Shown: positions 1-46,079 of the stretch, piece after piece | How positions within the stretch are numbered: position 1 is the stretch's first letter | How the letters are laid out: each line of letters starts with the position of its first letter | Translations under genes and position numbers: made by a program | The notes under the pieces: generated by a model | The model's input: only the letters and a program-made list of their open reading frames with translations | What the model was told of the DNA's origin: nothing | The model's database searches: none | Source: Clostridiales bacterium | GTDB lineage: Bacteria; Bacillota; Clostridia; Christensenellales; Borkfalkiaceae | Direction: 5' to 3' | NCBI GenBank assembly: GCA_015069425.1 | Contig: SVIP01000007.1 | Coordinates: forward strand, 1-46,079 | DNA: 46,079 bases

Positions 1-1
1 A

Positions 2-883
2 ACCTGTGCAAATGCAACATCAACGGCTGGTACGGATGCGACAGGTACAACGATTGCGGAAGCAGTTGCACAGGTTGATGAGTTCGCTTATGTTGGCGGC
101 ATTTTATCAACCCAAAAATGTGAAAATGAGCTTGTAATTGCAAACGCAACAGCAATACAGGGTTTAGACCATATCTATTATGAAGCCACAAAATCATTAA
201 AAAATATCTCTGTTTTAGGCGCTGCAATTAAATCAGCGGAATTAACAAAAACAAGATTAATAGCTTATTCAGGTGTATCAGGCGAAAAACAAGCTATTGC
301 AACTTACGCAACAATCGCAGCTTCAACTAATTACTCAGGTGATAGCACTTGCTTAACAATGAACCTTAAAACTTTAACAGGAATACAACCTGATTTAAAC
401 TTAAACCAAACTTATTACAACACGGCTAAACAGTATGGCGTTGATATTTTTGCAAATACCGAAGGTTTAAGTGTTGTTTATTCTTTTGATAACGGTTTAT
501 ACACGGATGAAGCAACAGGCGAATTATGGCTCAAAAAAGCTCTTGAAGTAAGCGGATCTAACTATTTAAGAAAAACAAACACTAAAATTCCTCAAACCGA
601 ATCAGCTATGGCAGGCTTTAGGAACGCTTACGAACAGAGATTATTGCAAGGAGTAAGAAACGGTTTTATGGCTCCCGGAACGTGGAACGATAGCATACCA
701 TTCGGCAACCCCGAAGACTTTTTAAGAAATATTGAAGAAAAAGGATATTACATTTATTCTTTACCGATTTCTAAACAGGCTCAAACCGAAAGAGAAGCAA
801 GAATTGCCCCCGTTGTTCAAATTGCAATTAAATTATCAGGTGCTTTCCACAGCTCAAATGTTATAGTCAATGTTCAAAGATAA
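2..883 (+). CDS. Contractile tail sheath protein, C-terminal part (DUF3383-like)
   Basis: This is the last 293 codons of the tail sheath gene that starts at 45348; joined through the 126-nt terminal overlap the protein is 493 aa. The sheath surrounds the tail tube and contracts during infection. The family call rests on the closing segment GYYIYSLPISKQAQTEREAR followed by a strand containing GAFHSSNVIVNV, typical of DUF3383 sheaths, and on the tube gene directly downstream. The frame is open from base 2, so the ATG at 359 is internal. The codons in bases 2-7 (T, C) differ from the matching place at 45948-45953 (D, G). Confidence 0.85.
   Translation, partial: TCANATSTAGTDATGTTIAEAVAQVDEFAYVGGILSTQKCENELVIANATAIQGLDHIYYEATKSLKNISVLGAAIKSAELTKTRLIAYSGVSGEKQAIATYATIAASTNYSGDSTCLTMNLKTLTGIQPDLNLNQTYYNTAKQYGVDIFANTEGLSVVYSFDNGLYTDEATGELWLKKALEVSGSNYLRKTNTKIPQTESAMAGFRNAYEQRLLQGVRNGFMAPGTWNDSIPFGNPEDFLRNIEEKGYYIYSLPISKQAQTEREARIAPVVQIAIKLSGAFHSSNVIVNVQR
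8..133. repeat. Terminal direct repeat closing the circle (left copy)
   Basis: Bases 8-133 are identical to 45954-46079 (126 nt, offset 45946). The repeat lies inside the sheath gene and keeps its frame, so it is most simply an assembly overlap of a circular or circularly permuted genome of about 45,946 bp, not a biological terminal repeat. Bases 1-7 do not match. Confidence 0.93.
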
Positions 884-901
884 CGAAAGGAAATAATTAA
901 A

Positions 902-1354
902 ATGTCAACATATACATTAACAGGGGACGATACGATTATAATAAATGACCTCCCCTTAAAAGATTTTGCGGATGGCGATATTGCAACTCTTGACATTCCG
1001 GATGACCTTATTGCAACTACAACAGGAAAGAACGGAAATACTATTTTTGCCTTAAATGAATCGGGCAAAAACGCAACCTTAACCGTAAGACCTTTAATAT
1101 CATCAGATACCGATAAAAGATTAAACGGCTTAATTCCAAAGACTGAAAACTTCGCTTCAACCATTCTTTTAACGGGTTCAGTTGTAAAACAAGTCGGAGA
1201 CGGGCAGGGTAATATTTCATATAATACTTATTTATTATCGGGTGGTATGATAAGAAAAATCCCCGGCACTAAATCAAGCGTAAATGGCGATACGCAGCAA
1301 GCCGTAATGGAATATGTTATATTCTTTGCTAATAATTCAAGAGCTATTTCATAA
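902..1354 (+). CDS. Tail tube protein (DUF3277-like)
   Basis: A 150-aa protein starting 18 bp after the sheath gene with a GAAAGG ribosome site. It forms the inner tube through which DNA passes. Early motif DDTIIINDLPLKDFADGD and the middle stretch NGLIPKTENFASTILLTGS resemble the DUF3277 tube family, and the size and position (sheath, tube, chaperone, tape measure) fit. No signal peptide or membrane segment is present. The assignment is by family resemblance and synteny. Confidence 0.8.
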   Translation: MSTYTLTGDDTIIINDLPLKDFADGDIATLDIPDDLIATTTGKNGNTIFALNESGKNATLTVRPLISSDTDKRLNGLIPKTENFASTILLTGSVVKQVGDGQGNISYNTYLLSGGMIRKIPGTKSSVNGDTQQAVMEYVIFFANNSRAIS

Positions 1355-1381
1355 AAGTAAATAAGATATAAAGGATAAAAA

Positions 1382-1852
1382 ATGAGAGATTTTAAAGCTA
1401 AAAATACAGGTAACAGAATTGTAATAAATCCTGCTCCGTATAAAACCGCAATAAACCTTAAAAACGTGCTATTAAATGAATTAAAAAACAACATTTTAGG
1501 GCTTAAAGTTTTAGGGAATAAAGAAAATGTCCTTGAAAAAGAAATTGATTTTACGGGATGTATAGATTTTATTAAAAATGTTTTAATCGGTGCGGATATA
1601 TCAGAAACGGTAAATAAAGTAATATTTGATTGCTTAGGCTATTGTACTTATAACACCGTTGAAGCGATTACAGAAAGCCTTTTTGATAAAATTCCCGAAG
1701 CAAGAGAGGATTATTACGAAATCATAATTGCTTGTATTGAGGAAAACCTCAAACCTTTTATGAAAAGCCTGGCTTCCGAGTGGTCAATCCTTGCTCCGAA
1801 GCTGGGCGAAAGCCAAGCGTTGAATGTAATCTTCCAGAGCTTGAGCAAATAG
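1382..1852 (+). CDS. Tail assembly chaperone, short form (gpG-like)
   Basis: A 156-aa mostly helical protein between the tube and tape measure genes, the standard place for a tail assembly chaperone that coats the tape measure protein while the tube polymerises. The sequence itself is not a strongly recognisable family. It ends in TAG at 1850, while the -1 frame is open from 1741 through 2004, the classic arrangement for a frameshifted long form (gpGT in lambda-like systems). Function is inferred from position and the overlapping frame. Confidence 0.65.
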   Translation: MRDFKAKNTGNRIVINPAPYKTAINLKNVLLNELKNNILGLKVLGNKENVLEKEIDFTGCIDFIKNVLIGADISETVNKVIFDCLGYCTYNTVEAITESLFDKIPEAREDYYEIIIACIEENLKPFMKSLASEWSILAPKLGESQALNVIFQSLSK

Positions 1853-2004
1853 TTTATGTTTTAGCAAAAGCGCAATGGTGCGGGGGAGACCCTGAAAGAA
1901 TAGAAAATATGCCCGTTGATAAGGTTATTAAATCCTATCATTTTGAGGTTTATTCCCGTGAATACGAAGCAACTTATATTGAATTAAACAAGGAAACGAA
2001 ATGA
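1741..2004 (+). CDS. Tail chaperone C-terminal extension, likely made by -1 frameshift
   Basis: The -1 frame relative to the upstream chaperone is open from 1741 (after a TGA at 1738) to the TGA at 2002-2004 and overlaps the zero frame for about 110 nt. The only start is a GTG at 1780 with no Shine-Dalgarno site, so a fusion by ribosomal slippage is more likely than independent translation. Imperfect slip candidates are ACCTTTT near 1753 and GAAAAGC near 1762; neither is a canonical heptamer. The extension (segment LEQIVYVLAKAQWCGGDPER) ends in an ATGA overlap with the tape measure gene. Confidence 0.6.
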   Translation, partial: GKPQTFYEKPGFRVVNPCSEAGRKPSVECNLPELEQIVYVLAKAQWCGGDPERIENMPVDKVIKSYHFEVYSREYEATYIELNKETK

Positions 2005-3494
2005 GCTTTGGTTTAAAAATTGGCGAAATTTTTGTTCAGCTTGGTGTTTTAGGCGATACCAAAGAACTTGATAAAACTATCAAACAAATGGATTCGCTAA
2101 AACGCAAAAATCAAGAAAAAATTGAATTTACAAAAAAAATATTAGAGTTAAACGAAAAAGAAAAACAAGCTGAAACCGCAAGAGAAAAATCACAAATAAA
2201 ACGTGCAAAAGCACTTGAAAGAGACAATTATTTAACTTCTTTAAAATTAAACAAAACAAAAGAATTATCAAGCAGCATAACCACGCAGAACAAACAAATT
2301 ATAGGCACAGTTAAAGCCATTGGCAAAATGATAACCGCCGTTTCATTAGCTTATAAAGCTATGGATATTTTGATAAGTCGGTTTGCTTCCGCTAATCAGC
2401 AAATGATAGCTAATCAGCAAATGATAACTTTTCAGCGCACAACAGGCTTATCTTTTCAGTCGCTGAATAAATATGCTTCCGCTAATGCAGCCGTTAATTT
2501 TAATTCCTCTATTGAGGGAACGGCTCAAACAATGTCAAGATTAGCAAGCAATTTATACGATATCCGTATGGGCAGAGGCGATATTTCCCCTTATCAGGAA
2601 CTTGCTTTTGTTGGCGGAAAAGCCTTTAACCCTATGGGAATGAGTGTAGAACAATTAATTGAAAACGTAAGAGAAGCAATAAAAGGGGTTGACGACGTAC
2701 AGGCAACAAACATTATTCAACGCATGGGTTTTTCTCCCGATGACCTTTTAATGCTTAGAATGTCAAGAGAAGAATTTGAAAAAATAAACGATTTATTTTT
2801 GAGCCCAAAACAACGGGAAGAAATGAACCGCTACGGGCTTGAACTTAAAAAGGTAAAATTAGAGTTTGAAAAAATATCTCAAAGCGTTTTAATCGATTTT
2901 GCCGAACCATTTATTAAACTATCAAAAATAATTGAAAGAATTTGGAACGGCATATACAAAGTTATAATAAAACCAATAATGTTAGGTTTCAAAATTATAT
3001 CCGAAACGATTAAAGGAGTGGTCAAATTTTCGCAGGACTTAATAAAATCCTTAGCAAATGCTTTTGAAATATTAAAACCAATTTTAGCCATATCCAGAGC
3101 AATTTACTTAATATTTCAAGATATAGCTACTTATTTTACAGGTGGCGAAAGTTATTTCGGCGATTTTATTGAAGGACTTTCACAAGCAGCCGATAAAGTT
3201 AAGGACATGTTTAAATTTGAAACTCCCGCTTGGGTTGAAACGGTTATGAGCTGGTTTAACCGAGGGCAAGAACCTGTACAGCCAAATGAACGAGGGGAGT
3301 ATTTTTCAAGACCGGAAGATAAACCCCTAAATATGACACCTATTAACACAAATCAATTATCTCAAAACACTAATAATATCAACACAAATAACCAATTTAC
3401 AATCAATTCAAACCAACCGACCGAAAAAATAGCACAAGGTTTGATTAATACGTTTACTCCCTCTCAGGTACAATTTTCAACGGTAGCAGTATAG
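2001..3494 (+). CDS. Tail tape measure protein
   Basis: A 497-aa protein that starts in an ATGA overlap with the chaperone extension. Residues about 20-80 form a Lys/Glu-rich coiled coil, a hydrophobic helix lies near 95-115 (MITAVSLAYKAMDIL), and further hydrophobic helices lie near 300-370; the C-terminal 60 residues are Asn/Gln-rich and disordered. This make-up and the position after the chaperone are typical of tape measures, which set tail length. At the usual ~1.5 angstrom per residue it predicts a short tail of about 75 nm. Confidence 0.8.
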   Translation: MSFGLKIGEIFVQLGVLGDTKELDKTIKQMDSLKRKNQEKIEFTKKILELNEKEKQAETAREKSQIKRAKALERDNYLTSLKLNKTKELSSSITTQNKQIIGTVKAIGKMITAVSLAYKAMDILISRFASANQQMIANQQMITFQRTTGLSFQSLNKYASANAAVNFNSSIEGTAQTMSRLASNLYDIRMGRGDISPYQELAFVGGKAFNPMGMSVEQLIENVREAIKGVDDVQATNIIQRMGFSPDDLLMLRMSREEFEKINDLFLSPKQREEMNRYGLELKKVKLEFEKISQSVLIDFAEPFIKLSKIIERIWNGIYKVIIKPIMLGFKIISETIKGVVKFSQDLIKSLANAFEILKPILAISRAIYLIFQDIATYFTGGESYFGDFIEGLSQAADKVKDMFKFETPAWVETVMSWFNRGQEPVQPNERGEYFSRPEDKPLNMTPINTNQLSQNTNNINTNNQFTINSNQPTEKIAQGLINTFTPSQVQFSTVAV

Positions 3495-3495
3495 A

Positions 3496-4314
3496 ATGTT
3501 AAACAGAATTTCAGATTTTTTATATGATACAACCGATTATGAAACGGTAAAAGAGGTAAACAATAACCCTGCGATTTTATTTACTAACACTTCTACAAGT
3601 GAATTTGGAAATGTATATATTTTTGAAAAATTTGGGGTTGAAAAAGCAAATACAATAAAATTTTCGTCATCCATTACAACTCACTATATGGAAGATAACA
3701 CAGCCCGACAAGACCACTGGGCGATAAACCCCGTAACTTATACTCTAAGCGGTTTAATCGGGGAAGTTGTTTTTACTCCGCCAAAACAGTACGCTAATTT
3801 TGTTCAAAAAAATATTATAGATTATCTTGCCCCTTTAAGTATGCTGTCGCCTACATTTGACAGTTACACTCAATCTGCAATTAATACGGTTGCAGCGATT
3901 GAAGCAAGCGTAAACCGATATAAACAAATATTTACACAAGCATTAAATAATTTTCAAAATATTAAAACTCAAAAACCAAATCAGGAGCAAATTATTAAAT
4001 GGCTTAAAAATTTAAGAGATAACCGCCAGCTTGTCAATATCTGGACACCTTACGGCGAATATAACAATATGGCAATAAATGATTTTCAGGGTTCCCAAAA
4101 TGACAGTAAATTTCAAAGCGATTTAGAAATTCAATTTACTCAATGGCGCAACGTTTCAACGGCAACAAGAAAAGCAACCAAAGAAGAACAAGCTTACTTT
4201 TGCGCCTGCCAACAAGCTGAAACGCAGGAAATCGGAACGGCAAGCACAAAATACTCTGATGCAAAAGCAATTTATAAATATAAGACACAGGATTTTTGGG
4301 GAAACCCTTTATAA
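3496..4314 (+). CDS. Tail tip/baseplate protein, Dit-like position
   Basis: A 272-aa protein directly after the tape measure (1-bp gap). The N-terminal half is beta-rich (VYIFEKFGVEKANTIKFSSS, then TYTLSGLIGEVVF), followed by helices and a segment RQLVNIWTPYGEYNNMAIND that resembles phage proteins linking the tube to the baseplate. It probably forms the ring at the tube end, by position. The exact family is not certain. The stop overlaps the next start as TAATG. Confidence 0.55.
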   Translation: MLNRISDFLYDTTDYETVKEVNNNPAILFTNTSTSEFGNVYIFEKFGVEKANTIKFSSSITTHYMEDNTARQDHWAINPVTYTLSGLIGEVVFTPPKQYANFVQKNIIDYLAPLSMLSPTFDSYTQSAINTVAAIEASVNRYKQIFTQALNNFQNIKTQKPNQEQIIKWLKNLRDNRQLVNIWTPYGEYNNMAINDFQGSQNDSKFQSDLEIQFTQWRNVSTATRKATKEEQAYFCACQQAETQEIGTASTKYSDAKAIYKYKTQDFWGNPL

Positions 4315-4655
4315 TGCAACTAATCAACAACTTAACCGCCTCCCCCCGCCAATCGTTTCAAGTGCCGATTGAAACGGGAGAATACATACAATTTAATTTA
4401 TATTATTTCATAACTCAAAAAAGCTGGTTTTTTGATTTTACCTATAATAACTACACTTCAAACGGCAACCGTGTAGTTTTAAGCCCGAATACTTTAAGAC
4501 ACCTTAAAAATATTATTCCTTTTGGGCTTGCTTTTATGGCAGAGGGCAACGTCGAACCATTCAGCTTAACAGATTTTTCAACAGGCAGAGTTGGAATGTA
4601 TATTTTAAGCGCTGAAGAAGTACAAGAAATCGAAAGCACAATATATAATGCTTAA
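4314..4655 (+). CDS. Baseplate plug protein (Pam3 gp18-like, DUF6983)
   Basis: A 113-aa protein starting at the ATG in the TAATG overlap; an upstream in-frame TTG at 4296 is less likely. The pattern LTASPRQSFQVPI, WFFDFTY, VVLSPNTLRHL, PFGLAFM and the Glu-rich end matches the small beta-barrel family known as the plug in the cyanophage Pam3 baseplate. It is thought to seal the central channel before infection. The gene overlaps the hub gene by 8 bp. Confidence 0.7.
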   Translation: MQLINNLTASPRQSFQVPIETGEYIQFNLYYFITQKSWFFDFTYNNYTSNGNRVVLSPNTLRHLKNIIPFGLAFMAEGNVEPFSLTDFSTGRVGMYILSAEEVQEIESTIYNA

Positions 4656-6114
4656 CACGCAAAGTATTAATAATTTACCAAGTTTACAAAATCAATGTAT
4701 ATGGTCTTTATCCGTAACGGACGGAGTTAATACGGTAACTGTCGGCTATCCTTTAACCGTTGAATTTTCTATTGAAAGAAATACCTTTGCAAGCGCAAAC
4801 ACAGGCAATTTTAATATTTATAATTTAGCCCCCTCAACAAGAAGCGCAAAAGGCGGATTATTATTTCAAGACCGTTTCAATACGGCAAATCAAAAGATTT
4901 TAACTTTTAAAGCAGGATATAACGGAAATCTTGTAACTTGTTTTAAAGGGCGTATTCAAGAGGCATACTCAAAAAGAAGCGGAACAGAGGTTATAACTTC
5001 AATACAATGCCTGGATTTAGGAGTTCCGACGGATTATATTAACGTAACTTTTGAAGCGGGAACAACAAAACAAGAAGCCTATAAAAATATTATTCAAAAT
5101 CTATCAGGCTTAAAAATGGGTTCAATCGGAACTCTTGAAGGAACTTATCAAACTCCCGTAACTTTTGAAGGTAAACCCTTAAAGGTCTTAAATGAAATAA
5201 CGGGCGGTAATACATTTGTTGATAACAACATAATTCATACCTTAATGCCGAATGAAGCTCTTGATATTGGAGTTACAATATTAAACGCTGAAACGGGGCT
5301 AATTAATACCCCCCAAAGAAGAAACGCTGAAATTATTGCAGAGGGCATATTTAACCCGAATGTTTTTGTAGGGCAGTTAATAGAAGTCCAAAGCCAAACC
5401 GCAAGCGAATTTTCAGGAACGTTTAAAGTATCAGGATTTCAACATTCGGGAACTATATCGGGAGCTGTCGCAGGAACACGCCAAACCCGATACAATTTCT
5501 TAGTCGGTGCATTATTGCCAAACGGAAGCTACACCGTAACGGGAACAACCGAAAAACAGCCGTTTATTAAAGTTAAACCGAATAACGAAAAAGAACCCGT
5601 TAATTCTAAAATTGGCGGTGATGTTTACAGCGTATATCAGTATATAAGAAAAAATAACGGGAAAGTTCCGAATACAAAAGTAGGACATACGAATTTTACC
5701 TGGAAACAATTATTACTTCCTGCCGGAACGGGCAACACCGAAAGCCAGGTATATAGCCAAATATCAACCGAAATTTTGCAAAATTGCAAAGTTATAGCTG
5801 AAAAGCTCTACGATTTTGTAAATACAAATTTTGGCGGTGCAAAAGTAAATATTGTATCTAATTGGCGCTCAAAAGAAAATAATGCAAGCTTGAATAACGC
5901 CGCAAAGGGAAGCGCACATTTAAGAGGTTCTGCAATAGATTTTAATATACAAGGGCGAACAATAAAATCAGCCTGGAATATATTTAATCGCTCCTGGGAT
6001 AAATTTACTTATATTTATAGAACTAAAACATCTTTTAATATTCATGTTCAAGCAACAACAGGAAAAGGCGGAGCTTTAAGAGCTTCAAATCAGAAAAATT
6101 TATATTTTGGTTAA
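4648..6114 (+). CDS. Baseplate hub protein with C-terminal M15-type peptidase
   Basis: A 488-aa fusion. Residues about 1-300 resemble a gp27/gpD-type tail hub, including FNIYNLAPSTRSA and repeated beta segments. Residues about 320-488 form a D-Ala-D-Ala-peptidase-like M15 domain: SAHLRGSAIDF near 422-432 supplies zinc ligands His and Asp, and NIHVQ near 464-468 the third His. The hub centres the baseplate and the peptidase would locally cut cell-wall peptides during entry. The second M15 enzyme of the genome is the endolysin at 15689. Confidence 0.75.
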   Translation: MLNTQSINNLPSLQNQCIWSLSVTDGVNTVTVGYPLTVEFSIERNTFASANTGNFNIYNLAPSTRSAKGGLLFQDRFNTANQKILTFKAGYNGNLVTCFKGRIQEAYSKRSGTEVITSIQCLDLGVPTDYINVTFEAGTTKQEAYKNIIQNLSGLKMGSIGTLEGTYQTPVTFEGKPLKVLNEITGGNTFVDNNIIHTLMPNEALDIGVTILNAETGLINTPQRRNAEIIAEGIFNPNVFVGQLIEVQSQTASEFSGTFKVSGFQHSGTISGAVAGTRQTRYNFLVGALLPNGSYTVTGTTEKQPFIKVKPNNEKEPVNSKIGGDVYSVYQYIRKNNGKVPNTKVGHTNFTWKQLLLPAGTGNTESQVYSQISTEILQNCKVIAEKLYDFVNTNFGGAKVNIVSNWRSKENNASLNNAAKGSAHLRGSAIDFNIQGRTIKSAWNIFNRSWDKFTYIYRTKTSFNIHVQATTGKGGALRASNQKNLYFG

Positions 6115-6116
6115 TT

Positions 6117-6770
6117 ATGAGCTTAAATTACGGTAATTTTTTAGAAGAACCAAACCTTACAACAACTTTAGAAAGTTTTGAAGAATTTATCAAATATTCT
6201 GAAATTAATTGTGTGAGGGTTGGAATAGTAGATAGTTACGACGAAAACACCAGAGTCGCAAAGGTCAATATTGCAAATAAATTAACCATAGGCTTAAAAG
6301 ACGACGGCTCTGCAATAACTCAAAACTATGCTCCTATATATGCTAAAGTCTTATTTTTCGGCTGGGGTAATATCGGGATAACTCATCCGATTAATCAGGG
6401 AATGGAAGGCGTTTTATTATTTAATGACCGTGAGCTTGAAAGCTGGTATATAAACGGAAATATTAATAATCTTGCCCATAAAAGAGCACACTCAAAAACA
6501 GATGCTATTTTTATCGCAGGGTTGTTGAGTTTGCCGAACATGATAGCAACGCTTCAAAATTGCTTAAATCTTTTTTACGGCTTAAACAATATCCAAATAA
6601 GCGACACGGGAATAACAATTAATGGAAATACGATTATTAACGGTAATTTAACCGTAAACGGAGCAATAGAAGCAACGGGCGATATAGTTGCAGGTGGTAT
6701 CAGCCTGTTAAAGCATTATCACAAATATAATAATAATCCAACGACGGAAGCAAAGGGCAATGTTAGTTAG
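6117..6770 (+). CDS. Baseplate spike protein (Gp138/gpV-like)
   Basis: A 217-aa protein with an OB-like N-terminal half (CVRVGIVDSYDENTRVAKVN, then GIGITHPINQG-like turns and GVLLFNDRELE) and a C-terminal repeat-rich needle (ITINGNTIINGNLTVNGAIE). This matches membrane-piercing spike proteins at the tail tip. It ends in LKHYHKYNNN, where a His-rich turn could bind metal as in other spikes; that is inference. It overlaps the next gene by 11 bp. Confidence 0.75.
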   Translation: MSLNYGNFLEEPNLTTTLESFEEFIKYSEINCVRVGIVDSYDENTRVAKVNIANKLTIGLKDDGSAITQNYAPIYAKVLFFGWGNIGITHPINQGMEGVLLFNDRELESWYINGNINNLAHKRAHSKTDAIFIAGLLSLPNMIATLQNCLNLFYGLNNIQISDTGITINGNTIINGNLTVNGAIEATGDIVAGGISLLKHYHKYNNNPTTEAKGNVS

Positions 6771-7131
6771 AGCAATTAAAAACAATGAAGATATGTCAAA
6801 AAGAGCGTGGGTTTTTTGCAGAGGTTTATCTGCTTATAAAAAAGAACAGGCAGGAATTAACCAGGGCATAAAATCAGGGTTGCTTGAATTTCAAAATGAT
6901 TGTTATTTTGCACTTCAAAACGGAATCGACTGGCTAACCCGTTTAGGCTCAAAAAATCAAAAAGAATTGTTAGATAATGACATACAAAATATTATATTAA
7001 ACCGTTGGGGAGTTTTGAACATGCAAGACTTTCAAAGCTCCGTAATTGAAAGAGCTTACAGTTGCTCTTGCAATGTTTATACGGTTTTTTCATCAAATCC
7101 TTATCAATTAAATTTTACACAAAATATTTAA
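6760..7131 (+). CDS. Baseplate wedge protein, gp25/gpW-like
   Basis: A 123-aa protein with the gp25-type core NGIDWLTRLGSKNQKELLDN, then IQNIILNRWGVLNMQDFQSS and the ending YTVFSSN, characteristic of wedge proteins that connect sheath to baseplate. It sits between the spike and baseplate J genes, the usual order in Mu- and Pam3-like tails. The start overlaps the spike gene, suggesting translational coupling. Confidence 0.7.
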   Translation: MLVRAIKNNEDMSKRAWVFCRGLSAYKKEQAGINQGIKSGLLEFQNDCYFALQNGIDWLTRLGSKNQKELLDNDIQNIILNRWGVLNMQDFQSSVIERAYSCSCNVYTVFSSNPYQLNFTQNI

Positions 7132-7140
7132 AGGTTCAAA

Positions 7141-8565
7141 ATGACAGACAGTTTAAATTTTGACGGACTTTCTTTAAAGTCTAATTCTGCTTTATTATCA
7201 GAAATTCAATCAGATTTACAGGCGATATATTCGCCAAACGGTGAAGAAATTGATTTTTCTTCATCATCGCCTGACGGGCAATTTTCTCAGCTTCTTGCGA
7301 CAATAGGCACAACCCATAGAGAGCTTTTAGCAAGTATTTATAACGCAACTGACCCCTCTAAGTGCGACAAAGCACAACAAGACAGCAAATATCAGCTAAA
7401 TTATTTATTCAGAAAAGGCGGAAGTTATACAACTCAAAATATTGCTATAACTGCAACAAAAACAGTAACTTTGCAGGGTTTAGACGGTTCTTATGAAGAT
7501 AATATAACGACAGCCTTTACCGTTTCAGATGATAGCGGTAATTTATGGTATTTAATTGATACAACAACAATTTTTGCAGGTGTGTCAAATCTGCCGTTCA
7601 GGGCTGCTCAAATAGGTGCGATAGTTCCGACAATAGGAACAATAACAAATATGTTAACCATAATTGACGGCATTGTATCGGTTAATAATACAGTTGGTTA
7701 TACAAGTCTTGGCGTTGAAGAAGAAAGCGTTTTAGATTTCAGAATACGCAGAGACCGTTCAACCGCTAATCAGTCAGGCAATAACGCTGATACTATTCAG
7801 GGGCAGATTTTAGCTTTAAACACGGTTAAAGATTGTGTTGTTTGGGTAAATGACACAAATACGACCGATTCAACCGGAACACTAGCGCATTATCTTTGGG
7901 TTATAGTTGACGGCGGAGCAAACACAGATATTGCCGATATAATTTATTCTAACAAAGGCGGATGCGGCACGAGAGGGAATATAACCGTACCAATTTCAAC
8001 CATTTCAGCGCAGACTTTAAATATAAACTTTGACCGCCCGAATGTTATCCCTTTGTATGTTAAATTTAATATTCAGACCATATCGGGAGCAGAAGCAATT
8101 AATCAACCCGGAATTAAAAAGAATATAGGAGAAAATTTAATATATAACATATCGGAAGATGCAGAAACATCAAAAGTAACGGCAATAGCAAGCGAAGCTA
8201 TAGATATAACGGGCGGAGGCGGTTATCCTCTTAATGTTTTAATTTCAACAGGCGGAAGTGCAACCGCAAGCGTTTCGGGTTCGGGAATAACAGGCGCAGA
8301 TGTTGATGTTGTAACTTTTCAGACAGTTTTAGGCAATATATCAACGGGCAATTATGTATTTACTTACGTTTCAGACAGCTGGCAATTTAACGCAAACAAT
8401 ATCGAACTTGAAGATTACGGAATAACTTATACGGGAACACCGCAGAATAACGCCGATATTACCGTTGCATTTACAGAGGGAACTTGGAGTGAGTATATCC
8501 CTGTTTCAAGTATTGCCGATAAATTCAGAACCGATGAAAATAAAATATATATTACGGTGATTTAA
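7141..8565 (+). CDS. Baseplate J-like protein
   Basis: A 474-aa baseplate wedge protein. The N-terminal part IQSDLQAIYSPNGEEIDFSS with PDGQFSQLLATIG, the central block EEESVLDFRIRRDRSTANQS and DCVVWVNDTN, and the segment GGANTDIADIIYSNKGGCGT are hallmarks of the Baseplate_J family. It builds the periphery of the baseplate and connects to fibres. Its stop overlaps the next ATG by one base (TAATG), consistent with a single tail operon. Confidence 0.85.
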   Translation: MTDSLNFDGLSLKSNSALLSEIQSDLQAIYSPNGEEIDFSSSSPDGQFSQLLATIGTTHRELLASIYNATDPSKCDKAQQDSKYQLNYLFRKGGSYTTQNIAITATKTVTLQGLDGSYEDNITTAFTVSDDSGNLWYLIDTTTIFAGVSNLPFRAAQIGAIVPTIGTITNMLTIIDGIVSVNNTVGYTSLGVEEESVLDFRIRRDRSTANQSGNNADTIQGQILALNTVKDCVVWVNDTNTTDSTGTLAHYLWVIVDGGANTDIADIIYSNKGGCGTRGNITVPISTISAQTLNINFDRPNVIPLYVKFNIQTISGAEAINQPGIKKNIGENLIYNISEDAETSKVTAIASEAIDITGGGGYPLNVLISTGGSATASVSGSGITGADVDVVTFQTVLGNISTGNYVFTYVSDSWQFNANNIELEDYGITYTGTPQNNADITVAFTEGTWSEYIPVSSIADKFRTDENKIYITVI

Positions 8566-9215
8566 TGGACTATTTAGAAGCTTTAAAAAGTCTGCAAGAA
8601 TATTTTGCAGACTTAATTATATTGCAATATCGCTATGCGCCCGAAAATAGAGAGCTGATTAAAAAACTTGTTAATCTTATTTTTGCAAATAACTTAGCTT
8701 TGCAAATAAGAGATTTAACGGTTGATGTTAATAAAAGTTTTGGGAAACAGCTTGAAATTGTAGGCAAATGGGTAGGAGTTGATAAATATTATAGCGGTTC
8801 AACTCTTTGGACGAAAAAATATTTTTCGCTTCCTTTGTATTCAACAATTAAAAACTCATCTTACAGCGATTATCAGGGCGGATTTTCAAATTATACAAAC
8901 TTTGATGAACCGGGGGCATTTTTAACCTATAAAAATTGGCAAGATGTCGGTTCACAAGTAAATCAGTTAGGCGATGAGTATTTTAAAGCACTTATAAAAT
9001 TAAAAATTATAAAAAATTCGATTAATCATACCTGCAAAAATATCGATGAAGCAATTTTTGAATGGAGCGGGGGGCTTGTATATACAACGTGGGATGTCAT
9101 GAAAGTAACTTACCATTACGACAGTTCTTATGGCGTTTTAATGCCGATTGCTCTTGCTAAAAAGGCGCTTCCTGCGCCAACTGGTTGTGAAATAAAAATA
9201 GAGGAAATATCATAA
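8565..9215 (+). CDS. Baseplate/tail protein, DUF2612-like (gpI-like)
   Basis: A 216-aa protein following baseplate J. Segments QLEIVGKWVGVDKYYSG, FDEPGAFLTYKNWQDVG and FKALIKLKIIKNSINHTCKN fit the DUF2612 family, which occupies the gpI place between baseplate J and the fibres. Coupled by TAATG overlaps at both ends. Confidence 0.7.
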   Translation: MDYLEALKSLQEYFADLIILQYRYAPENRELIKKLVNLIFANNLALQIRDLTVDVNKSFGKQLEIVGKWVGVDKYYSGSTLWTKKYFSLPLYSTIKNSSYSDYQGGFSNYTNFDEPGAFLTYKNWQDVGSQVNQLGDEYFKALIKLKIIKNSINHTCKNIDEAIFEWSGGLVYTTWDVMKVTYHYDSSYGVLMPIALAKKALPAPTGCEIKIEEIS

Positions 9216-10009
9216 TGGAATATCAAAGATTTACACCGAAACTTTTTGGGGAAACAGCACTTGCAACGGGTTCAGACCCTCAAATAAGCCAATTCGGTTC
9301 AGCCCTGGCAGGAACTTTTTTAGGAACAACAGACCCCGCAACTATTCAGGCGTTAAGTGCGTGGAGTTCAGGGTTTATCGGAGCTGTAACTCCCTCAGAG
9401 CAATTTCCGCCTTTGCCCGAAACAACAGGCGTTTTAAAAGTATTCAGTTATTTAATTAATATGCTTTATCAGCAGGGCGTGCCTGTTTGGGATAGCGGAA
9501 CAGATTATTACACAAATAATTTTTGTTCAAGGAACGGAAAAATTTATTTTTCAAATACAGACAATAACCAGGGTAACGACCCTCTGACAGATACGACAAA
9601 TTGGAGCGATTATGTAACTTCGGTTATATCTTCTTCTATTGACGGTCAATGGGTATCAAGTTACCACTCATTGAGTAGTGAGTCAGGCTCGGGTTTGTTC
9701 ATCAGATACATTAACGCTTTCTTACCAAACGATAATTACAATTATTTATGCCAGTTCAGCGTTAATTTTTACGACTACGGCGATGATAGCGGAAGTATGT
9801 ATTTTGAAACCGATATTTACCAAGTCGGTAATGCTTCAGCAAGAAATCAATTACATGTAAGTCAGGGAAACAAATACGGAAGACATAACTCAAATGTATT
9901 TACAATGCCCGTCGGACCCGAAAGATATGTCAAGTGGTATTGCACCGATGCAAATACATCAAGAGAATTTGCACTTGTAGGTTACAGACGTTTAGGCACA
10001 AACAGTTAG
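9215..10009 (+). CDS. Tail fibre protein (first fibre gene)
   Basis: A 264-aa protein. The N-terminus contains LFGETALATGSDPQISQFGS and a conserved stretch IQALSAWSSGFIGAVTPSEQ that marks fibre attachment domains in gut phages; the middle has a carbohydrate-binding-like motif VWDSGTDYYTNNFCSRNGKIYFSN. The C-terminal half is a beta-rich domain without a recognised family. It probably attaches to the baseplate and carries receptor-binding modules; specificity is unknown. Confidence 0.65.
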   Translation: MEYQRFTPKLFGETALATGSDPQISQFGSALAGTFLGTTDPATIQALSAWSSGFIGAVTPSEQFPPLPETTGVLKVFSYLINMLYQQGVPVWDSGTDYYTNNFCSRNGKIYFSNTDNNQGNDPLTDTTNWSDYVTSVISSSIDGQWVSSYHSLSSESGSGLFIRYINAFLPNDNYNYLCQFSVNFYDYGDDSGSMYFETDIYQVGNASARNQLHVSQGNKYGRHNSNVFTMPVGPERYVKWYCTDANTSREFALVGYRRLGTNS

Positions 10010-10018
10010 GAGTTTATT

Positions 10019-10573
10019 ATGACAACTTATTATGCGCACGTTAATTCGCATGACGAGTTAACGAAAGTTGATATGTCTTTAATGATTGAAGACAGCTACG
10101 GTTCAACCAACGTACAAAATATTGAAGTATCGGAAACCGTTTTTAAACATCAAAAAGAATATATGTTCAAAAACGGCAAAATCGTCAAAAATCCGAATTA
10201 TCCGATAGAACAGCTTAAAAAAGCTAAAACCGCTAAATACGAAGAAAACAGCCAAAAAGCTAAAGAAGCGCGTTATAGTAAAAAATTTACCGTAACCCTG
10301 CAGGAAAAAGAATGCGAATTTGACACCTCAGAAGAAACACAAAGGGATTTATTAACGGCTTTTGATGTCTGCTCATCAGGTATTACCTATGACGGCTGGA
10401 TAACGAATAACGGAGTCGAAATTGATTTAACGCTTGAAGACATCTTGATAATTTCGGCAACGTTTAAAGAAAAATCAAGCGTTTACGGTCAATGGAACGC
10501 ATACAAAACCGCAATAGATAACGCTTCAACCGTTGAAGAGGTGGAAAGGATAACGATTAATTATGTCAACTAA
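10019..10573 (+). CDS. Fibre-associated protein with DUF4376-like domain
   Basis: A 184-aa protein. The C-terminal half (SKKFTVTLQEKECEFDTSEE, then DGWITNNGVEIDLTLEDILI) resembles DUF4376, a domain common next to tail-fibre genes and thought to act as a fibre accessory or chaperone. A Lys/Ala-rich helix precedes it. It overlaps the next gene by 11 bp. Confidence 0.6.
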   Translation: MTTYYAHVNSHDELTKVDMSLMIEDSYGSTNVQNIEVSETVFKHQKEYMFKNGKIVKNPNYPIEQLKKAKTAKYEENSQKAKEARYSKKFTVTLQEKECEFDTSEETQRDLLTAFDVCSSGITYDGWITNNGVEIDLTLEDILIISATFKEKSSVYGQWNAYKTAIDNASTVEEVERITINYVN

Positions 10574-10877
10574 TTATATTCCGCCACGCAAAGGCGATAA
10601 TACCGAAGCCTACGATAAACATTTTTTAATGATAGAACTTGAAGCTGATGACGATACGCCATTACCCTCAAAGGTTGAATTTGTAACGGGTTGTATCGTA
10701 AAACCTTACGTTAATCCGCAATTCCCTTTATACGTTGATTTTGACGAAACCGAAAGCGCAAAACTTAATTACGTTAATGTCGGCTATCTCGTAACTTATG
10801 ACGATAAAGGGCGCAGGGAAACCGCCGAAGGTTCAATCACTTTCAAATATCAAAATGGAGTTATATGCCAATGTTAA
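10563..10877 (+). CDS. Hypothetical tail-cluster protein
   Basis: A 104-aa acidic beta-rich protein, not recognised. It begins NYIPPRKGDNTEAYDKHFLM and contains VTGCIVKPYVNPQFPLYVDF. It overlaps both fibre-region neighbours (11 and 13 bp), so it belongs to the fibre operon and may be a structural or assembly factor. Confidence 0.6.
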   Translation: MSTNYIPPRKGDNTEAYDKHFLMIELEADDDTPLPSKVEFVTGCIVKPYVNPQFPLYVDFDETESAKLNYVNVGYLVTYDDKGRRETAEGSITFKYQNGVICQC

Positions 10878-11998
10878 AAGCAACTTTCAAAATCGTATCG
10901 GGTAACGTCGCTTGGGGTGGAATATACGGTAACATTGAGGACCAACCCGATTTAATCGGAAAATTTAACGACGTTCAAGCAGAAATTGACGATACAACGG
11001 GCTTAGTCGATAATTTAGAAATCCGCTTATCTGCTCTTGGTAAAACGGTTGATGATAACTATGCCGATTTAAGCGAACGTGTTAATAGCAATTATGACGC
11101 TATCACTAACCATATTTTAGATTTAAACAATCCTCATGAGGTTACCAAATCTCAAATCGGATTAAGCAACGTTGATAATACTTCCGATATTAACAAACCG
11201 ATTTCAACTGCAACACAGACGGCTTTAAACGGTTTAGACGATAAAATAACCGTTAATTCAGGTTTAATTAATGATTTAGATATCCGTTTATCCGCTTTGG
11301 GTTCAACCGTTCAACAGGATTATATTGAACTCGATAATAAAATTTCAGCTAACACCGATAACATTTCAGACATTCAGGATTTAATACCAAATCAGGCGAC
11401 TTCAACTAATCAGCTTGCGGATAAACAGTTTGTTAATTCCGCAATTCAGACTAATTCAGCGCATTTTAGGGGAAATTGGTCAACTTGGGCGAATGTTCCA
11501 ACAGATGTAAACGACTACCCTGCGGATGATGACGGCAACAAAACACCGACAACAAACGATTATATGGTTGTTCAAAATGCTTCCGATTATACAGGCGATA
11601 CGCTGGTTGGCGCATGGCAATTTACCTACACAGGGCTTTGGGCGACAAACGGTAAATCGGGCTGGCAACCACGCTTTCAAATCAATGAAAGCCCTTTAAC
11701 TCCTGCACAGCAAACCGCTCTTGATTCGGGCATTACCCCTGCACTTGTTACTCAAATCGGAACAAACCAAAGCGACATTCAAACGATTAACACGACTTTA
11801 AGCGGTTTTGGAAACATTGTTACCCATAATACAAGCGAATTTGCAACGTCAGCACAGGGTACAAAAGCTGATACTGCTTTGCAAGCAACGGATATTGTAA
11901 GCTCCGTTGATAGCTCCAGTACAAACACAAAAGCCGTAGGCGCAAAACTCTTTTATGACACCTGCGGAGACATTGAAACACTAATAAACGCATTATAA
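10865..11998 (+). CDS. Tail fibre protein
   Basis: A 377-aa fibre. It starts at ATG 10865 behind GGAG. The region NNPHEVTKSQIGLSNVDNTS is the common trimeric fibre motif, flanked by heptad-like repeats with two copies of a segment of the form LDIRLSALG. A later module NYPADDDGNKTPTTNDYMVV with a WQFTYTG core resembles fibre repeat domains. It probably forms a rod between baseplate and receptor-binding tip. Confidence 0.75.
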   Translation: MPMLKATFKIVSGNVAWGGIYGNIEDQPDLIGKFNDVQAEIDDTTGLVDNLEIRLSALGKTVDDNYADLSERVNSNYDAITNHILDLNNPHEVTKSQIGLSNVDNTSDINKPISTATQTALNGLDDKITVNSGLINDLDIRLSALGSTVQQDYIELDNKISANTDNISDIQDLIPNQATSTNQLADKQFVNSAIQTNSAHFRGNWSTWANVPTDVNDYPADDDGNKTPTTNDYMVVQNASDYTGDTLVGAWQFTYTGLWATNGKSGWQPRFQINESPLTPAQQTALDSGITPALVTQIGTNQSDIQTINTTLSGFGNIVTHNTSEFATSAQGTKADTALQATDIVSSVDSSSTNTKAVGAKLFYDTCGDIETLINAL

Positions 11999-12009
11999 GG
12001 AAAAAATAA

Positions 12010-13764
12010 ATGTCTATTCAAACAGCTATTGAAAACGCACAACAAAAGGTTGCTAACGCTTATACTGCGGTCGATAACAAAGGTGGAACACTCCCCGCTA
12101 CACAAGATTTAGCAAACTTGCCAAATGCCATAGGCTCTATATCCACAGGTGGCACGATAAACTCTTTAAATGTAACTCCCTCAACTTCCGCTCAAACCAT
12201 AACGGCAAGCGGGGGTGTTGATGGTTTTAACCCCGTTAATGTTTCGGCGGTTGATGCAAGCATAGATAGCAATATCCAATCCGGTAATATAGTTGCAGGA
12301 AAAAGTATCTTAGGTATAAATGGTTCAGCGACAGTTTTAAACGGCGAAACAAGAAGCGTATCTTTAACTAATGCAAACGGTCAAACCTTTACACCATCAA
12401 GCGGAAAGAACGGTATAACAAGTATTACCGTAACACCGAATAATGAAGCAAGAACCGTAACTCCGACAACAAGTCAGCAGGCTTTAACCGTAAATAGCGG
12501 TTATTCTGGAAATGGTACGGTTACGGTTAATGCGGTTACAAGTGCAATAGATAATAACATTCAGCCCGAAAATATAAAAAAAGATGTTGTTATACTCGGA
12601 ACGACGGGAACTTACGAGGGTTCAGGCGGTATTGGAATACCGAGAGAAGTATCGGCAAATGGCGTTTTTCAAATGCCGAAAGAGGCAACGGTTTTTTCAT
12701 TGCCAAATAATGCAACTAACATAGGTGCTGGTGCTTTACGTTCCGCATTAAACAATTACGGATACTTTGGTGCTAATACTTCTATTGACACAATAAATTT
12801 TGAAAATATTACCACAATTAACGGCAATTACGCCATGGAATATTTTTGTTCGTGCCAAAAAATTAAAAATTTAGATTTAAGTTCATTAACAACTGTAAAC
12901 GGCAATAGTGCGATGGCAAATGCATTTTCAGGTTGTTCGCTTGTATCTATTGATTTAAGTTCATTAACAACTGTAAGTGGTACAAGTGCAATGCAAAGTG
13001 CGTTTGAAACAAATGGTTCAAATACAGGTTATTATACAACTTCTATTGATTTAAGTTCATTAACAACTGTAAACGGCAATAGTGCGATGGCAAATGCATT
13101 TAATGGTCATAGATGTACTTCTATTGATTTAAGTTCATTAACAACTGTAAACGGCAATAGTGCGATGGCAAATGCATTTTCAGGTTGTTCGCTTGTATCT
13201 ATTGATTTAAGTTCATTAACAACTGTAAGTGGTGTAAGTGCAATGAAATCGGCATTTACTGGTATTTTAGCAACGGAAATAGATTTAAGTTCGTTAGAAA
13301 CAGTAGAAGGGTATTATGCATTTGAAGAAACATTCAAGGCAGGTTCAAGAGCTAATTTAAACAGCATTAATTTTGCAAAATTACAAAGAATAGGACAAAA
13401 TAATAACACTCCTGATTATGGGCAATTCTATCATTGTTTTCCGGCGCAAAGCAATTTAATAATATTAAGATTTCCAAATCTTGAAAAAATCTATTGTACA
13501 GGCACTGCATCTGCATCCTACGGAACTTTTGCAAATAATATTTATATACAAAAAATGTACTTCCCAAAACTCAATACTATTACTTACGGCGCAGGCTCAA
13601 GCTCATCATATCAAGGTGCTTGTAAACAAATATTCGCTGGTTGTTCGGCTTTAACTGAACTTCACTTCGGCGCAGTAAATCAATCGGCGATTGAAGCAAG
13701 CCCGGGGTATTCAACCGCATGGGGTCGTGGAGCAGGCAACGTAACGATTTACTTTGATTTATAA
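12010..13764 (+). CDS. Tail fibre/adhesin with BspA-type leucine-rich repeats
   Basis: A 584-aa protein. Residues about 1-215 hold repeated beta modules common to gut-phage tail proteins (LNVTPSTSAQTITASGG, ILGINGSATV, VVILGTTGTY). From about 270 to 440 there are repeats of the form IDLSSLTTVNGNSAMANAF, a BspA-like leucine-rich repeat solenoid; the last 120 residues end the LRR. BspA LRRs bind host or bacterial surface proteins, so this is the best candidate for the receptor-binding tip. The repeat DNA is nearly identical between units, allowing unit number to change. Confidence 0.7.
   Translation: MSIQTAIENAQQKVANAYTAVDNKGGTLPATQDLANLPNAIGSISTGGTINSLNVTPSTSAQTITASGGVDGFNPVNVSAVDASIDSNIQSGNIVAGKSILGINGSATVLNGETRSVSLTNANGQTFTPSSGKNGITSITVTPNNEARTVTPTTSQQALTVNSGYSGNGTVTVNAVTSAIDNNIQPENIKKDVVILGTTGTYEGSGGIGIPREVSANGVFQMPKEATVFSLPNNATNIGAGALRSALNNYGYFGANTSIDTINFENITTINGNYAMEYFCSCQKIKNLDLSSLTTVNGNSAMANAFSGCSLVSIDLSSLTTVSGTSAMQSAFETNGSNTGYYTTSIDLSSLTTVNGNSAMANAFNGHRCTSIDLSSLTTVNGNSAMANAFSGCSLVSIDLSSLTTVSGVSAMKSAFTGILATEIDLSSLETVEGYYAFEETFKAGSRANLNSINFAKLQRIGQNNNTPDYGQFYHCFPAQSNLIILRFPNLEKIYCTGTASASYGTFANNIYIQKMYFPKLNTITYGAGSSSSYQGACKQIFAGCSALTELHFGAVNQSAIEASPGYSTAWGRGAGNVTIYFDL
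12870..13245 (+). repeat. Tandem near-identical LRR coding repeats (about 70-80 bp units)
   Basis: At least five copies of the block beginning ATTTAAGTTCATTAACAACT recur at about 12873, 12951, 13046, 13127 and 13202. Two long stretches (near 12873-12985 and 13127-13235) are practically identical over more than 100 bp. Such identity at DNA level points to recent duplication or gene conversion. Confidence 0.85.
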
Positions 13765-13781
13765 ATAGAAAGGTTTTAAAT

Positions 13782-14147
13782 ATGATTACATCAACTTTAA
13801 CAAAATTAACGGCAGAAGCGGGTTATGTTTTAACCGACGGCGAACAATTTACGCACTCCGTACTTTTAAGAGAGGGCGAAAGCGCAAGCGCATGGAGTGA
13901 AATCACCGAAGAACAACACCGCAAATTAATGGCTAATATGACACCAAGAGAATTTATTTTAAAACTCATGGAAAAGGGTATCACAAGAGAACAGATTGAA
14001 ACTCTGATTAACGCAAACGATAGAGTTTGGGCGGAATTAAATTATGCAACGGTGATTACAAGAGCAAATCCGCTATTAGACCAGCTTTGCAGTCAATTCG
14101 GATTAACCCCGCATGATGTTGATGTAATATTCGGATTAGGGGAATAA
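13782..14147 (+). CDS. Hypothetical protein after fibre genes
   Basis: A 121-aa protein with an AAAGG ribosome site. The N-terminal third (AEAGYVLTDGEQFTHSVLLR, then ASAWSEITEEQ) resembles small proteins that follow gut-phage fibre genes; the rest is helical (TPREFILKLMEKGITREQIE). The function is unknown; a fibre-associated or assembly role is inferred from position. It ends 12 bp inside a convergent small gene. Confidence 0.6.
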   Translation: MITSTLTKLTAEAGYVLTDGEQFTHSVLLREGESASAWSEITEEQHRKLMANMTPREFILKLMEKGITREQIETLINANDRVWAELNYATVITRANPLLDQLCSQFGLTPHDVDVIFGLGE

Positions 14148-14309
14148 TTTTTTAAAAATATTCCGTTGTTCATTTCTTTCTATTTCTTTTTTTGATATTG
14201 CATTAAAGGTTTGGTCAGGGAAAGAATAGAACCAATCATCAATAGAAAAAAACATATACTCTTTTTTAAATGGTGCTTTTTTAAGACCAATATCAAAATT
14301 AAAATCCAT
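14136..14309 (-). CDS. Small hypothetical protein, leftward
   Basis: A 57-aa ORF starting at 14309 behind a good GGAGG site with a 4-nt spacer. It encodes MDFNFDIGLKKAPFKKEYMF followed by an aromatic/Lys-rich tail. It is convergent with the upstream gene (12-bp overlap) and sits alone on this strand among late genes. No family is recognised. The ribosome site is the main support. Confidence 0.45.
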   Translation of the reverse strand: MDFNFDIGLKKAPFKKEYMFFSIDDWFYSFPDQTFNAISKKEIERNEQRNIFKKLFP

Positions 14310-14348
14310 AAAACCTCCGTTAATATTATAGTAAAAAAAGGAATAATT

Positions 14349-14555
14349 ATGAACATCTTTTTTATTTTCAAAGTCAAAAAAGCAATTAAGCAAACTAAAA
14401 AAATGATTAATAAAAATAAAGGGTTAGCGGTTGACGTTAAAAACAGGCTTCATTATCTTATTTGCGATTTTGAAGAACTTATCGGACTTCTTCCGCAGTT
14501 CAAACCGTTGTATTTTGAAGCAAGAGAATTTATAAAAGAAACATTCAAAAAATGA
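14349..14555 (+). CDS. Small basic hypothetical protein
   Basis: A 68-aa Lys-rich helical protein (MNIFFIFKVKKAIKQTKKMI start) behind AAGGA. It overlaps the next gene by 4 bp (ATGA), which supports translation. Its function is not recognised; the lysis-region context is the only clue. Confidence 0.6.
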   Translation: MNIFFIFKVKKAIKQTKKMINKNKGLAVDVKNRLHYLICDFEELIGLLPQFKPLYFEAREFIKETFKK

Positions 14556-15052
14556 AAAACTACAATTTTGAAATTAACCATGATTGTTTAATAGTTGGAA
14601 GAAAAAACGTAATAATCCGATTCGATAATCCATACCCAGAAAGCGTTTTAGTTGATAAAAGCTTAGTCGGATTAACAAATGGCGAATTAAAAGAGGCACT
14701 TAAAAAACCTTTTTTTGTAACCGCAAATTTAATGGTTAAAATCGAATACGAAGGACACAGTTATAATTTTACAATCCCAAAAGGTTACGATTGGAACGGC
14801 GCAAATGTACCCTCTTTCGCTTGGCTAATTATAGGGCAGGCGACAGAACCGCGCTTTAAATTGGCAAGTTGCGTGCATGATTATATTTGCGAACACAAAG
14901 GGGTTATAAACTATGACCGTTATCTTTCAACTTTGATTTTTGAAACATTGTGCGAATATTTCGGAAGATTTAACGATGTTAAACGCTGGGCGATGTTTCA
15001 TAGCGTGGATAATTTTCAAAAGCTTCAAAAGGGGTGGAAAAGTGGAAATTAA
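14552..15052 (+). CDS. DUF1353-family phage protein
   Basis: A 166-aa protein with the DUF1353 signature FTIPKGYDWNGANVPSFAWL followed by LASCVHDYICEHKG. The family is found in tailed phages near lysis or tail genes; conserved His/Asp residues hint at an enzyme, but the activity is not established. The start overlaps the previous stop and the end overlaps the next GTG start, so the genes are coupled. Confidence 0.75.
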   Translation: MKNYNFEINHDCLIVGRKNVIIRFDNPYPESVLVDKSLVGLTNGELKEALKKPFFVTANLMVKIEYEGHSYNFTIPKGYDWNGANVPSFAWLIIGQATEPRFKLASCVHDYICEHKGVINYDRYLSTLIFETLCEYFGRFNDVKRWAMFHSVDNFQKLQKGWKSGN

Positions 15053-15410
15053 ACCGATAAGCCCTATTGTATTTAAAAAGAACGTTTTAAAAAAGGAATG
15101 GTTAAATGGAAACCTGCCAACGGTTCAAAAAGGCATTTACGGCGGAATATTAACCCCCGAAAACATAAGCCTTGAACACGTTAACTGTAAATGCTTCGGC
15201 GGAAAAACGAAAACCTTTAATCTTGCCCTTGCAACGCAGGAATTTAATAATTTAAGGGGAAATCAACCTTTAAAAGATTTTCTTGATAAAGATAAATTTA
15301 TTGCATACATTGAACAGTTTGAAAAGGTAAATCTGCCGAATTTTAACGGCAAAGATTACATTAAAGGGTTAATAAAAACAGTTATAGAAGTGCTTGAAAT
15401 GGGGAAGTAG
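15042..15410 (+). CDS. HNH-like nuclease, small
   Basis: A 122-aa protein read from GTG 15042 (preceded by GGGG); a longer frame to 14940 exists but lies inside the upstream gene. The core ISLEHVNCKCFGGKTKTFNL plus NNLRGNQPL resembles a compact HNH fold (His, then Asn, then Asn/Arg-Gly) without the zinc CxxC pairs. It may cut DNA in packaging or be a mobile nuclease; the call is by motif only. Confidence 0.5.
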   Translation: MEIKPISPIVFKKNVLKKEWLNGNLPTVQKGIYGGILTPENISLEHVNCKCFGGKTKTFNLALATQEFNNLRGNQPLKDFLDKDKFIAYIEQFEKVNLPNFNGKDYIKGLIKTVIEVLEMGK

Positions 15411-15608
15411 ATGAGTTTAGAATTAGCAGGAATACTTTTAACGGTAATTATTCAGGGGCTTTATGTTGCTTTCAAATTAGGAAAGTTTGAAGAAAAACTT
15501 GTAACGCTTGAAAAAAAACAAGATAGGCATAATAACTTAGTTGAGCGAATGGTAAGAGTTGAAGATAGCGTTAAATCGGCTCATAAGAGATTAGACGATT
15601 TAAAATAG
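15411..15608 (+). CDS. Holin/XhlA-like small membrane protein
   Basis: A 65-aa protein with one N-terminal membrane helix (LELAGILLTVIIQGLYVAF) and a charged coiled-coil C-terminus (EEKLVTLEKKQDRHNNLVER). This is the build of XhlA/holin-like lysis proteins, and it immediately precedes the endolysin. Start one base after the previous TAG. Confidence 0.6.
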   Translation: MSLELAGILLTVIIQGLYVAFKLGKFEEKLVTLEKKQDRHNNLVERMVRVEDSVKSAHKRLDDLK

Positions 15609-15638
15609 GTTTATCCTTTATACTTTTTGCGAAAAAAT

Positions 15639-15665
15639 AAGCTGTCAAGAAATCCTTGACAGCTT
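15639..15665. terminator. Strong hairpin between holin-like and endolysin genes
   Basis: Inverted repeat AAGCTGTCAAG / CTTGACAGCTT with a 5-nt loop. Read leftward it is followed by a T6 run (after TAT), so it would terminate antisense transcription; read rightward the T tail is weak, so it may only attenuate or protect mRNA. Confidence 0.55.
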
Positions 15666-15688
15666 TGTAATTATAAAGGAGTATGAAA

Positions 15689-16087
15689 ATGTTAAATTTC
15701 ACAATTAAAGAGCTTGTTCATAGCGACAACGCAATTAAAGCAGGCATTGATAATACACCGAATATTGAACAGGTGGATAACCTTTTAAACTTAATTTTTT
15801 ATTGCCTGCAACCGATAAGAGACAAACTAAAAAAGCCGATGATAATTACAAGCGGGTTTAGAAATTCACAAGTTAATTTTTTAGCGGGCGGAAAATCAAA
15901 CAGCCAACATTTAGACGGCAAAGCCGCCGATTTTGTTGTCAAAGGAATGACACCAAAGCAGATTATTGATTTTATCGTGAAAAGCGGAATCGAATATGAC
16001 CAGTTAATCAATGAATACAATAAATGGGTTCATATCTCTTTTAATAAAAACCATAACCGCAAACAACCACCTTTTAAAATAGGATAG
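15689..16087 (+). CDS. Endolysin, peptidase M15 family
   Basis: A 132-aa cell-wall peptidase. The ATG at 15689 has AAGGAG at a 7-nt spacing; an ATG at 15683 is too close to it. MLNFTIKELVHSD is a typical start of phage M15_3 endolysins. Zinc ligands lie in SQHLDGKAADF (about residues 70-80) and in WVHISF (about 112). It would cut peptide cross-links at the end of the lytic cycle. No signal peptide is present, so release would need the holin-like protein upstream. Confidence 0.85.
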   Translation: MLNFTIKELVHSDNAIKAGIDNTPNIEQVDNLLNLIFYCLQPIRDKLKKPMIITSGFRNSQVNFLAGGKSNSQHLDGKAADFVVKGMTPKQIIDFIVKSGIEYDQLINEYNKWVHISFNKNHNRKQPPFKIG

Positions 16088-16143
16088 TTTTCATTATTGA
16101 AATCACTCCCGATTTCAACTCCCTTTCTATAATACTTATTCAC

Positions 16144-16175
16144 AACCCCTCTAATTAGTTTTAGAGGGGTTTTTT
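16144..16175 (+). terminator. Late-operon intrinsic terminator
   Basis: Perfect 11-bp stem AACCCCTCTAA / TTAGAGGGGTT with a 6-nt loop and T6. It ends the rightward late transcript after the endolysin, and is embedded in the 3' end of the convergent 57-aa gene on the other strand. Confidence 0.9.
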
Positions 16176-16324
16176 GTTGCTTTTAATTCTTTTAACAATT
16201 TATCCAAAGGCTCAACCCATTCGGGCTGTACCCTTCTATGGTAGCAAACAGTTTGAGGTTTGATGTGTCCGATTTTAACGCCCTTTTTACGTCCTGCGTT
16301 TGGACGTTTGCCACCGCTAGGCAT
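16151..16324 (-). CDS. Small basic phage protein with GGKRPNAGRKKG motif
   Basis: A 57-aa ORF starting at ATG 16324, inside the end of the upstream gene (8-bp overlap). The N-terminus MPSGGKRPNAGRKKG is a Gly/Arg/Lys-rich, AT-hook-like motif very common at the start of small phage DNA-binding proteins; the rest (VCYHRRVQPEWVEPLDKLLK) resembles terminase-small-subunit-like or regulatory peptides. Function is not known; DNA binding is inferred. Confidence 0.6.
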   Translation of the reverse strand: MPSGGKRPNAGRKKGVKIGHIKPQTVCYHRRVQPEWVEPLDKLLKELKATKNPSKTN

Positions 16325-16556
16325 ATATTTCAGCCCATTTCATAACAACATTTTTAAATTCTTCTTTTCTTTCTTCGTACTCGTCAATATCTAAACCAAA
16401 AGCATTGCAGATAGCTGATATTCTTTTTTCTTTTTCGTTATTGTTAAAATCTTTGATATCTTCTTCTTTTTCAGTTTCTCCCCATTCAGCGCCGATTTTA
16501 GAATAAATTTGTCCGTTTAATTCAAATTCATAACTAATTTTAACTGATATACCCAT
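16317..16556 (-). CDS. Hypothetical acidic protein
   Basis: A 79-aa protein from ATG 16556 with AAAGGA upstream. It begins MGISVKISYEFELNGQIYSK, then a Glu/Lys-rich helical region. Not recognised. A promoter (TTGCAA, 16 bp, TATTAT) lies 34-61 bp upstream, so it is likely the first gene of a two-gene leftward unit with the 57-aa protein. Confidence 0.6.
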   Translation of the reverse strand: MGISVKISYEFELNGQIYSKIGAEWGETEKEEDIKDFNNNEKEKRISAICNAFGLDIDEYEERKEEFKNVVMKWAEIYA

Positions 16557-16589
16557 TTTAAACGTCCTTTCATTAATCTCTACATTAAC

Positions 16590-16617
16590 ATAATACCATT
16601 TTATGAATAAATTGCAA
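16590..16617 (-). promoter_or_regulatory. Sigma70-type promoter, leftward
   Basis: Minus-strand -35 TTGCAA (16612-16617), 16-bp spacer, -10 TATTAT (16590-16595). It sits directly upstream of the 79-aa gene and its AAAGGA ribosome site. Confidence 0.55.
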
Positions 16618-16872
16618 CCATTTAAAACAAATATCATACATTTAATTTACAGTTTGTTACAAAATTAATAACGTAGATTTTAATTAACATTTCCGCAGAT
16701 TTTTGTTAATAAGTCATTCGATAAAATGCAATAATATCGCTAAAAGTCGTGCGGGAAATGTTGATTTCCATTCCAAAATAAGCGGATTTTGTAGAAAAAA
16801 TTACAAAAACCTGTTATAATAACATCACCAGTGGCGGCAAAGCCTCTTGACAATGCTCAAATGTGCCGCCCT
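16618..16872. other. Intergenic region with dyads and a GGCGGC hairpin
   Basis: No gene is seen. AACATTTCC (near 16687) is inverted at GGAAATGTT (near 16752), and the latter is itself a dyad GGAAAT-GTTG-ATTTCC. TATAAT occurs near 16816 on the plus strand without a good -35. A stem GGCGGCA / TGCCGCC (about 16835-16871) closes the 3' side of the methyltransferase gene and is followed by TTT on the plus strand. Possible regulatory or terminator region. Confidence 0.4.
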
Positions 16873-17587
16873 TTAAAACTCTAAATTTAGTCGTTGTTGT
16901 GCCTGCGCAATTTTTAATCTTTCAACGGATGCTTTCCAATAATCGTAATCTTTTTCTATGCAAATAAACCGCCTTTTAAGGTTATGACAAGCTACTGCCG
17001 TTGTACCACTTCCCGAAAAACAATCAAGGATTAAATCATTAGGTTTTGAATATTCTTCTATTTGTCTTTCAATAAGTTTTAACGGCTTTTGTGTTGGATG
17101 AAATCTTGTAGGGTCTTGTGGTGCGTATTCATAAAATTTCGCATTTGCGTTGAAAGAACACCAAGCATATTCACACATAGCCATTGAAAAGTTCTCTGAT
17201 ATTGTCAATTTTCGCCATACATTAAAACATCTTGTAGGAGGCAAATCAAAATAATTACCGCCCCAAATTATCTGGTTTTTGCTAACTCTAAAAATTTCAT
17301 CAAAATATTCTTTAGTCGGTGCAAAATCCCAATGCCTTATATCCTGATTTTCGCTAACTTCACCTTTTTGATATTTTTTACTCCATGTTCCACCTGTCCG
17401 TGTGGCTTTAATATCATATTTATCAAACAGCCCACCAAACCTTCCTCTTTTTTTTATTATCCCATTCAGTATTCCCACCGCCACCATACGGCGGGTCCGT
17501 GAGTACCAAATCAATACACTTATCAGGCAACTGTTTTAATATATCCATACAATCTGCATGGATAATTTGATTAATATATTTCTCCAT
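16873..17587 (-). pseudogene. Beta-class DNA methyltransferase, split by a +1 base in an A8 tract
   Basis: Reading starts at ATG 17587 (GGAG 5 nt upstream) and encodes HADCMDILKQLPD and the catalytic motif TDPPYGGGG. At the A8 tract (17448-17455 on the plus strand as T8) the frame must move to continue as RGRFGGLFDKYD, then WGGNYFDLPPTRC, and ends with HPTQKPLKLIERQ and the SAM-binding LDCFSGSGTTAVACH. Motif IV before motif I is beta-class order, an N6-adenine or N4-cytosine enzyme. Seven As would restore one 237-aa protein. It may be phase-variable, slippage-expressed, or a sequence error. It would modify phage or host DNA. Confidence 0.75.
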
Positions 17588-17886
17588 AAAAACTCCATAA
17601 AAATTGAAACGGTTAAAAAATGTAACCGTTTGAAAGTATCAAAAACAAATTAAATATCCCCCTCATTTTTATAGTGGTGAGAGGGAAGTTCCACTCATCA
17701 AGTTAGCCTCGCTTGATGTTCCTGTTTGGATAACAGGCAAAAAATTTTTTGCTGATTTTTTGCTGATTTTTCTTGTCAAAAGTGTCAAAATTATCAAAAT
17801 CCGCTAAAATAAAAACTTGTCTAAAAGTCCTAATTTTAAAGGATTTTGTCAATATTATCAAAAGTATCAAAAATAGCCAAAATGTA
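17588..17886. other. attP arm region with hairpins and short direct repeats
   Basis: No gene is seen. Contents: stem AACGGTTA/TAACCGTT (17608-17630), ATCAAG/CTTGAT and CCTGTTT-GGAT-AACAGG hairpins (about 17698-17738), then repeats of TATCAAAA and GTCAAAA type (about 17635, 17776-17800, 17848-17874). GCTGATTTTTTGCTGATTTTT occurs at 17751 and again at 18002 inside the integrase 3' end, flanking the core. These look like integrase arm-binding sites. Confidence 0.5.
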
Positions 17887-17928
17887 TTGGGGTGGTAGGG
17901 GTCGCAGGTTCAAATCCTGTCGTTCCGA
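17887..17928 (+). other. attP core: 3' half of a tRNA-Pro(GGG)
   Basis: These 42 nt read as tRNA positions from the anticodon loop (TTGGGGT, anticodon GGG, G37) through 3' anticodon stem GGTAG, variable GGGTC, T-arm GCAGG-TTCAAAT-CCTGT, acceptor strand CGTTCCG and discriminator A. The 5' half is missing and no CCA follows. It lies 4 bp downstream of the integrase stop. Integration here would restore the 3' end of a host tRNA-Pro gene, the standard strategy of tyrosine-recombinase phages. Confidence 0.8.
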
Positions 17929-17932
17929 AATC

Positions 17933-19090
17933 TTAAAAGATAATTCCAGTCTGCCTTTTGCGGAATGGAATTATTTTATTATTCCCCTCATTTTTTATTT
18001 TGCTGATTTTTTGCTGATTTTTTTGAAAATAAGTATTGAGCTGGTTGGTTGCAGCGGTTATCATATCAGAATTATTTTGAGCATAAATATTTAATGTCGT
18101 TTCTGTTCTTGCATGTCCGACTTGGTTTTGTGCAAATTTAACGCTTAAACCGCTCGATAAAACCATATCAATATATGAGCCTCTTAAATCGTGAAGCCTT
18201 ACCCGCTTATTTATTCCGCACAATTTTAAGATTTTATAAAAACATCGCTTGCGGAAGTTTTCCCCTCTTAAATACGTTCCTGCTTTGCTTGGAAATAATA
18301 ACGGGTTATCGGGGCTTAAGGTCTTTATATGCTCTTTTAAAACCTCTTTTAGCTCGTCAAATAAAAAGATTTTACGGTTCGATGATTCCGTTTTTGTTTT
18401 ATAAACAAGTCTTGCTTGGGTGAATTGCTTTGTAATTTCAATATAACCCTGTTCATAGTTGAAATCCGCCTTTTCAAGAGCAAGTATTTCACCCTCTCTT
18501 GCGCCTGTTCCGATAAACGTAAACAATAAAGGGTAATATTCCCGATAGCATTTTTTACAACATTCAAGAACATTTTTTAATTCCTCAATCGTCAAGTGGT
18601 TTATATCCGCTTTTGGCGGTTTCGGTTTTTCAACCTCATTAAAAATATTTTTTTCAATCAGTTTATGTTTGATAGCGTAATTTGTTGAAGCTCTTGCAAG
18701 TTTCAAGCAGTGCATCGCAACATGCGGAGTTGAATTTTTTTCAAGCTCATAGAAAAAGCCCTGAATTGCAATAGAATTGACACTGTCGTATTTTATGCCA
18801 TCTAATTGTTTTAAATATTTATTGTAGTAAATATTATATGTATCATAAGTCGATAAAGCATATTTTATTTTAGCCTTATCGAGAAATAATTTAAAAATCT
18901 GCCCAAAAGTTATATTTTTATCGGTTTTAACTTCTTCAAATTTCCATAAATCCCTTTTAGCTTCTTTAAGCGTGTCATAATATCCGCTTGTATGTCTTTT
19001 GCCGAAAATATCGGTATAGGTTATTGTATATTTAACCTTTTCGCCTGTTTTGGTTTTAATCCGTTTCTTGCTTATGCCTGCCACTTTCAA
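17933..19090 (-). CDS. int: Tyrosine integrase
   Basis: A 385-aa phage integrase. An AP2-like arm-binding N-terminus (YTITYTDIFGKRHTSGYYDT), a core-binding domain (about 60-150) and a catalytic domain with R198 (GTGAREGE), K231/K233, H300 and R303 (HDLRGS), H326 (QVGHARTE) and nucleophile Y336 (LNIYAQ). All catalytic residues are present. It recombines the attP core next to its stop codon with a host tRNA. It overlaps the excisionase gene by 4 bp; the last codons contain the arm repeat. Confidence 0.95.
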   Translation of the reverse strand: MKVAGISKKRIKTKTGEKVKYTITYTDIFGKRHTSGYYDTLKEAKRDLWKFEEVKTDKNITFGQIFKLFLDKAKIKYALSTYDTYNIYYNKYLKQLDGIKYDSVNSIAIQGFFYELEKNSTPHVAMHCLKLARASTNYAIKHKLIEKNIFNEVEKPKPPKADINHLTIEELKNVLECCKKCYREYYPLLFTFIGTGAREGEILALEKADFNYEQGYIEITKQFTQARLVYKTKTESSNRKIFLFDELKEVLKEHIKTLSPDNPLLFPSKAGTYLRGENFRKRCFYKILKLCGINKRVRLHDLRGSYIDMVLSSGLSVKFAQNQVGHARTETTLNIYAQNNSDMITAATNQLNTYFQKNQQKISKIKNEGNNKIIPFRKRQTGIIF

Positions 19091-19287
19091 TTCCCCATAA
19101 CCCTTAATGCTTCCGATTCTGACACCCTGAAAGAACCTATTTTATAAAGCGTTAATTTTCCCCTATCTCTTAATTTATAAGGATAAGAGCGGTCGCATTT
19201 ATACTTTTTCACAAACTCCCCGATTTTCATTAAATCATCGGGCAAGCTTTTAACTGATGATGTTTTAAATTTTATCACTTTTGACAT
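19087..19287 (-). CDS. Excisionase / AlpA-like DNA-binding protein
   Basis: A 66-aa protein with a winged-helix excisionase pattern (LMKIGEFVKKYKCDRSYPYK, then LTLYKIGSFRVSESEALRV). It overlaps the integrase start by 4 bp (ATGA), so both are co-translated. It probably binds attachment-site arms and directs excision, or regulates int. The call is by fold pattern and coupling. Confidence 0.7.
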   Translation of the reverse strand: MSKVIKFKTSSVKSLPDDLMKIGEFVKKYKCDRSYPYKLRDRGKLTLYKIGSFRVSESEALRVMGN

Positions 19288-19320
19288 TTTTATATCCTTT
19301 CTTTAACAATATTTCTTAAT

Positions 19321-19360
19321 AAACCCCGATTTCATGTATTAGTCATGATTTCGGGGTTTT
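19321..19360. terminator. Bidirectional hairpin terminator
   Basis: Stem AAACCCCGA / TCGGGGTTT with an inner CATG/CATG pairing, followed by T on both sides. It separates the early small-gene operon (ending 19363) from the xis-int unit, which therefore needs its own promoter. Confidence 0.75.
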
Positions 19361-19362
19361 GG

Positions 19363-19623
19363 TTACTTAACAATAAATTCAAAATTTTTACACACATTAC
19401 TTAATCTAACATCCGTTGCAGGACTTGAGCTTTCGCCTAATAACTGACATTTATAATAATTTTTAGATAGTTGTCTTTGTATTAAATACTTGCAATTTTT
19501 ACATCTTATATCAGACAAATAATCAGCTTTTTGGTAGTTATTTTCATATTTCCATTTTTGATATTTTGACCTGAATATAATTTTTGCAGGTTCATTATCA
19601 ACATAAAATAAAGTTTGTTGCAT
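19363..19623 (-). CDS. Small four-cysteine protein
   Basis: An 86-aa protein with CKNCKYL (about 41-47), then single Cys residues at YKCQLLGE and NVCKNFE, a pattern for one zinc site seen in many small phage early proteins. Lys/Tyr-rich N-terminus. Function unknown; a nucleic-acid or protein-binding zinc module is inferred. It is bracketed by two terminators, so it may be separately transcribed. Confidence 0.6.
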   Translation of the reverse strand: MQQTLFYVDNEPAKIIFRSKYQKWKYENNYQKADYLSDIRCKNCKYLIQRQLSKNYYKCQLLGESSSPATDVRLSNVCKNFEFIVK

Positions 19624-19634
19624 CTTTCCTCACT

Positions 19635-19672
19635 AAAAAATCACCATAAGAATTTTACTTATGATGATTTTT
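19635..19672 (-). terminator. Leftward terminator after the early operon
   Basis: Stem AAAAATCATCATAAG / CTTATGGTGATTTTT read on the minus strand with a 7-nt loop and a T6 run. It lies just past the end of the 93-aa gene at 19702. Confidence 0.8.
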
Positions 19673-19701
19673 GATAAAAAATCTATACGCTATTAACATT
19701 T

Positions 19702-19983
19702 TTATTGTTTTTTATTTATAAGCTCTTTTTCTGCGCGATATTTTATAACTTTCAAAACCGCGATTACATCGGGCTGAGTTCCGCTGTAACTATCGCAAAA
19801 GTCTATTATATCTTCCAGTTTATGTTCAAGCTCGGAACTATAAGCCGTGATTCTTATACTTTTCTTTGCTAATTCTGCAATGGTTTTAAAATCTAAACCT
19901 TTGAAATACGGGTCAAGAAACGGTTTAATATCTTCCTCCGAATACCAAACCTGCTCACCTTTGTAATTACTTGTTTTCCACAT
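19702..19983 (-). CDS. Hypothetical early protein
   Basis: A 93-aa helical protein beginning MWKTSNYKGEQVWYSEEDIK. No family is recognised. It starts inside the end of the 55-aa gene upstream (17-bp overlap), the last gene of the long leftward operon before a terminator. Confidence 0.6.
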   Translation of the reverse strand: MWKTSNYKGEQVWYSEEDIKPFLDPYFKGLDFKTIAELAKKSIRITAYSSELEHKLEDIIDFCDSYSGTQPDVIAVLKVIKYRAEKELINKKQ

Positions 19984-20134
19984 TTTCGTTGTCCTCTACA
20001 ACCCATTGCAGCTCTTTTAAACAAGCTTCAACACACGTTTTCTCTTCTGCATTTTGAACTCTGCTTCTATTAAAGCCGTCAATTTTACCTTTTAAAAACC
20101 AACATCTATTTTTTATTTCTTCAACTGTTTTCAT
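19967..20134 (-). CDS. Small hypothetical early protein
   Basis: A 55-aa ORF starting at ATG 20134 with AGGGA upstream; sequence begins MKTVEEIKNRCWFLKGKIDG and is rich in Glu and Lys. It shares the MKTVE start with the next upstream gene, hinting at duplication of the start region. It overlaps the following gene by 17 bp. Function unknown. Confidence 0.55.
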   Translation of the reverse strand: MKTVEEIKNRCWFLKGKIDGFNRSRVQNAEEKTCVEACLKELQWVVEDNENVENK

Positions 20135-20135
20135 T

Positions 20136-20366
20136 TTACTTATCCCTTAAATTGCAATTTTTATCAATAGTAAGTGTATCTATCTTTTTATACATTCCTA
20201 AAACTTTTACGTTTGCACAAAAAGTAAATTCTGAAATCTTGCTTACCAATTCGTATATACTAGAACAATTATATAACTTTATTCCTGCGGTAGAACATTC
20301 AGAACACCTCGCATCAATAGTATCGAACTGTGTAACAATTAAATATTTATCTTCAACTGTTTTCAT
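20136..20366 (-). CDS. Small hypothetical early protein with Cys pairs
   Basis: A 76-aa protein from ATG 20366 with GGAGG 6 nt upstream. Contains DARCSECSTAGIKLYNC, a possible metal site, then a beta-rich end. No family is recognised. It lies in the leftward operon, overlapping the upstream gene by 14 bp. Confidence 0.55.
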   Translation of the reverse strand: MKTVEDKYLIVTQFDTIDARCSECSTAGIKLYNCSSIYELVSKISEFTFCANVKVLGMYKKIDTLTIDKNCNLRDK

Positions 20367-20586
20367 TTAAAGCCTCCGTATGGGTTGAATATGTAACTTT
20401 TACATTATCATTCATATTTATAGGCGGATAACCGCCAGCTTCATTAGGAAAATACTGATATTGTTGAGTTTGAGGAAAATACCAATATGGTTGAGTTTGA
20501 GGACAATACAATTTAGGTATTGTATTTTTTAACAATTCCTCAAATTCTTTTACTGTCATATCTGATAGTTTTTTATTTTTGTTCAT
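20353..20586 (-). CDS. Small Pro/Gln/Tyr-rich protein
   Basis: A 77-aa protein: a helical start (KLSDMTVKEFEELLKNTIPK) then a low-complexity tract with repeats of the form CPQTQPYWYFPQTQQYQYFP. The short internal DNA repeat (GAGTTTGAGGA) supports slippage. It overlaps both neighbours by 14 bp. Function unknown. Confidence 0.55.
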   Translation of the reverse strand: MNKNKKLSDMTVKEFEELLKNTIPKLYCPQTQPYWYFPQTQQYQYFPNEAGGYPPINMNDNVKVTYSTHTEALNENS

Positions 20587-21067
20587 TTGTAACCTCTTTA
20601 ATCAATTTTACTATCTTGCAGTATTCACAAATTGAATTGCAATCATCTAAATAAGTTTCGCCGTCTATGTTGTCGCAAATATTACACATTTTAAGGCATT
20701 TTTCTCTTATTTCTTCAAGCGTTTTATACAACTCCTCATATTTTTCAATCGGTACAGCTAATTGATTTACCTTTGGCATAACTAAACAAGGTTTTTTAAG
20801 TTGTTCGTTTTCTGTTTTCAACTTCTCATTTTCTTTTTGTAATATTGCTATATCAATATTTCCACTTGCGATTTCTTCAATTAAATCATTGTTTTTATTT
20901 TTAAGTTTTTTATTTTCTTCCTGCAAGCGTTTATGCTCTAAAAGCCATTTATATACAGCACAACTATCTTTAACACATTCGCCGTTAAATGTATGATAAC
21001 AGCCTATTTTTTTGTCAAAAAGCGGACATTCGCTTACATCTATGCCGTTTATGATTGTTTCGCTCAT
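20573..21067 (-). CDS. Cys-rich coiled-coil protein
   Basis: A 164-aa protein with an N-terminal Cys cluster (SECPLFDKKIGCYH, then GECVKDSCAVYKWL), a central coiled coil (about 50-95, LKNKNNDLIEEIASGNIDIA) and a C-terminal Cys cluster (CLKMCNICDNIDG, CNSICEYCKIVK). The two clusters probably bind zinc at either end of a dimerising rod. Not a named family. Early operon context. Confidence 0.6.
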   Translation of the reverse strand: MSETIINGIDVSECPLFDKKIGCYHTFNGECVKDSCAVYKWLLEHKRLQEENKKLKNKNNDLIEEIASGNIDIAILQKENEKLKTENEQLKKPCLVMPKVNQLAVPIEKYEELYKTLEEIREKCLKMCNICDNIDGETYLDDCNSICEYCKIVKLIKEVTNEQK

Positions 21068-21070
21068 TAT

Positions 21071-21535
21071 TTAATCCTTATTATAATCTTCTATATATTC
21101 CTGCACTTCGTTGCTTAAATCTATATAACCAATAAAAACTCCTGACCTATATACTTGATTATCTTTGTGTATTTCTTTAGTCAATTTTTCTAATAATATC
21201 TCTGCTTTTTGGGAAAGTTCTACTTCGTAGTCATAATCTATACTCGAAGCATTATCGTAATACCATTCTTCAATATAATTCTTAATACAACCATAATTAA
21301 TTCTTATCGGAAGTTTTTTAAATACTTTTATTTTTTTTGCTTGTTCAATAAAACTTTTACAAGCATTATCAAATTCCACAATATCTGTTTCTTGGCTTAA
21401 AGTATTGATAATATCTTCGTAAAATTCTTCTAAAGTGCAATAGTCGTATAATCTTTCTTCACTAAAATCTTCTAAACATAAATCTTCTTTTTGAAACTGT
21501 TTAATTGTTATATTTTTTAAGATTTCTTTGCTCAT
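21071..21535 (-). CDS. Hypothetical early protein
   Basis: A 154-aa acidic helical protein (CLEDFSEERLYDYCTLEEFY; later QKAEILLEKLTKEIHKDNQV). No family is recognised. It overlaps the upstream gene by 4 bp and is 3 bp from the next, consistent with operon expression. Confidence 0.55.
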   Translation of the reverse strand: MSKEILKNITIKQFQKEDLCLEDFSEERLYDYCTLEEFYEDIINTLSQETDIVEFDNACKSFIEQAKKIKVFKKLPIRINYGCIKNYIEEWYYDNASSIDYDYEVELSQKAEILLEKLTKEIHKDNQVYRSGVFIGYIDLSNEVQEYIEDYNKD

Positions 21536-21744
21536 TCTTCCTCCAACTGTGCTTGAATTAATTTTTGTTTAAAAAAGTTTAAAGATGTATATGCATCCTC
21601 CAGCTTTTCAAAGTGCATAATTATACAAGGTTCTTCATTTTCAATATAATAAAATTCAAGATTTTTATATTCATTATTAACCCTTATGTCTTTTAAAATC
21701 GAAGTGTTTATACTAAATTGTCCTTTTGATGATAGATAGCTCAT
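21532..21744 (-). CDS. Small hypothetical early protein
   Basis: A 70-aa protein (MSYLSSKGQFSINTSILKDI start) with 4-bp ATGA overlaps on both sides. Beta-rich centre, helical end. Function unknown. Confidence 0.5.
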   Translation of the reverse strand: MSYLSSKGQFSINTSILKDIRVNNEYKNLEFYYIENEEPCIIMHFEKLEDAYTSLNFFKQKLIQAQLEEE

Positions 21745-22076
21745 TTTTCCTCCTTAAATAGTTGTTGGATTTCTTGTATAAAATTTTTTTCTAGTAACGG
21801 CTGATTGAAATTAAAAAGTCTTAGCATATGATTTTTTACTTCTTCTAAAATTTCACCAGCAACAGGGCAAAGAGCATATTCATTATGTTTATGGATATGT
21901 TTATTCATTATACAAATCATCTCTAATAACTTACGGTCTGTGATTTCGGGGTAAACTTCTTCAATATACCAACTGCATACATCGCCGTTGTCATCTATAT
22001 CTCTGCCGTCTGTTTTGTATATTTTCGGTTCTATCCCAAAAGTTCTAAAAAATTGTTCTTCTAGTTCGTTTGTCAT
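21741..22076 (-). CDS. Hypothetical early protein
   Basis: A 111-aa acidic protein (EEQFFRTFGIEPKIYKTDGR, then CSWYIEEVYPEITDRKLLEM). It resembles small conserved phage proteins but no family is recognised. Overlaps neighbouring genes by 4 bp. Confidence 0.55.
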   Translation of the reverse strand: MTNELEEQFFRTFGIEPKIYKTDGRDIDDNGDVCSWYIEEVYPEITDRKLLEMICIMNKHIHKHNEYALCPVAGEILEEVKNHMLRLFNFNQPLLEKNFIQEIQQLFKEEK

Positions 22077-22228
22077 TCTTCCTCACTTTTTCTATATTTT
22101 TCAATCACTCTATTTCTAAATTCAACATCTGTTTCTTCTCGATAAGTGCCGTCAGGTTCTTTAACTGTATGTCTTTTGTTCGCGATTATATCTTCAAGAA
22201 GCGCATTAAATATTTCATCAGTTTTCAT
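22073..22228 (-). CDS. Small hypothetical early protein
   Basis: A 51-aa ORF from ATG 22228, which overlaps the upstream gene's stop as ATGA, ending 4 bp inside the next gene. Begins MKTDEIFNALLEDIIANKRH, charged and helical. The 4-bp overlaps on both sides are the best evidence for translation. Confidence 0.55.
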   Translation of the reverse strand: MKTDEIFNALLEDIIANKRHTVKEPDGTYREETDVEFRNRVIEKYRKSEEE

Positions 22229-22380
22229 TCAGAAAATACTCCATAAAAATACTGTCCTAAAGGAATACCAATTAAGAAATTTATTATAAACGCTTCAAAA
22301 ACAGGTATTTTGTGTATTCCTGCCAAATAGCAAATTGTTCCTGCTAAAAATATTAATATTAATGCTAATATATGTCTCAT
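22225..22380 (-). CDS. Small two-helix membrane protein
   Basis: A 51-aa ORF from ATG 22380. Two hydrophobic helices: LALILIFLAGTICYLAGI and FIINFLIGIPLGQYF. It may be a membrane toxin-like or exclusion protein, but nothing specific is seen. Coupled to the next gene by ATGA. Confidence 0.55.
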   Translation of the reverse strand: MRHILALILIFLAGTICYLAGIHKIPVFEAFIINFLIGIPLGQYFYGVFSE

Positions 22381-22391
22381 TGCTTTCACTT

Positions 22392-22610
22392 TTACCTTTC
22401 CCAATAGTTTTTAATATACCAAAGAACCGCTCTTAAAAGCTGGTCCTTGCCCTCTAAATAAAGTTTTTGATAAATGCGCACCAAATGCGAGGTCAATGTT
22501 GGCGCGCTTATCCCTAAAATTTGTTTAACCTTGTCTTTATCTTTTCCGTCTGCAAACAAGTCAAGTATTTTTGTTTCCATCGGGGTTAGATATATCTCTT
22601 TTTCTTCCAT
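22392..22610 (-). CDS. LuxR-type HTH protein
   Basis: A 72-aa protein with one GerE/LuxR-like helix-turn-helix: YLTPMETKILDLFADGKDKD, then VKQILGISAPTLTSHLVRIY. It is probably a small transcription regulator of the early or late switch. The ATG at 22610 has AAAGGA too close to serve it, so translation may be coupled to the overlapping upstream gene (50-bp overlap) or start further upstream. Confidence 0.65.
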   Translation of the reverse strand: MEEKEIYLTPMETKILDLFADGKDKDKVKQILGISAPTLTSHLVRIYQKLYLEGKDQLLRAVLWYIKNYWER

Positions 22611-22818
22611 ATCCTTTAAAACTCCAACTCTTACAATCTTCCTCTTTCGGTTCGCCAAACATTTTAACAAGTTCCAAAACGACTGCTTTCATTTGGCACT
22701 TTTGCGACTTTATTTTAACGTCGCAATTTCGGCAAATACAGCCGTTTCGGTAACATTCAACCGCCTGCATTGTCCAATGAACCATTGAATTAGCGAAATT
22801 GCCTAACTCATTACGCAT
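22561..22818 (-). CDS. Hypothetical protein with Cys cluster
   Basis: An 85-aa protein from ATG 22818 (GAGG 7 nt upstream). Contains CYRNGCICRNCDVKIKSQKC, a dense Cys cluster that could bind zinc. It overlaps the genes on both sides. Function unknown. Confidence 0.55.
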   Translation of the reverse strand: MRNELGNFANSMVHWTMQAVECYRNGCICRNCDVKIKSQKCQMKAVVLELVKMFGEPKEEDCKSWSFKGYGRKRDISNPDGNKNT

Positions 22819-23200
22819 ATATTTCCTCAATTCGCCAGCCGTCGCATTTAAAGCGTTTTTTATACCAGGCTAAAATCTGCTCTTCCGTATCGGTTGCAGG
22901 GAAACAATCCGTACTTCTAACCGTTTTATAGCGCGGGTCATATACTCTGACGTGAACCCAACCGCTTGGACCTTTTTTGTATTCCTGCTTGTAGCAGCTT
23001 TTAGACCATTCTAAAAGCTCGGATACTTGCGGAACGAAATCCTTTTTATTACTTTTAGAAACGTAGTCAAGCAATAAATCAAAATCTACTTTGCCGCTTA
23101 AATGGAATAATCCGCTTGCGTATTCTTCTCGTTTCTCGTCAATATCAGTATTGCAGACATAACGACGAAAAATTTTATCGATAAAATCATCAAGTATCAT
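22811..23200 (-). CDS. Hypothetical early protein after replication gene
   Basis: A 129-aa protein beginning MILDDFIDKIFRRYVCNTDI; middle FVPQVSELLEWSKSCYKQEY. The length, position after the initiator-like gene and Trp/Arg-rich end (FKCDGWRIEEIYA) fit a small replication accessory protein, but this is inference. The start overlaps the predicted end of the replication gene by 11 bp. Confidence 0.55.
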   Translation of the reverse strand: MILDDFIDKIFRRYVCNTDIDEKREEYASGLFHLSGKVDFDLLLDYVSKSNKKDFVPQVSELLEWSKSCYKQEYKKGPSGWVHVRVYDPRYKTVRSTDCFPATDTEEQILAWYKKRFKCDGWRIEEIYA

Positions 23201-23872
23201 TGGCTTTTAGCTCCTTTTTTGCCCGTACTTTTGCCACAATATCAGCCGTTGAAGTTTGACTATTCGTATTGCCCTGGGGTCTTTCCCCTCCCAATCCCGA
23301 ATAAATCTCTGAGTGGTTTTTTATAAGGCTTTTTAGGTTGATTTTGTATCATAAAAAACCTTTTGCTTGTTAGCTCTATCCATTAAGTCAATCACATAGC
23401 TAAAATCAAGCCCTACGACCTTAAGAAACTCTCTGATTTCTATTAACCGCTCCCTTGTTCTATGCTCAAACTTAATAGGAATAAGACTTTTACAATGCTC
23501 TTTATACAAAGAAATAACTTTTTGAATATTTTTATCAAAAAATAAATCTTCTTTAAAAGTAATATCCTTATCTATATCCTTATCCTTATCCTTATCCTTA
23601 TCCCCAACTTGATTAGCATCTTGATTTTCAAGTTGATTTTCAAGTTGATTTTTTTTCAATCTGCCGGAGCCTTTTCGGCTTCCTCCCCAGTTTTCAAATT
23701 CTTTAATTTCTAAAAGCGATTCGAGATTATCATCAATCAACGAATCGCCTGTTAAAGTTAATTTATTTTCAAAAATTAAATCAATTAAAATTTCTTTCGG
23801 ACAGCTTAAGCGAATAAGTGTATCAAGCTTTCTTTTATCAATAAGGATTTTTTGAGTTGTTTTGTACCTCAT
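23190..23872 (-). pseudogene. Replication-initiator-like protein with a likely 1-base frameshift
   Basis: The uninterrupted frame (23333-23872) gives 179 aa: an N-terminal HTH-like part, GGSRKGSGRLKKNQ, a Gln/Asn and Asp/Lys repeat linker, and a helical part ending FYDTKST before TAA. In the -1 frame at AAAA (23343-23346) it continues as INLKSLIKNHSEIYSGLGGE and runs 46 more codons to 23190, overlapping the next gene by 11 bp. One extra A would give a 227-aa DnaD-like phage replication protein. Either the base is missing or the short form is real. Confidence 0.55.
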
Positions 23873-23874
23873 TT

Positions 23875-24066
23875 TTAACCTTTTTTATATTCATTTAAAA
23901 CTGCGTACCATTCGTTTTTCTCTTTAGATTTTTTAATCTGAATCTTTATATATCCTTTATCACTTACGGGATTTTCTTTAATCTTATCAACGTGAATACT
24001 CATATTGATGATATCGCCATAATCACCGTGAAATGTATCTGTATAAATCCCTTTTGGAAATTCCAT
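23875..24066 (-). CDS. Small hypothetical protein in recombination cluster
   Basis: A 63-aa protein (MEFPKGIYTDTFHGDYGDII, then IKIQIKKSKEKNEWYAVLNE). Its length and beta-strand pattern would fit a small DNA-binding or modulator protein, but no family is recognised. It is 4 bp from the Rad52-like gene. Confidence 0.5.
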   Translation of the reverse strand: MEFPKGIYTDTFHGDYGDIINMSIHVDKIKENPVSDKGYIKIQIKKSKEKNEWYAVLNEYKKG

Positions 24067-24070
24067 AATT

Positions 24071-24871
24071 CTATTCTCCTTTCAATTTTTCTTCCAATTT
24101 CAAAGTTTGTTGTCCTTTTTTTGTTGTTTCAACCAGAGCAAAGAAATCTTCTTTTTTCTTGCCAAGCTGAGTAATTTCGCCATAGACCGTTCTTAAAGTG
24201 TCCAGGTCCTTATTAGTAAAAGTGTCAGCTTCAAGGCATAGATAATTTTCAAGCTCATATTTATTAACTCCTATTTTTTCAAAAGCCTCGATACAACTTT
24301 CAATATCATCTGACAATTTGCTTTTTGCCTGTTTGATTTCTGCCCCTTTGTTGATTTCTTTAAAAGTAGGTTGTTTTTGTTGGAGTTCATCGGGCAAAGC
24401 CCAGTTAGGCAATTTCGGACGTTCGACAATTTCGTAATTATCTTTATAAGTATTTTTTATCTTTACCCATTGCCCGGGTAGATTATATAAATATCTTCCG
24501 ATTCCCCATTGAACAGCAGCACGCTTTAAACTATCGCTTATTCCGCCTTTGGTTGCTTCAATCTTAGTATTATCCGCTCCATCGTATTTAGTTATCCATT
24601 CATTATTAATACGAAGCGATAATCCGCAGATTTTACCGTTAGCGGTTTCAATTATTTCATTTTTCCAGTTCGTAAAACCTAAGACATCATCAAGCCTGTT
24701 TTGAACGGCTCTTGCTTGAATATATGCAACTGCTAAGCCTTTTGTTTTATCAGCCGTTTTAGCAGATATTCTATATTCAATTTCATCAGGTCTAAACGGA
24801 GCTTTTAATTTTTCTTCAATTTCTTTTAAATACGTTTTAATATCAGCGTAATTGCTTGTTGTATATTCCAT
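24071..24871 (-). CDS. Rad52/Rad22-like single-strand annealing protein
   Basis: A 266-aa recombinase. Start chosen at ATG 24871, which has GAGG at a 6-nt spacing. Core motifs: YRISAKTADKTKGLAVAYIQ, RLDDVLGFTNWKNEI, KYDGADNTKIEATKGGISDS, LKRAAVQWGIGRYLY. These match the Rad52-type annealing fold found in phages, with a variable helical C-terminus. It anneals complementary single strands made by the exonuclease encoded just upstream. Confidence 0.85.
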   Translation of the reverse strand: MEYTTSNYADIKTYLKEIEEKLKAPFRPDEIEYRISAKTADKTKGLAVAYIQARAVQNRLDDVLGFTNWKNEIIETANGKICGLSLRINNEWITKYDGADNTKIEATKGGISDSLKRAAVQWGIGRYLYNLPGQWVKIKNTYKDNYEIVERPKLPNWALPDELQQKQPTFKEINKGAEIKQAKSKLSDDIESCIEAFEKIGVNKYELENYLCLEADTFTNKDLDTLRTVYGEITQLGKKKEDFFALVETTKKGQQTLKLEEKLKGE

Positions 24872-24872
24872 A

Positions 24873-25886
24873 TTAAGCCTCATATTTCATAAGTTCGCTA
24901 TCAATCCATTTAGGGGCATAGATTATTCCGTTTTCTTTATCGTAATTGCCGATAATATCGTCAGGAGAAGGCTCTATTCTAAGCTCAATTATTTTATCCG
25001 AATAACCGCCCCAAATTCCTGTTTCCTTACATTCAAGATATTTTTCAATCCCCGAATAAATCGCTTTTTCGCCCCAGTTTACAATATGAAGTGTTGCAGG
25101 GTTAAATATTTGCGTTACAAACGGAGCTTCTTTTTCTTGAACGATAAAGAAAAAGTTTTGAACATCAACCCCTGTAACGGCTTTAATTCCCATACGGTAC
25201 ATTGCAGCCTGAATGTGATAACCATATTTTATAAACGAGCCGTAAAACGTTTCGGGCTTTGCACTATCCGTTGTTTTATAATCAGGAACGTCTAAACAGT
25301 CGTATGGCAAAAAATCAGGTCTGCATTTTAACCAAACCCCTGTTTTTTCATCTTGCCAAAAAATTGATAATTCCGATTCGCCCTTTTGGCTTAGAGCATT
25401 TTTACATTCGGGATTATTGTTAATCGCTCTTGCCATACAAACAACCTGATTTAATTCACTTGCCGTTAAATGAATTGCCTTTGGTTCAATATTAGCTTCA
25501 TTTAAAATAAGTTCCATAAGGTCGGGAACTAATAAACCTTTTAAATTGCCGTCGTAAAAGGTTGAAACCAGTTTAACAAGCTCATCTTTTTTCATTTCCG
25601 AATACGGATTATGCCAGTATTCTTTTTCAAATTCTTCTTTGCCCTCTAAAATATATTTATGAGCGGCTTTTCCGATTTTAAAATAAGGTTTTTCTTTTGG
25701 TTCATATTCGCCCGATAAATATTTATAATAATATTTTGCAGGACAATCAATTAAAGTTTTTAGTCCTGAATTAGATAATGCAGGGTATTTATGATAAATT
25801 TCATTTGGCATACCTCGAATTATGCAGGGTTCTGTTATTTCCATACCCTCTGCATAATCAATTATTAAATCTTTGCAATTTTCCAT
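24873..25886 (-). CDS. RecE-like PD-(D/E)XK exonuclease
   Basis: A 337-aa nuclease. N-terminal MPNEIYHKYPALSNSGLKTL and DCPAKYYYKYL, and the catalytic core WLKCRPDFLPYDCLDVPDYK (Asp, then D-x-K) followed by GYHIQAAMYRMGIK, match the RecE C-terminal/DUF3799 family. It would resect 5' ends of double-stranded DNA to feed the Rad52-like annealing protein 1 bp downstream; the pair supports recombination-dependent replication. Confidence 0.85.
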   Translation of the reverse strand: MENCKDLIIDYAEGMEITEPCIIRGMPNEIYHKYPALSNSGLKTLIDCPAKYYYKYLSGEYEPKEKPYFKIGKAAHKYILEGKEEFEKEYWHNPYSEMKKDELVKLVSTFYDGNLKGLLVPDLMELILNEANIEPKAIHLTASELNQVVCMARAINNNPECKNALSQKGESELSIFWQDEKTGVWLKCRPDFLPYDCLDVPDYKTTDSAKPETFYGSFIKYGYHIQAAMYRMGIKAVTGVDVQNFFFIVQEKEAPFVTQIFNPATLHIVNWGEKAIYSGIEKYLECKETGIWGGYSDKIIELRIEPSPDDIIGNYDKENGIIYAPKWIDSELMKYEA

Positions 25887-25930
25887 TTTTTGTGTTATCC
25901 TTTATTTAATTCTTAATTCTTAGTAGAGAG

Positions 25931-25956
25931 AAGCCCTTAATTTAAGGGCTTTTTTT
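25931..25956 (+). terminator. Plus-strand terminator in a leftward operon
   Basis: Stem AAGCCCTTAA / TTAAGGGCTT followed by T7 on the plus strand. The surrounding genes all run leftward, so it would stop antisense transcription; in the leftward direction the tail is TTCTCTC and weak. Confidence 0.75.
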
Positions 25957-26080
25957 ATATCTCGTCAATTTCCATTCTCATTATTGACTTAATGCGGTCA
26001 ATATTTTTCTTGTTTTCGCAAAGTATCATCATTATTGCTATTAGCTTGAATTTTGTTAATCCTTTTAGCATCTTTTCCAT
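25955..26080 (-). CDS. Small hypothetical ORF, overlapping frame
   Basis: A 41-aa ORF from ATG 26080 with GAGGAG 8 nt upstream. Encodes MEKMLKGLTKFKLIAIMMIL and a basic tail. It overlaps the 56-aa ORF in another frame by 83 bp, so one or both may be translated. Confidence 0.4.
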   Translation of the reverse strand: MEKMLKGLTKFKLIAIMMILCENKKNIDRIKSIMRMEIDEI

Positions 26081-26168
26081 TTTCTAAACTCCTCTCGTAA
26101 TAAAGTGTACCAATTAGCTTTTTAGTGTAATCGTCAAACCATTCGCATAAATTGATTATTTCTTGCAT
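25998..26168 (-). CDS. Small hypothetical early protein
   Basis: A 56-aa ORF from ATG 26168 with AAGGA 7 nt upstream. Begins MQEIINLCEWFDDYTKKLIG; charged end. Among the small early genes of this operon; function unknown. Confidence 0.5.
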   Translation of the reverse strand: MQEIINLCEWFDDYTKKLIGTLYYERSLENGKDAKRINKIQANSNNDDTLRKQEKY

Positions 26169-26180
26169 TTCCCATCCTTT

Positions 26181-26399
26181 CTAGCAGCAGCCTAAGCAAA
26201 AGCTTTCAATTTGACTTTCATCTAATCGGGTATTGTAATCGTCCCAATACTCACAATCGTACTCGCTGCAATCGTTGCAATTATGAACCGCAACCGTCTG
26301 CCTGTCTTCATCTAGCATATAGCCGACTACTTCGGGTTCGCAATCAATGCAGCGGTAATTGCCGCAATCAAGGCAATTTTCGTTTCTAATCTTTTGCAT
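26181..26399 (-). CDS. Small cysteine-rich protein
   Basis: A 72-aa protein with 11 cysteines in CxxC-type pairs: CLDCGNYRCIDCEPE, HNCNDCSEYDCEYW and the final CLGCC. It probably binds one or two zinc ions and may contact nucleic acid or protein. Ribosome site AAAGG. Not a named family. Confidence 0.6.
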   Translation of the reverse strand: MQKIRNENCLDCGNYRCIDCEPEVVGYMLDEDRQTVAVHNCNDCSEYDCEYWDDYNTRLDESQIESFCLGCC

Positions 26400-26411
26400 A
26401 ATTTAACCTTT

Positions 26412-26711
26412 CTAGGCATAAGCCATAATCCAGTTTTTTGTTGTATCTTCAAAGTCGTTAAATTCGTTAATAATGCCTTCGTCTTTCCACTCCCAAAATA
26501 GATGTTGCACCTTTTCTTGAATAAAATCATCGTCTTTACGGTACAATAAGCCCGTTTCTTTAAGCTGCTCATCAACAACATAGTTTGTTAATACTGCAAG
26601 CGTAACGTGCATATTAACGTTCTTTTTGTATGCAATAGCATTGTACAAATCGTTAGCCAATCGCATATCATCAAACTTGTTTAAAGCCTTTTTGATTAAT
26701 TTGATAAACAT
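26412..26711 (-). CDS. Hypothetical early protein
   Basis: A 99-aa helical protein (MFIKLIKKALNKFDDMRLAN start, end EDTTKNWIMAYA) with AAAGGAG upstream of ATG 26711. No family is recognised. It follows a set of three tandem terminator-like hairpins, so it may be the first gene of the leftward recombination operon. Confidence 0.55.
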   Translation of the reverse strand: MFIKLIKKALNKFDDMRLANDLYNAIAYKKNVNMHVTLAVLTNYVVDEQLKETGLLYRKDDDFIQEKVQHLFWEWKDEGIINEFNDFEDTTKNWIMAYA

Positions 26712-26742
26712 ATATAAACTCCTTTCGTTGTTATAATTCGAT

Positions 26743-26790
26743 AAAAAGCGCCACTAAATGACAGTTGTTAGTTAAATCGGAGTGTGGCGC
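26743..26790 (-). terminator. Terminator-like hairpin 3 of 3
   Basis: Stem GCGCCAC / GTGGCGC followed by T5 on the minus strand. It is just upstream of the 99-aa gene. Confidence 0.6.
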
Positions 26791-26813
26791 AATGATTTTG
26801 ACAAATAAAATTG

Positions 26814-26849
26814 AAATAAAAGGCGGTTAATGACTGCCCTATAACCGCC
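26814..26849 (-). terminator. Terminator-like hairpin 2 of 3
   Basis: Stem GGCGGTTA / TAACCGCC with a 12-nt loop followed by TTTTATTT on the minus strand. Confidence 0.6.
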
Positions 26850-26880
26850 AGTAACAAGTATTATAGTTTATATAAGTGTT

Positions 26881-26941
26881 AAAAATAAAAAGCAACCGCT
26901 TAAATGAATTCATCAGCGTTAATTGTTAATATTGCGGTTGC
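26881..26941 (-). terminator. Terminator-like hairpin 1 of 3, after the repeat protein gene
   Basis: Stem GCAACCGC / GCGGTTGC with a 34-nt loop followed by T5-A-T4 tract on the minus strand. It ends transcription of the 26952-28064 gene. Confidence 0.65.
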
Positions 26942-26951
26942 ATAAGAAGAT

Positions 26952-28064
26952 TTACTTTATGAAAAATTCTCTAAATGTTTCGTTTCCGAATTGATTTTCA
27001 GTAATTTTTATAATTTCAGAAATTTTATATTTCTTTTTAGTTTTAGATAAACTTTGAACAAAGTTTTTTGTTCCGAATTCGCAAGCACCGGTTATTGTTC
27101 GATACATTCTAATTGCTTCTTCAAAACTAACAACCGTATCAAGCTTATAGTTTTTATAAACTGATGTATCACGGTTTGATATTTTATAAATTAAAGATTC
27201 TCTTGCTTCTTTAATCGTTTTACCGTGTGAAAAAGTTGGAAGTTCATCATCGCCATTTTCAACCATCAAGCAATAAGATGTTTCGGTTTTGCCTGCAATT
27301 TGAATTTTATAGACATTTCTTTTTTTCTCAATGATTTTAGCTAAAATATCATCAGCAAATAAGAAGCCGAGTTTTAAAAAACATTCAAAATTAAATATTA
27401 AACAAAATTCTCTCGTTTTGAACGCAGGACAATTTTTATCATTTATTTTACAATCCTTTTTTAAGCTTATTTTAGCGTTTTCCCAAGCTTCCACCCAGCC
27501 ACCTATTGAAGTTACGTTTGGTAAGCTTATTTTAGCGTTTTGGCAAGCTTCCACCCAGCCACCTATTGAAGTTACGTTTGGTAAGCTTATTTTAGCGTTT
27601 TGGCAAGCTTCCACCGTGACACCTATTGAAGTTACGTTTGGTAAGCTTATTTTAGCGTTTTGGCAAGCTTCCACCGTGCCACCTATTGAAGTTACGTTTG
27701 GTAAGCTTATTTTAGCGTTTTGGCAAGCTTCCACCCAGCCACCTATTGAAGTTACGTTTGGTAAGCTTATTTTAGCGTTTTCCCAAGCTCTCACCCAGCC
27801 ACCTATTGAAGTTACGTTTGGTAAGCTTATTTTAGCGTTTTGGCAAGCTCTCACCCAGCCACCTATTGAAGTTACGTTTGGTAAGCTTATTTTTGCACCC
27901 TCGTTAGCTCTCACCCAACCACCGCAGGATGTCAGATTAGGCATTTTTAAATTAATTGCAGTTTCTAAAATCAAATCGCCTTTAATTTCAAAGACTTCAT
28001 TAATTTTTAAATTAGCTTTTGAATTAATAACTAAATCGCCTTTAACAATTTTATCGTATTTCAT
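26952..28064 (-). CDS. Solenoid protein with 20-residue repeats
   Basis: A 370-aa protein from ATG 28064 (AAAGGG at 6-7 nt); an in-frame start 12 codons earlier lacks a ribosome site. The N-terminal 60 residues form a beta cap (GDLVINSKANLKINEVFEIK). Then about eight to nine copies of a 20-aa repeat of the form LPNVTSIGGWVEACQNAKIS build a leucine-rich-like beta solenoid. The C-terminal 170 residues form an unrepeated alpha/beta domain ending near ETFREFFIK. Proteins of this build occur in phages and gut bacteria; function is unknown. Leftward, with no clear promoter seen. Confidence 0.75.
   Translation of the reverse strand: MKYDKIVKGDLVINSKANLKINEVFEIKGDLILETAINLKMPNLTSCGGWVRANEGAKISLPNVTSIGGWVRACQNAKISLPNVTSIGGWVRAWENAKISLPNVTSIGGWVEACQNAKISLPNVTSIGGTVEACQNAKISLPNVTSIGVTVEACQNAKISLPNVTSIGGWVEACQNAKISLPNVTSIGGWVEAWENAKISLKKDCKINDKNCPAFKTREFCLIFNFECFLKLGFLFADDILAKIIEKKRNVYKIQIAGKTETSYCLMVENGDDELPTFSHGKTIKEARESLIYKISNRDTSVYKNYKLDTVVSFEEAIRMYRTITGACEFGTKNFVQSLSKTKKKYKISEIIKITENQFGNETFREFFIK
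27475..27898. repeat. 60-bp tandem repeats, about seven nearly identical copies
   Basis: The unit containing ACCTATTGAAGTTACGTTTG and GTAAGCTTATTTTAGCGTTT recurs at exact 60-bp spacing from about 27475 to 27898, differing at only a few positions (for example CCCAGCC, CGTGACA, CGTGCCA variants). Third-position identity shows recent expansion. It encodes the 20-aa solenoid repeat on the minus strand; the matching long plus-strand open frame is only its shadow. Confidence 0.95.
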
Positions 28065-28503
28065 AAAAACCCTTTCAAAAATCCTAAAGTCAGCGGGCAA
28101 TAGGGGAACTATATACCCGCTTTGTTAGAACTTTCGTTCTAAAACCCTGCTAAGTTATATGGTTAACTTCTTCTGCAACGATTGCAGGGTTCTCCGTCTT
28201 TCCGAAGTGTCAAAAACTTAGAATTGTTATTTTTACCTTTTAATTTTTTGCTACCTTCCGTATTGTAGCCTGCCCTGCCGATAAACGAGATTTACGAGTC
28301 AGTGTCTTTATTAATTTATAACGCCCAGTCTGACAATTCGGGACTGCTGGCGGCTTTGAAGTTTTGCCTCTTTATTCAGTTGTCAAAAATTTGACATTCT
28401 CCAAAGTCATGTGCTACATGAGTTGTAACCTCTTTTCGCAGGTTAATCTTTATAAATTAAGTATTTATAAGAAAGGAGCCAAGGCGAAAGGAGGTGATGA
28501 ATA

Positions 28504-28557
28504 GTGAGGAAAATACTTATTAAGATTTCCCTTACTTGCCTAATCTGGCTCATGTAG
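28504..28557 (+). CDS. Possible 17-aa peptide behind a perfect Shine-Dalgarno
   Basis: GTG 28504 is 9 nt after GGAGG within AAAGGAGGTGAT, a full-length complement of the 16S rRNA 3' end. The peptide MRKILIKISLTCLIWLM is basic then hydrophobic. It lies inside the candidate RNA, whose stem TAAGTATTT/AAATACTTA would expose the ribosome site in a loop. It could be a leader or toxin-like peptide, or the SD-like sequence could serve the RNA itself. Confidence 0.35.
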   Translation: MRKILIKISLTCLIWLM

Positions 28558-28571
28558 CTGGACGTAGGGAG

Positions 28572-28604
28572 GAGGTTGCAAGTTTTGGCTTGCAGCCTCT
28601 TTTT
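28572..28604 (+). terminator. Strong rightward terminator
   Basis: Stem GAGGTTGCAAG / CTTGCAGCCTC (11 bp with one wobble), 6-nt loop, T5. It ends the candidate structured RNA. Confidence 0.9.
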
Positions 28605-28642
28605 AATATCAAATTTTCAAAGTTCAAATGTGTACTTTTTTT

Positions 28643-28674
28643 AAGCCCTGTAATTGTTTTTTCGGGGCTTTTAT
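28643..28674 (+). terminator. Second plus-strand hairpin
   Basis: Stem AAGCCC / GGGCTT followed by T4. It backs up the preceding terminator and lies between the candidate RNA and the convergent RHH gene. Confidence 0.5.
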
Positions 28675-28705
28675 AGTAAAATAAGTTTTGATTATAACTA
28701 AATAA

Positions 28706-28855
28706 CTATCCGTCATTGGCGGAGAGTTCATAATTAAAGAATTGAGCGACAATTTCTCGAACTGTTTGAGATATTTTCCAATGTTTATTTTTGGAATACT
28801 CATCAAGCAATTTGAAAAGTTCATCGTCTATTCTTGTCATTATTGGATTATTCAT
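28706..28855 (-). CDS. Ribbon-helix-helix regulator
   Basis: A 49-aa Arc/CopG-like protein from ATG 28855: MTRIDDELFKLLDEYSKNKH, then WKISQTVREIVAQFF, the usual strand-helix-helix. It faces the HTH repressor divergently, so the pair forms the likely lysis-lysogeny switch; this gene may be a Cro/antirepressor-type component. Promoter and operator lie at 28891-28919. Confidence 0.7.
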   Translation of the reverse strand: MNNPIMTRIDDELFKLLDEYSKNKHWKISQTVREIVAQFFNYELSANDG

Positions 28856-28890
28856 TCTCTTGTCCTTTGAATATGTCCTTTGATGATTAC

Positions 28891-28919
28891 ACTGTAACAT
28901 AAAGTTTCACTTTATGCAA
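28891..28919 (-). promoter_or_regulatory. Leftward promoter with operator dyad in its spacer
   Basis: Minus-strand -35 TTGCAT (28914-28919), 17-bp spacer, -10 TACAGT (28891-28896). The spacer contains a perfect inverted repeat CATAAAG-TGAAA-CTTTATG (28898-28916), where bound repressor would block polymerase. TGTCCTTTGA is repeated at 28861 and 28875 nearer the RHH start. Confidence 0.6.
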
Positions 28920-28967
28920 CTATTTTGTTTCAATATACATTAAATGATGTAGGAAAATTAATAAAAA

Positions 28968-29426
28968 GTGTTACTGCGTGAGCTTAGAGATATTTTACAA
29001 AACTTAAAAAAAACCAAAATTACAAACGAATTTTTGGGTAATTTGTATGGAACAAGTTCGCAAAATATAAGCAAAAGAATTTCTAATAACAGCGAAGCGA
29101 CAATTAAAGAAGCAGAAATTGCACAACAAGCATTAAATGTAAATATTATATTTAAAGCCAATGACCCCAAAAATAAGGTTATTAAAAATTCTCTTATAAA
29201 ACAAAACGATACAACTCTTTTAAAACGTTATGAAAACATAGGCAAACGGCTTGATTTAATACAGGATAAAAACAATATCGCTGATAGCAAAATGGCAAAA
29301 TTATTAAGAATTTCAGAAGAAGAATTTCTCGAAATAAAATGCGGTGAAATGGAAATAGATACAGAAATTTTATTTAAAATTAAACAAAATTTTGAAGTTT
29401 CAATAGATTGGCTTTTATGGGGTTAA
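28968..29426 (+). CDS. Phage repressor-like protein with two HTH domains
   Basis: A 152-aa protein read from GTG 28968 (the frame is closed by TAA at 28962). The N-terminal HTH is FLGNLYGTSSQNISKRISNN; the C-terminal XRE-like HTH is SKMAKLLRISEEEFLEIKCG, ending FEVSIDWLLWG, a typical XRE tail. It lacks a LexA-type peptidase, so induction would not be by self-cleavage. It is the likely prophage repressor, divergent from the RHH gene. The ribosome site (AGGA about 12 nt upstream) is weak. Confidence 0.7.
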   Translation: MLLRELRDILQNLKKTKITNEFLGNLYGTSSQNISKRISNNSEATIKEAEIAQQALNVNIIFKANDPKNKVIKNSLIKQNDTTLLKRYENIGKRLDLIQDKNNIADSKMAKLLRISEEEFLEIKCGEMEIDTEILFKIKQNFEVSIDWLLWG

Positions 29427-29680
29427 TCTTTCTTTAACTTCGCCGTGATATGTATCAATCCTAACATGATGTATATCTTCAAGACTTCGGGTTAAGTTAA
29501 AGTATCTAAAATCAATTTTTCTTTCGATTTTATTAATTCTTGCCATTTCTTGATGATGAGAATAAAAACAAAACATACAAAGACAAACTATAATAGCAAA
29601 ATTTAAAAATTGAAATGCGTAACTTCGCCTTAAAATATATGCCAAATTCTTTTAGCGTCTGAAAATAAAATTCTTTTCAT
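29415..29680 (-). pseudogene. Small membrane protein, possible 1-base frameshift
   Basis: Frame 29415-29645 opens with a poor TTG and reads through one membrane helix (FQFLNFAIIVCLCMFCFYS) to a charged tail. Just upstream, ATG 29680 with a good AAAGGA site encodes MKRILFSDAKRI in another frame, stopping after 16 codons. One extra T near 29644-29646 would join them into an 88-aa membrane protein. The two could also be a leader peptide and a separate gene. It is convergent with the repressor. Confidence 0.4.
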
Positions 29681-29814
29681 AATTAATTCCTTTGATGACA
29701 GTACAAAATCATGTTATTAAATGAATTTTTCAAATAAAGATTAAGATTTGAATTTTTAATAAAATTTTACATAAATAACAATATTTGCATGCTAATATAG
29801 GTTAAGAGGTTAAA

Positions 29815-29928
29815 GTGGAAATAAAAAAACAAATTAAAATCATTAAGGCTAAATTAAAAGAAATAAAGGAAGCAGGAATAGATAAAGTTAAATTATTTAA
29901 TTTTTTCATAATTTATCCTTTCGGATAA
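29815..29928 (+). CDS. Small basic hypothetical protein
   Basis: A 37-aa ORF from GTG 29815 with GAGG 5-6 nt upstream; Lys/Ile-rich helix (MEIKKQIKIIKAKLKEIKEA) and hydrophobic end. The stop is in a hairpin TTTATCC-TTTC-GGATAAA. Function unknown. Confidence 0.4.
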   Translation: MEIKKQIKIIKAKLKEIKEAGIDKVKLFNFFIIYPFG

Positions 29929-29958
29929 ATAAAAAAGCGTAAAAGAAAGAGGTCAAAA

Positions 29959-30153
29959 ATGGAAACAGGTGTGGCAATTTGGGGTGTATTTTTAGTATTT
30001 TCTTTGATATTTCTATATTTTTTACCGTCATTTGTCGCATTTTGCCGAAAAAAGCAAAACGGTTGTGCGATATTTATTTTAAACTTCTTTTTAGGTTGGA
30101 CATTTGTCGGTTGGGTTGTGGCTTTAGTTTGGGCTTTCACAAACGATAATTAA
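29959..30153 (+). CDS. Superinfection immunity-like membrane protein
   Basis: A 64-aa protein with two membrane helices and the hallmark end FFLGWTFVGWVVALVWAF of the Imm_superinfect family (T4 Imm-like). Such proteins sit in the cytoplasmic membrane and block DNA entry of related phages. It is 14 bp upstream of the zinc-ribbon gene, probably co-transcribed, and fits a lysogenic-conversion role. Confidence 0.8.
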   Translation: METGVAIWGVFLVFSLIFLYFLPSFVAFCRKKQNGCAIFILNFFLGWTFVGWVVALVWAFTNDN

Positions 30154-30167
30154 AATTGGAGGTCAAA

Positions 30168-31304
30168 ATGTTTTGTTGGTCTTGCGGTAAAGAAATAGCT
30201 GATAATTCCGTATATTGCTCCGAATGTGGCGAAAAACAAATAAAAAATGTTGAAAACAAGAAAAAAAGTTTTAAAGCTCCGATTATTTTAATTGCAATAT
30301 TTTCAATAGTCTTTTATTTTCTTTTAATTTGTCCTTTGAAATGCAGTTACAATATTTTTGGCTTCCAAGTTGATATTATTTTAAAATACGAACCTTTAAA
30401 ATGCCGTATGGTAATAAATTTAGGGGCTTTAAAATATAACATTGATAATATAAGCTGGCTAAAAGCGATAAATATAAGATATAATCTTTTGACAGGACAA
30501 ACCCCGCAGTTTGGAAACCCCAAACAAATAGAAAAAAATATCAACAAAGATAATTTATTAAATAACGCAAATGTCCATTTTATAAAATTTAAAGAAACAC
30601 AGAAAGGATATTCTTTAAATTTTTGGAAGATGAAAGAAAACAAAAAAGAAGAAGCGTTTAAAAAAGTCTATGATGACTATATAGATAAAATAAGCAATTT
30701 TAAAACTTATTTCGCAAATAACGGCGGTTATAATTTAGGTAATGAGTATTTCGATAATCATAAAGAAGATTTTAAAAAACTCGGCATTAATTTTATACAC
30801 CTTGAAGGAAGCTACGAACCAATACCTGATTATACAAGTTTAATAAAAACTTTCGGAATACCGAAAAATTGGAAAAAATGGCTTGAACTTCAAGAAAAAT
30901 ATACACTTGAACGATTATATACATGTAATGAAAGCGTCTGTGAAGGCGAATCGTTGAGCTTCAAAGAAATCAAACAAGCTATAATTGATTTAGGCGAAAT
31001 AGAAGAAAAATCAAAAACAATCGCTTCAATTAAAGCTGAAAATTATGATTATATTCCAGATACTTCGGCAAGATTTCTGAACAACTATTTAATCGGTAGT
31101 GATTTAAATTGGCTTTTTGATTATGACCGAACAAACAAAATATATGATAGTGTTAAAGAATCTTACGAAGATTTTATAAAAAATAATAAAGATTCGAAAT
31201 ATTATGGTTTAATAAACAAATATTACGACAAATTAAAAAAGAACAATTTTAGATATTCCGATAAAAACAAAGATTGGCTCTATGAACAACTTGAAAAAAT
31301 TTAA
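30168..31304 (+). CDS. Zinc-ribbon membrane protein
   Basis: A 378-aa protein from ATG 30168 with GGAGG at 5 nt. N-terminal zinc ribbon MFCWSCGKEIADNSVYCSEC, a membrane helix APIILIAIFSIVFYFLLICP (about 38-57), then a long Lys/Asn-rich domain presumably outside the cytoplasm. No family beyond the ribbon is recognised. With the immunity-like gene upstream it may be an exclusion or host-surface function expressed in lysogens; this is inference. Confidence 0.6.
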   Translation: MFCWSCGKEIADNSVYCSECGEKQIKNVENKKKSFKAPIILIAIFSIVFYFLLICPLKCSYNIFGFQVDIILKYEPLKCRMVINLGALKYNIDNISWLKAINIRYNLLTGQTPQFGNPKQIEKNINKDNLLNNANVHFIKFKETQKGYSLNFWKMKENKKEEAFKKVYDDYIDKISNFKTYFANNGGYNLGNEYFDNHKEDFKKLGINFIHLEGSYEPIPDYTSLIKTFGIPKNWKKWLELQEKYTLERLYTCNESVCEGESLSFKEIKQAIIDLGEIEEKSKTIASIKAENYDYIPDTSARFLNNYLIGSDLNWLFDYDRTNKIYDSVKESYEDFIKNNKDSKYYGLINKYYDKLKKNNFRYSDKNKDWLYEQLEKI

Positions 31305-31687
31305 CGATTTTTATAAACATACTCAGGAGCCTTTATATACCATAAATCAAACTTAAAAAATTCGGTTACTTTTTTAACCCGATAAAAATATTTAAAATCT
31401 TCGGGCTTTTCAACGATTAAAAGACAGACGGGCTTCTTTTTGGTTGAAACTCCATAATACAAAGCTTGCCCGATACATTCCGCCCATTTGGATGCGAAAT
31501 CAAATTCAACGGCGTAATTTGTCGTAACACAATCTATGCGGGTTTTGTCATTAAGCTCATATTCCATAATGCCGTTATATTTTCCGCACCATAAATTTTG
31601 ATAATATTTTTCAGGGTGTAAGTGCTTAGCTATACACCAATTCGAGAGTACGCTCGATATGGTCAGAATTAAAAACAGATTTTTCAT
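31301..31687 (-). CDS. Secreted PD-(D/E)XK-like protein
   Basis: A 128-aa protein with a signal peptide (MKNLFLILTISSVLSNWCIA, cleavage near residue 20). The mature part has RIDCVTTNYAVEFDFASKWA and ECIGQALYYGVSTKKKP: Asp52, then Glu61/Asp63 and Lys67, a PD-(D/E)XK-nuclease-like arrangement, followed by the strand VCLLIVEKPED. The export signal means it acts outside the cytoplasm. The substrate is unknown. It is convergent with the zinc-ribbon gene (4-bp overlap). Confidence 0.65.
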   Translation of the reverse strand: MKNLFLILTISSVLSNWCIAKHLHPEKYYQNLWCGKYNGIMEYELNDKTRIDCVTTNYAVEFDFASKWAECIGQALYYGVSTKKKPVCLLIVEKPEDFKYFYRVKKVTEFFKFDLWYIKAPEYVYKNR

Positions 31688-31710
31688 AAAAATATTTTAC
31701 CCTAAAAACT

Positions 31711-31739
31711 CATTTATTTACATGATATGTAAATAAATG
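31711..31739. promoter_or_regulatory. Perfect 13-bp inverted repeat
   Basis: CATTTATTTACAT-GAT-ATGTAAATAAATG, arms of 13 bp with a 3-nt centre, 24 bp upstream of the secreted protein's start and 16 bp from the next rightward promoter. It could be an operator for both divergent genes, or an RNA hairpin. Confidence 0.6.
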
Positions 31740-31754
31740 TCATTAAAATTAATG

Positions 31755-31902
31755 TTTTAAAGTATTTTGAGGTTTGGTATAATGAAAATGACCTAGGTTA
31801 GTGGTAGTTCCTTGTAAGCCGACTTCGAGAGCGCTTAGGATAACTGAAGCTTTCCGCATCGGGTATAAAGTTCTTGTCTTTAAATAAAGGGTTTTAGAGG
31901 TT
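31755..31902 (+). promoter_or_regulatory. Promoter plus structured leader or small RNA
   Basis: -35 TTTAAA/TTTTAA (31755-31761), 16-17 bp, perfect -10 TATAAT (31778-31783). The following ~115 nt are GC-richer than the surroundings and hold no ORF, only short pairings by eye (AAGCC/GCGCTT around the loop ACTTCGAGA; CTTT/AAAG). It precedes the TTG-started zinc protein. It may be a leader or a small RNA; no known riboswitch is recognised. Confidence 0.5.
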
Positions 31903-32262
31903 TTGAGTTTATATTTTAAATGTTGTAATACAGAGCCGAACGTATTATTTAAGTATGAAATTTTTAAACCCGAATATAAATATTTAGCGTATTACGAATG
32001 TCCAAATTGCGGCAAAAGGTGGTTTGAAGAGCTAAGAGAAAATTATGACAAACCCAAATATTTTTATGATAACGTGGCAAAAAATAAATTTTTAGCTTGG
32101 AAAAGGCGATTAGAAAATATTAAACAGGGAACAAACTCAAATCAAACATTTTATTATGGAACTTATCAAAAACATCAAAACGTCTGGAAAACGTTTAGAA
32201 CCAATTTTAACAACGAAAAAGAATTAATTTCTAAGCAACAAACTTTAATCGGAAAAATGTAA
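31903..32262 (+). CDS. Small zinc-binding-like protein with TTG start
   Basis: A 119-aa protein. YFKCCNTEPNVLFKYEIFKP, then CPNCGKRWFEELR give a CC...CPNC zinc-ribbon-like site; the rest is basic and aromatic. The only usable start is TTG 31903, with AGAGG just 2 nt upstream, so translation control may be unusual. Terminator at 32301. Function unknown. Confidence 0.55.
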   Translation: MSLYFKCCNTEPNVLFKYEIFKPEYKYLAYYECPNCGKRWFEELRENYDKPKYFYDNVAKNKFLAWKRRLENIKQGTNSNQTFYYGTYQKHQNVWKTFRTNFNNEKELISKQQTLIGKM

Positions 32263-32300
32263 TCCTTTATAATAGCAGATGACAATACACAGTTATAATC

Positions 32301-32328
32301 AACCCTCAATTATGGGGGTTTTATTTTT
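32301..32328 (+). terminator. Rightward terminator
   Basis: Stem AACCCTCA / TGGGGGTT (one wobble) with a short loop and TTTTATTTTT. It ends the 31903-32262 transcript. Confidence 0.75.
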
Positions 32329-32362
32329 ATTATGAATAATAATTTTTGGACTAAAATGCGTT

Positions 32363-32551
32363 ATGGCAGCAATCCCTTGTAAATTTTTATATAAAAATGC
32401 AGAAAAGTATTTTAAAGGCGGATTAGACGATAAAATAAAATCCGCTTGGGAAGAAACGCTAAGAGCCGAAAATAAAAGGGCGAATAATTTAAAAGACGAT
32501 TGGTTATTTAGCATACCGATTATAAGCGCATTTATTGCGGGAAGGTTTTGA
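32363..32551 (+). CDS. Small hypothetical protein before terminase
   Basis: A 62-aa ORF from ATG 32363. Helical, charged (LYKNAEKYFKGGLDDKIKSA) with a hydrophobic end SIPIISAFIAGRF. No clear ribosome site (GGA 12 nt upstream). Position before the terminase genes suggests a late or regulatory gene; function unknown. Confidence 0.45.
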   Translation: MAAIPCKFLYKNAEKYFKGGLDDKIKSAWEETLRAENKRANNLKDDWLFSIPIISAFIAGRF

Positions 32552-32603
32552 TAACATATAAAAAATATATATTTTTTAAAAAAAGTATCAAAAATTACCG
32601 AGG

Positions 32604-32633
32604 TTAGACAAAAATTTAAGAGATTTGTATATA
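32604..32633 (+). promoter_or_regulatory. Candidate late promoter
   Basis: TTAGAC (32604-32609), 18-bp spacer, TATATA (32628-32633), 46 bp upstream of the terminase small subunit gene. It may start the structural operon. The match to consensus is moderate. Confidence 0.45.
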
Positions 32634-32679
32634 AAGTGTATATCAATTTAGATTATTAAGAATTGTTAATAAACCTAGA

Positions 32680-33036
32680 ATGAATGAAAAAAGTTTAGAA
32701 AATTTAAAAAAGGCGGATGACTTTTCAAGCACAAACCAACCAAGCCCCGAAGCAAAAAGCAGGGGCAAAATTGAAGCTTCGATTAAAAGAAACTTGCTTG
32801 AAACTTTAAGAAGCAGAATTGATGAATGGGATTTAGTCGACAAAGTTGTTTCGGGCGTTAATAGCGAAGTTGATAACGGAAATCTTAAAAACGCCATTGA
32901 GCTGTTGAAGATTGCAAAAGAACCTGAAAAACAGGAAATTAATCTTAACGGCGGTGTTGAAGTTCAAAAAGTGTTTATTGACGAAGCGACAAAAAAAGAA
33001 ACTCAAAAACATATCAAAGAGTTTATAAATGATTGA
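32680..33036 (+). CDS. Terminase small subunit-like protein
   Basis: A 118-aa protein directly before the large terminase (8-bp overlap). N-terminal KKADDFSSTNQPSPEAKSRG is a common start of small-terminase-like proteins, followed by helices with a likely DNA-binding HTH and the strand INLNGGVEVQKVFID. It would recognise phage DNA for packaging. No strong ribosome site precedes ATG 32680. Confidence 0.65.
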   Translation: MNEKSLENLKKADDFSSTNQPSPEAKSRGKIEASIKRNLLETLRSRIDEWDLVDKVVSGVNSEVDNGNLKNAIELLKIAKEPEKQEINLNGGVEVQKVFIDEATKKETQKHIKEFIND

Positions 33037-34489
33037 TACGGAATATTTAGGCTATGAACTAATTAAAGAGGGTTTTGAGGTTTGGTTCAGATATTTATTC
33101 AAAGCCATTGAACAGACAAAATTTGTAGTTGAACCGATACACGATTCACTTTTTGACTACGTTTCAAAAGTCTATAACGGCGATATTACAAGATTAACGA
33201 TAAATATTCCGCCAAGAGCAGGCAAGACAACGCTTGCAACTTATCTTTTGGTTTACGCTTTAACGATTAACCCAAAGAGCAACATAATTTATACAAGTTA
33301 CTCTCAAAGCCTTTTAACTGATATAGCTTCAAGGGTAAAAGATATACTTGAACATCCGATTTATAAGGCGATGTACCCGGGTAATGTTGTTTTAACCAAC
33401 GAAGAATTAAACCCCGATGATGATTTTTGGGCGGAATATCTTAAAAAAGAAACAGGCAAAAACACTTATTCAGCTAAAAAGATTGTAACATCTAAGGGCG
33501 GAATTTGTTTATTTTCTTCTATCGGAAGCCAGATAACAGGATATGGCGCAGGGCTAAGAAACGGCAAAGGCTTCACAGGTTGCCTTATTATAGATGACCC
33601 GAATAAACCCGATGATATTTACCATACAACATTAAGAAATAAAGTAACAAGATACTTTTCAGGCACTTTATTGAGCCGTCTTAATAATTCAAATGTTCCG
33701 ATTATATGTATTCAGCAAAGATTGCATCTTGAAGACTTATCGGGAATACTTAAAACAAAATATAATTTTACAACGCTAAAACGCCCTTTAATTGATGAAG
33801 CGGGGAATTGTTTATTACCAAGTCAATACTCCCCCGAAAGAATTAAAGAGCTTCAGGTTGATAATTACGTCTTTCAATCACAATATCAGCAAGAGCCTAT
33901 TATCTTAGGCGGTTCGGTTATTAAAAGAGAGTGGTTCAAATATTATAATCCTGCGGTTGAATATAACTACAATAAAATTGTAATTGCAGGTGATACCGCA
34001 ATGAGCGCAAAAGAACACGCTGATTATACCTGTTTTTTAGTTGGCGGTGTAACCGATATAGGCAAACTTCATATTTTGCAAATGGTACACGGGCGGTTTG
34101 AATATCCTGAACTCAAAAGAACCGCTATCAATTTATATAACAGTTGGCAGCGCAAAGACAAAACAAGCGCAAGTGCAATATATCTTGAAAACAAAGCAAG
34201 CGGTATTCAATTAATACAAGATTTTCAAACAACGGCTCTTCCCGTTATCCCGATTGACGTAACAAAAGATAAACTTGCAAGAGTTGAAGAAGTGCTTGAA
34301 TATATTGCAAGCGGTCAGGTTTTATTACCCGAAAGCGAACTTTACGGGGATAACCCAAAGATTTTAGCAGAGTGTGAAGCATTCACAAGAGATTTAAGCC
34401 AAAGCCACGACGACATTGTCGATACCCTTGTGCATCTTATCAATAATACCATAGCAAACAGGCAAGTATCTATTTTAGAGGTTTTATAA
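33029..34489 (+). CDS. terL: Terminase large subunit
   Basis: A 486-aa packaging motor. ATPase: Walker A PPRAGKTT (about 61-68), Walker B CLIIDDP (about 184-190), and the coupling region GTLLSRLNNSNVPIICIQQR. Nuclease: AGDTAMSAKEHADYT (about 321-335), KASGIQ and DDIVDTLVHL near the C-terminus, the RNase-H-like Asp triad of Terminase_6-type enzymes. It cuts and pumps DNA into the prohead. Confidence 0.95.
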   Translation: MIDTEYLGYELIKEGFEVWFRYLFKAIEQTKFVVEPIHDSLFDYVSKVYNGDITRLTINIPPRAGKTTLATYLLVYALTINPKSNIIYTSYSQSLLTDIASRVKDILEHPIYKAMYPGNVVLTNEELNPDDDFWAEYLKKETGKNTYSAKKIVTSKGGICLFSSIGSQITGYGAGLRNGKGFTGCLIIDDPNKPDDIYHTTLRNKVTRYFSGTLLSRLNNSNVPIICIQQRLHLEDLSGILKTKYNFTTLKRPLIDEAGNCLLPSQYSPERIKELQVDNYVFQSQYQQEPIILGGSVIKREWFKYYNPAVEYNYNKIVIAGDTAMSAKEHADYTCFLVGGVTDIGKLHILQMVHGRFEYPELKRTAINLYNSWQRKDKTSASAIYLENKASGIQLIQDFQTTALPVIPIDVTKDKLARVEEVLEYIASGQVLLPESELYGDNPKILAECEAFTRDLSQSHDDIVDTLVHLINNTIANRQVSILEVL

Positions 34490-34540
34490 TATTTTCCGCC
34501 TGTCAAATTAAAATTTGAAACGGCGCAGTTAAAGGATTTC

Positions 34541-34569
34541 GTTATTTAATGCTCAACGCATTAAATAAC
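34541..34569 (+). other. 12-bp perfect hairpin upstream of portal gene
   Basis: GTTATTTAATGC-TCAAC-GCATTAAATAAC, loop of 5 nt, 15 bp before the portal ATG, which has no Shine-Dalgarno site. A looser CGCC/GGCG pairing precedes it. No T tail, so it is not a standard terminator; it may set mRNA stability or portal translation. Confidence 0.65.
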
Positions 34570-34583
34570 TACACACAAATATT

Positions 34584-35945
34584 ATGCAACATTACAGCAG
34601 AAAAAAACAATTTAAAAACTTTGATAACCGAATTAATAACGGTTTGGGTGAAGCTCTAAATTTGCCTAGCTATGGCATCAATAACCCTCTTGTTAATGCA
34701 GGGATAATGATAAGCAACACGTCGCCTCAATTATTAACGCTTAACTGGATGGAGCTAACTTATTTTTATAAGCAAAACGGCTTTATTCAAACCGCAATTA
34801 ATCAAATAGTGGATGACGCCTTCAGAAATGACGGGCTTATAATCGATTCTAAAACTTTATCAACAAATGAGCTTGAAGAACTAAAACAAGCATTAATTGA
34901 TAACGGCGATATAGACGCTATTATGGATTGCTTACGTTGGGGGCAGTTATACGGGGGCGGTGTGTTAATCGCTAATACAGAACAAAACTTTAGCTTGCCC
35001 TTAAATAGAAACAATTTAAAAGGTAAAAAATTAACTTTTCTTGCTTCCGACCGTTGGCAATGCCAAAGCAACGGAATAAGCCCCGAATTAGCCAAAAACT
35101 TCACTTTTTGCGATACGCTCGAAAGCAACACAACATCGGGCGTATTAATCGATTCAAGCCGTGTTGCAACATTCAGCGGTGTCAAAGCTCCGTATCAGCT
35201 AAGAGCAATGTTGCAGGGTTGGGGTTTATCTATTTTTGAATCAATAATCCCGCCATTAAATCAATACTTAAAAGCGATGAACGTAACGCTTGAATTGTTA
35301 GATGAAGCAAAAATTGATGTTGTTAAAATTGCAAAACTGGCACAAACTCTTTTATCCCCGAACGGTGAAAGAATTGTTAGAAAACGTCTTGCACTTGTAA
35401 GCGAAAATAAAAACTATAAATCGTCAATCGCTATGGATAAAGACGACGATTACGACCAAAAGCAAATATCTTTTAGCGGTTTACCCGATATGATAGTTCA
35501 AATTCAATATTTGGTTTGTGCTGCTCTTAAAAGACCGTATTCAAAGATATTCGGCAAAGGATCAAGCGGATTTTCAAGCGGTGAAGACGACCTCGAAAAC
35601 TATAATACAATAGTTGATAGCGAAATAAGACGGCCTGCGACAAACCTTATAAAATGGGTTGTAAATTTAAGATGTCTGCAATTATTCGGCAGAGAATTAA
35701 CCGATTTTCGCCCGAAATGGCGACCGCTTAGGGTAATGACCGAAAAAGAACAAGCGGAAGTTAATTCAAAAAAATTAGCCGATTATATAGCACTTTTAGA
35801 GCATCAGGTCATGACACCAAAACAGGTAGCTCAAAAACTAACCGAAGACGGATATATTTTATTTTCGGATGATGAAATTGATAATATTTCGGATGATTTT
35901 GCTCCCGATATGGAAGAACAATTAAAAGACGAACTTTATGCGTGA
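34584..35945 (+). CDS. Portal protein (DUF1073-like)
   Basis: A 453-aa portal. MELTYFYKQNGFIQTAINQI with VDDAFRNDGLII, LRWGQLYGGGVLIANTEQ and SFSGLPDMIVQIQYLVCAAL then KGSSGFSSGEDDLENY are hallmarks of the DUF1073/anti-CBASS-Acb1-linked portal family. It forms the dodecameric vertex for DNA entry. It overlaps the MuF gene by 8 bp. Confidence 0.85.
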   Translation: MQHYSRKKQFKNFDNRINNGLGEALNLPSYGINNPLVNAGIMISNTSPQLLTLNWMELTYFYKQNGFIQTAINQIVDDAFRNDGLIIDSKTLSTNELEELKQALIDNGDIDAIMDCLRWGQLYGGGVLIANTEQNFSLPLNRNNLKGKKLTFLASDRWQCQSNGISPELAKNFTFCDTLESNTTSGVLIDSSRVATFSGVKAPYQLRAMLQGWGLSIFESIIPPLNQYLKAMNVTLELLDEAKIDVVKIAKLAQTLLSPNGERIVRKRLALVSENKNYKSSIAMDKDDDYDQKQISFSGLPDMIVQIQYLVCAALKRPYSKIFGKGSSGFSSGEDDLENYNTIVDSEIRRPATNLIKWVVNLRCLQLFGRELTDFRPKWRPLRVMTEKEQAEVNSKKLADYIALLEHQVMTPKQVAQKLTEDGYILFSDDEIDNISDDFAPDMEEQLKDELYA

Positions 35946-38232
35946 GAATACTTTTGATAAGGTTGAAATTAAAGAATATTATATAAAACATGTTGCTTCG
36001 GGTATGCGCAAATATTTCTTTGATAACATCTTTAAAGCGATATTTGAAGTTATTAAAAGCAATTCCGTTGTTAATTCAAAATCCGCTTTAATTAACGCTA
36101 TAAGAAATCATAGAATATATTATAAAGACGGTGCATTTAGAACCGATACAAGATTTTCAAACGATATAGCAAAAACGCTTGAAAATATGGGAGCAGTATA
36201 TAAATCAGGAAGTTATTTTATTGAAAAAAGCAAAATTCCTCTTGAAATAACACAAGCGCTCTCTATTGCAGCTAATCAGGCAATTTTTAAACTGTCCGCC
36301 ATAAAAACAATATTATCAACGCTTGATACATCTAAAATTGACCTTGAACCGTATATCACGGTTGCAGTTCAGGAAATGTATAAAACACTTGAAAAAGATA
36401 TTGTTAAATCTGCTCTTAAAAAACAAGTTCCCGTTATTGAATTAGGGCTTGTAAAACCTAAAATTGATATTCCAAAAGCCGAATATAAAAATGTTGAAAG
36501 CTACTGGAAAGTGCAGGATAAAAAAGCGGATGAGCTTAAAAAAGAAATCAAAAAAGCCGATAAAAAAGGACTTGATACGGCAGAACTAAAAGAGAAACTT
36601 GCAGAACTAAACGCTGAAACCTATCAAAACGCTCCTGATATTAAACTTGAAATTGATAATATTGAGCTTGATGAGCAAAGCAAAAAAATTGCTTCTGATT
36701 ATACCTACAATATGAAATACTGGGTTAAAAATTGGGAAGCAAAGAATATTATTAAAATGCGTGAAGACGTATTGAATATGGTTCAAAAGGGCGCAAGAGT
36801 TCCAGAAATTGAAAAATACTTTTTGAAGCGCTGGAAAATTGCAGGCGATAAGGCATATTTTTTAGCAAAAAATGAAAGCCATTTAGCAGGTTCGGTTATT
36901 CAAAAAACGCAATACGAAAAATTAGGCTCAAACCGTTTTAAATGGGGAGGAAGCTCCGCAAAAGAAAAAAGAGAACTCCATAAAGAATACTACGGTAAAA
37001 TCTTTTATTTTGATGACCCCCCGATTATTGATGAAAAGCTGGGTATTAAAGGGCTACCAAGGCAAATTTGGAATTGTTTACCTGCCAAAGAGCCAATCGT
37101 TAGTCCTTTCTTCTATAAAAGGATTTATCGGAGATGGTACACAGGCGAATTGACCACGCTTGTTACGAGTTCGGGTTATTCTTTGAACACCACACCTAAT
37201 CACCCTATATTGACCAATAAAGGATGGGTTGGTGCAGGTTCTATTAAAGTAGGCGACAAAATTGCTAAGGTTAAGGATGATTTCATCTTTAGCACCTGCA
37301 AAAACCCACAAAACACCATAACCACTATTGACCAACTTTTTGATTTTTTCAGCGTGTTTCTTAATCCTGAAAGGGTTACGACAACTGCTGGAGATTTCCA
37401 CGGCGATGGAATGGTTGACAAGCAAGTCGAGATTATAAATATCGAAAGCAACCTGTTTTTCGACAGTAAAACCGTGTTGGATAAGGATATTGTAAATTTC
37501 TTCTTCGCCAAAGCCGAAGATACGCTTATAAGGGTTGACTTCTCTAAATGTAGCAGCTTTTTTAAGTCTCTCAACATTGGCGGGTTTATTCCTCAGAGTA
37601 TTATTAGCATTTTTGACAAGATGCTTACGCTCGTCAATAGAGAGTTTGCTCATTCTGACTGTTTGAGCATCGGACATATTGCGATGCTTAATACCCTGTT
37701 CATTCAAATGGTGAACAATAGTACCTCTTGCGACTTTGAAATGCTTTGCAATAGCTTGAACACTCCACCCTTCAAGAAACATACTTTTTATCGTTTTATT
37801 TGGGAGTTGTTTATACTTATTGCCAATACGTTTATGACGGATGACGTTATGCCCGTATTTACGCATGCAGGCACCAAGATAACTTCCGTTGATGCCGAAT
37901 TGCTCGGCGATTTCAAACAAATTCAATCCTTTAATATTGAGTTTGATACAGTGGTCGATAAAACTAGCCGTGAATTTAATAATCATATTTTTAACCTCGA
38001 AAATGTGAATAATTGGTATTTATACCACAATTATATCATAAAAAATTGTTTATGTCATATGGAAATAGTTGTCCCGACACTAGCAGAACTTCAAAACAGA
38101 CGAAATAAAATCAAAAACGAAAAAACATTAACAGGAAAATTAATCAATGCCACAACTTCAATATTCAAAAGTAAACAATGCGATAATTACCTTAACCGAT
38201 ACAGACGATTTGACCAAAGGGAGACACTTTAA
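35938..38232 (+). CDS. MuF-like head morphogenesis protein, interrupted by an intein
   Basis: A 764-aa precursor. N-extein of 379 residues (35938-37074) contains the MuF pattern LKKDI... helices, IIKMREDVLNMVQKGARVPE, LAKNESHLAGSVIQKTQYEK and GLPRQIWN. The C-extein (61 aa, 38047-38232) begins CLCHMEIVVP. Joined, they give WNCLCHMEIVV, the conserved N-C-x-C motif of MuF proteins, so splicing would make a 440-aa head protein. It follows the portal, as in Mu- and SPP1-like phages, and overlaps the next gene by 86 bp in another frame. Confidence 0.85.
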   Translation: MRENTFDKVEIKEYYIKHVASGMRKYFFDNIFKAIFEVIKSNSVVNSKSALINAIRNHRIYYKDGAFRTDTRFSNDIAKTLENMGAVYKSGSYFIEKSKIPLEITQALSIAANQAIFKLSAIKTILSTLDTSKIDLEPYITVAVQEMYKTLEKDIVKSALKKQVPVIELGLVKPKIDIPKAEYKNVESYWKVQDKKADELKKEIKKADKKGLDTAELKEKLAELNAETYQNAPDIKLEIDNIELDEQSKKIASDYTYNMKYWVKNWEAKNIIKMREDVLNMVQKGARVPEIEKYFLKRWKIAGDKAYFLAKNESHLAGSVIQKTQYEKLGSNRFKWGGSSAKEKRELHKEYYGKIFYFDDPPIIDEKLGIKGLPRQIWNCLPAKEPIVSPFFYKRIYRRWYTGELTTLVTSSGYSLNTTPNHPILTNKGWVGAGSIKVGDKIAKVKDDFIFSTCKNPQNTITTIDQLFDFFSVFLNPERVTTTAGDFHGDGMVDKQVEIINIESNLFFDSKTVLDKDIVNFFFAKAEDTLIRVDFSKCSSFFKSLNIGGFIPQSIISIFDKMLTLVNREFAHSDCLSIGHIAMLNTLFIQMVNNSTSCDFEMLCNSLNTPPFKKHTFYRFIWELFILIANTFMTDDVMPVFTHAGTKITSVDAELLGDFKQIQSFNIEFDTVVDKTSREFNNHIFNLENVNNWYLYHNYIIKNCLCHMEIVVPTLAELQNRRNKIKNEKTLTGKLINATTSIFKSKQCDNYLNRYRRFDQRETL
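37075..38046 (+). mobile_element. Intein in MuF protein (324 codons)
   Basis: Starts at Cys1 (CLPAKEPIVSPFF), block B contains TxxH in LNTTPNHPILT (T40, H43) and ends GSIKVGDKIAKV. Near the C-terminus block F/G reads NLENVNNWYLYHNYIIKN, ending in Asn, with Cys as +1 residue. The penultimate residue is Lys where His is usual. Codon 2 is TTA and the C-extein also begins TGT TTA, so AATTGTTTA flanks both junctions. A middle motif TAGDFHGDGMVDKQVEIINI resembles those of other phage-head inteins as I remember them. No LAGLIDADG motif is visible on the plus strand. Confidence 0.85.
37078..37986 (-). CDS. Antisense homing endonuclease nested in the intein (HTH + Vsr-like)
   Basis: A 302-aa gene entirely within the intein on the opposite strand. 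Two HTH segments: LFEIAEQFGINGSYLGACMR (about 23-42) and SVQAIAKHFKVARGTIVHHL (about 75-94). A linker follows, then a Vsr/EDxHD-like nuclease: GEEEIYNILIQHGFTVEKQV (160-179), YNLDLLV (D187), IAVEISSS (E197), H211, VNSGYGVLWVF and the tail NPSFIGQYRVIRCG. It has GAGG 8 nt before ATG 37986 and a promoter at 38030-38058. It would cut intein-less MuF genes and spread the intein. Its stop, TAA, is complementary to intein codon 2. Confidence 0.8.
   Translation of the reverse strand: MIIKFTASFIDHCIKLNIKGLNLFEIAEQFGINGSYLGACMRKYGHNVIRHKRIGNKYKQLPNKTIKSMFLEGWSVQAIAKHFKVARGTIVHHLNEQGIKHRNMSDAQTVRMSKLSIDERKHLVKNANNTLRNKPANVERLKKAATFREVNPYKRIFGFGEEEIYNILIQHGFTVEKQVAFDIYNLDLLVNHSIAVEISSSCRNPFRIKKHAEKIKKLVNSGYGVLWVFAGAKDEIILNLSNFVAYFNRTCTNPSFIGQYRVIRCGVQRITRTRNKRGQFACVPSPINPFIEERTNDWLFGR
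38030..38058 (-). promoter_or_regulatory. Near-consensus promoter for the antisense endonuclease
   Basis: Minus-strand -35 ATGACA (38053-38058), 17-bp spacer, -10 TATAAT (38030-38035). Start of transcription would be near 38023, giving a leader of about 37 nt with GAGG at 37995-37998. The elements overlap the intein C-terminal block and the first codons of the C-extein. Confidence 0.75.
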
Positions 38233-39346
38233 AAGCCGTTTTATTCAACCCGGTTTAGCAGGTTACCCCGGGCAATTCGGCAACGCATTAATTAAAAAAG
38301 AAAACCTTGATAAATTTGTATGGACACTAAGAAGCAAACCCGTAACCATAAACCATAAAGATAAAATAGAAGATAAAGACAAAGTCGGTATTGTTAATAA
38401 TGTTTGGTTTAATCCCGAAGACGGTTGGTATTGGTGCGACGGCATAATTTTTGATAATGAAGCAATTAATTTAATTAATAACGGTTGGTCTGTTTCCTGC
38501 GCTTATGACTTTACAAAAGCGGATAATTCAGGCGGTAAGGAAAACAACATACCTTATGATATTGAGTTCTTAGACGGTGAATTTAATCACTTAGCACTTG
38601 TTGATAATCCACGCTATGAAGGTGCTAATATTGTGTTTAATTCAAAAAACAAAGTAACAAACTGGCTTAATAATGATGAAATAGGCAGTTGGATAACAAC
38701 AAAAGACGGTGCTAAAATACCTATTCGTAAAGGTTTATCTAAAAAAGACGGTATAAAAGAATTTGCAAACAAACACGTTGAAGACCAAAAAAGGAAAAAC
38801 CAAAAGAGAGAAGAAGCATATACAATTCTGGCTGGAGCGTTGGGAGAAACAAAAGATTACGTCAAAAAACATCTAAAAAAAAGTAAAAAATTACAAGACA
38901 AGCTTGAACAATTAAAAACAGATGATAATTTAAAAACAGATGTTTCTTTTGATGCTATGGAATATTACAATTTACAGGGAATTAATGAAGATGACTTAAA
39001 AGCACAGGAAGAATTGATTGACAGAGCCTTAACCGATGTTCTGACCGATAATTTCAGCATCCCCCAAGATGAAGAAGCGGAATATTATAGAGAACTTGAA
39101 AAAAAATTGAACAAAGGTTACTCAACAATATTAAAAGGTTTTAAAAAGGATAATGACTGGGAAAAAGCAGAGCAAAAACTAGCAGACCTTTACGGATTTG
39201 ATAATATCGAAGATTTCAGAAATGAAGAAAAGTTAACAAAATTTTATCAGGATTTAAGCAAAAATTTAGAAGACGACACCAAAGCCCAAAACTCCCTAAC
39301 CGATACAATTTTAAACGCTATTGCTGAGTTAATCATAGGCGAATAA
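38147..39346 (+). CDS. DUF2213-like head maturation protein with C-terminal extension
   Basis: A 399-aa protein. Residues about 1-170 show the DUF2213/prohead-protease-like pattern: SRFIQPGLAGYPGQFGNALI, KPVTINHKDKIEDKDKVGIV and GEFNHLALVDNPRYEGANIV. From about 180 there is SWITTKDGAKIPIRKGLSKK, a short module often found in MuF-region proteins, then a long acidic helical tail. It probably cleaves or assembles prohead proteins. Residues for catalysis are not certain. Confidence 0.75.
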   Translation: MPQLQYSKVNNAIITLTDTDDLTKGRHFKSRFIQPGLAGYPGQFGNALIKKENLDKFVWTLRSKPVTINHKDKIEDKDKVGIVNNVWFNPEDGWYWCDGIIFDNEAINLINNGWSVSCAYDFTKADNSGGKENNIPYDIEFLDGEFNHLALVDNPRYEGANIVFNSKNKVTNWLNNDEIGSWITTKDGAKIPIRKGLSKKDGIKEFANKHVEDQKRKNQKREEAYTILAGALGETKDYVKKHLKKSKKLQDKLEQLKTDDNLKTDVSFDAMEYYNLQGINEDDLKAQEELIDRALTDVLTDNFSIPQDEEAEYYRELEKKLNKGYSTILKGFKKDNDWEKAEQKLADLYGFDNIEDFRNEEKLTKFYQDLSKNLEDDTKAQNSLTDTILNAIAELIIGE

Positions 39347-39364
39347 ACAAAAATAAATACCCTT

Positions 39365-39390
39365 TAACCGCTCTTATTTTAGGGCGGTTA
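39365..39390 (+). terminator. Weak hairpin between head genes
   Basis: Stem TAACCGC / GCGGTTA followed by TTTGC. The T tail is weak, so it probably attenuates or sets mRNA stability before the scaffold gene. Confidence 0.45.
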
Positions 39391-39431
39391 TTTGCATACA
39401 AAATTACACAAAACGAAAGGAAAATAATCCA

Positions 39432-39959
39432 ATGGAAGAAAACATTAAAACAAAAGACTTAGTAAAGGCTTTTTTTGAACCTTTGCTACAAATGGCATTT
39501 GTTAAAAACAGCAAAGATGAAGAAAAAAAAGACGAAGTTAAAAACGAAGATGTCGATAAAAGAAAACTTATCGACGAAGTTGCAGGGATTATGAAATCCG
39601 CAGGTTGTGATGATGAAGTAATCAGAACCGCAATAGGAAAAATGGAGCGTATCGGCTATGACAAATCAGAAGCAGGCACAGCCGATAACAAAAAAGTCAA
39701 AAATGAAGACAAAAAAGAAGATGAAGACGTTAAAAACAAAAAGGTAAAAAACGAAGACGAAAAAGATAAAGAAAAAGTTGAAGACCTTAAAGAAGACGTT
39801 AAAGAAGACATCAAAAACAAATGTAAAAATTCGGTAGAAAACGCAAAAACCGATTACTACGCAAAACTAAACGAAATATATAATTCAACGACTGCTTCAA
39901 AAGGTCAAAAACAACTTTTGACAAGAGAAGAAAGACTTGAAGACGGCAATAGATTTTAA
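39432..39959 (+). CDS. Scaffold-like protein
   Basis: A 175-aa, extremely charged, helical protein with Lys/Glu/Asp repeats such as DEEKKDEVKNEDVDKRKLID and KEDVKEDIKNKCKNSVENAK. Its composition, size and place just before the cement and capsid genes fit a capsid scaffold. No sequence family is recognised. Confidence 0.65.
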   Translation: MEENIKTKDLVKAFFEPLLQMAFVKNSKDEEKKDEVKNEDVDKRKLIDEVAGIMKSAGCDDEVIRTAIGKMERIGYDKSEAGTADNKKVKNEDKKEDEDVKNKKVKNEDEKDKEKVEDLKEDVKEDIKNKCKNSVENAKTDYYAKLNEIYNSTTASKGQKQLLTREERLEDGNRF

Positions 39960-39979
39960 TTTTGAAAGGAAATACTAAT

Positions 39980-40447
39980 ATGACAGCTTTACAACTTAAT
40001 GATTTAAAAATCACACCGAGAGACGGCGCTTATGTATATATGCCAAACGTTCCTCAACCGCATAATGTAATTGTATCACCTAATCAGGCAACCGCACTTA
40101 AAGCAGGCGACATTGTAACGCTTGACACGACAGTAGCTAACGCTCATTGTCCCGTTGTTAAAAAAGCGGCAGTTAATGACCCGATTTTCGGTGTTATTCC
40201 TTATGACGTAAGAAAAAATGCTTATGTTGCAAACGAAAAAACACAAGTGGCTATTGAAGGAAGCTATATTTACAAAACCGCAGCCGCTTCGATTACGCAG
40301 GGTGCTAAATTATACTTTGACGTTAACGGACAAGTAACATCATCAGCAACCGCAGGGAACTCTATTTTAGGCGTTGCAAACACTTCCGCTGCCGCAAAAG
40401 ATGATTTTGTTCAGGTAAAACTACATTTTGAAACTACTTCAGCTTAA
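39980..40447 (+). CDS. Capsid cement/decoration protein (DUF2190/Gp24-like)
   Basis: A 155-aa protein from ATG 39980 behind GAAAGG. The beta-barrel pattern NQATALKAGDIVTLDTTVAN, DPIFGVIPYD and VAIEGSYIYKTAAASITQGA is typical of small phage cement proteins directly before the major capsid gene. It would stabilise the capsid. Confidence 0.7.
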   Translation: MTALQLNDLKITPRDGAYVYMPNVPQPHNVIVSPNQATALKAGDIVTLDTTVANAHCPVVKKAAVNDPIFGVIPYDVRKNAYVANEKTQVAIEGSYIYKTAAASITQGAKLYFDVNGQVTSSATAGNSILGVANTSAAAKDDFVQVKLHFETTSA

Positions 40448-40464
40448 TTATAGGAGACAAAATA

Positions 40465-41484
40465 ATGACTAAAGAAAATATGATTGGCGCTTTTACTCTC
40501 GACCAATTCAAACAAAAAATGAGAGTTAATAATGCTAATGAAGCATTAACAAACCCGGGTTTTGAAACTCAAATCACTTCAACAACTCAGGTAATTACTA
40601 AGGTTCTTGAAACAAACTATTACGAATTAAACGGTCAAAAATTATCTGATTTTACCCCGATTGAAACAGGTATGGGAGCATTTAAAACCGACCTTACTCA
40701 ATACGCTACAAAAGCACAGGGAATAGATTTTAAGGCTTGCTTAATTAATCCTACATCAGGAGCGTTTAACCTGGATGGACAAACCGATATTGAAATCGGC
40801 GAAGAAACTTATCCTAATAACTTCTTTAGAGATACTTATACCGTAACTAAAGAAGGCGCTGAAATCGCAGCAAGAAATATTATCCCTCTTGACCTTGTCG
40901 GCGCAAAAGAAAGAGCAAGAAAGAAAAAATTTGATTTAGGCTTACAAGAAGCTTGGTTTTTAGGACTTGATGACGGGCGTTCTTACGGTCTTTTGAATCA
41001 ACCCTCTGCCGTTGTTGATACATCGACTTTAAACGGTAAAAACTTATCAGCTATGACAGATGATGAATTTGCTACATTTATTGCAACAATCAGAGCATAT
41101 TATGATAACATAACAAATTCAACGGCTATGTTTGACCGCTTAATGCTTCCTCAACAGGAATATTTCAAACTTGATAAAGTATTTGGACAATTCGGCTTAT
41201 CAAGAAGAAGTATTTTAGACGACGTATTAAAAGAAGCAGGCGGTAAAATCGTTTATACCCGTTATAACACAACAGCAGGTACAGGCGGAGGTGCTAGATA
41301 CGCACTTTATAAATATGACCCTGATTATATTGAAGGTTATTTACCTCTTGAATATACTCCATATCCTTTATTCCCGATTAACGATTTAGATATGGTTTCT
41401 CAATGTATGGCTCAATTTGTAACACCGCAGGTCAAACGCAAAAATATTCTTGTTTATCTTGACGTTGTTGCTCCTTCAACATAG
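40465..41484 (+). CDS. Major capsid protein (DUF2184-like)
   Basis: A 339-aa HK97-fold capsid protein. It contains GFETQITSTTQVITKVLETN, VGAKERARKKKFDLGLQEAW, LDDGRSYGLLNQP and a long E/A-loop region with PQQEYFKLDKVFGQFGLSRR, fitting the DUF2184 family. Neighbouring cement and head-completion genes agree. The likely terminator hairpin follows at 41519. Confidence 0.85.
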   Translation: MTKENMIGAFTLDQFKQKMRVNNANEALTNPGFETQITSTTQVITKVLETNYYELNGQKLSDFTPIETGMGAFKTDLTQYATKAQGIDFKACLINPTSGAFNLDGQTDIEIGEETYPNNFFRDTYTVTKEGAEIAARNIIPLDLVGAKERARKKKFDLGLQEAWFLGLDDGRSYGLLNQPSAVVDTSTLNGKNLSAMTDDEFATFIATIRAYYDNITNSTAMFDRLMLPQQEYFKLDKVFGQFGLSRRSILDDVLKEAGGKIVYTRYNTTAGTGGGARYALYKYDPDYIEGYLPLEYTPYPLFPINDLDMVSQCMAQFVTPQVKRKNILVYLDVVAPST

Positions 41485-41518
41485 TTTATTCTCCTCTGAA
41501 AGTAAACTGCATCAAGTC

Positions 41519-41550
41519 GGAAGCGGATTAAACCGCTTCCGTACTTTTAA
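41519..41550 (+). terminator. Hairpin after major capsid gene
   Basis: Perfect stem GGAAGCGG-ATTAAA-CCGCTTCC followed by GTACTTTT. It may partly terminate, giving more capsid than downstream messages. Confidence 0.65.
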
Positions 41551-41573
41551 AATTATAGAAAGGAAACGAAAAA

Positions 41574-41822
41574 ATGATTACTCTTAAAAATAATTCAAAA
41601 GCAACTTATATTCACGGCGATTTTAAACTTTTACCCGATGAAGTTATTTCAGTTCCCGATGAAGTCGGAAAAATTTGGCTTTTAGCTGAAAATGTTGTTG
41701 AATATAAAGACCCTGCGGAAGCAAAAAAAGAACAGGCAGAGCTTAAAAAAGAAAACGAAGCTCTTAAAAAAGAAATTGAAAAATTAAAAGTAACAAAAAA
41801 AAGAAACCAAAAAAACATCTAA
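41574..41822 (+). CDS. Small coiled-coil head protein
   Basis: An 82-aa protein: a short beta N-terminus (LKNNSKATYIHGDFKLLPDE) followed by a Lys/Glu coiled coil (AEAKKEQAELKKENEALKKE). Ribosome site AAAGG. It lies between capsid and neck genes; possibly a head-fibre or accessory protein, by position. Confidence 0.55.
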   Translation: MITLKNNSKATYIHGDFKLLPDEVISVPDEVGKIWLLAENVVEYKDPAEAKKEQAELKKENEALKKEIEKLKVTKKRNQKNI

Positions 41823-41836
41823 AAAAAGGTAATAAA

Positions 41837-42391
41837 ATGCTAGCTTACACGACAGAAGAATTTAAAGCACAATTCCCACGTTTCAGCCCGATGTATCTGC
41901 CTGTTTATATTTTGGGAAATACATATTTTCAGGGAGAGGTTGTTTATTACGGTAATTTATTTTATAAATGTAAAGTTCTTAATACAACAGACGACCCGAC
42001 AAATACGAATGATTGGGAATTGATTGACGATAGCATTTTAAATTATACGAATGATACCGATATAGAAGAAGCTATACAGGAAGCAAGTATCAATTTTAAT
42101 CCCGGTTTGTTTGAAGATTGCAACAAAGCAAGAGCGGCTTTCGGTATGCTTGTTGCTCATTATCTTACGGTTGATTTTAATAACGCGCTTGGAAATAACC
42201 AGGTCGGGATTATGACATCAAAAAGTGTCGGCTCTGTTTCACAAGGTTACAGCATTCCGACGTGGCTAAGTTCAAATCCTGCGTTATCAGCTTATGCTAC
42301 AACAGGCTACGGAATTAAATACGCTACATTAATTCAGCCGTATTTATGCGGTCAAATAATCCTTTCAAAAGGCAAAGTTACTTATGACTAA
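41837..42391 (+). CDS. Head completion protein (DUF4054-like) with an inserted beta module
   Basis: A 184-aa protein. The head-completion fold is seen in LAYTTEEFKAQFPRFSP and later ARAAFGMLVAHYLT with GYSIPTWLSSN. Between them a module ILGNTYFQGEVVYYGNLFYK plus DDPTNTNDWELI looks like a CBM5/12-type carbohydrate-binding insert, common in fibres but unusual in a neck protein. It connects head and tail; the insert might decorate the neck. Confidence 0.65.
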   Translation: MLAYTTEEFKAQFPRFSPMYLPVYILGNTYFQGEVVYYGNLFYKCKVLNTTDDPTNTNDWELIDDSILNYTNDTDIEEAIQEASINFNPGLFEDCNKARAAFGMLVAHYLTVDFNNALGNNQVGIMTSKSVGSVSQGYSIPTWLSSNPALSAYATTGYGIKYATLIQPYLCGQIILSKGKVTYD

Positions 42392-42995
42392 CCCCGATAT
42401 ATCGCTTAAAGGAGCTGATAAAGCTTATAAAAACCTTAAAAGCGTTATGAAGCATTTAGGGCAGGAATATTCTATTAAAGTTGGTATTATAGGGGAGCAG
42501 GCAAGCCAGACACACGAAGGCAGCGGCTTAAACAATGCAACCTTAGGCGCAATTCATGAATTTGGCGCAACGGTTAATGTAACCGATAAAATGAGAAAAT
42601 ACCTTCATTTTTTAGGTATTCATTTAAAAAAAGACACGCAACAAATTGAAATACCTTCAAGACCGTTTTTAGGCACTTTATTAAATAAAGATGTCAAAGA
42701 ATATATTTATAATGCCGCTGAACTTGACGGAGACGATTTAAAACTTGATACCTTGTTAGCCGAAGAAAGAAGCGAAGCAAACGGCAGTTTTATGGAGGAT
42801 TTGGCTAATATTGTCGGCGCTAAGGCTCTTGAAATGGTACAAACCGCATTTAGTACGGGCGGTTATCCTGATAAATGGCAACCGATAAGCGAAATCACGA
42901 AAAAACAACGTTTAGGCGACCCAAACAATCCGCCTTTAACCGATACAGGCGATTTAAGAGATAGCGTTACGGTTGAAGTTAAGAGAGTTAAATAA
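42384..42995 (+). CDS. Neck/tail completion protein, gp13/HK97 gp10-like
   Basis: A 203-aa protein. It contains SIKVGIIGEQASQTHEGSGL, LGAIHEFGATVNVTDKMRKY, IPSRPFLGTLL and the ending GGYPDKWQPISEITKKQR, PPLTDTGDLRDSVTVEV, as in HK97-gp10/virion morphogenesis proteins. Overlaps both neighbours; the stop overlaps the next start as TAATG. Confidence 0.7.
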   Translation: MTNPDISLKGADKAYKNLKSVMKHLGQEYSIKVGIIGEQASQTHEGSGLNNATLGAIHEFGATVNVTDKMRKYLHFLGIHLKKDTQQIEIPSRPFLGTLLNKDVKEYIYNAAELDGDDLKLDTLLAEERSEANGSFMEDLANIVGAKALEMVQTAFSTGGYPDKWQPISEITKKQRLGDPNNPPLTDTGDLRDSVTVEVKRVK

Positions 42996-43156
42996 TGGCA
43001 AAAAAGTATAAATGTATAAACTGTAAATATTTTGTTGAAAATAAATGCGAACATAACAGTAACATTTATTTTGAACTTCAAAAAAGAACCGAAAAAAAAG
43101 TTTATAAATCTCTAAAACCAAAGACGGAGTGCGAATTTTGTTTAACCAAAAATTAA
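42995..43156 (+). CDS. Small zinc-finger-like protein
   Basis: A 53-aa ORF starting in a TAATG overlap. Two Cys pairs: YKCINCKYF and CEFCLTKN, with another Cys-His (NKCEHNSN), so one or two metal sites. Basic. Function unknown; it is a likely remnant of the neck operon just before the inserted HNH gene. Confidence 0.55.
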   Translation: MAKKYKCINCKYFVENKCEHNSNIYFELQKRTEKKVYKSLKPKTECEFCLTKN

Positions 43157-43812
43157 CAATATTGATTGGTAAGTTTTATCGGGTTTAATGCTTTTTCTTC
43201 GCTCCATCCTCTTTTTAGTCGTGCACGTATTGTACTTTGTTCAATGCCCGTTAAAGAAGACCATTCAGAAAGAGTATGAGAAACACCGTTTAAAGTAATT
43301 ATATGATTATTACGTCTGTTATTCGATTGAGTTTTCATATCTACCCATCTGCAATTTGATGGCTCATAATTTCCATTAAAATCTATTCTATCAATAGTTA
43401 AGTTTGAATTATACCCATTAGCTATTGCCCAATCATAAAAAGATTGAGGATTGTTTAACCATTCATCGCAGACTTTAATTCCACGACCACCGTAATTTTT
43501 GTAAAATTTAAAAGACATATTTAAACAGCGACTTTTTAATTTACTCCATATATTATAAAGCCTGCTATCAGTAATTTTATCTTTTTTAAAATTCGTTTCA
43601 TAAGCACGCTCTTTGCGATAACAACCACAAGAAATAATTTTATAATTAATTAATTCATTTTTTCTAACAACACACACATTTCCACAATCACATTTACATA
43701 AGTAAAAATATCTAAAACCGTTCTTTTTGCCATTATTATAATAAGATTGCTCCTTGTGGTGAAAACTCAAAACAGTAAGACGATTAAACTTTTTGCCAAT
43801 AATATCATTCAT
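43153..43812 (-). CDS. HNH homing endonuclease (CDCG/SCGC, AP2-like)
   Basis: A 219-aa free-standing endonuclease from ATG 43812, with GGGAGG 8 nt upstream. FNRLTVL, zinc site CDCGN (41-45) and SCGC (61-64), YGGRGIKVCDEWL (107-119), the catalytic area LTIDRIDFNGNYEPSNCRWV (138-157) and a C-terminal HTH-like module LSEWSSLTGIEQSTIRARLK. This is the common phage HNH mobile gene, inserted leftward in the rightward neck operon. Confidence 0.85.
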   Translation of the reverse strand: MNDIIGKKFNRLTVLSFHHKEQSYYNNGKKNGFRYFYLCKCDCGNVCVVRKNELINYKIISCGCYRKERAYETNFKKDKITDSRLYNIWSKLKSRCLNMSFKFYKNYGGRGIKVCDEWLNNPQSFYDWAIANGYNSNLTIDRIDFNGNYEPSNCRWVDMKTQSNNRRNNHIITLNGVSHTLSEWSSLTGIEQSTIRARLKRGWSEEKALNPIKLTNQYC

Positions 43813-43927
43813 AAACACTACCTCCCGATAGTCAATCCAAGTAACAATCTGTGGGCAGGCGGTTGGATATTCCGCTTTTTGCTCCGTCGAGCTATCCCAC
43901 ATAAATATAATATCAGAAAGACAAACC

Positions 43928-44329
43928 ATGTTCAACCGCAAGCTTAACTTTAATAAAAATAGAACATTGAGCCAAATAAATTTTAATTTTCCTCAAATGA
44001 GCTCAACCTTAACGGGCTGGGAAGTTCCTTTAACTCTTGTTAAAATAACTCAATCTATTGTTGAAGGCGATGCGGTCAAAACTGAAACCAAAATCAATTT
44101 TATGGGAGTTTGGCAGCCGTTAAGGGATGAACAACTGCAATTTAAACCTGAAGGACAAAGAAGCTGGGAGTGGGTTTGGATTCACGCTAAAAGCGGAACA
44201 TTAAACCTTAAAACACAAGACAAAGTTTTATTCAATTCTAAACGCTATAAAGTAATGAGCGTAAAAGATTACAGCTTAAACGGTTTTATTGAATATGAGC
44301 TTGTAAGAGATTATGAAAACAATGAGTAA
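43928..44329 (+). CDS. Head-tail joining protein
   Basis: A 133-aa protein, beta-rich (LTGWEVPLTLVKITQSIVEG; FMGVWQPLRDEQL; KSGTLNLKTQDKVLFNSKRY). The pattern and position, between completion proteins, fit a neck joining (SPP1 gp16-like) protein. The start ATG 43928 has only a weak GAAAG site. Overlaps the next gene by 17 bp. Confidence 0.6.
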   Translation: MFNRKLNFNKNRTLSQINFNFPQMSSTLTGWEVPLTLVKITQSIVEGDAVKTETKINFMGVWQPLRDEQLQFKPEGQRSWEWVWIHAKSGTLNLKTQDKVLFNSKRYKVMSVKDYSLNGFIEYELVRDYENNE

Positions 44330-44765
44330 AGCTAAACTTGCAATTTTAGGCAAACTCCCGACAAAATTCAAAGCTCCCTTTAATGACCCTGATTTTGACA
44401 TTTGGGCTTTTAATTTCCACAATGAGCAACTTCCGAGAGTTGATTTATGGGTTGATATCCATTCAAAAGGCGCGAACCCAAAGGCAACATTGACCCGTCA
44501 AAATTTTCCTTTTGACGATTGTCATAAACTTTTAGGCGGAAATTACTTTAATAATACGGCAAGCTATTTAATAGCTTTGGGAATACTCAAAGGCTACAAA
44601 GAAATACATTTATACGGCATGCGCTTTGCCGACGATAACGAAAAAAGAAAACAAGAATATCAAAACGTAAGAGAGCTTATATTTTTTGCCAAAGGCAAAG
44701 GAATAATAATTAAAGCTCCATTTGATTCCGTAATGTTTCAAATTTATCAATTATACGGCTTATGA
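44313..44765 (+). CDS. Rossmann-like phage protein, MptE/DUF115-like
   Basis: A 150-aa protein with KLAILGKLPTKFKAPFNDPD, FDIWAFNFHN, LWVDIHSKG, NNTASYLIALGILKGYKEIH and LYGMRFADDNEKRKQEYQNV. A family of this pattern occurs in neck clusters of myophages; it resembles MptE-like nucleotide-binding folds. The activity is not established. It overlaps both neighbours by 17 and 4 bp. Confidence 0.5.
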   Translation: MKTMSKAKLAILGKLPTKFKAPFNDPDFDIWAFNFHNEQLPRVDLWVDIHSKGANPKATLTRQNFPFDDCHKLLGGNYFNNTASYLIALGILKGYKEIHLYGMRFADDNEKRKQEYQNVRELIFFAKGKGIIIKAPFDSVMFQIYQLYGL

Positions 44766-45325
44766 AAAAAGAAATTGAAAAAATCTTTGTTGATTTAATA
44801 ACGCAATCTTTAAATCTGCCATTAAATTACGGGTTAGATAAAGACGGAAACGAAATACCCTGCGTAATCATTAAATCGCAAAATTTAAAATTATTTAATA
44901 CTCCAAAACTTCAAATCACGGTATCAACCGTAAGCAATAACGTCTATTCAAACCGTAAAGAATATTTTGAACAAGACGGCAATTATTATGAGAGGTTGAT
45001 GCTGAATGAACAAAGATTAATGCAAATTGATGTTTATTCAAGAAACAACGAAGCAAGAGAGAGATTTTGGGAAGTTCAAAGTGCTTTGACATCAACTTTA
45101 TCAGAGCAACTACAAGACTTATATCAATTCAGAATAGCAAAAATTTCAACAAGTAATAATTTATCAGGTCTTGACGGCGGAAGCGATATTAACCGTTTTA
45201 CAATACGTTTTAACTGCTTAACGTGGCAGGAAAAAATAAACGAAATTGATTACTATTCAACTTTTAGAACCACCGCACAAGACAACGATACTGATTTATT
45301 TACGGATTTCACAATTCAAGCATAA
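44762..45325 (+). CDS. Tail terminator/completion protein
   Basis: A 187-aa protein just before the sheath gene. LNYGLDKDGNEIPCVIIKSQ, QRLMQIDVYSRNNEARERFW and DINRFTIRFNCLTWQ fit the tail-terminator fold (a ring that ends tail polymerisation). Family not firmly placed; position supports the call. Confidence 0.6.
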   Translation: MKKEIEKIFVDLITQSLNLPLNYGLDKDGNEIPCVIIKSQNLKLFNTPKLQITVSTVSNNVYSNRKEYFEQDGNYYERLMLNEQRLMQIDVYSRNNEARERFWEVQSALTSTLSEQLQDLYQFRIAKISTSNNLSGLDGGSDINRFTIRFNCLTWQEKINEIDYYSTFRTTAQDNDTDLFTDFTIQA

Positions 45326-45347
45326 TCACAGAAAGGATTTTAAACCA

Positions 45348-46079
45348 ATGGCAACAGGTAATATTGCATTTAGCAATACTATTAATGTGTCTTTATCAAA
45401 TACTCCTTCGGGTTTAGGCGATTATAACACAAATTCGATAGTTTTGCTTTCAAATGAAACGCCGTTATCGGCTGAACCTTATATCTGGGCTGTAAATGCG
45501 CAGGATGTAATCAACGAATACGGCTCAAACTCTTTAACGGCTAAAATGGCAACAGCTCTGTTCACTCCTGCATTTAATTTAAGAACAGGGGGCGGACAGC
45601 TTTTAGTTTATCCGTATAGCGCAACAAACGCAACAAGCGCAAAAGTTACGACTGCTTCTCTTACAGCAACTCAAATCAATGCTTTTAAACTAATTTCAGA
45701 CGGCGATTTAACGGTAACAGTTGACGGTACGCAATATGTATTAACAAATCTTGATTTTACCGTAATTCAGAATATATCTGATATAGTTAAAGTTTTAAAT
45801 AATGCGGGTCTTGATTGCGATATTGAAGTTGTTAATACAAACCAAATTCAATTCACTTCAAGAAGATTAGGTGCAACAGAAAGCTCTGTATCTTTATCAG
45901 CCACATCCGCAGGAAGCGGAACGGATATATACGCAAGTTCATATCTTGACGGCGCAAATGCAACATCAACGGCTGGTACGGATGCGACAGGTACAACGAT
46001 TGCGGAAGCAGTTGCACAGGTTGATGAGTTCGCTTATGTTGGCGGCATTTTATCAACCCAAAAATGTGAAAATGAGCTT
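45348..46079 (+). CDS. Contractile tail sheath protein, N-terminal part
   Basis: First 244 codons of the sheath gene (ATG 45348, ribosome site GAAAGGA). It begins MATGNIAFSNTINVSLSNTP and has LFTPAFNLRTGGGQLLVYPY and a beta domain with EVVNTNQIQFTSRRLGATES, as in DUF3383 sheaths. The window ends in frame at Leu; bases 45954-46079 repeat 8-133, and the rest of the gene runs from there to 883. Confidence 0.85.
   Translation, partial: MATGNIAFSNTINVSLSNTPSGLGDYNTNSIVLLSNETPLSAEPYIWAVNAQDVINEYGSNSLTAKMATALFTPAFNLRTGGGQLLVYPYSATNATSAKVTTASLTATQINAFKLISDGDLTVTVDGTQYVLTNLDFTVIQNISDIVKVLNNAGLDCDIEVVNTNQIQFTSRRLGATESSVSLSATSAGSGTDIYASSYLDGANATSTAGTDATGTTIAEAVAQVDEFAYVGGILSTQKCENEL
45954..46079. repeat. 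Terminal direct repeat closing the circle (right copy)
   Basis: Right copy of the 126-nt overlap with 8-133, in frame within the sheath gene. Confidence 0.93.

Follow-up and report, generated by a model that had tools for sequence, protein, structure and literature searches.

The MuF-type minor head protein gene of a Clostridiales prophage is interrupted by an apparent intein whose opposite strand encodes a predicted nuclease that very probably spreads the element, as the original prediction for this DNA had it. The window, by which we mean the whole stretch of 46,079 nucleotides analysed (contig SVIP01000007.1), is a prophage contig with an integrase at 17933-19090 and terminase, portal, MuF, DUF2213 and capsid genes within 33029-41484. 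Both open reading frames on which the prediction was built are present: the MuF frame at 35938-38232 on the plus strand, encoding a 764-aa precursor, and an antisense frame of 302 aa (P0002) at 37078-37986 on the minus strand. The precursor matches the head protein family phrog_15127 (E = 1.6e-69) and the Pfam families PF04233 (E = 2.3e-6) and PF14890 (E = 1.1e-5), both of the latter under their curated cut-offs. Two IMG/VR contigs (L001 and L002) carry a MuF gene identical to that of the window. The prophage that holds the integrase also holds a Rad52-like gene paired with a DUF3799 PDDEXK gene at 24071-25886, and the integrase and this pair could supply the recombination that homing needs. 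No inverted repeats were found at 26800-31500 of the window.

On the plus strand the intein spans 324 codons (37075-38046), from Cys1 (TGT at 37075) through block B TPNHP to a terminal Asn (38044-38046) followed by a +1 Cys (38047-38049). These are the features originally proposed; the proposed end at 38058, which lies 12 nt into the C-extein, did not hold. By its motifs (Cys1, block B TxxH, terminal Asn, +1 residue) the element is class 1-like. Its C-terminus is Lys-Asn (38041-38046), lacking the usual penultimate His, and several relatives have Ser-Asn. Residues C1, T40, N42, H43 and N324 are invariant in 53 of 53 loci, which had themselves been pre-selected by such motifs. A same-genus genome (L023) has the intein-free junction ...GQTYN|CRCG at the window's insertion place, and alignments indicate that the conserved host gene is also uninterrupted in L030, by sequence, and in L029, by gene length and an alignment break. 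The Hint N-terminal half (residues 1-70; 37075-37284, plus strand), holding blocks A and B, is supported by profile matches to solved inteins, by its substitutions and by an AF2 model (pLDDT 87-98) in which both Hint halves are confident. With these modelled halves as support, the MuF precursor is predicted to splice. The intein middle (residues 128-282; 37456-37920, plus strand) is predicted to be disordered in the sense reading, with block pLDDT of 34-60 for residues 131-280, and a PDB profile search matched nothing between the Hint halves. A bifunctional intein with an in-frame endonuclease was accordingly rejected, as profile scans found no nuclease domain in the sense middle and AF2 predicts disorder there; the design is thus unlike that of in-frame bifunctional inteins, as had been anticipated.

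The antisense gene runs from 37986 to 37078, wholly within the intein, starting opposite block F and stopping 3 nt from the Cys1 edge. Its product comprises two N-terminal helix-turn-helix (HTH) units (residues 1-100; 37687-37986, minus strand), identified by profile and fold, then further helices and a nuclease domain (residues about 153-253; 37228-37530, minus strand) with the Vsr-like PD-(D/E)XK fold. E161, N185, D187 and E197 are invariant in all 77 nuclease sequences compared. Three of these, E161, D187 and E197, may correspond to part of the E-D-x-H-D pattern of Vsr/EDxHD-like homing endonucleases; the family's consensus His after the third strand, which usually follows the AVE motif, is missing in the window. 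Pfam MTES_1575 (PF18741) matches 37 of 77 family members at E <= 0.01 (best 1.7e-10) and the window sequence at 3.3e-4, under the curated cut-off; the window protein searched alone gave only sub-cut-off matches in Pfam and chance-level matches in the PDB (phmmer), and the best Foldseek match, 3r3p, is weak (E = 0.013).

As the original prediction had supposed, the same layout recurs in other phage-head inteins, in phages of many bacterial groups. A tblastn search with the window's antisense protein matched 92 phage records, and at least 80% of the query was covered in 26; with its LP31 homologue as query there were 106 records, and the same cover was reached in 103. In the 17 phage loci retrieved from the first of these searches, the gene facing the nuclease frame is in every case annotated as head, MuF, minor capsid or hypothetical. 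Scans of IMG/VR added 111 loci, giving 128 that are not 128 independent cases because the IMG/VR set partly overlaps the GenBank phages. Of these 128, 125 keep the phase-0 sense frame free of stops across the entire match and 120 the antisense frame; the latter is thus not randomly broken in homologues, whereas random breaks would have spoken against the prediction. No other opposite frame is open in any. Antisense stops fall near the match end in L007, L019, L075 and L113, and well before it in L044, L087, L121 and L122. The sense frame stays open in L121 and L122, possibly decayed nuclease genes, and is also interrupted in L044 and L087, possibly contig errors. Regular expressions found an N- or C-terminal intein motif in 121 of 125 loci, both in 89, and neither in L080, L082, L098 and L113. 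Insertion usually falls at N|C or Q|C, ahead of a C-x-C or C-R-S motif. With L044, L083 and L087 removed, clustering at 80% identity reduced 125 loci to 86 clusters; intein ends could be set by motif in 88 of the 125 loci and 58 of the 86 clusters, and start and codon counts below use these 58, promoter counts 56. Among 66 sense proteins scanned (the window and 65 of the 86 clusters, omitting 18 with sense frames above 760 aa and L068, L121 and L137), Phage_Mu_F matched 59 and Intein_splicing 60 at E <= 0.01, and phrog_15127 all 66.

Seven further loci come from bacterial genomes (Actinobacteria, Firmicutes UBA7523, Gemmatimonadales, Phaeospirillum, Rubellimicrobium, Solirubrobacterales and Scytonema), and all seven have both frames open in the same phase, with an N-terminal intein motif in seven and a C-terminal one in six. 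The nuclease query found only its own genome among 101 genomes, and the extein query found its own and one intein-free relative among 201. A phylum-wide profile search matched 101 of 398 genomes, the window's own included; outside that genome, the matches listed cover the profile only in part (HTH or nuclease). A plasmid search matched two records. The sense frame of L092 (2530-3975) has a further intein-type C-terminal motif upstream, VYDLHIQDDHSFIASDVPVHN|S, and this MuF gene may hold a second, different intein. Phages MG969408 (GE_vB_HIL) and MG969409 (GE_vB_M4) match the intein-nuclease region as two pieces or at two sites, as a frameshift or duplication would give, which could be decay or sequencing error.

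This distribution bears on the idea that a free-standing phage homing endonuclease invaded an existing mini-intein in reverse, leaving two separate nested elements whose target may lie elsewhere. The nuclease domain does resemble an intron-encoded enzyme, and an HNH/NUMOD4 endonuclease in L083 (2488-3378) resembles the antisense nuclease in its HTH part only, a likeness that suggests exchange of DNA-binding modules between types of homing enzyme. Such an invasion nevertheless seems quite unlikely, given that the nuclease frame lies opposite an open sense frame, always in one phase, in 125 of 128 loci, 121 of them with an intein motif. Moreover, the LP31 Hint N-terminal half (E <= 1e-3) and nuclease (E <= 1e-5) match 108 and 106 phage records respectively, as totals and not record by record, and no common nuclease-free form stood out in these searches.

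A long antisense frame could also be a mirror by-product of sense coding and no gene at all. The codons of the two frames lie in exact register on the opposite strands, so that sense stops mirror to the Leu codons TTA and CTA and the Ser codon TCA, and the reverse. None of these three occurs among the 20 Leu and 15 Ser codons of the antisense frame (P = 1.1e-10 from window codon usage, in which such codons make up 58% of Leu and 30% of Ser codons). Since all three have synonyms, avoiding them would keep both strands open without fixing any residue, which may explain the phase used. When 21 other coding stretches from the window are read in this phase, none stays open beyond 84 codons, a length reached in the MuF N-extein. 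Across 58 inteins the antisense frame stays open for a median of 303 codons, compared with 86 for the N-exteins belonging to those genes. Some features do fit a by-product: the conserved YRVIRC of the nuclease partly mirrors block B TPNHPI, and the Hint N-terminal stretch evolves mainly in the sense frame. Against them stand the open runs and the nuclease fold, Pfam and PDB matches, which are restricted to the antisense reading.

The direction of selection decides the matter. We counted variable sites by sense codon position 1/2/3, where sense position 1 is the antisense third position. Guernseyvirinae-type exteins vary mostly at position 3 (N-extein 101/71/217, C-extein 30/17/94), whereas the intein middle varies mostly at position 1 in Guernseyvirinae-type (84/22/41), Gordonia (57/10/35) and Klebsiella/Edwardsiella (90/40/67) sets. 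Single-base codon differences in the middle are synonymous/nonsynonymous 25/132 in the sense reading and 109/48 in the antisense. The Hint N-terminal half (blocks A and B) has the sense-type pattern in all three sets (17/7/26, 3/1/21 and 15/2/21), and the C-terminal half has it in two (1/0/9 and 0/0/4), with no flip back to sense in Klebsiella/Edwardsiella (7/3/5). We also compared 26 pairs, which share members and came from a greedy choice among 91. In the N-extein all 26 vary more at position 3 than at position 1, and in the middle 22 of them vary more at position 1 than at position 3; the four exceptions have positions 1 and 3 close, and three of them are nearly one comparison. These counts show, at the level of sequence, that the antisense frame is coding and under strong purifying selection. 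With substitutions in the middle flipping to antisense-synonymous in three lineages, the mirror by-product is refuted, and we give it next to no probability.

The codons of the invariant nuclease residues fit a gene read on the minus strand. Both synonymous codons are used at E161 (GAA/GAG 41/36), N185 (42/35), D187 (47/30) and E197 (68/9), so that the opposing sense residue flips between F and L or between I and V. One spot, the dual-coded sense motif FHGD (37396-37407, plus strand), the mirror of nuclease motif (I/V)AVE, seems constrained on both strands: nuclease codons 195 and 196 are nearly fixed (GCC in 70 and GTG in 68 of 77) and the sense HGD opposite AVE is also kept (H 70, G 72, D 74 of 77). 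Conserved beyond what AVE demands, FHGD probably also plays an independent part, either in the Hint protein or at the level of the DNA.

The minus strand carries the claimed Shine-Dalgarno site and, for the claimed promoter, a promoter-like site. The start ATG (37984-37986) is the mirror of the block F His codon CAT, 60 nt from the intein end, and 9-12 nt before it lies a GAGG (37995-37998) that mirrors the block F Asn-Leu codons AAC CTC. Further upstream, within the intein end and the start of the C-extein, a TG-extended ATGACA-17-TATAAT (38058-38030; 11/12) is the best-scoring promoter-like site of 36900-38300. The start geometry is not universal: of the 58 clusters, 42 have ATG and 3 have GTG as the codon 60 nt inside the intein 3' end. 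Codon choice in block F is nonetheless skewed relative to each gene's extein usage. The His of HVYNLE is CAT in 42 of 45 (18.3 expected), CTC is used in 39 of 52 (8.1 expected) for the Leu whose mirror supplies the Shine-Dalgarno GAG, and the Asn is AAC in 37 of 50 (28.0 expected). Promoter-like sites scoring at least 10/12 occur just upstream of the nuclease in 20 of 56 loci, versus 5.4 with synonymous codons redrawn, and those scoring at least 11/12 in 15 of 56 versus 1.4; this control is stricter than an earlier one (1.2 expected, 20 of 58 observed). The antisense frame is annotated as a hypothetical protein in the record of phage PK1, and a short CDS (402 nt) is annotated on the nuclease strand in that of vB_StyS-sam. 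From these signals we infer that the nuclease is transcribed and expressed.

Homing predicts intein-free alleles and inteins more alike than their host genes. The LP31 region matches 502 phage records, 58 over at least 80% in one place; among the 40 matches listed, 20 have lower cover and an alignment split into three, as would be seen without an intein. Two such phages that were fetched have head genes of 1044 bp versus 1860 bp in LP31, and the difference of 816 bp is 272 codons, the length of the LP31 intein. ER15 has an uninterrupted HPN|CRS junction, and the Psm140 alignment breaks at the same place. Nucleotide identities in N-extein, intein and C-extein are 69.1, 95.3 and 79.5% for L016/L018, 70.4, 96.2 and 80.8% for L008/L016, and 89.7, 100 and 92.9% for L018/L025. 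For L015/L018 they are 69.1, 96.6 and 93.3%, the similar tract continuing downstream, as would be expected from ordinary recombination of a longer tract. Dual coding inflates intein identity, but the control pair L027/L028, at 63-69% in N-exteins and 77.3-81.6% in inteins against the other eight loci, suggests that it does not by itself give 95%. In L016/L018 and L008/L016, then, the intein is more alike than the host gene on both sides, the pattern of homing, with ordinary recombination as an alternative. Distance correlations among nuclease, Hint and MuF (0.45-0.47) do not separate shared history.

Homing genes usually decay. Strong purifying selection on the nuclease, of which only four of 128 loci have internal stops far from its end, would thus fit recruitment to a role other than homing, such as regulation of MuF by antisense transcription or exclusion between phages. 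We regard such recruitment as unlikely, because active homing predicts what is seen here: patchy presence, close relatives that lack the intein, and a likeness among inteins far above that of the surrounding genes.

The element shares with bifunctional inteins such as PI-SceI and PI-PkoII, whose Hint parts (in PI-PkoII) the window-family profile matches, a Hint domain at a conserved host-gene codon and a nuclease, here a predicted one, spreading it. Those inteins encode the nuclease in the host reading frame and release it within the excised protein, whereas here it lies on the other strand as a predicted separate protein. Its catalytic domain shares the PD-(D/E)XK fold of Vsr and of I-Bth0305I (EDxHD, PDB 3r3p), by its PDB title a mobile intron protein; in the present case an intein carries the gene on its antisense strand, and two HTH units precede the domain. 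Dassa et al. reportedly described in 2009 split inteins with separate EDxHD genes, in which the nuclease is likewise encoded apart from the splicing protein; the host gene there is fractured in two, whereas the MuF gene is continuous.

Separately expressed antisense homing endonuclease genes of nuclear group I introns (I-DsqI), as presented in PMC9548176, likewise lie on the strand opposite the host gene. Intron RNA needs no open sense frame, whereas translation has to pass through an intein, which therefore requires both strands to remain open. The ShiLan element, according to PMC11855218, hides an HNH homing endonuclease in a phage methylase, likewise out of frame with the gene that it interrupts, but on the same strand and with no intein or intron splicing domain. 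Our literature search, with most subscription papers and bioRxiv outside its coverage, found no antisense endonuclease in an intein. The word antisense does not occur in the available parts of PMC8966425, PMC5050341 and PMC13405050, nor do MuF and capsid in that of PMC5050341, on mycobacteriophage inteins. Novelty is therefore provisional, and related preprint work may exist.

Taken together, the observations suggest the following course. Sense translation would yield the MuF-intein precursor, whose Hint halves would fold together, with a long loop of little structure between them, and splice out. The minus strand, with its start codon and ribosome site apparently carved into block F codons and often a promoter of its own, would give a free HTH plus Vsr/EDxHD-like nuclease. 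As its fold, the intein-free alleles and the intein/extein divergence imply, this predicted nuclease would cut the conserved N|C junction of empty MuF alleles, and repair by recombination would copy the whole element in. The phase used would be cheap, as sense stops mirror to Leu and Ser codons with synonyms. Separate expression would probably allow the nuclease to be made early, before the late head genes. The balance of probability leans towards an old and widespread class of two-way inteins, with the splicing protein on one strand and the homing endonuclease on the other, block F serving as nuclease start and ribosome site and the active-site AVE as sense FHGD, in which the switch of strand uncouples an early, separately transcribed nuclease from a late head gene.

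These findings indicate that intein mobility is possible without an in-frame endonuclease, and large phage inteins with featureless middles merit re-reading on the opposite strand. The element offers a clear example from nature of long antisense coding that is fully nested, with a start, a ribosome site and often a promoter fitted into splicing motifs, and it explains phrog_15127, a head-protein family described only in the sense direction. The many natural nuclease and target pairs at one conserved MuF junction would also offer material on the timing of homing relative to virion assembly.
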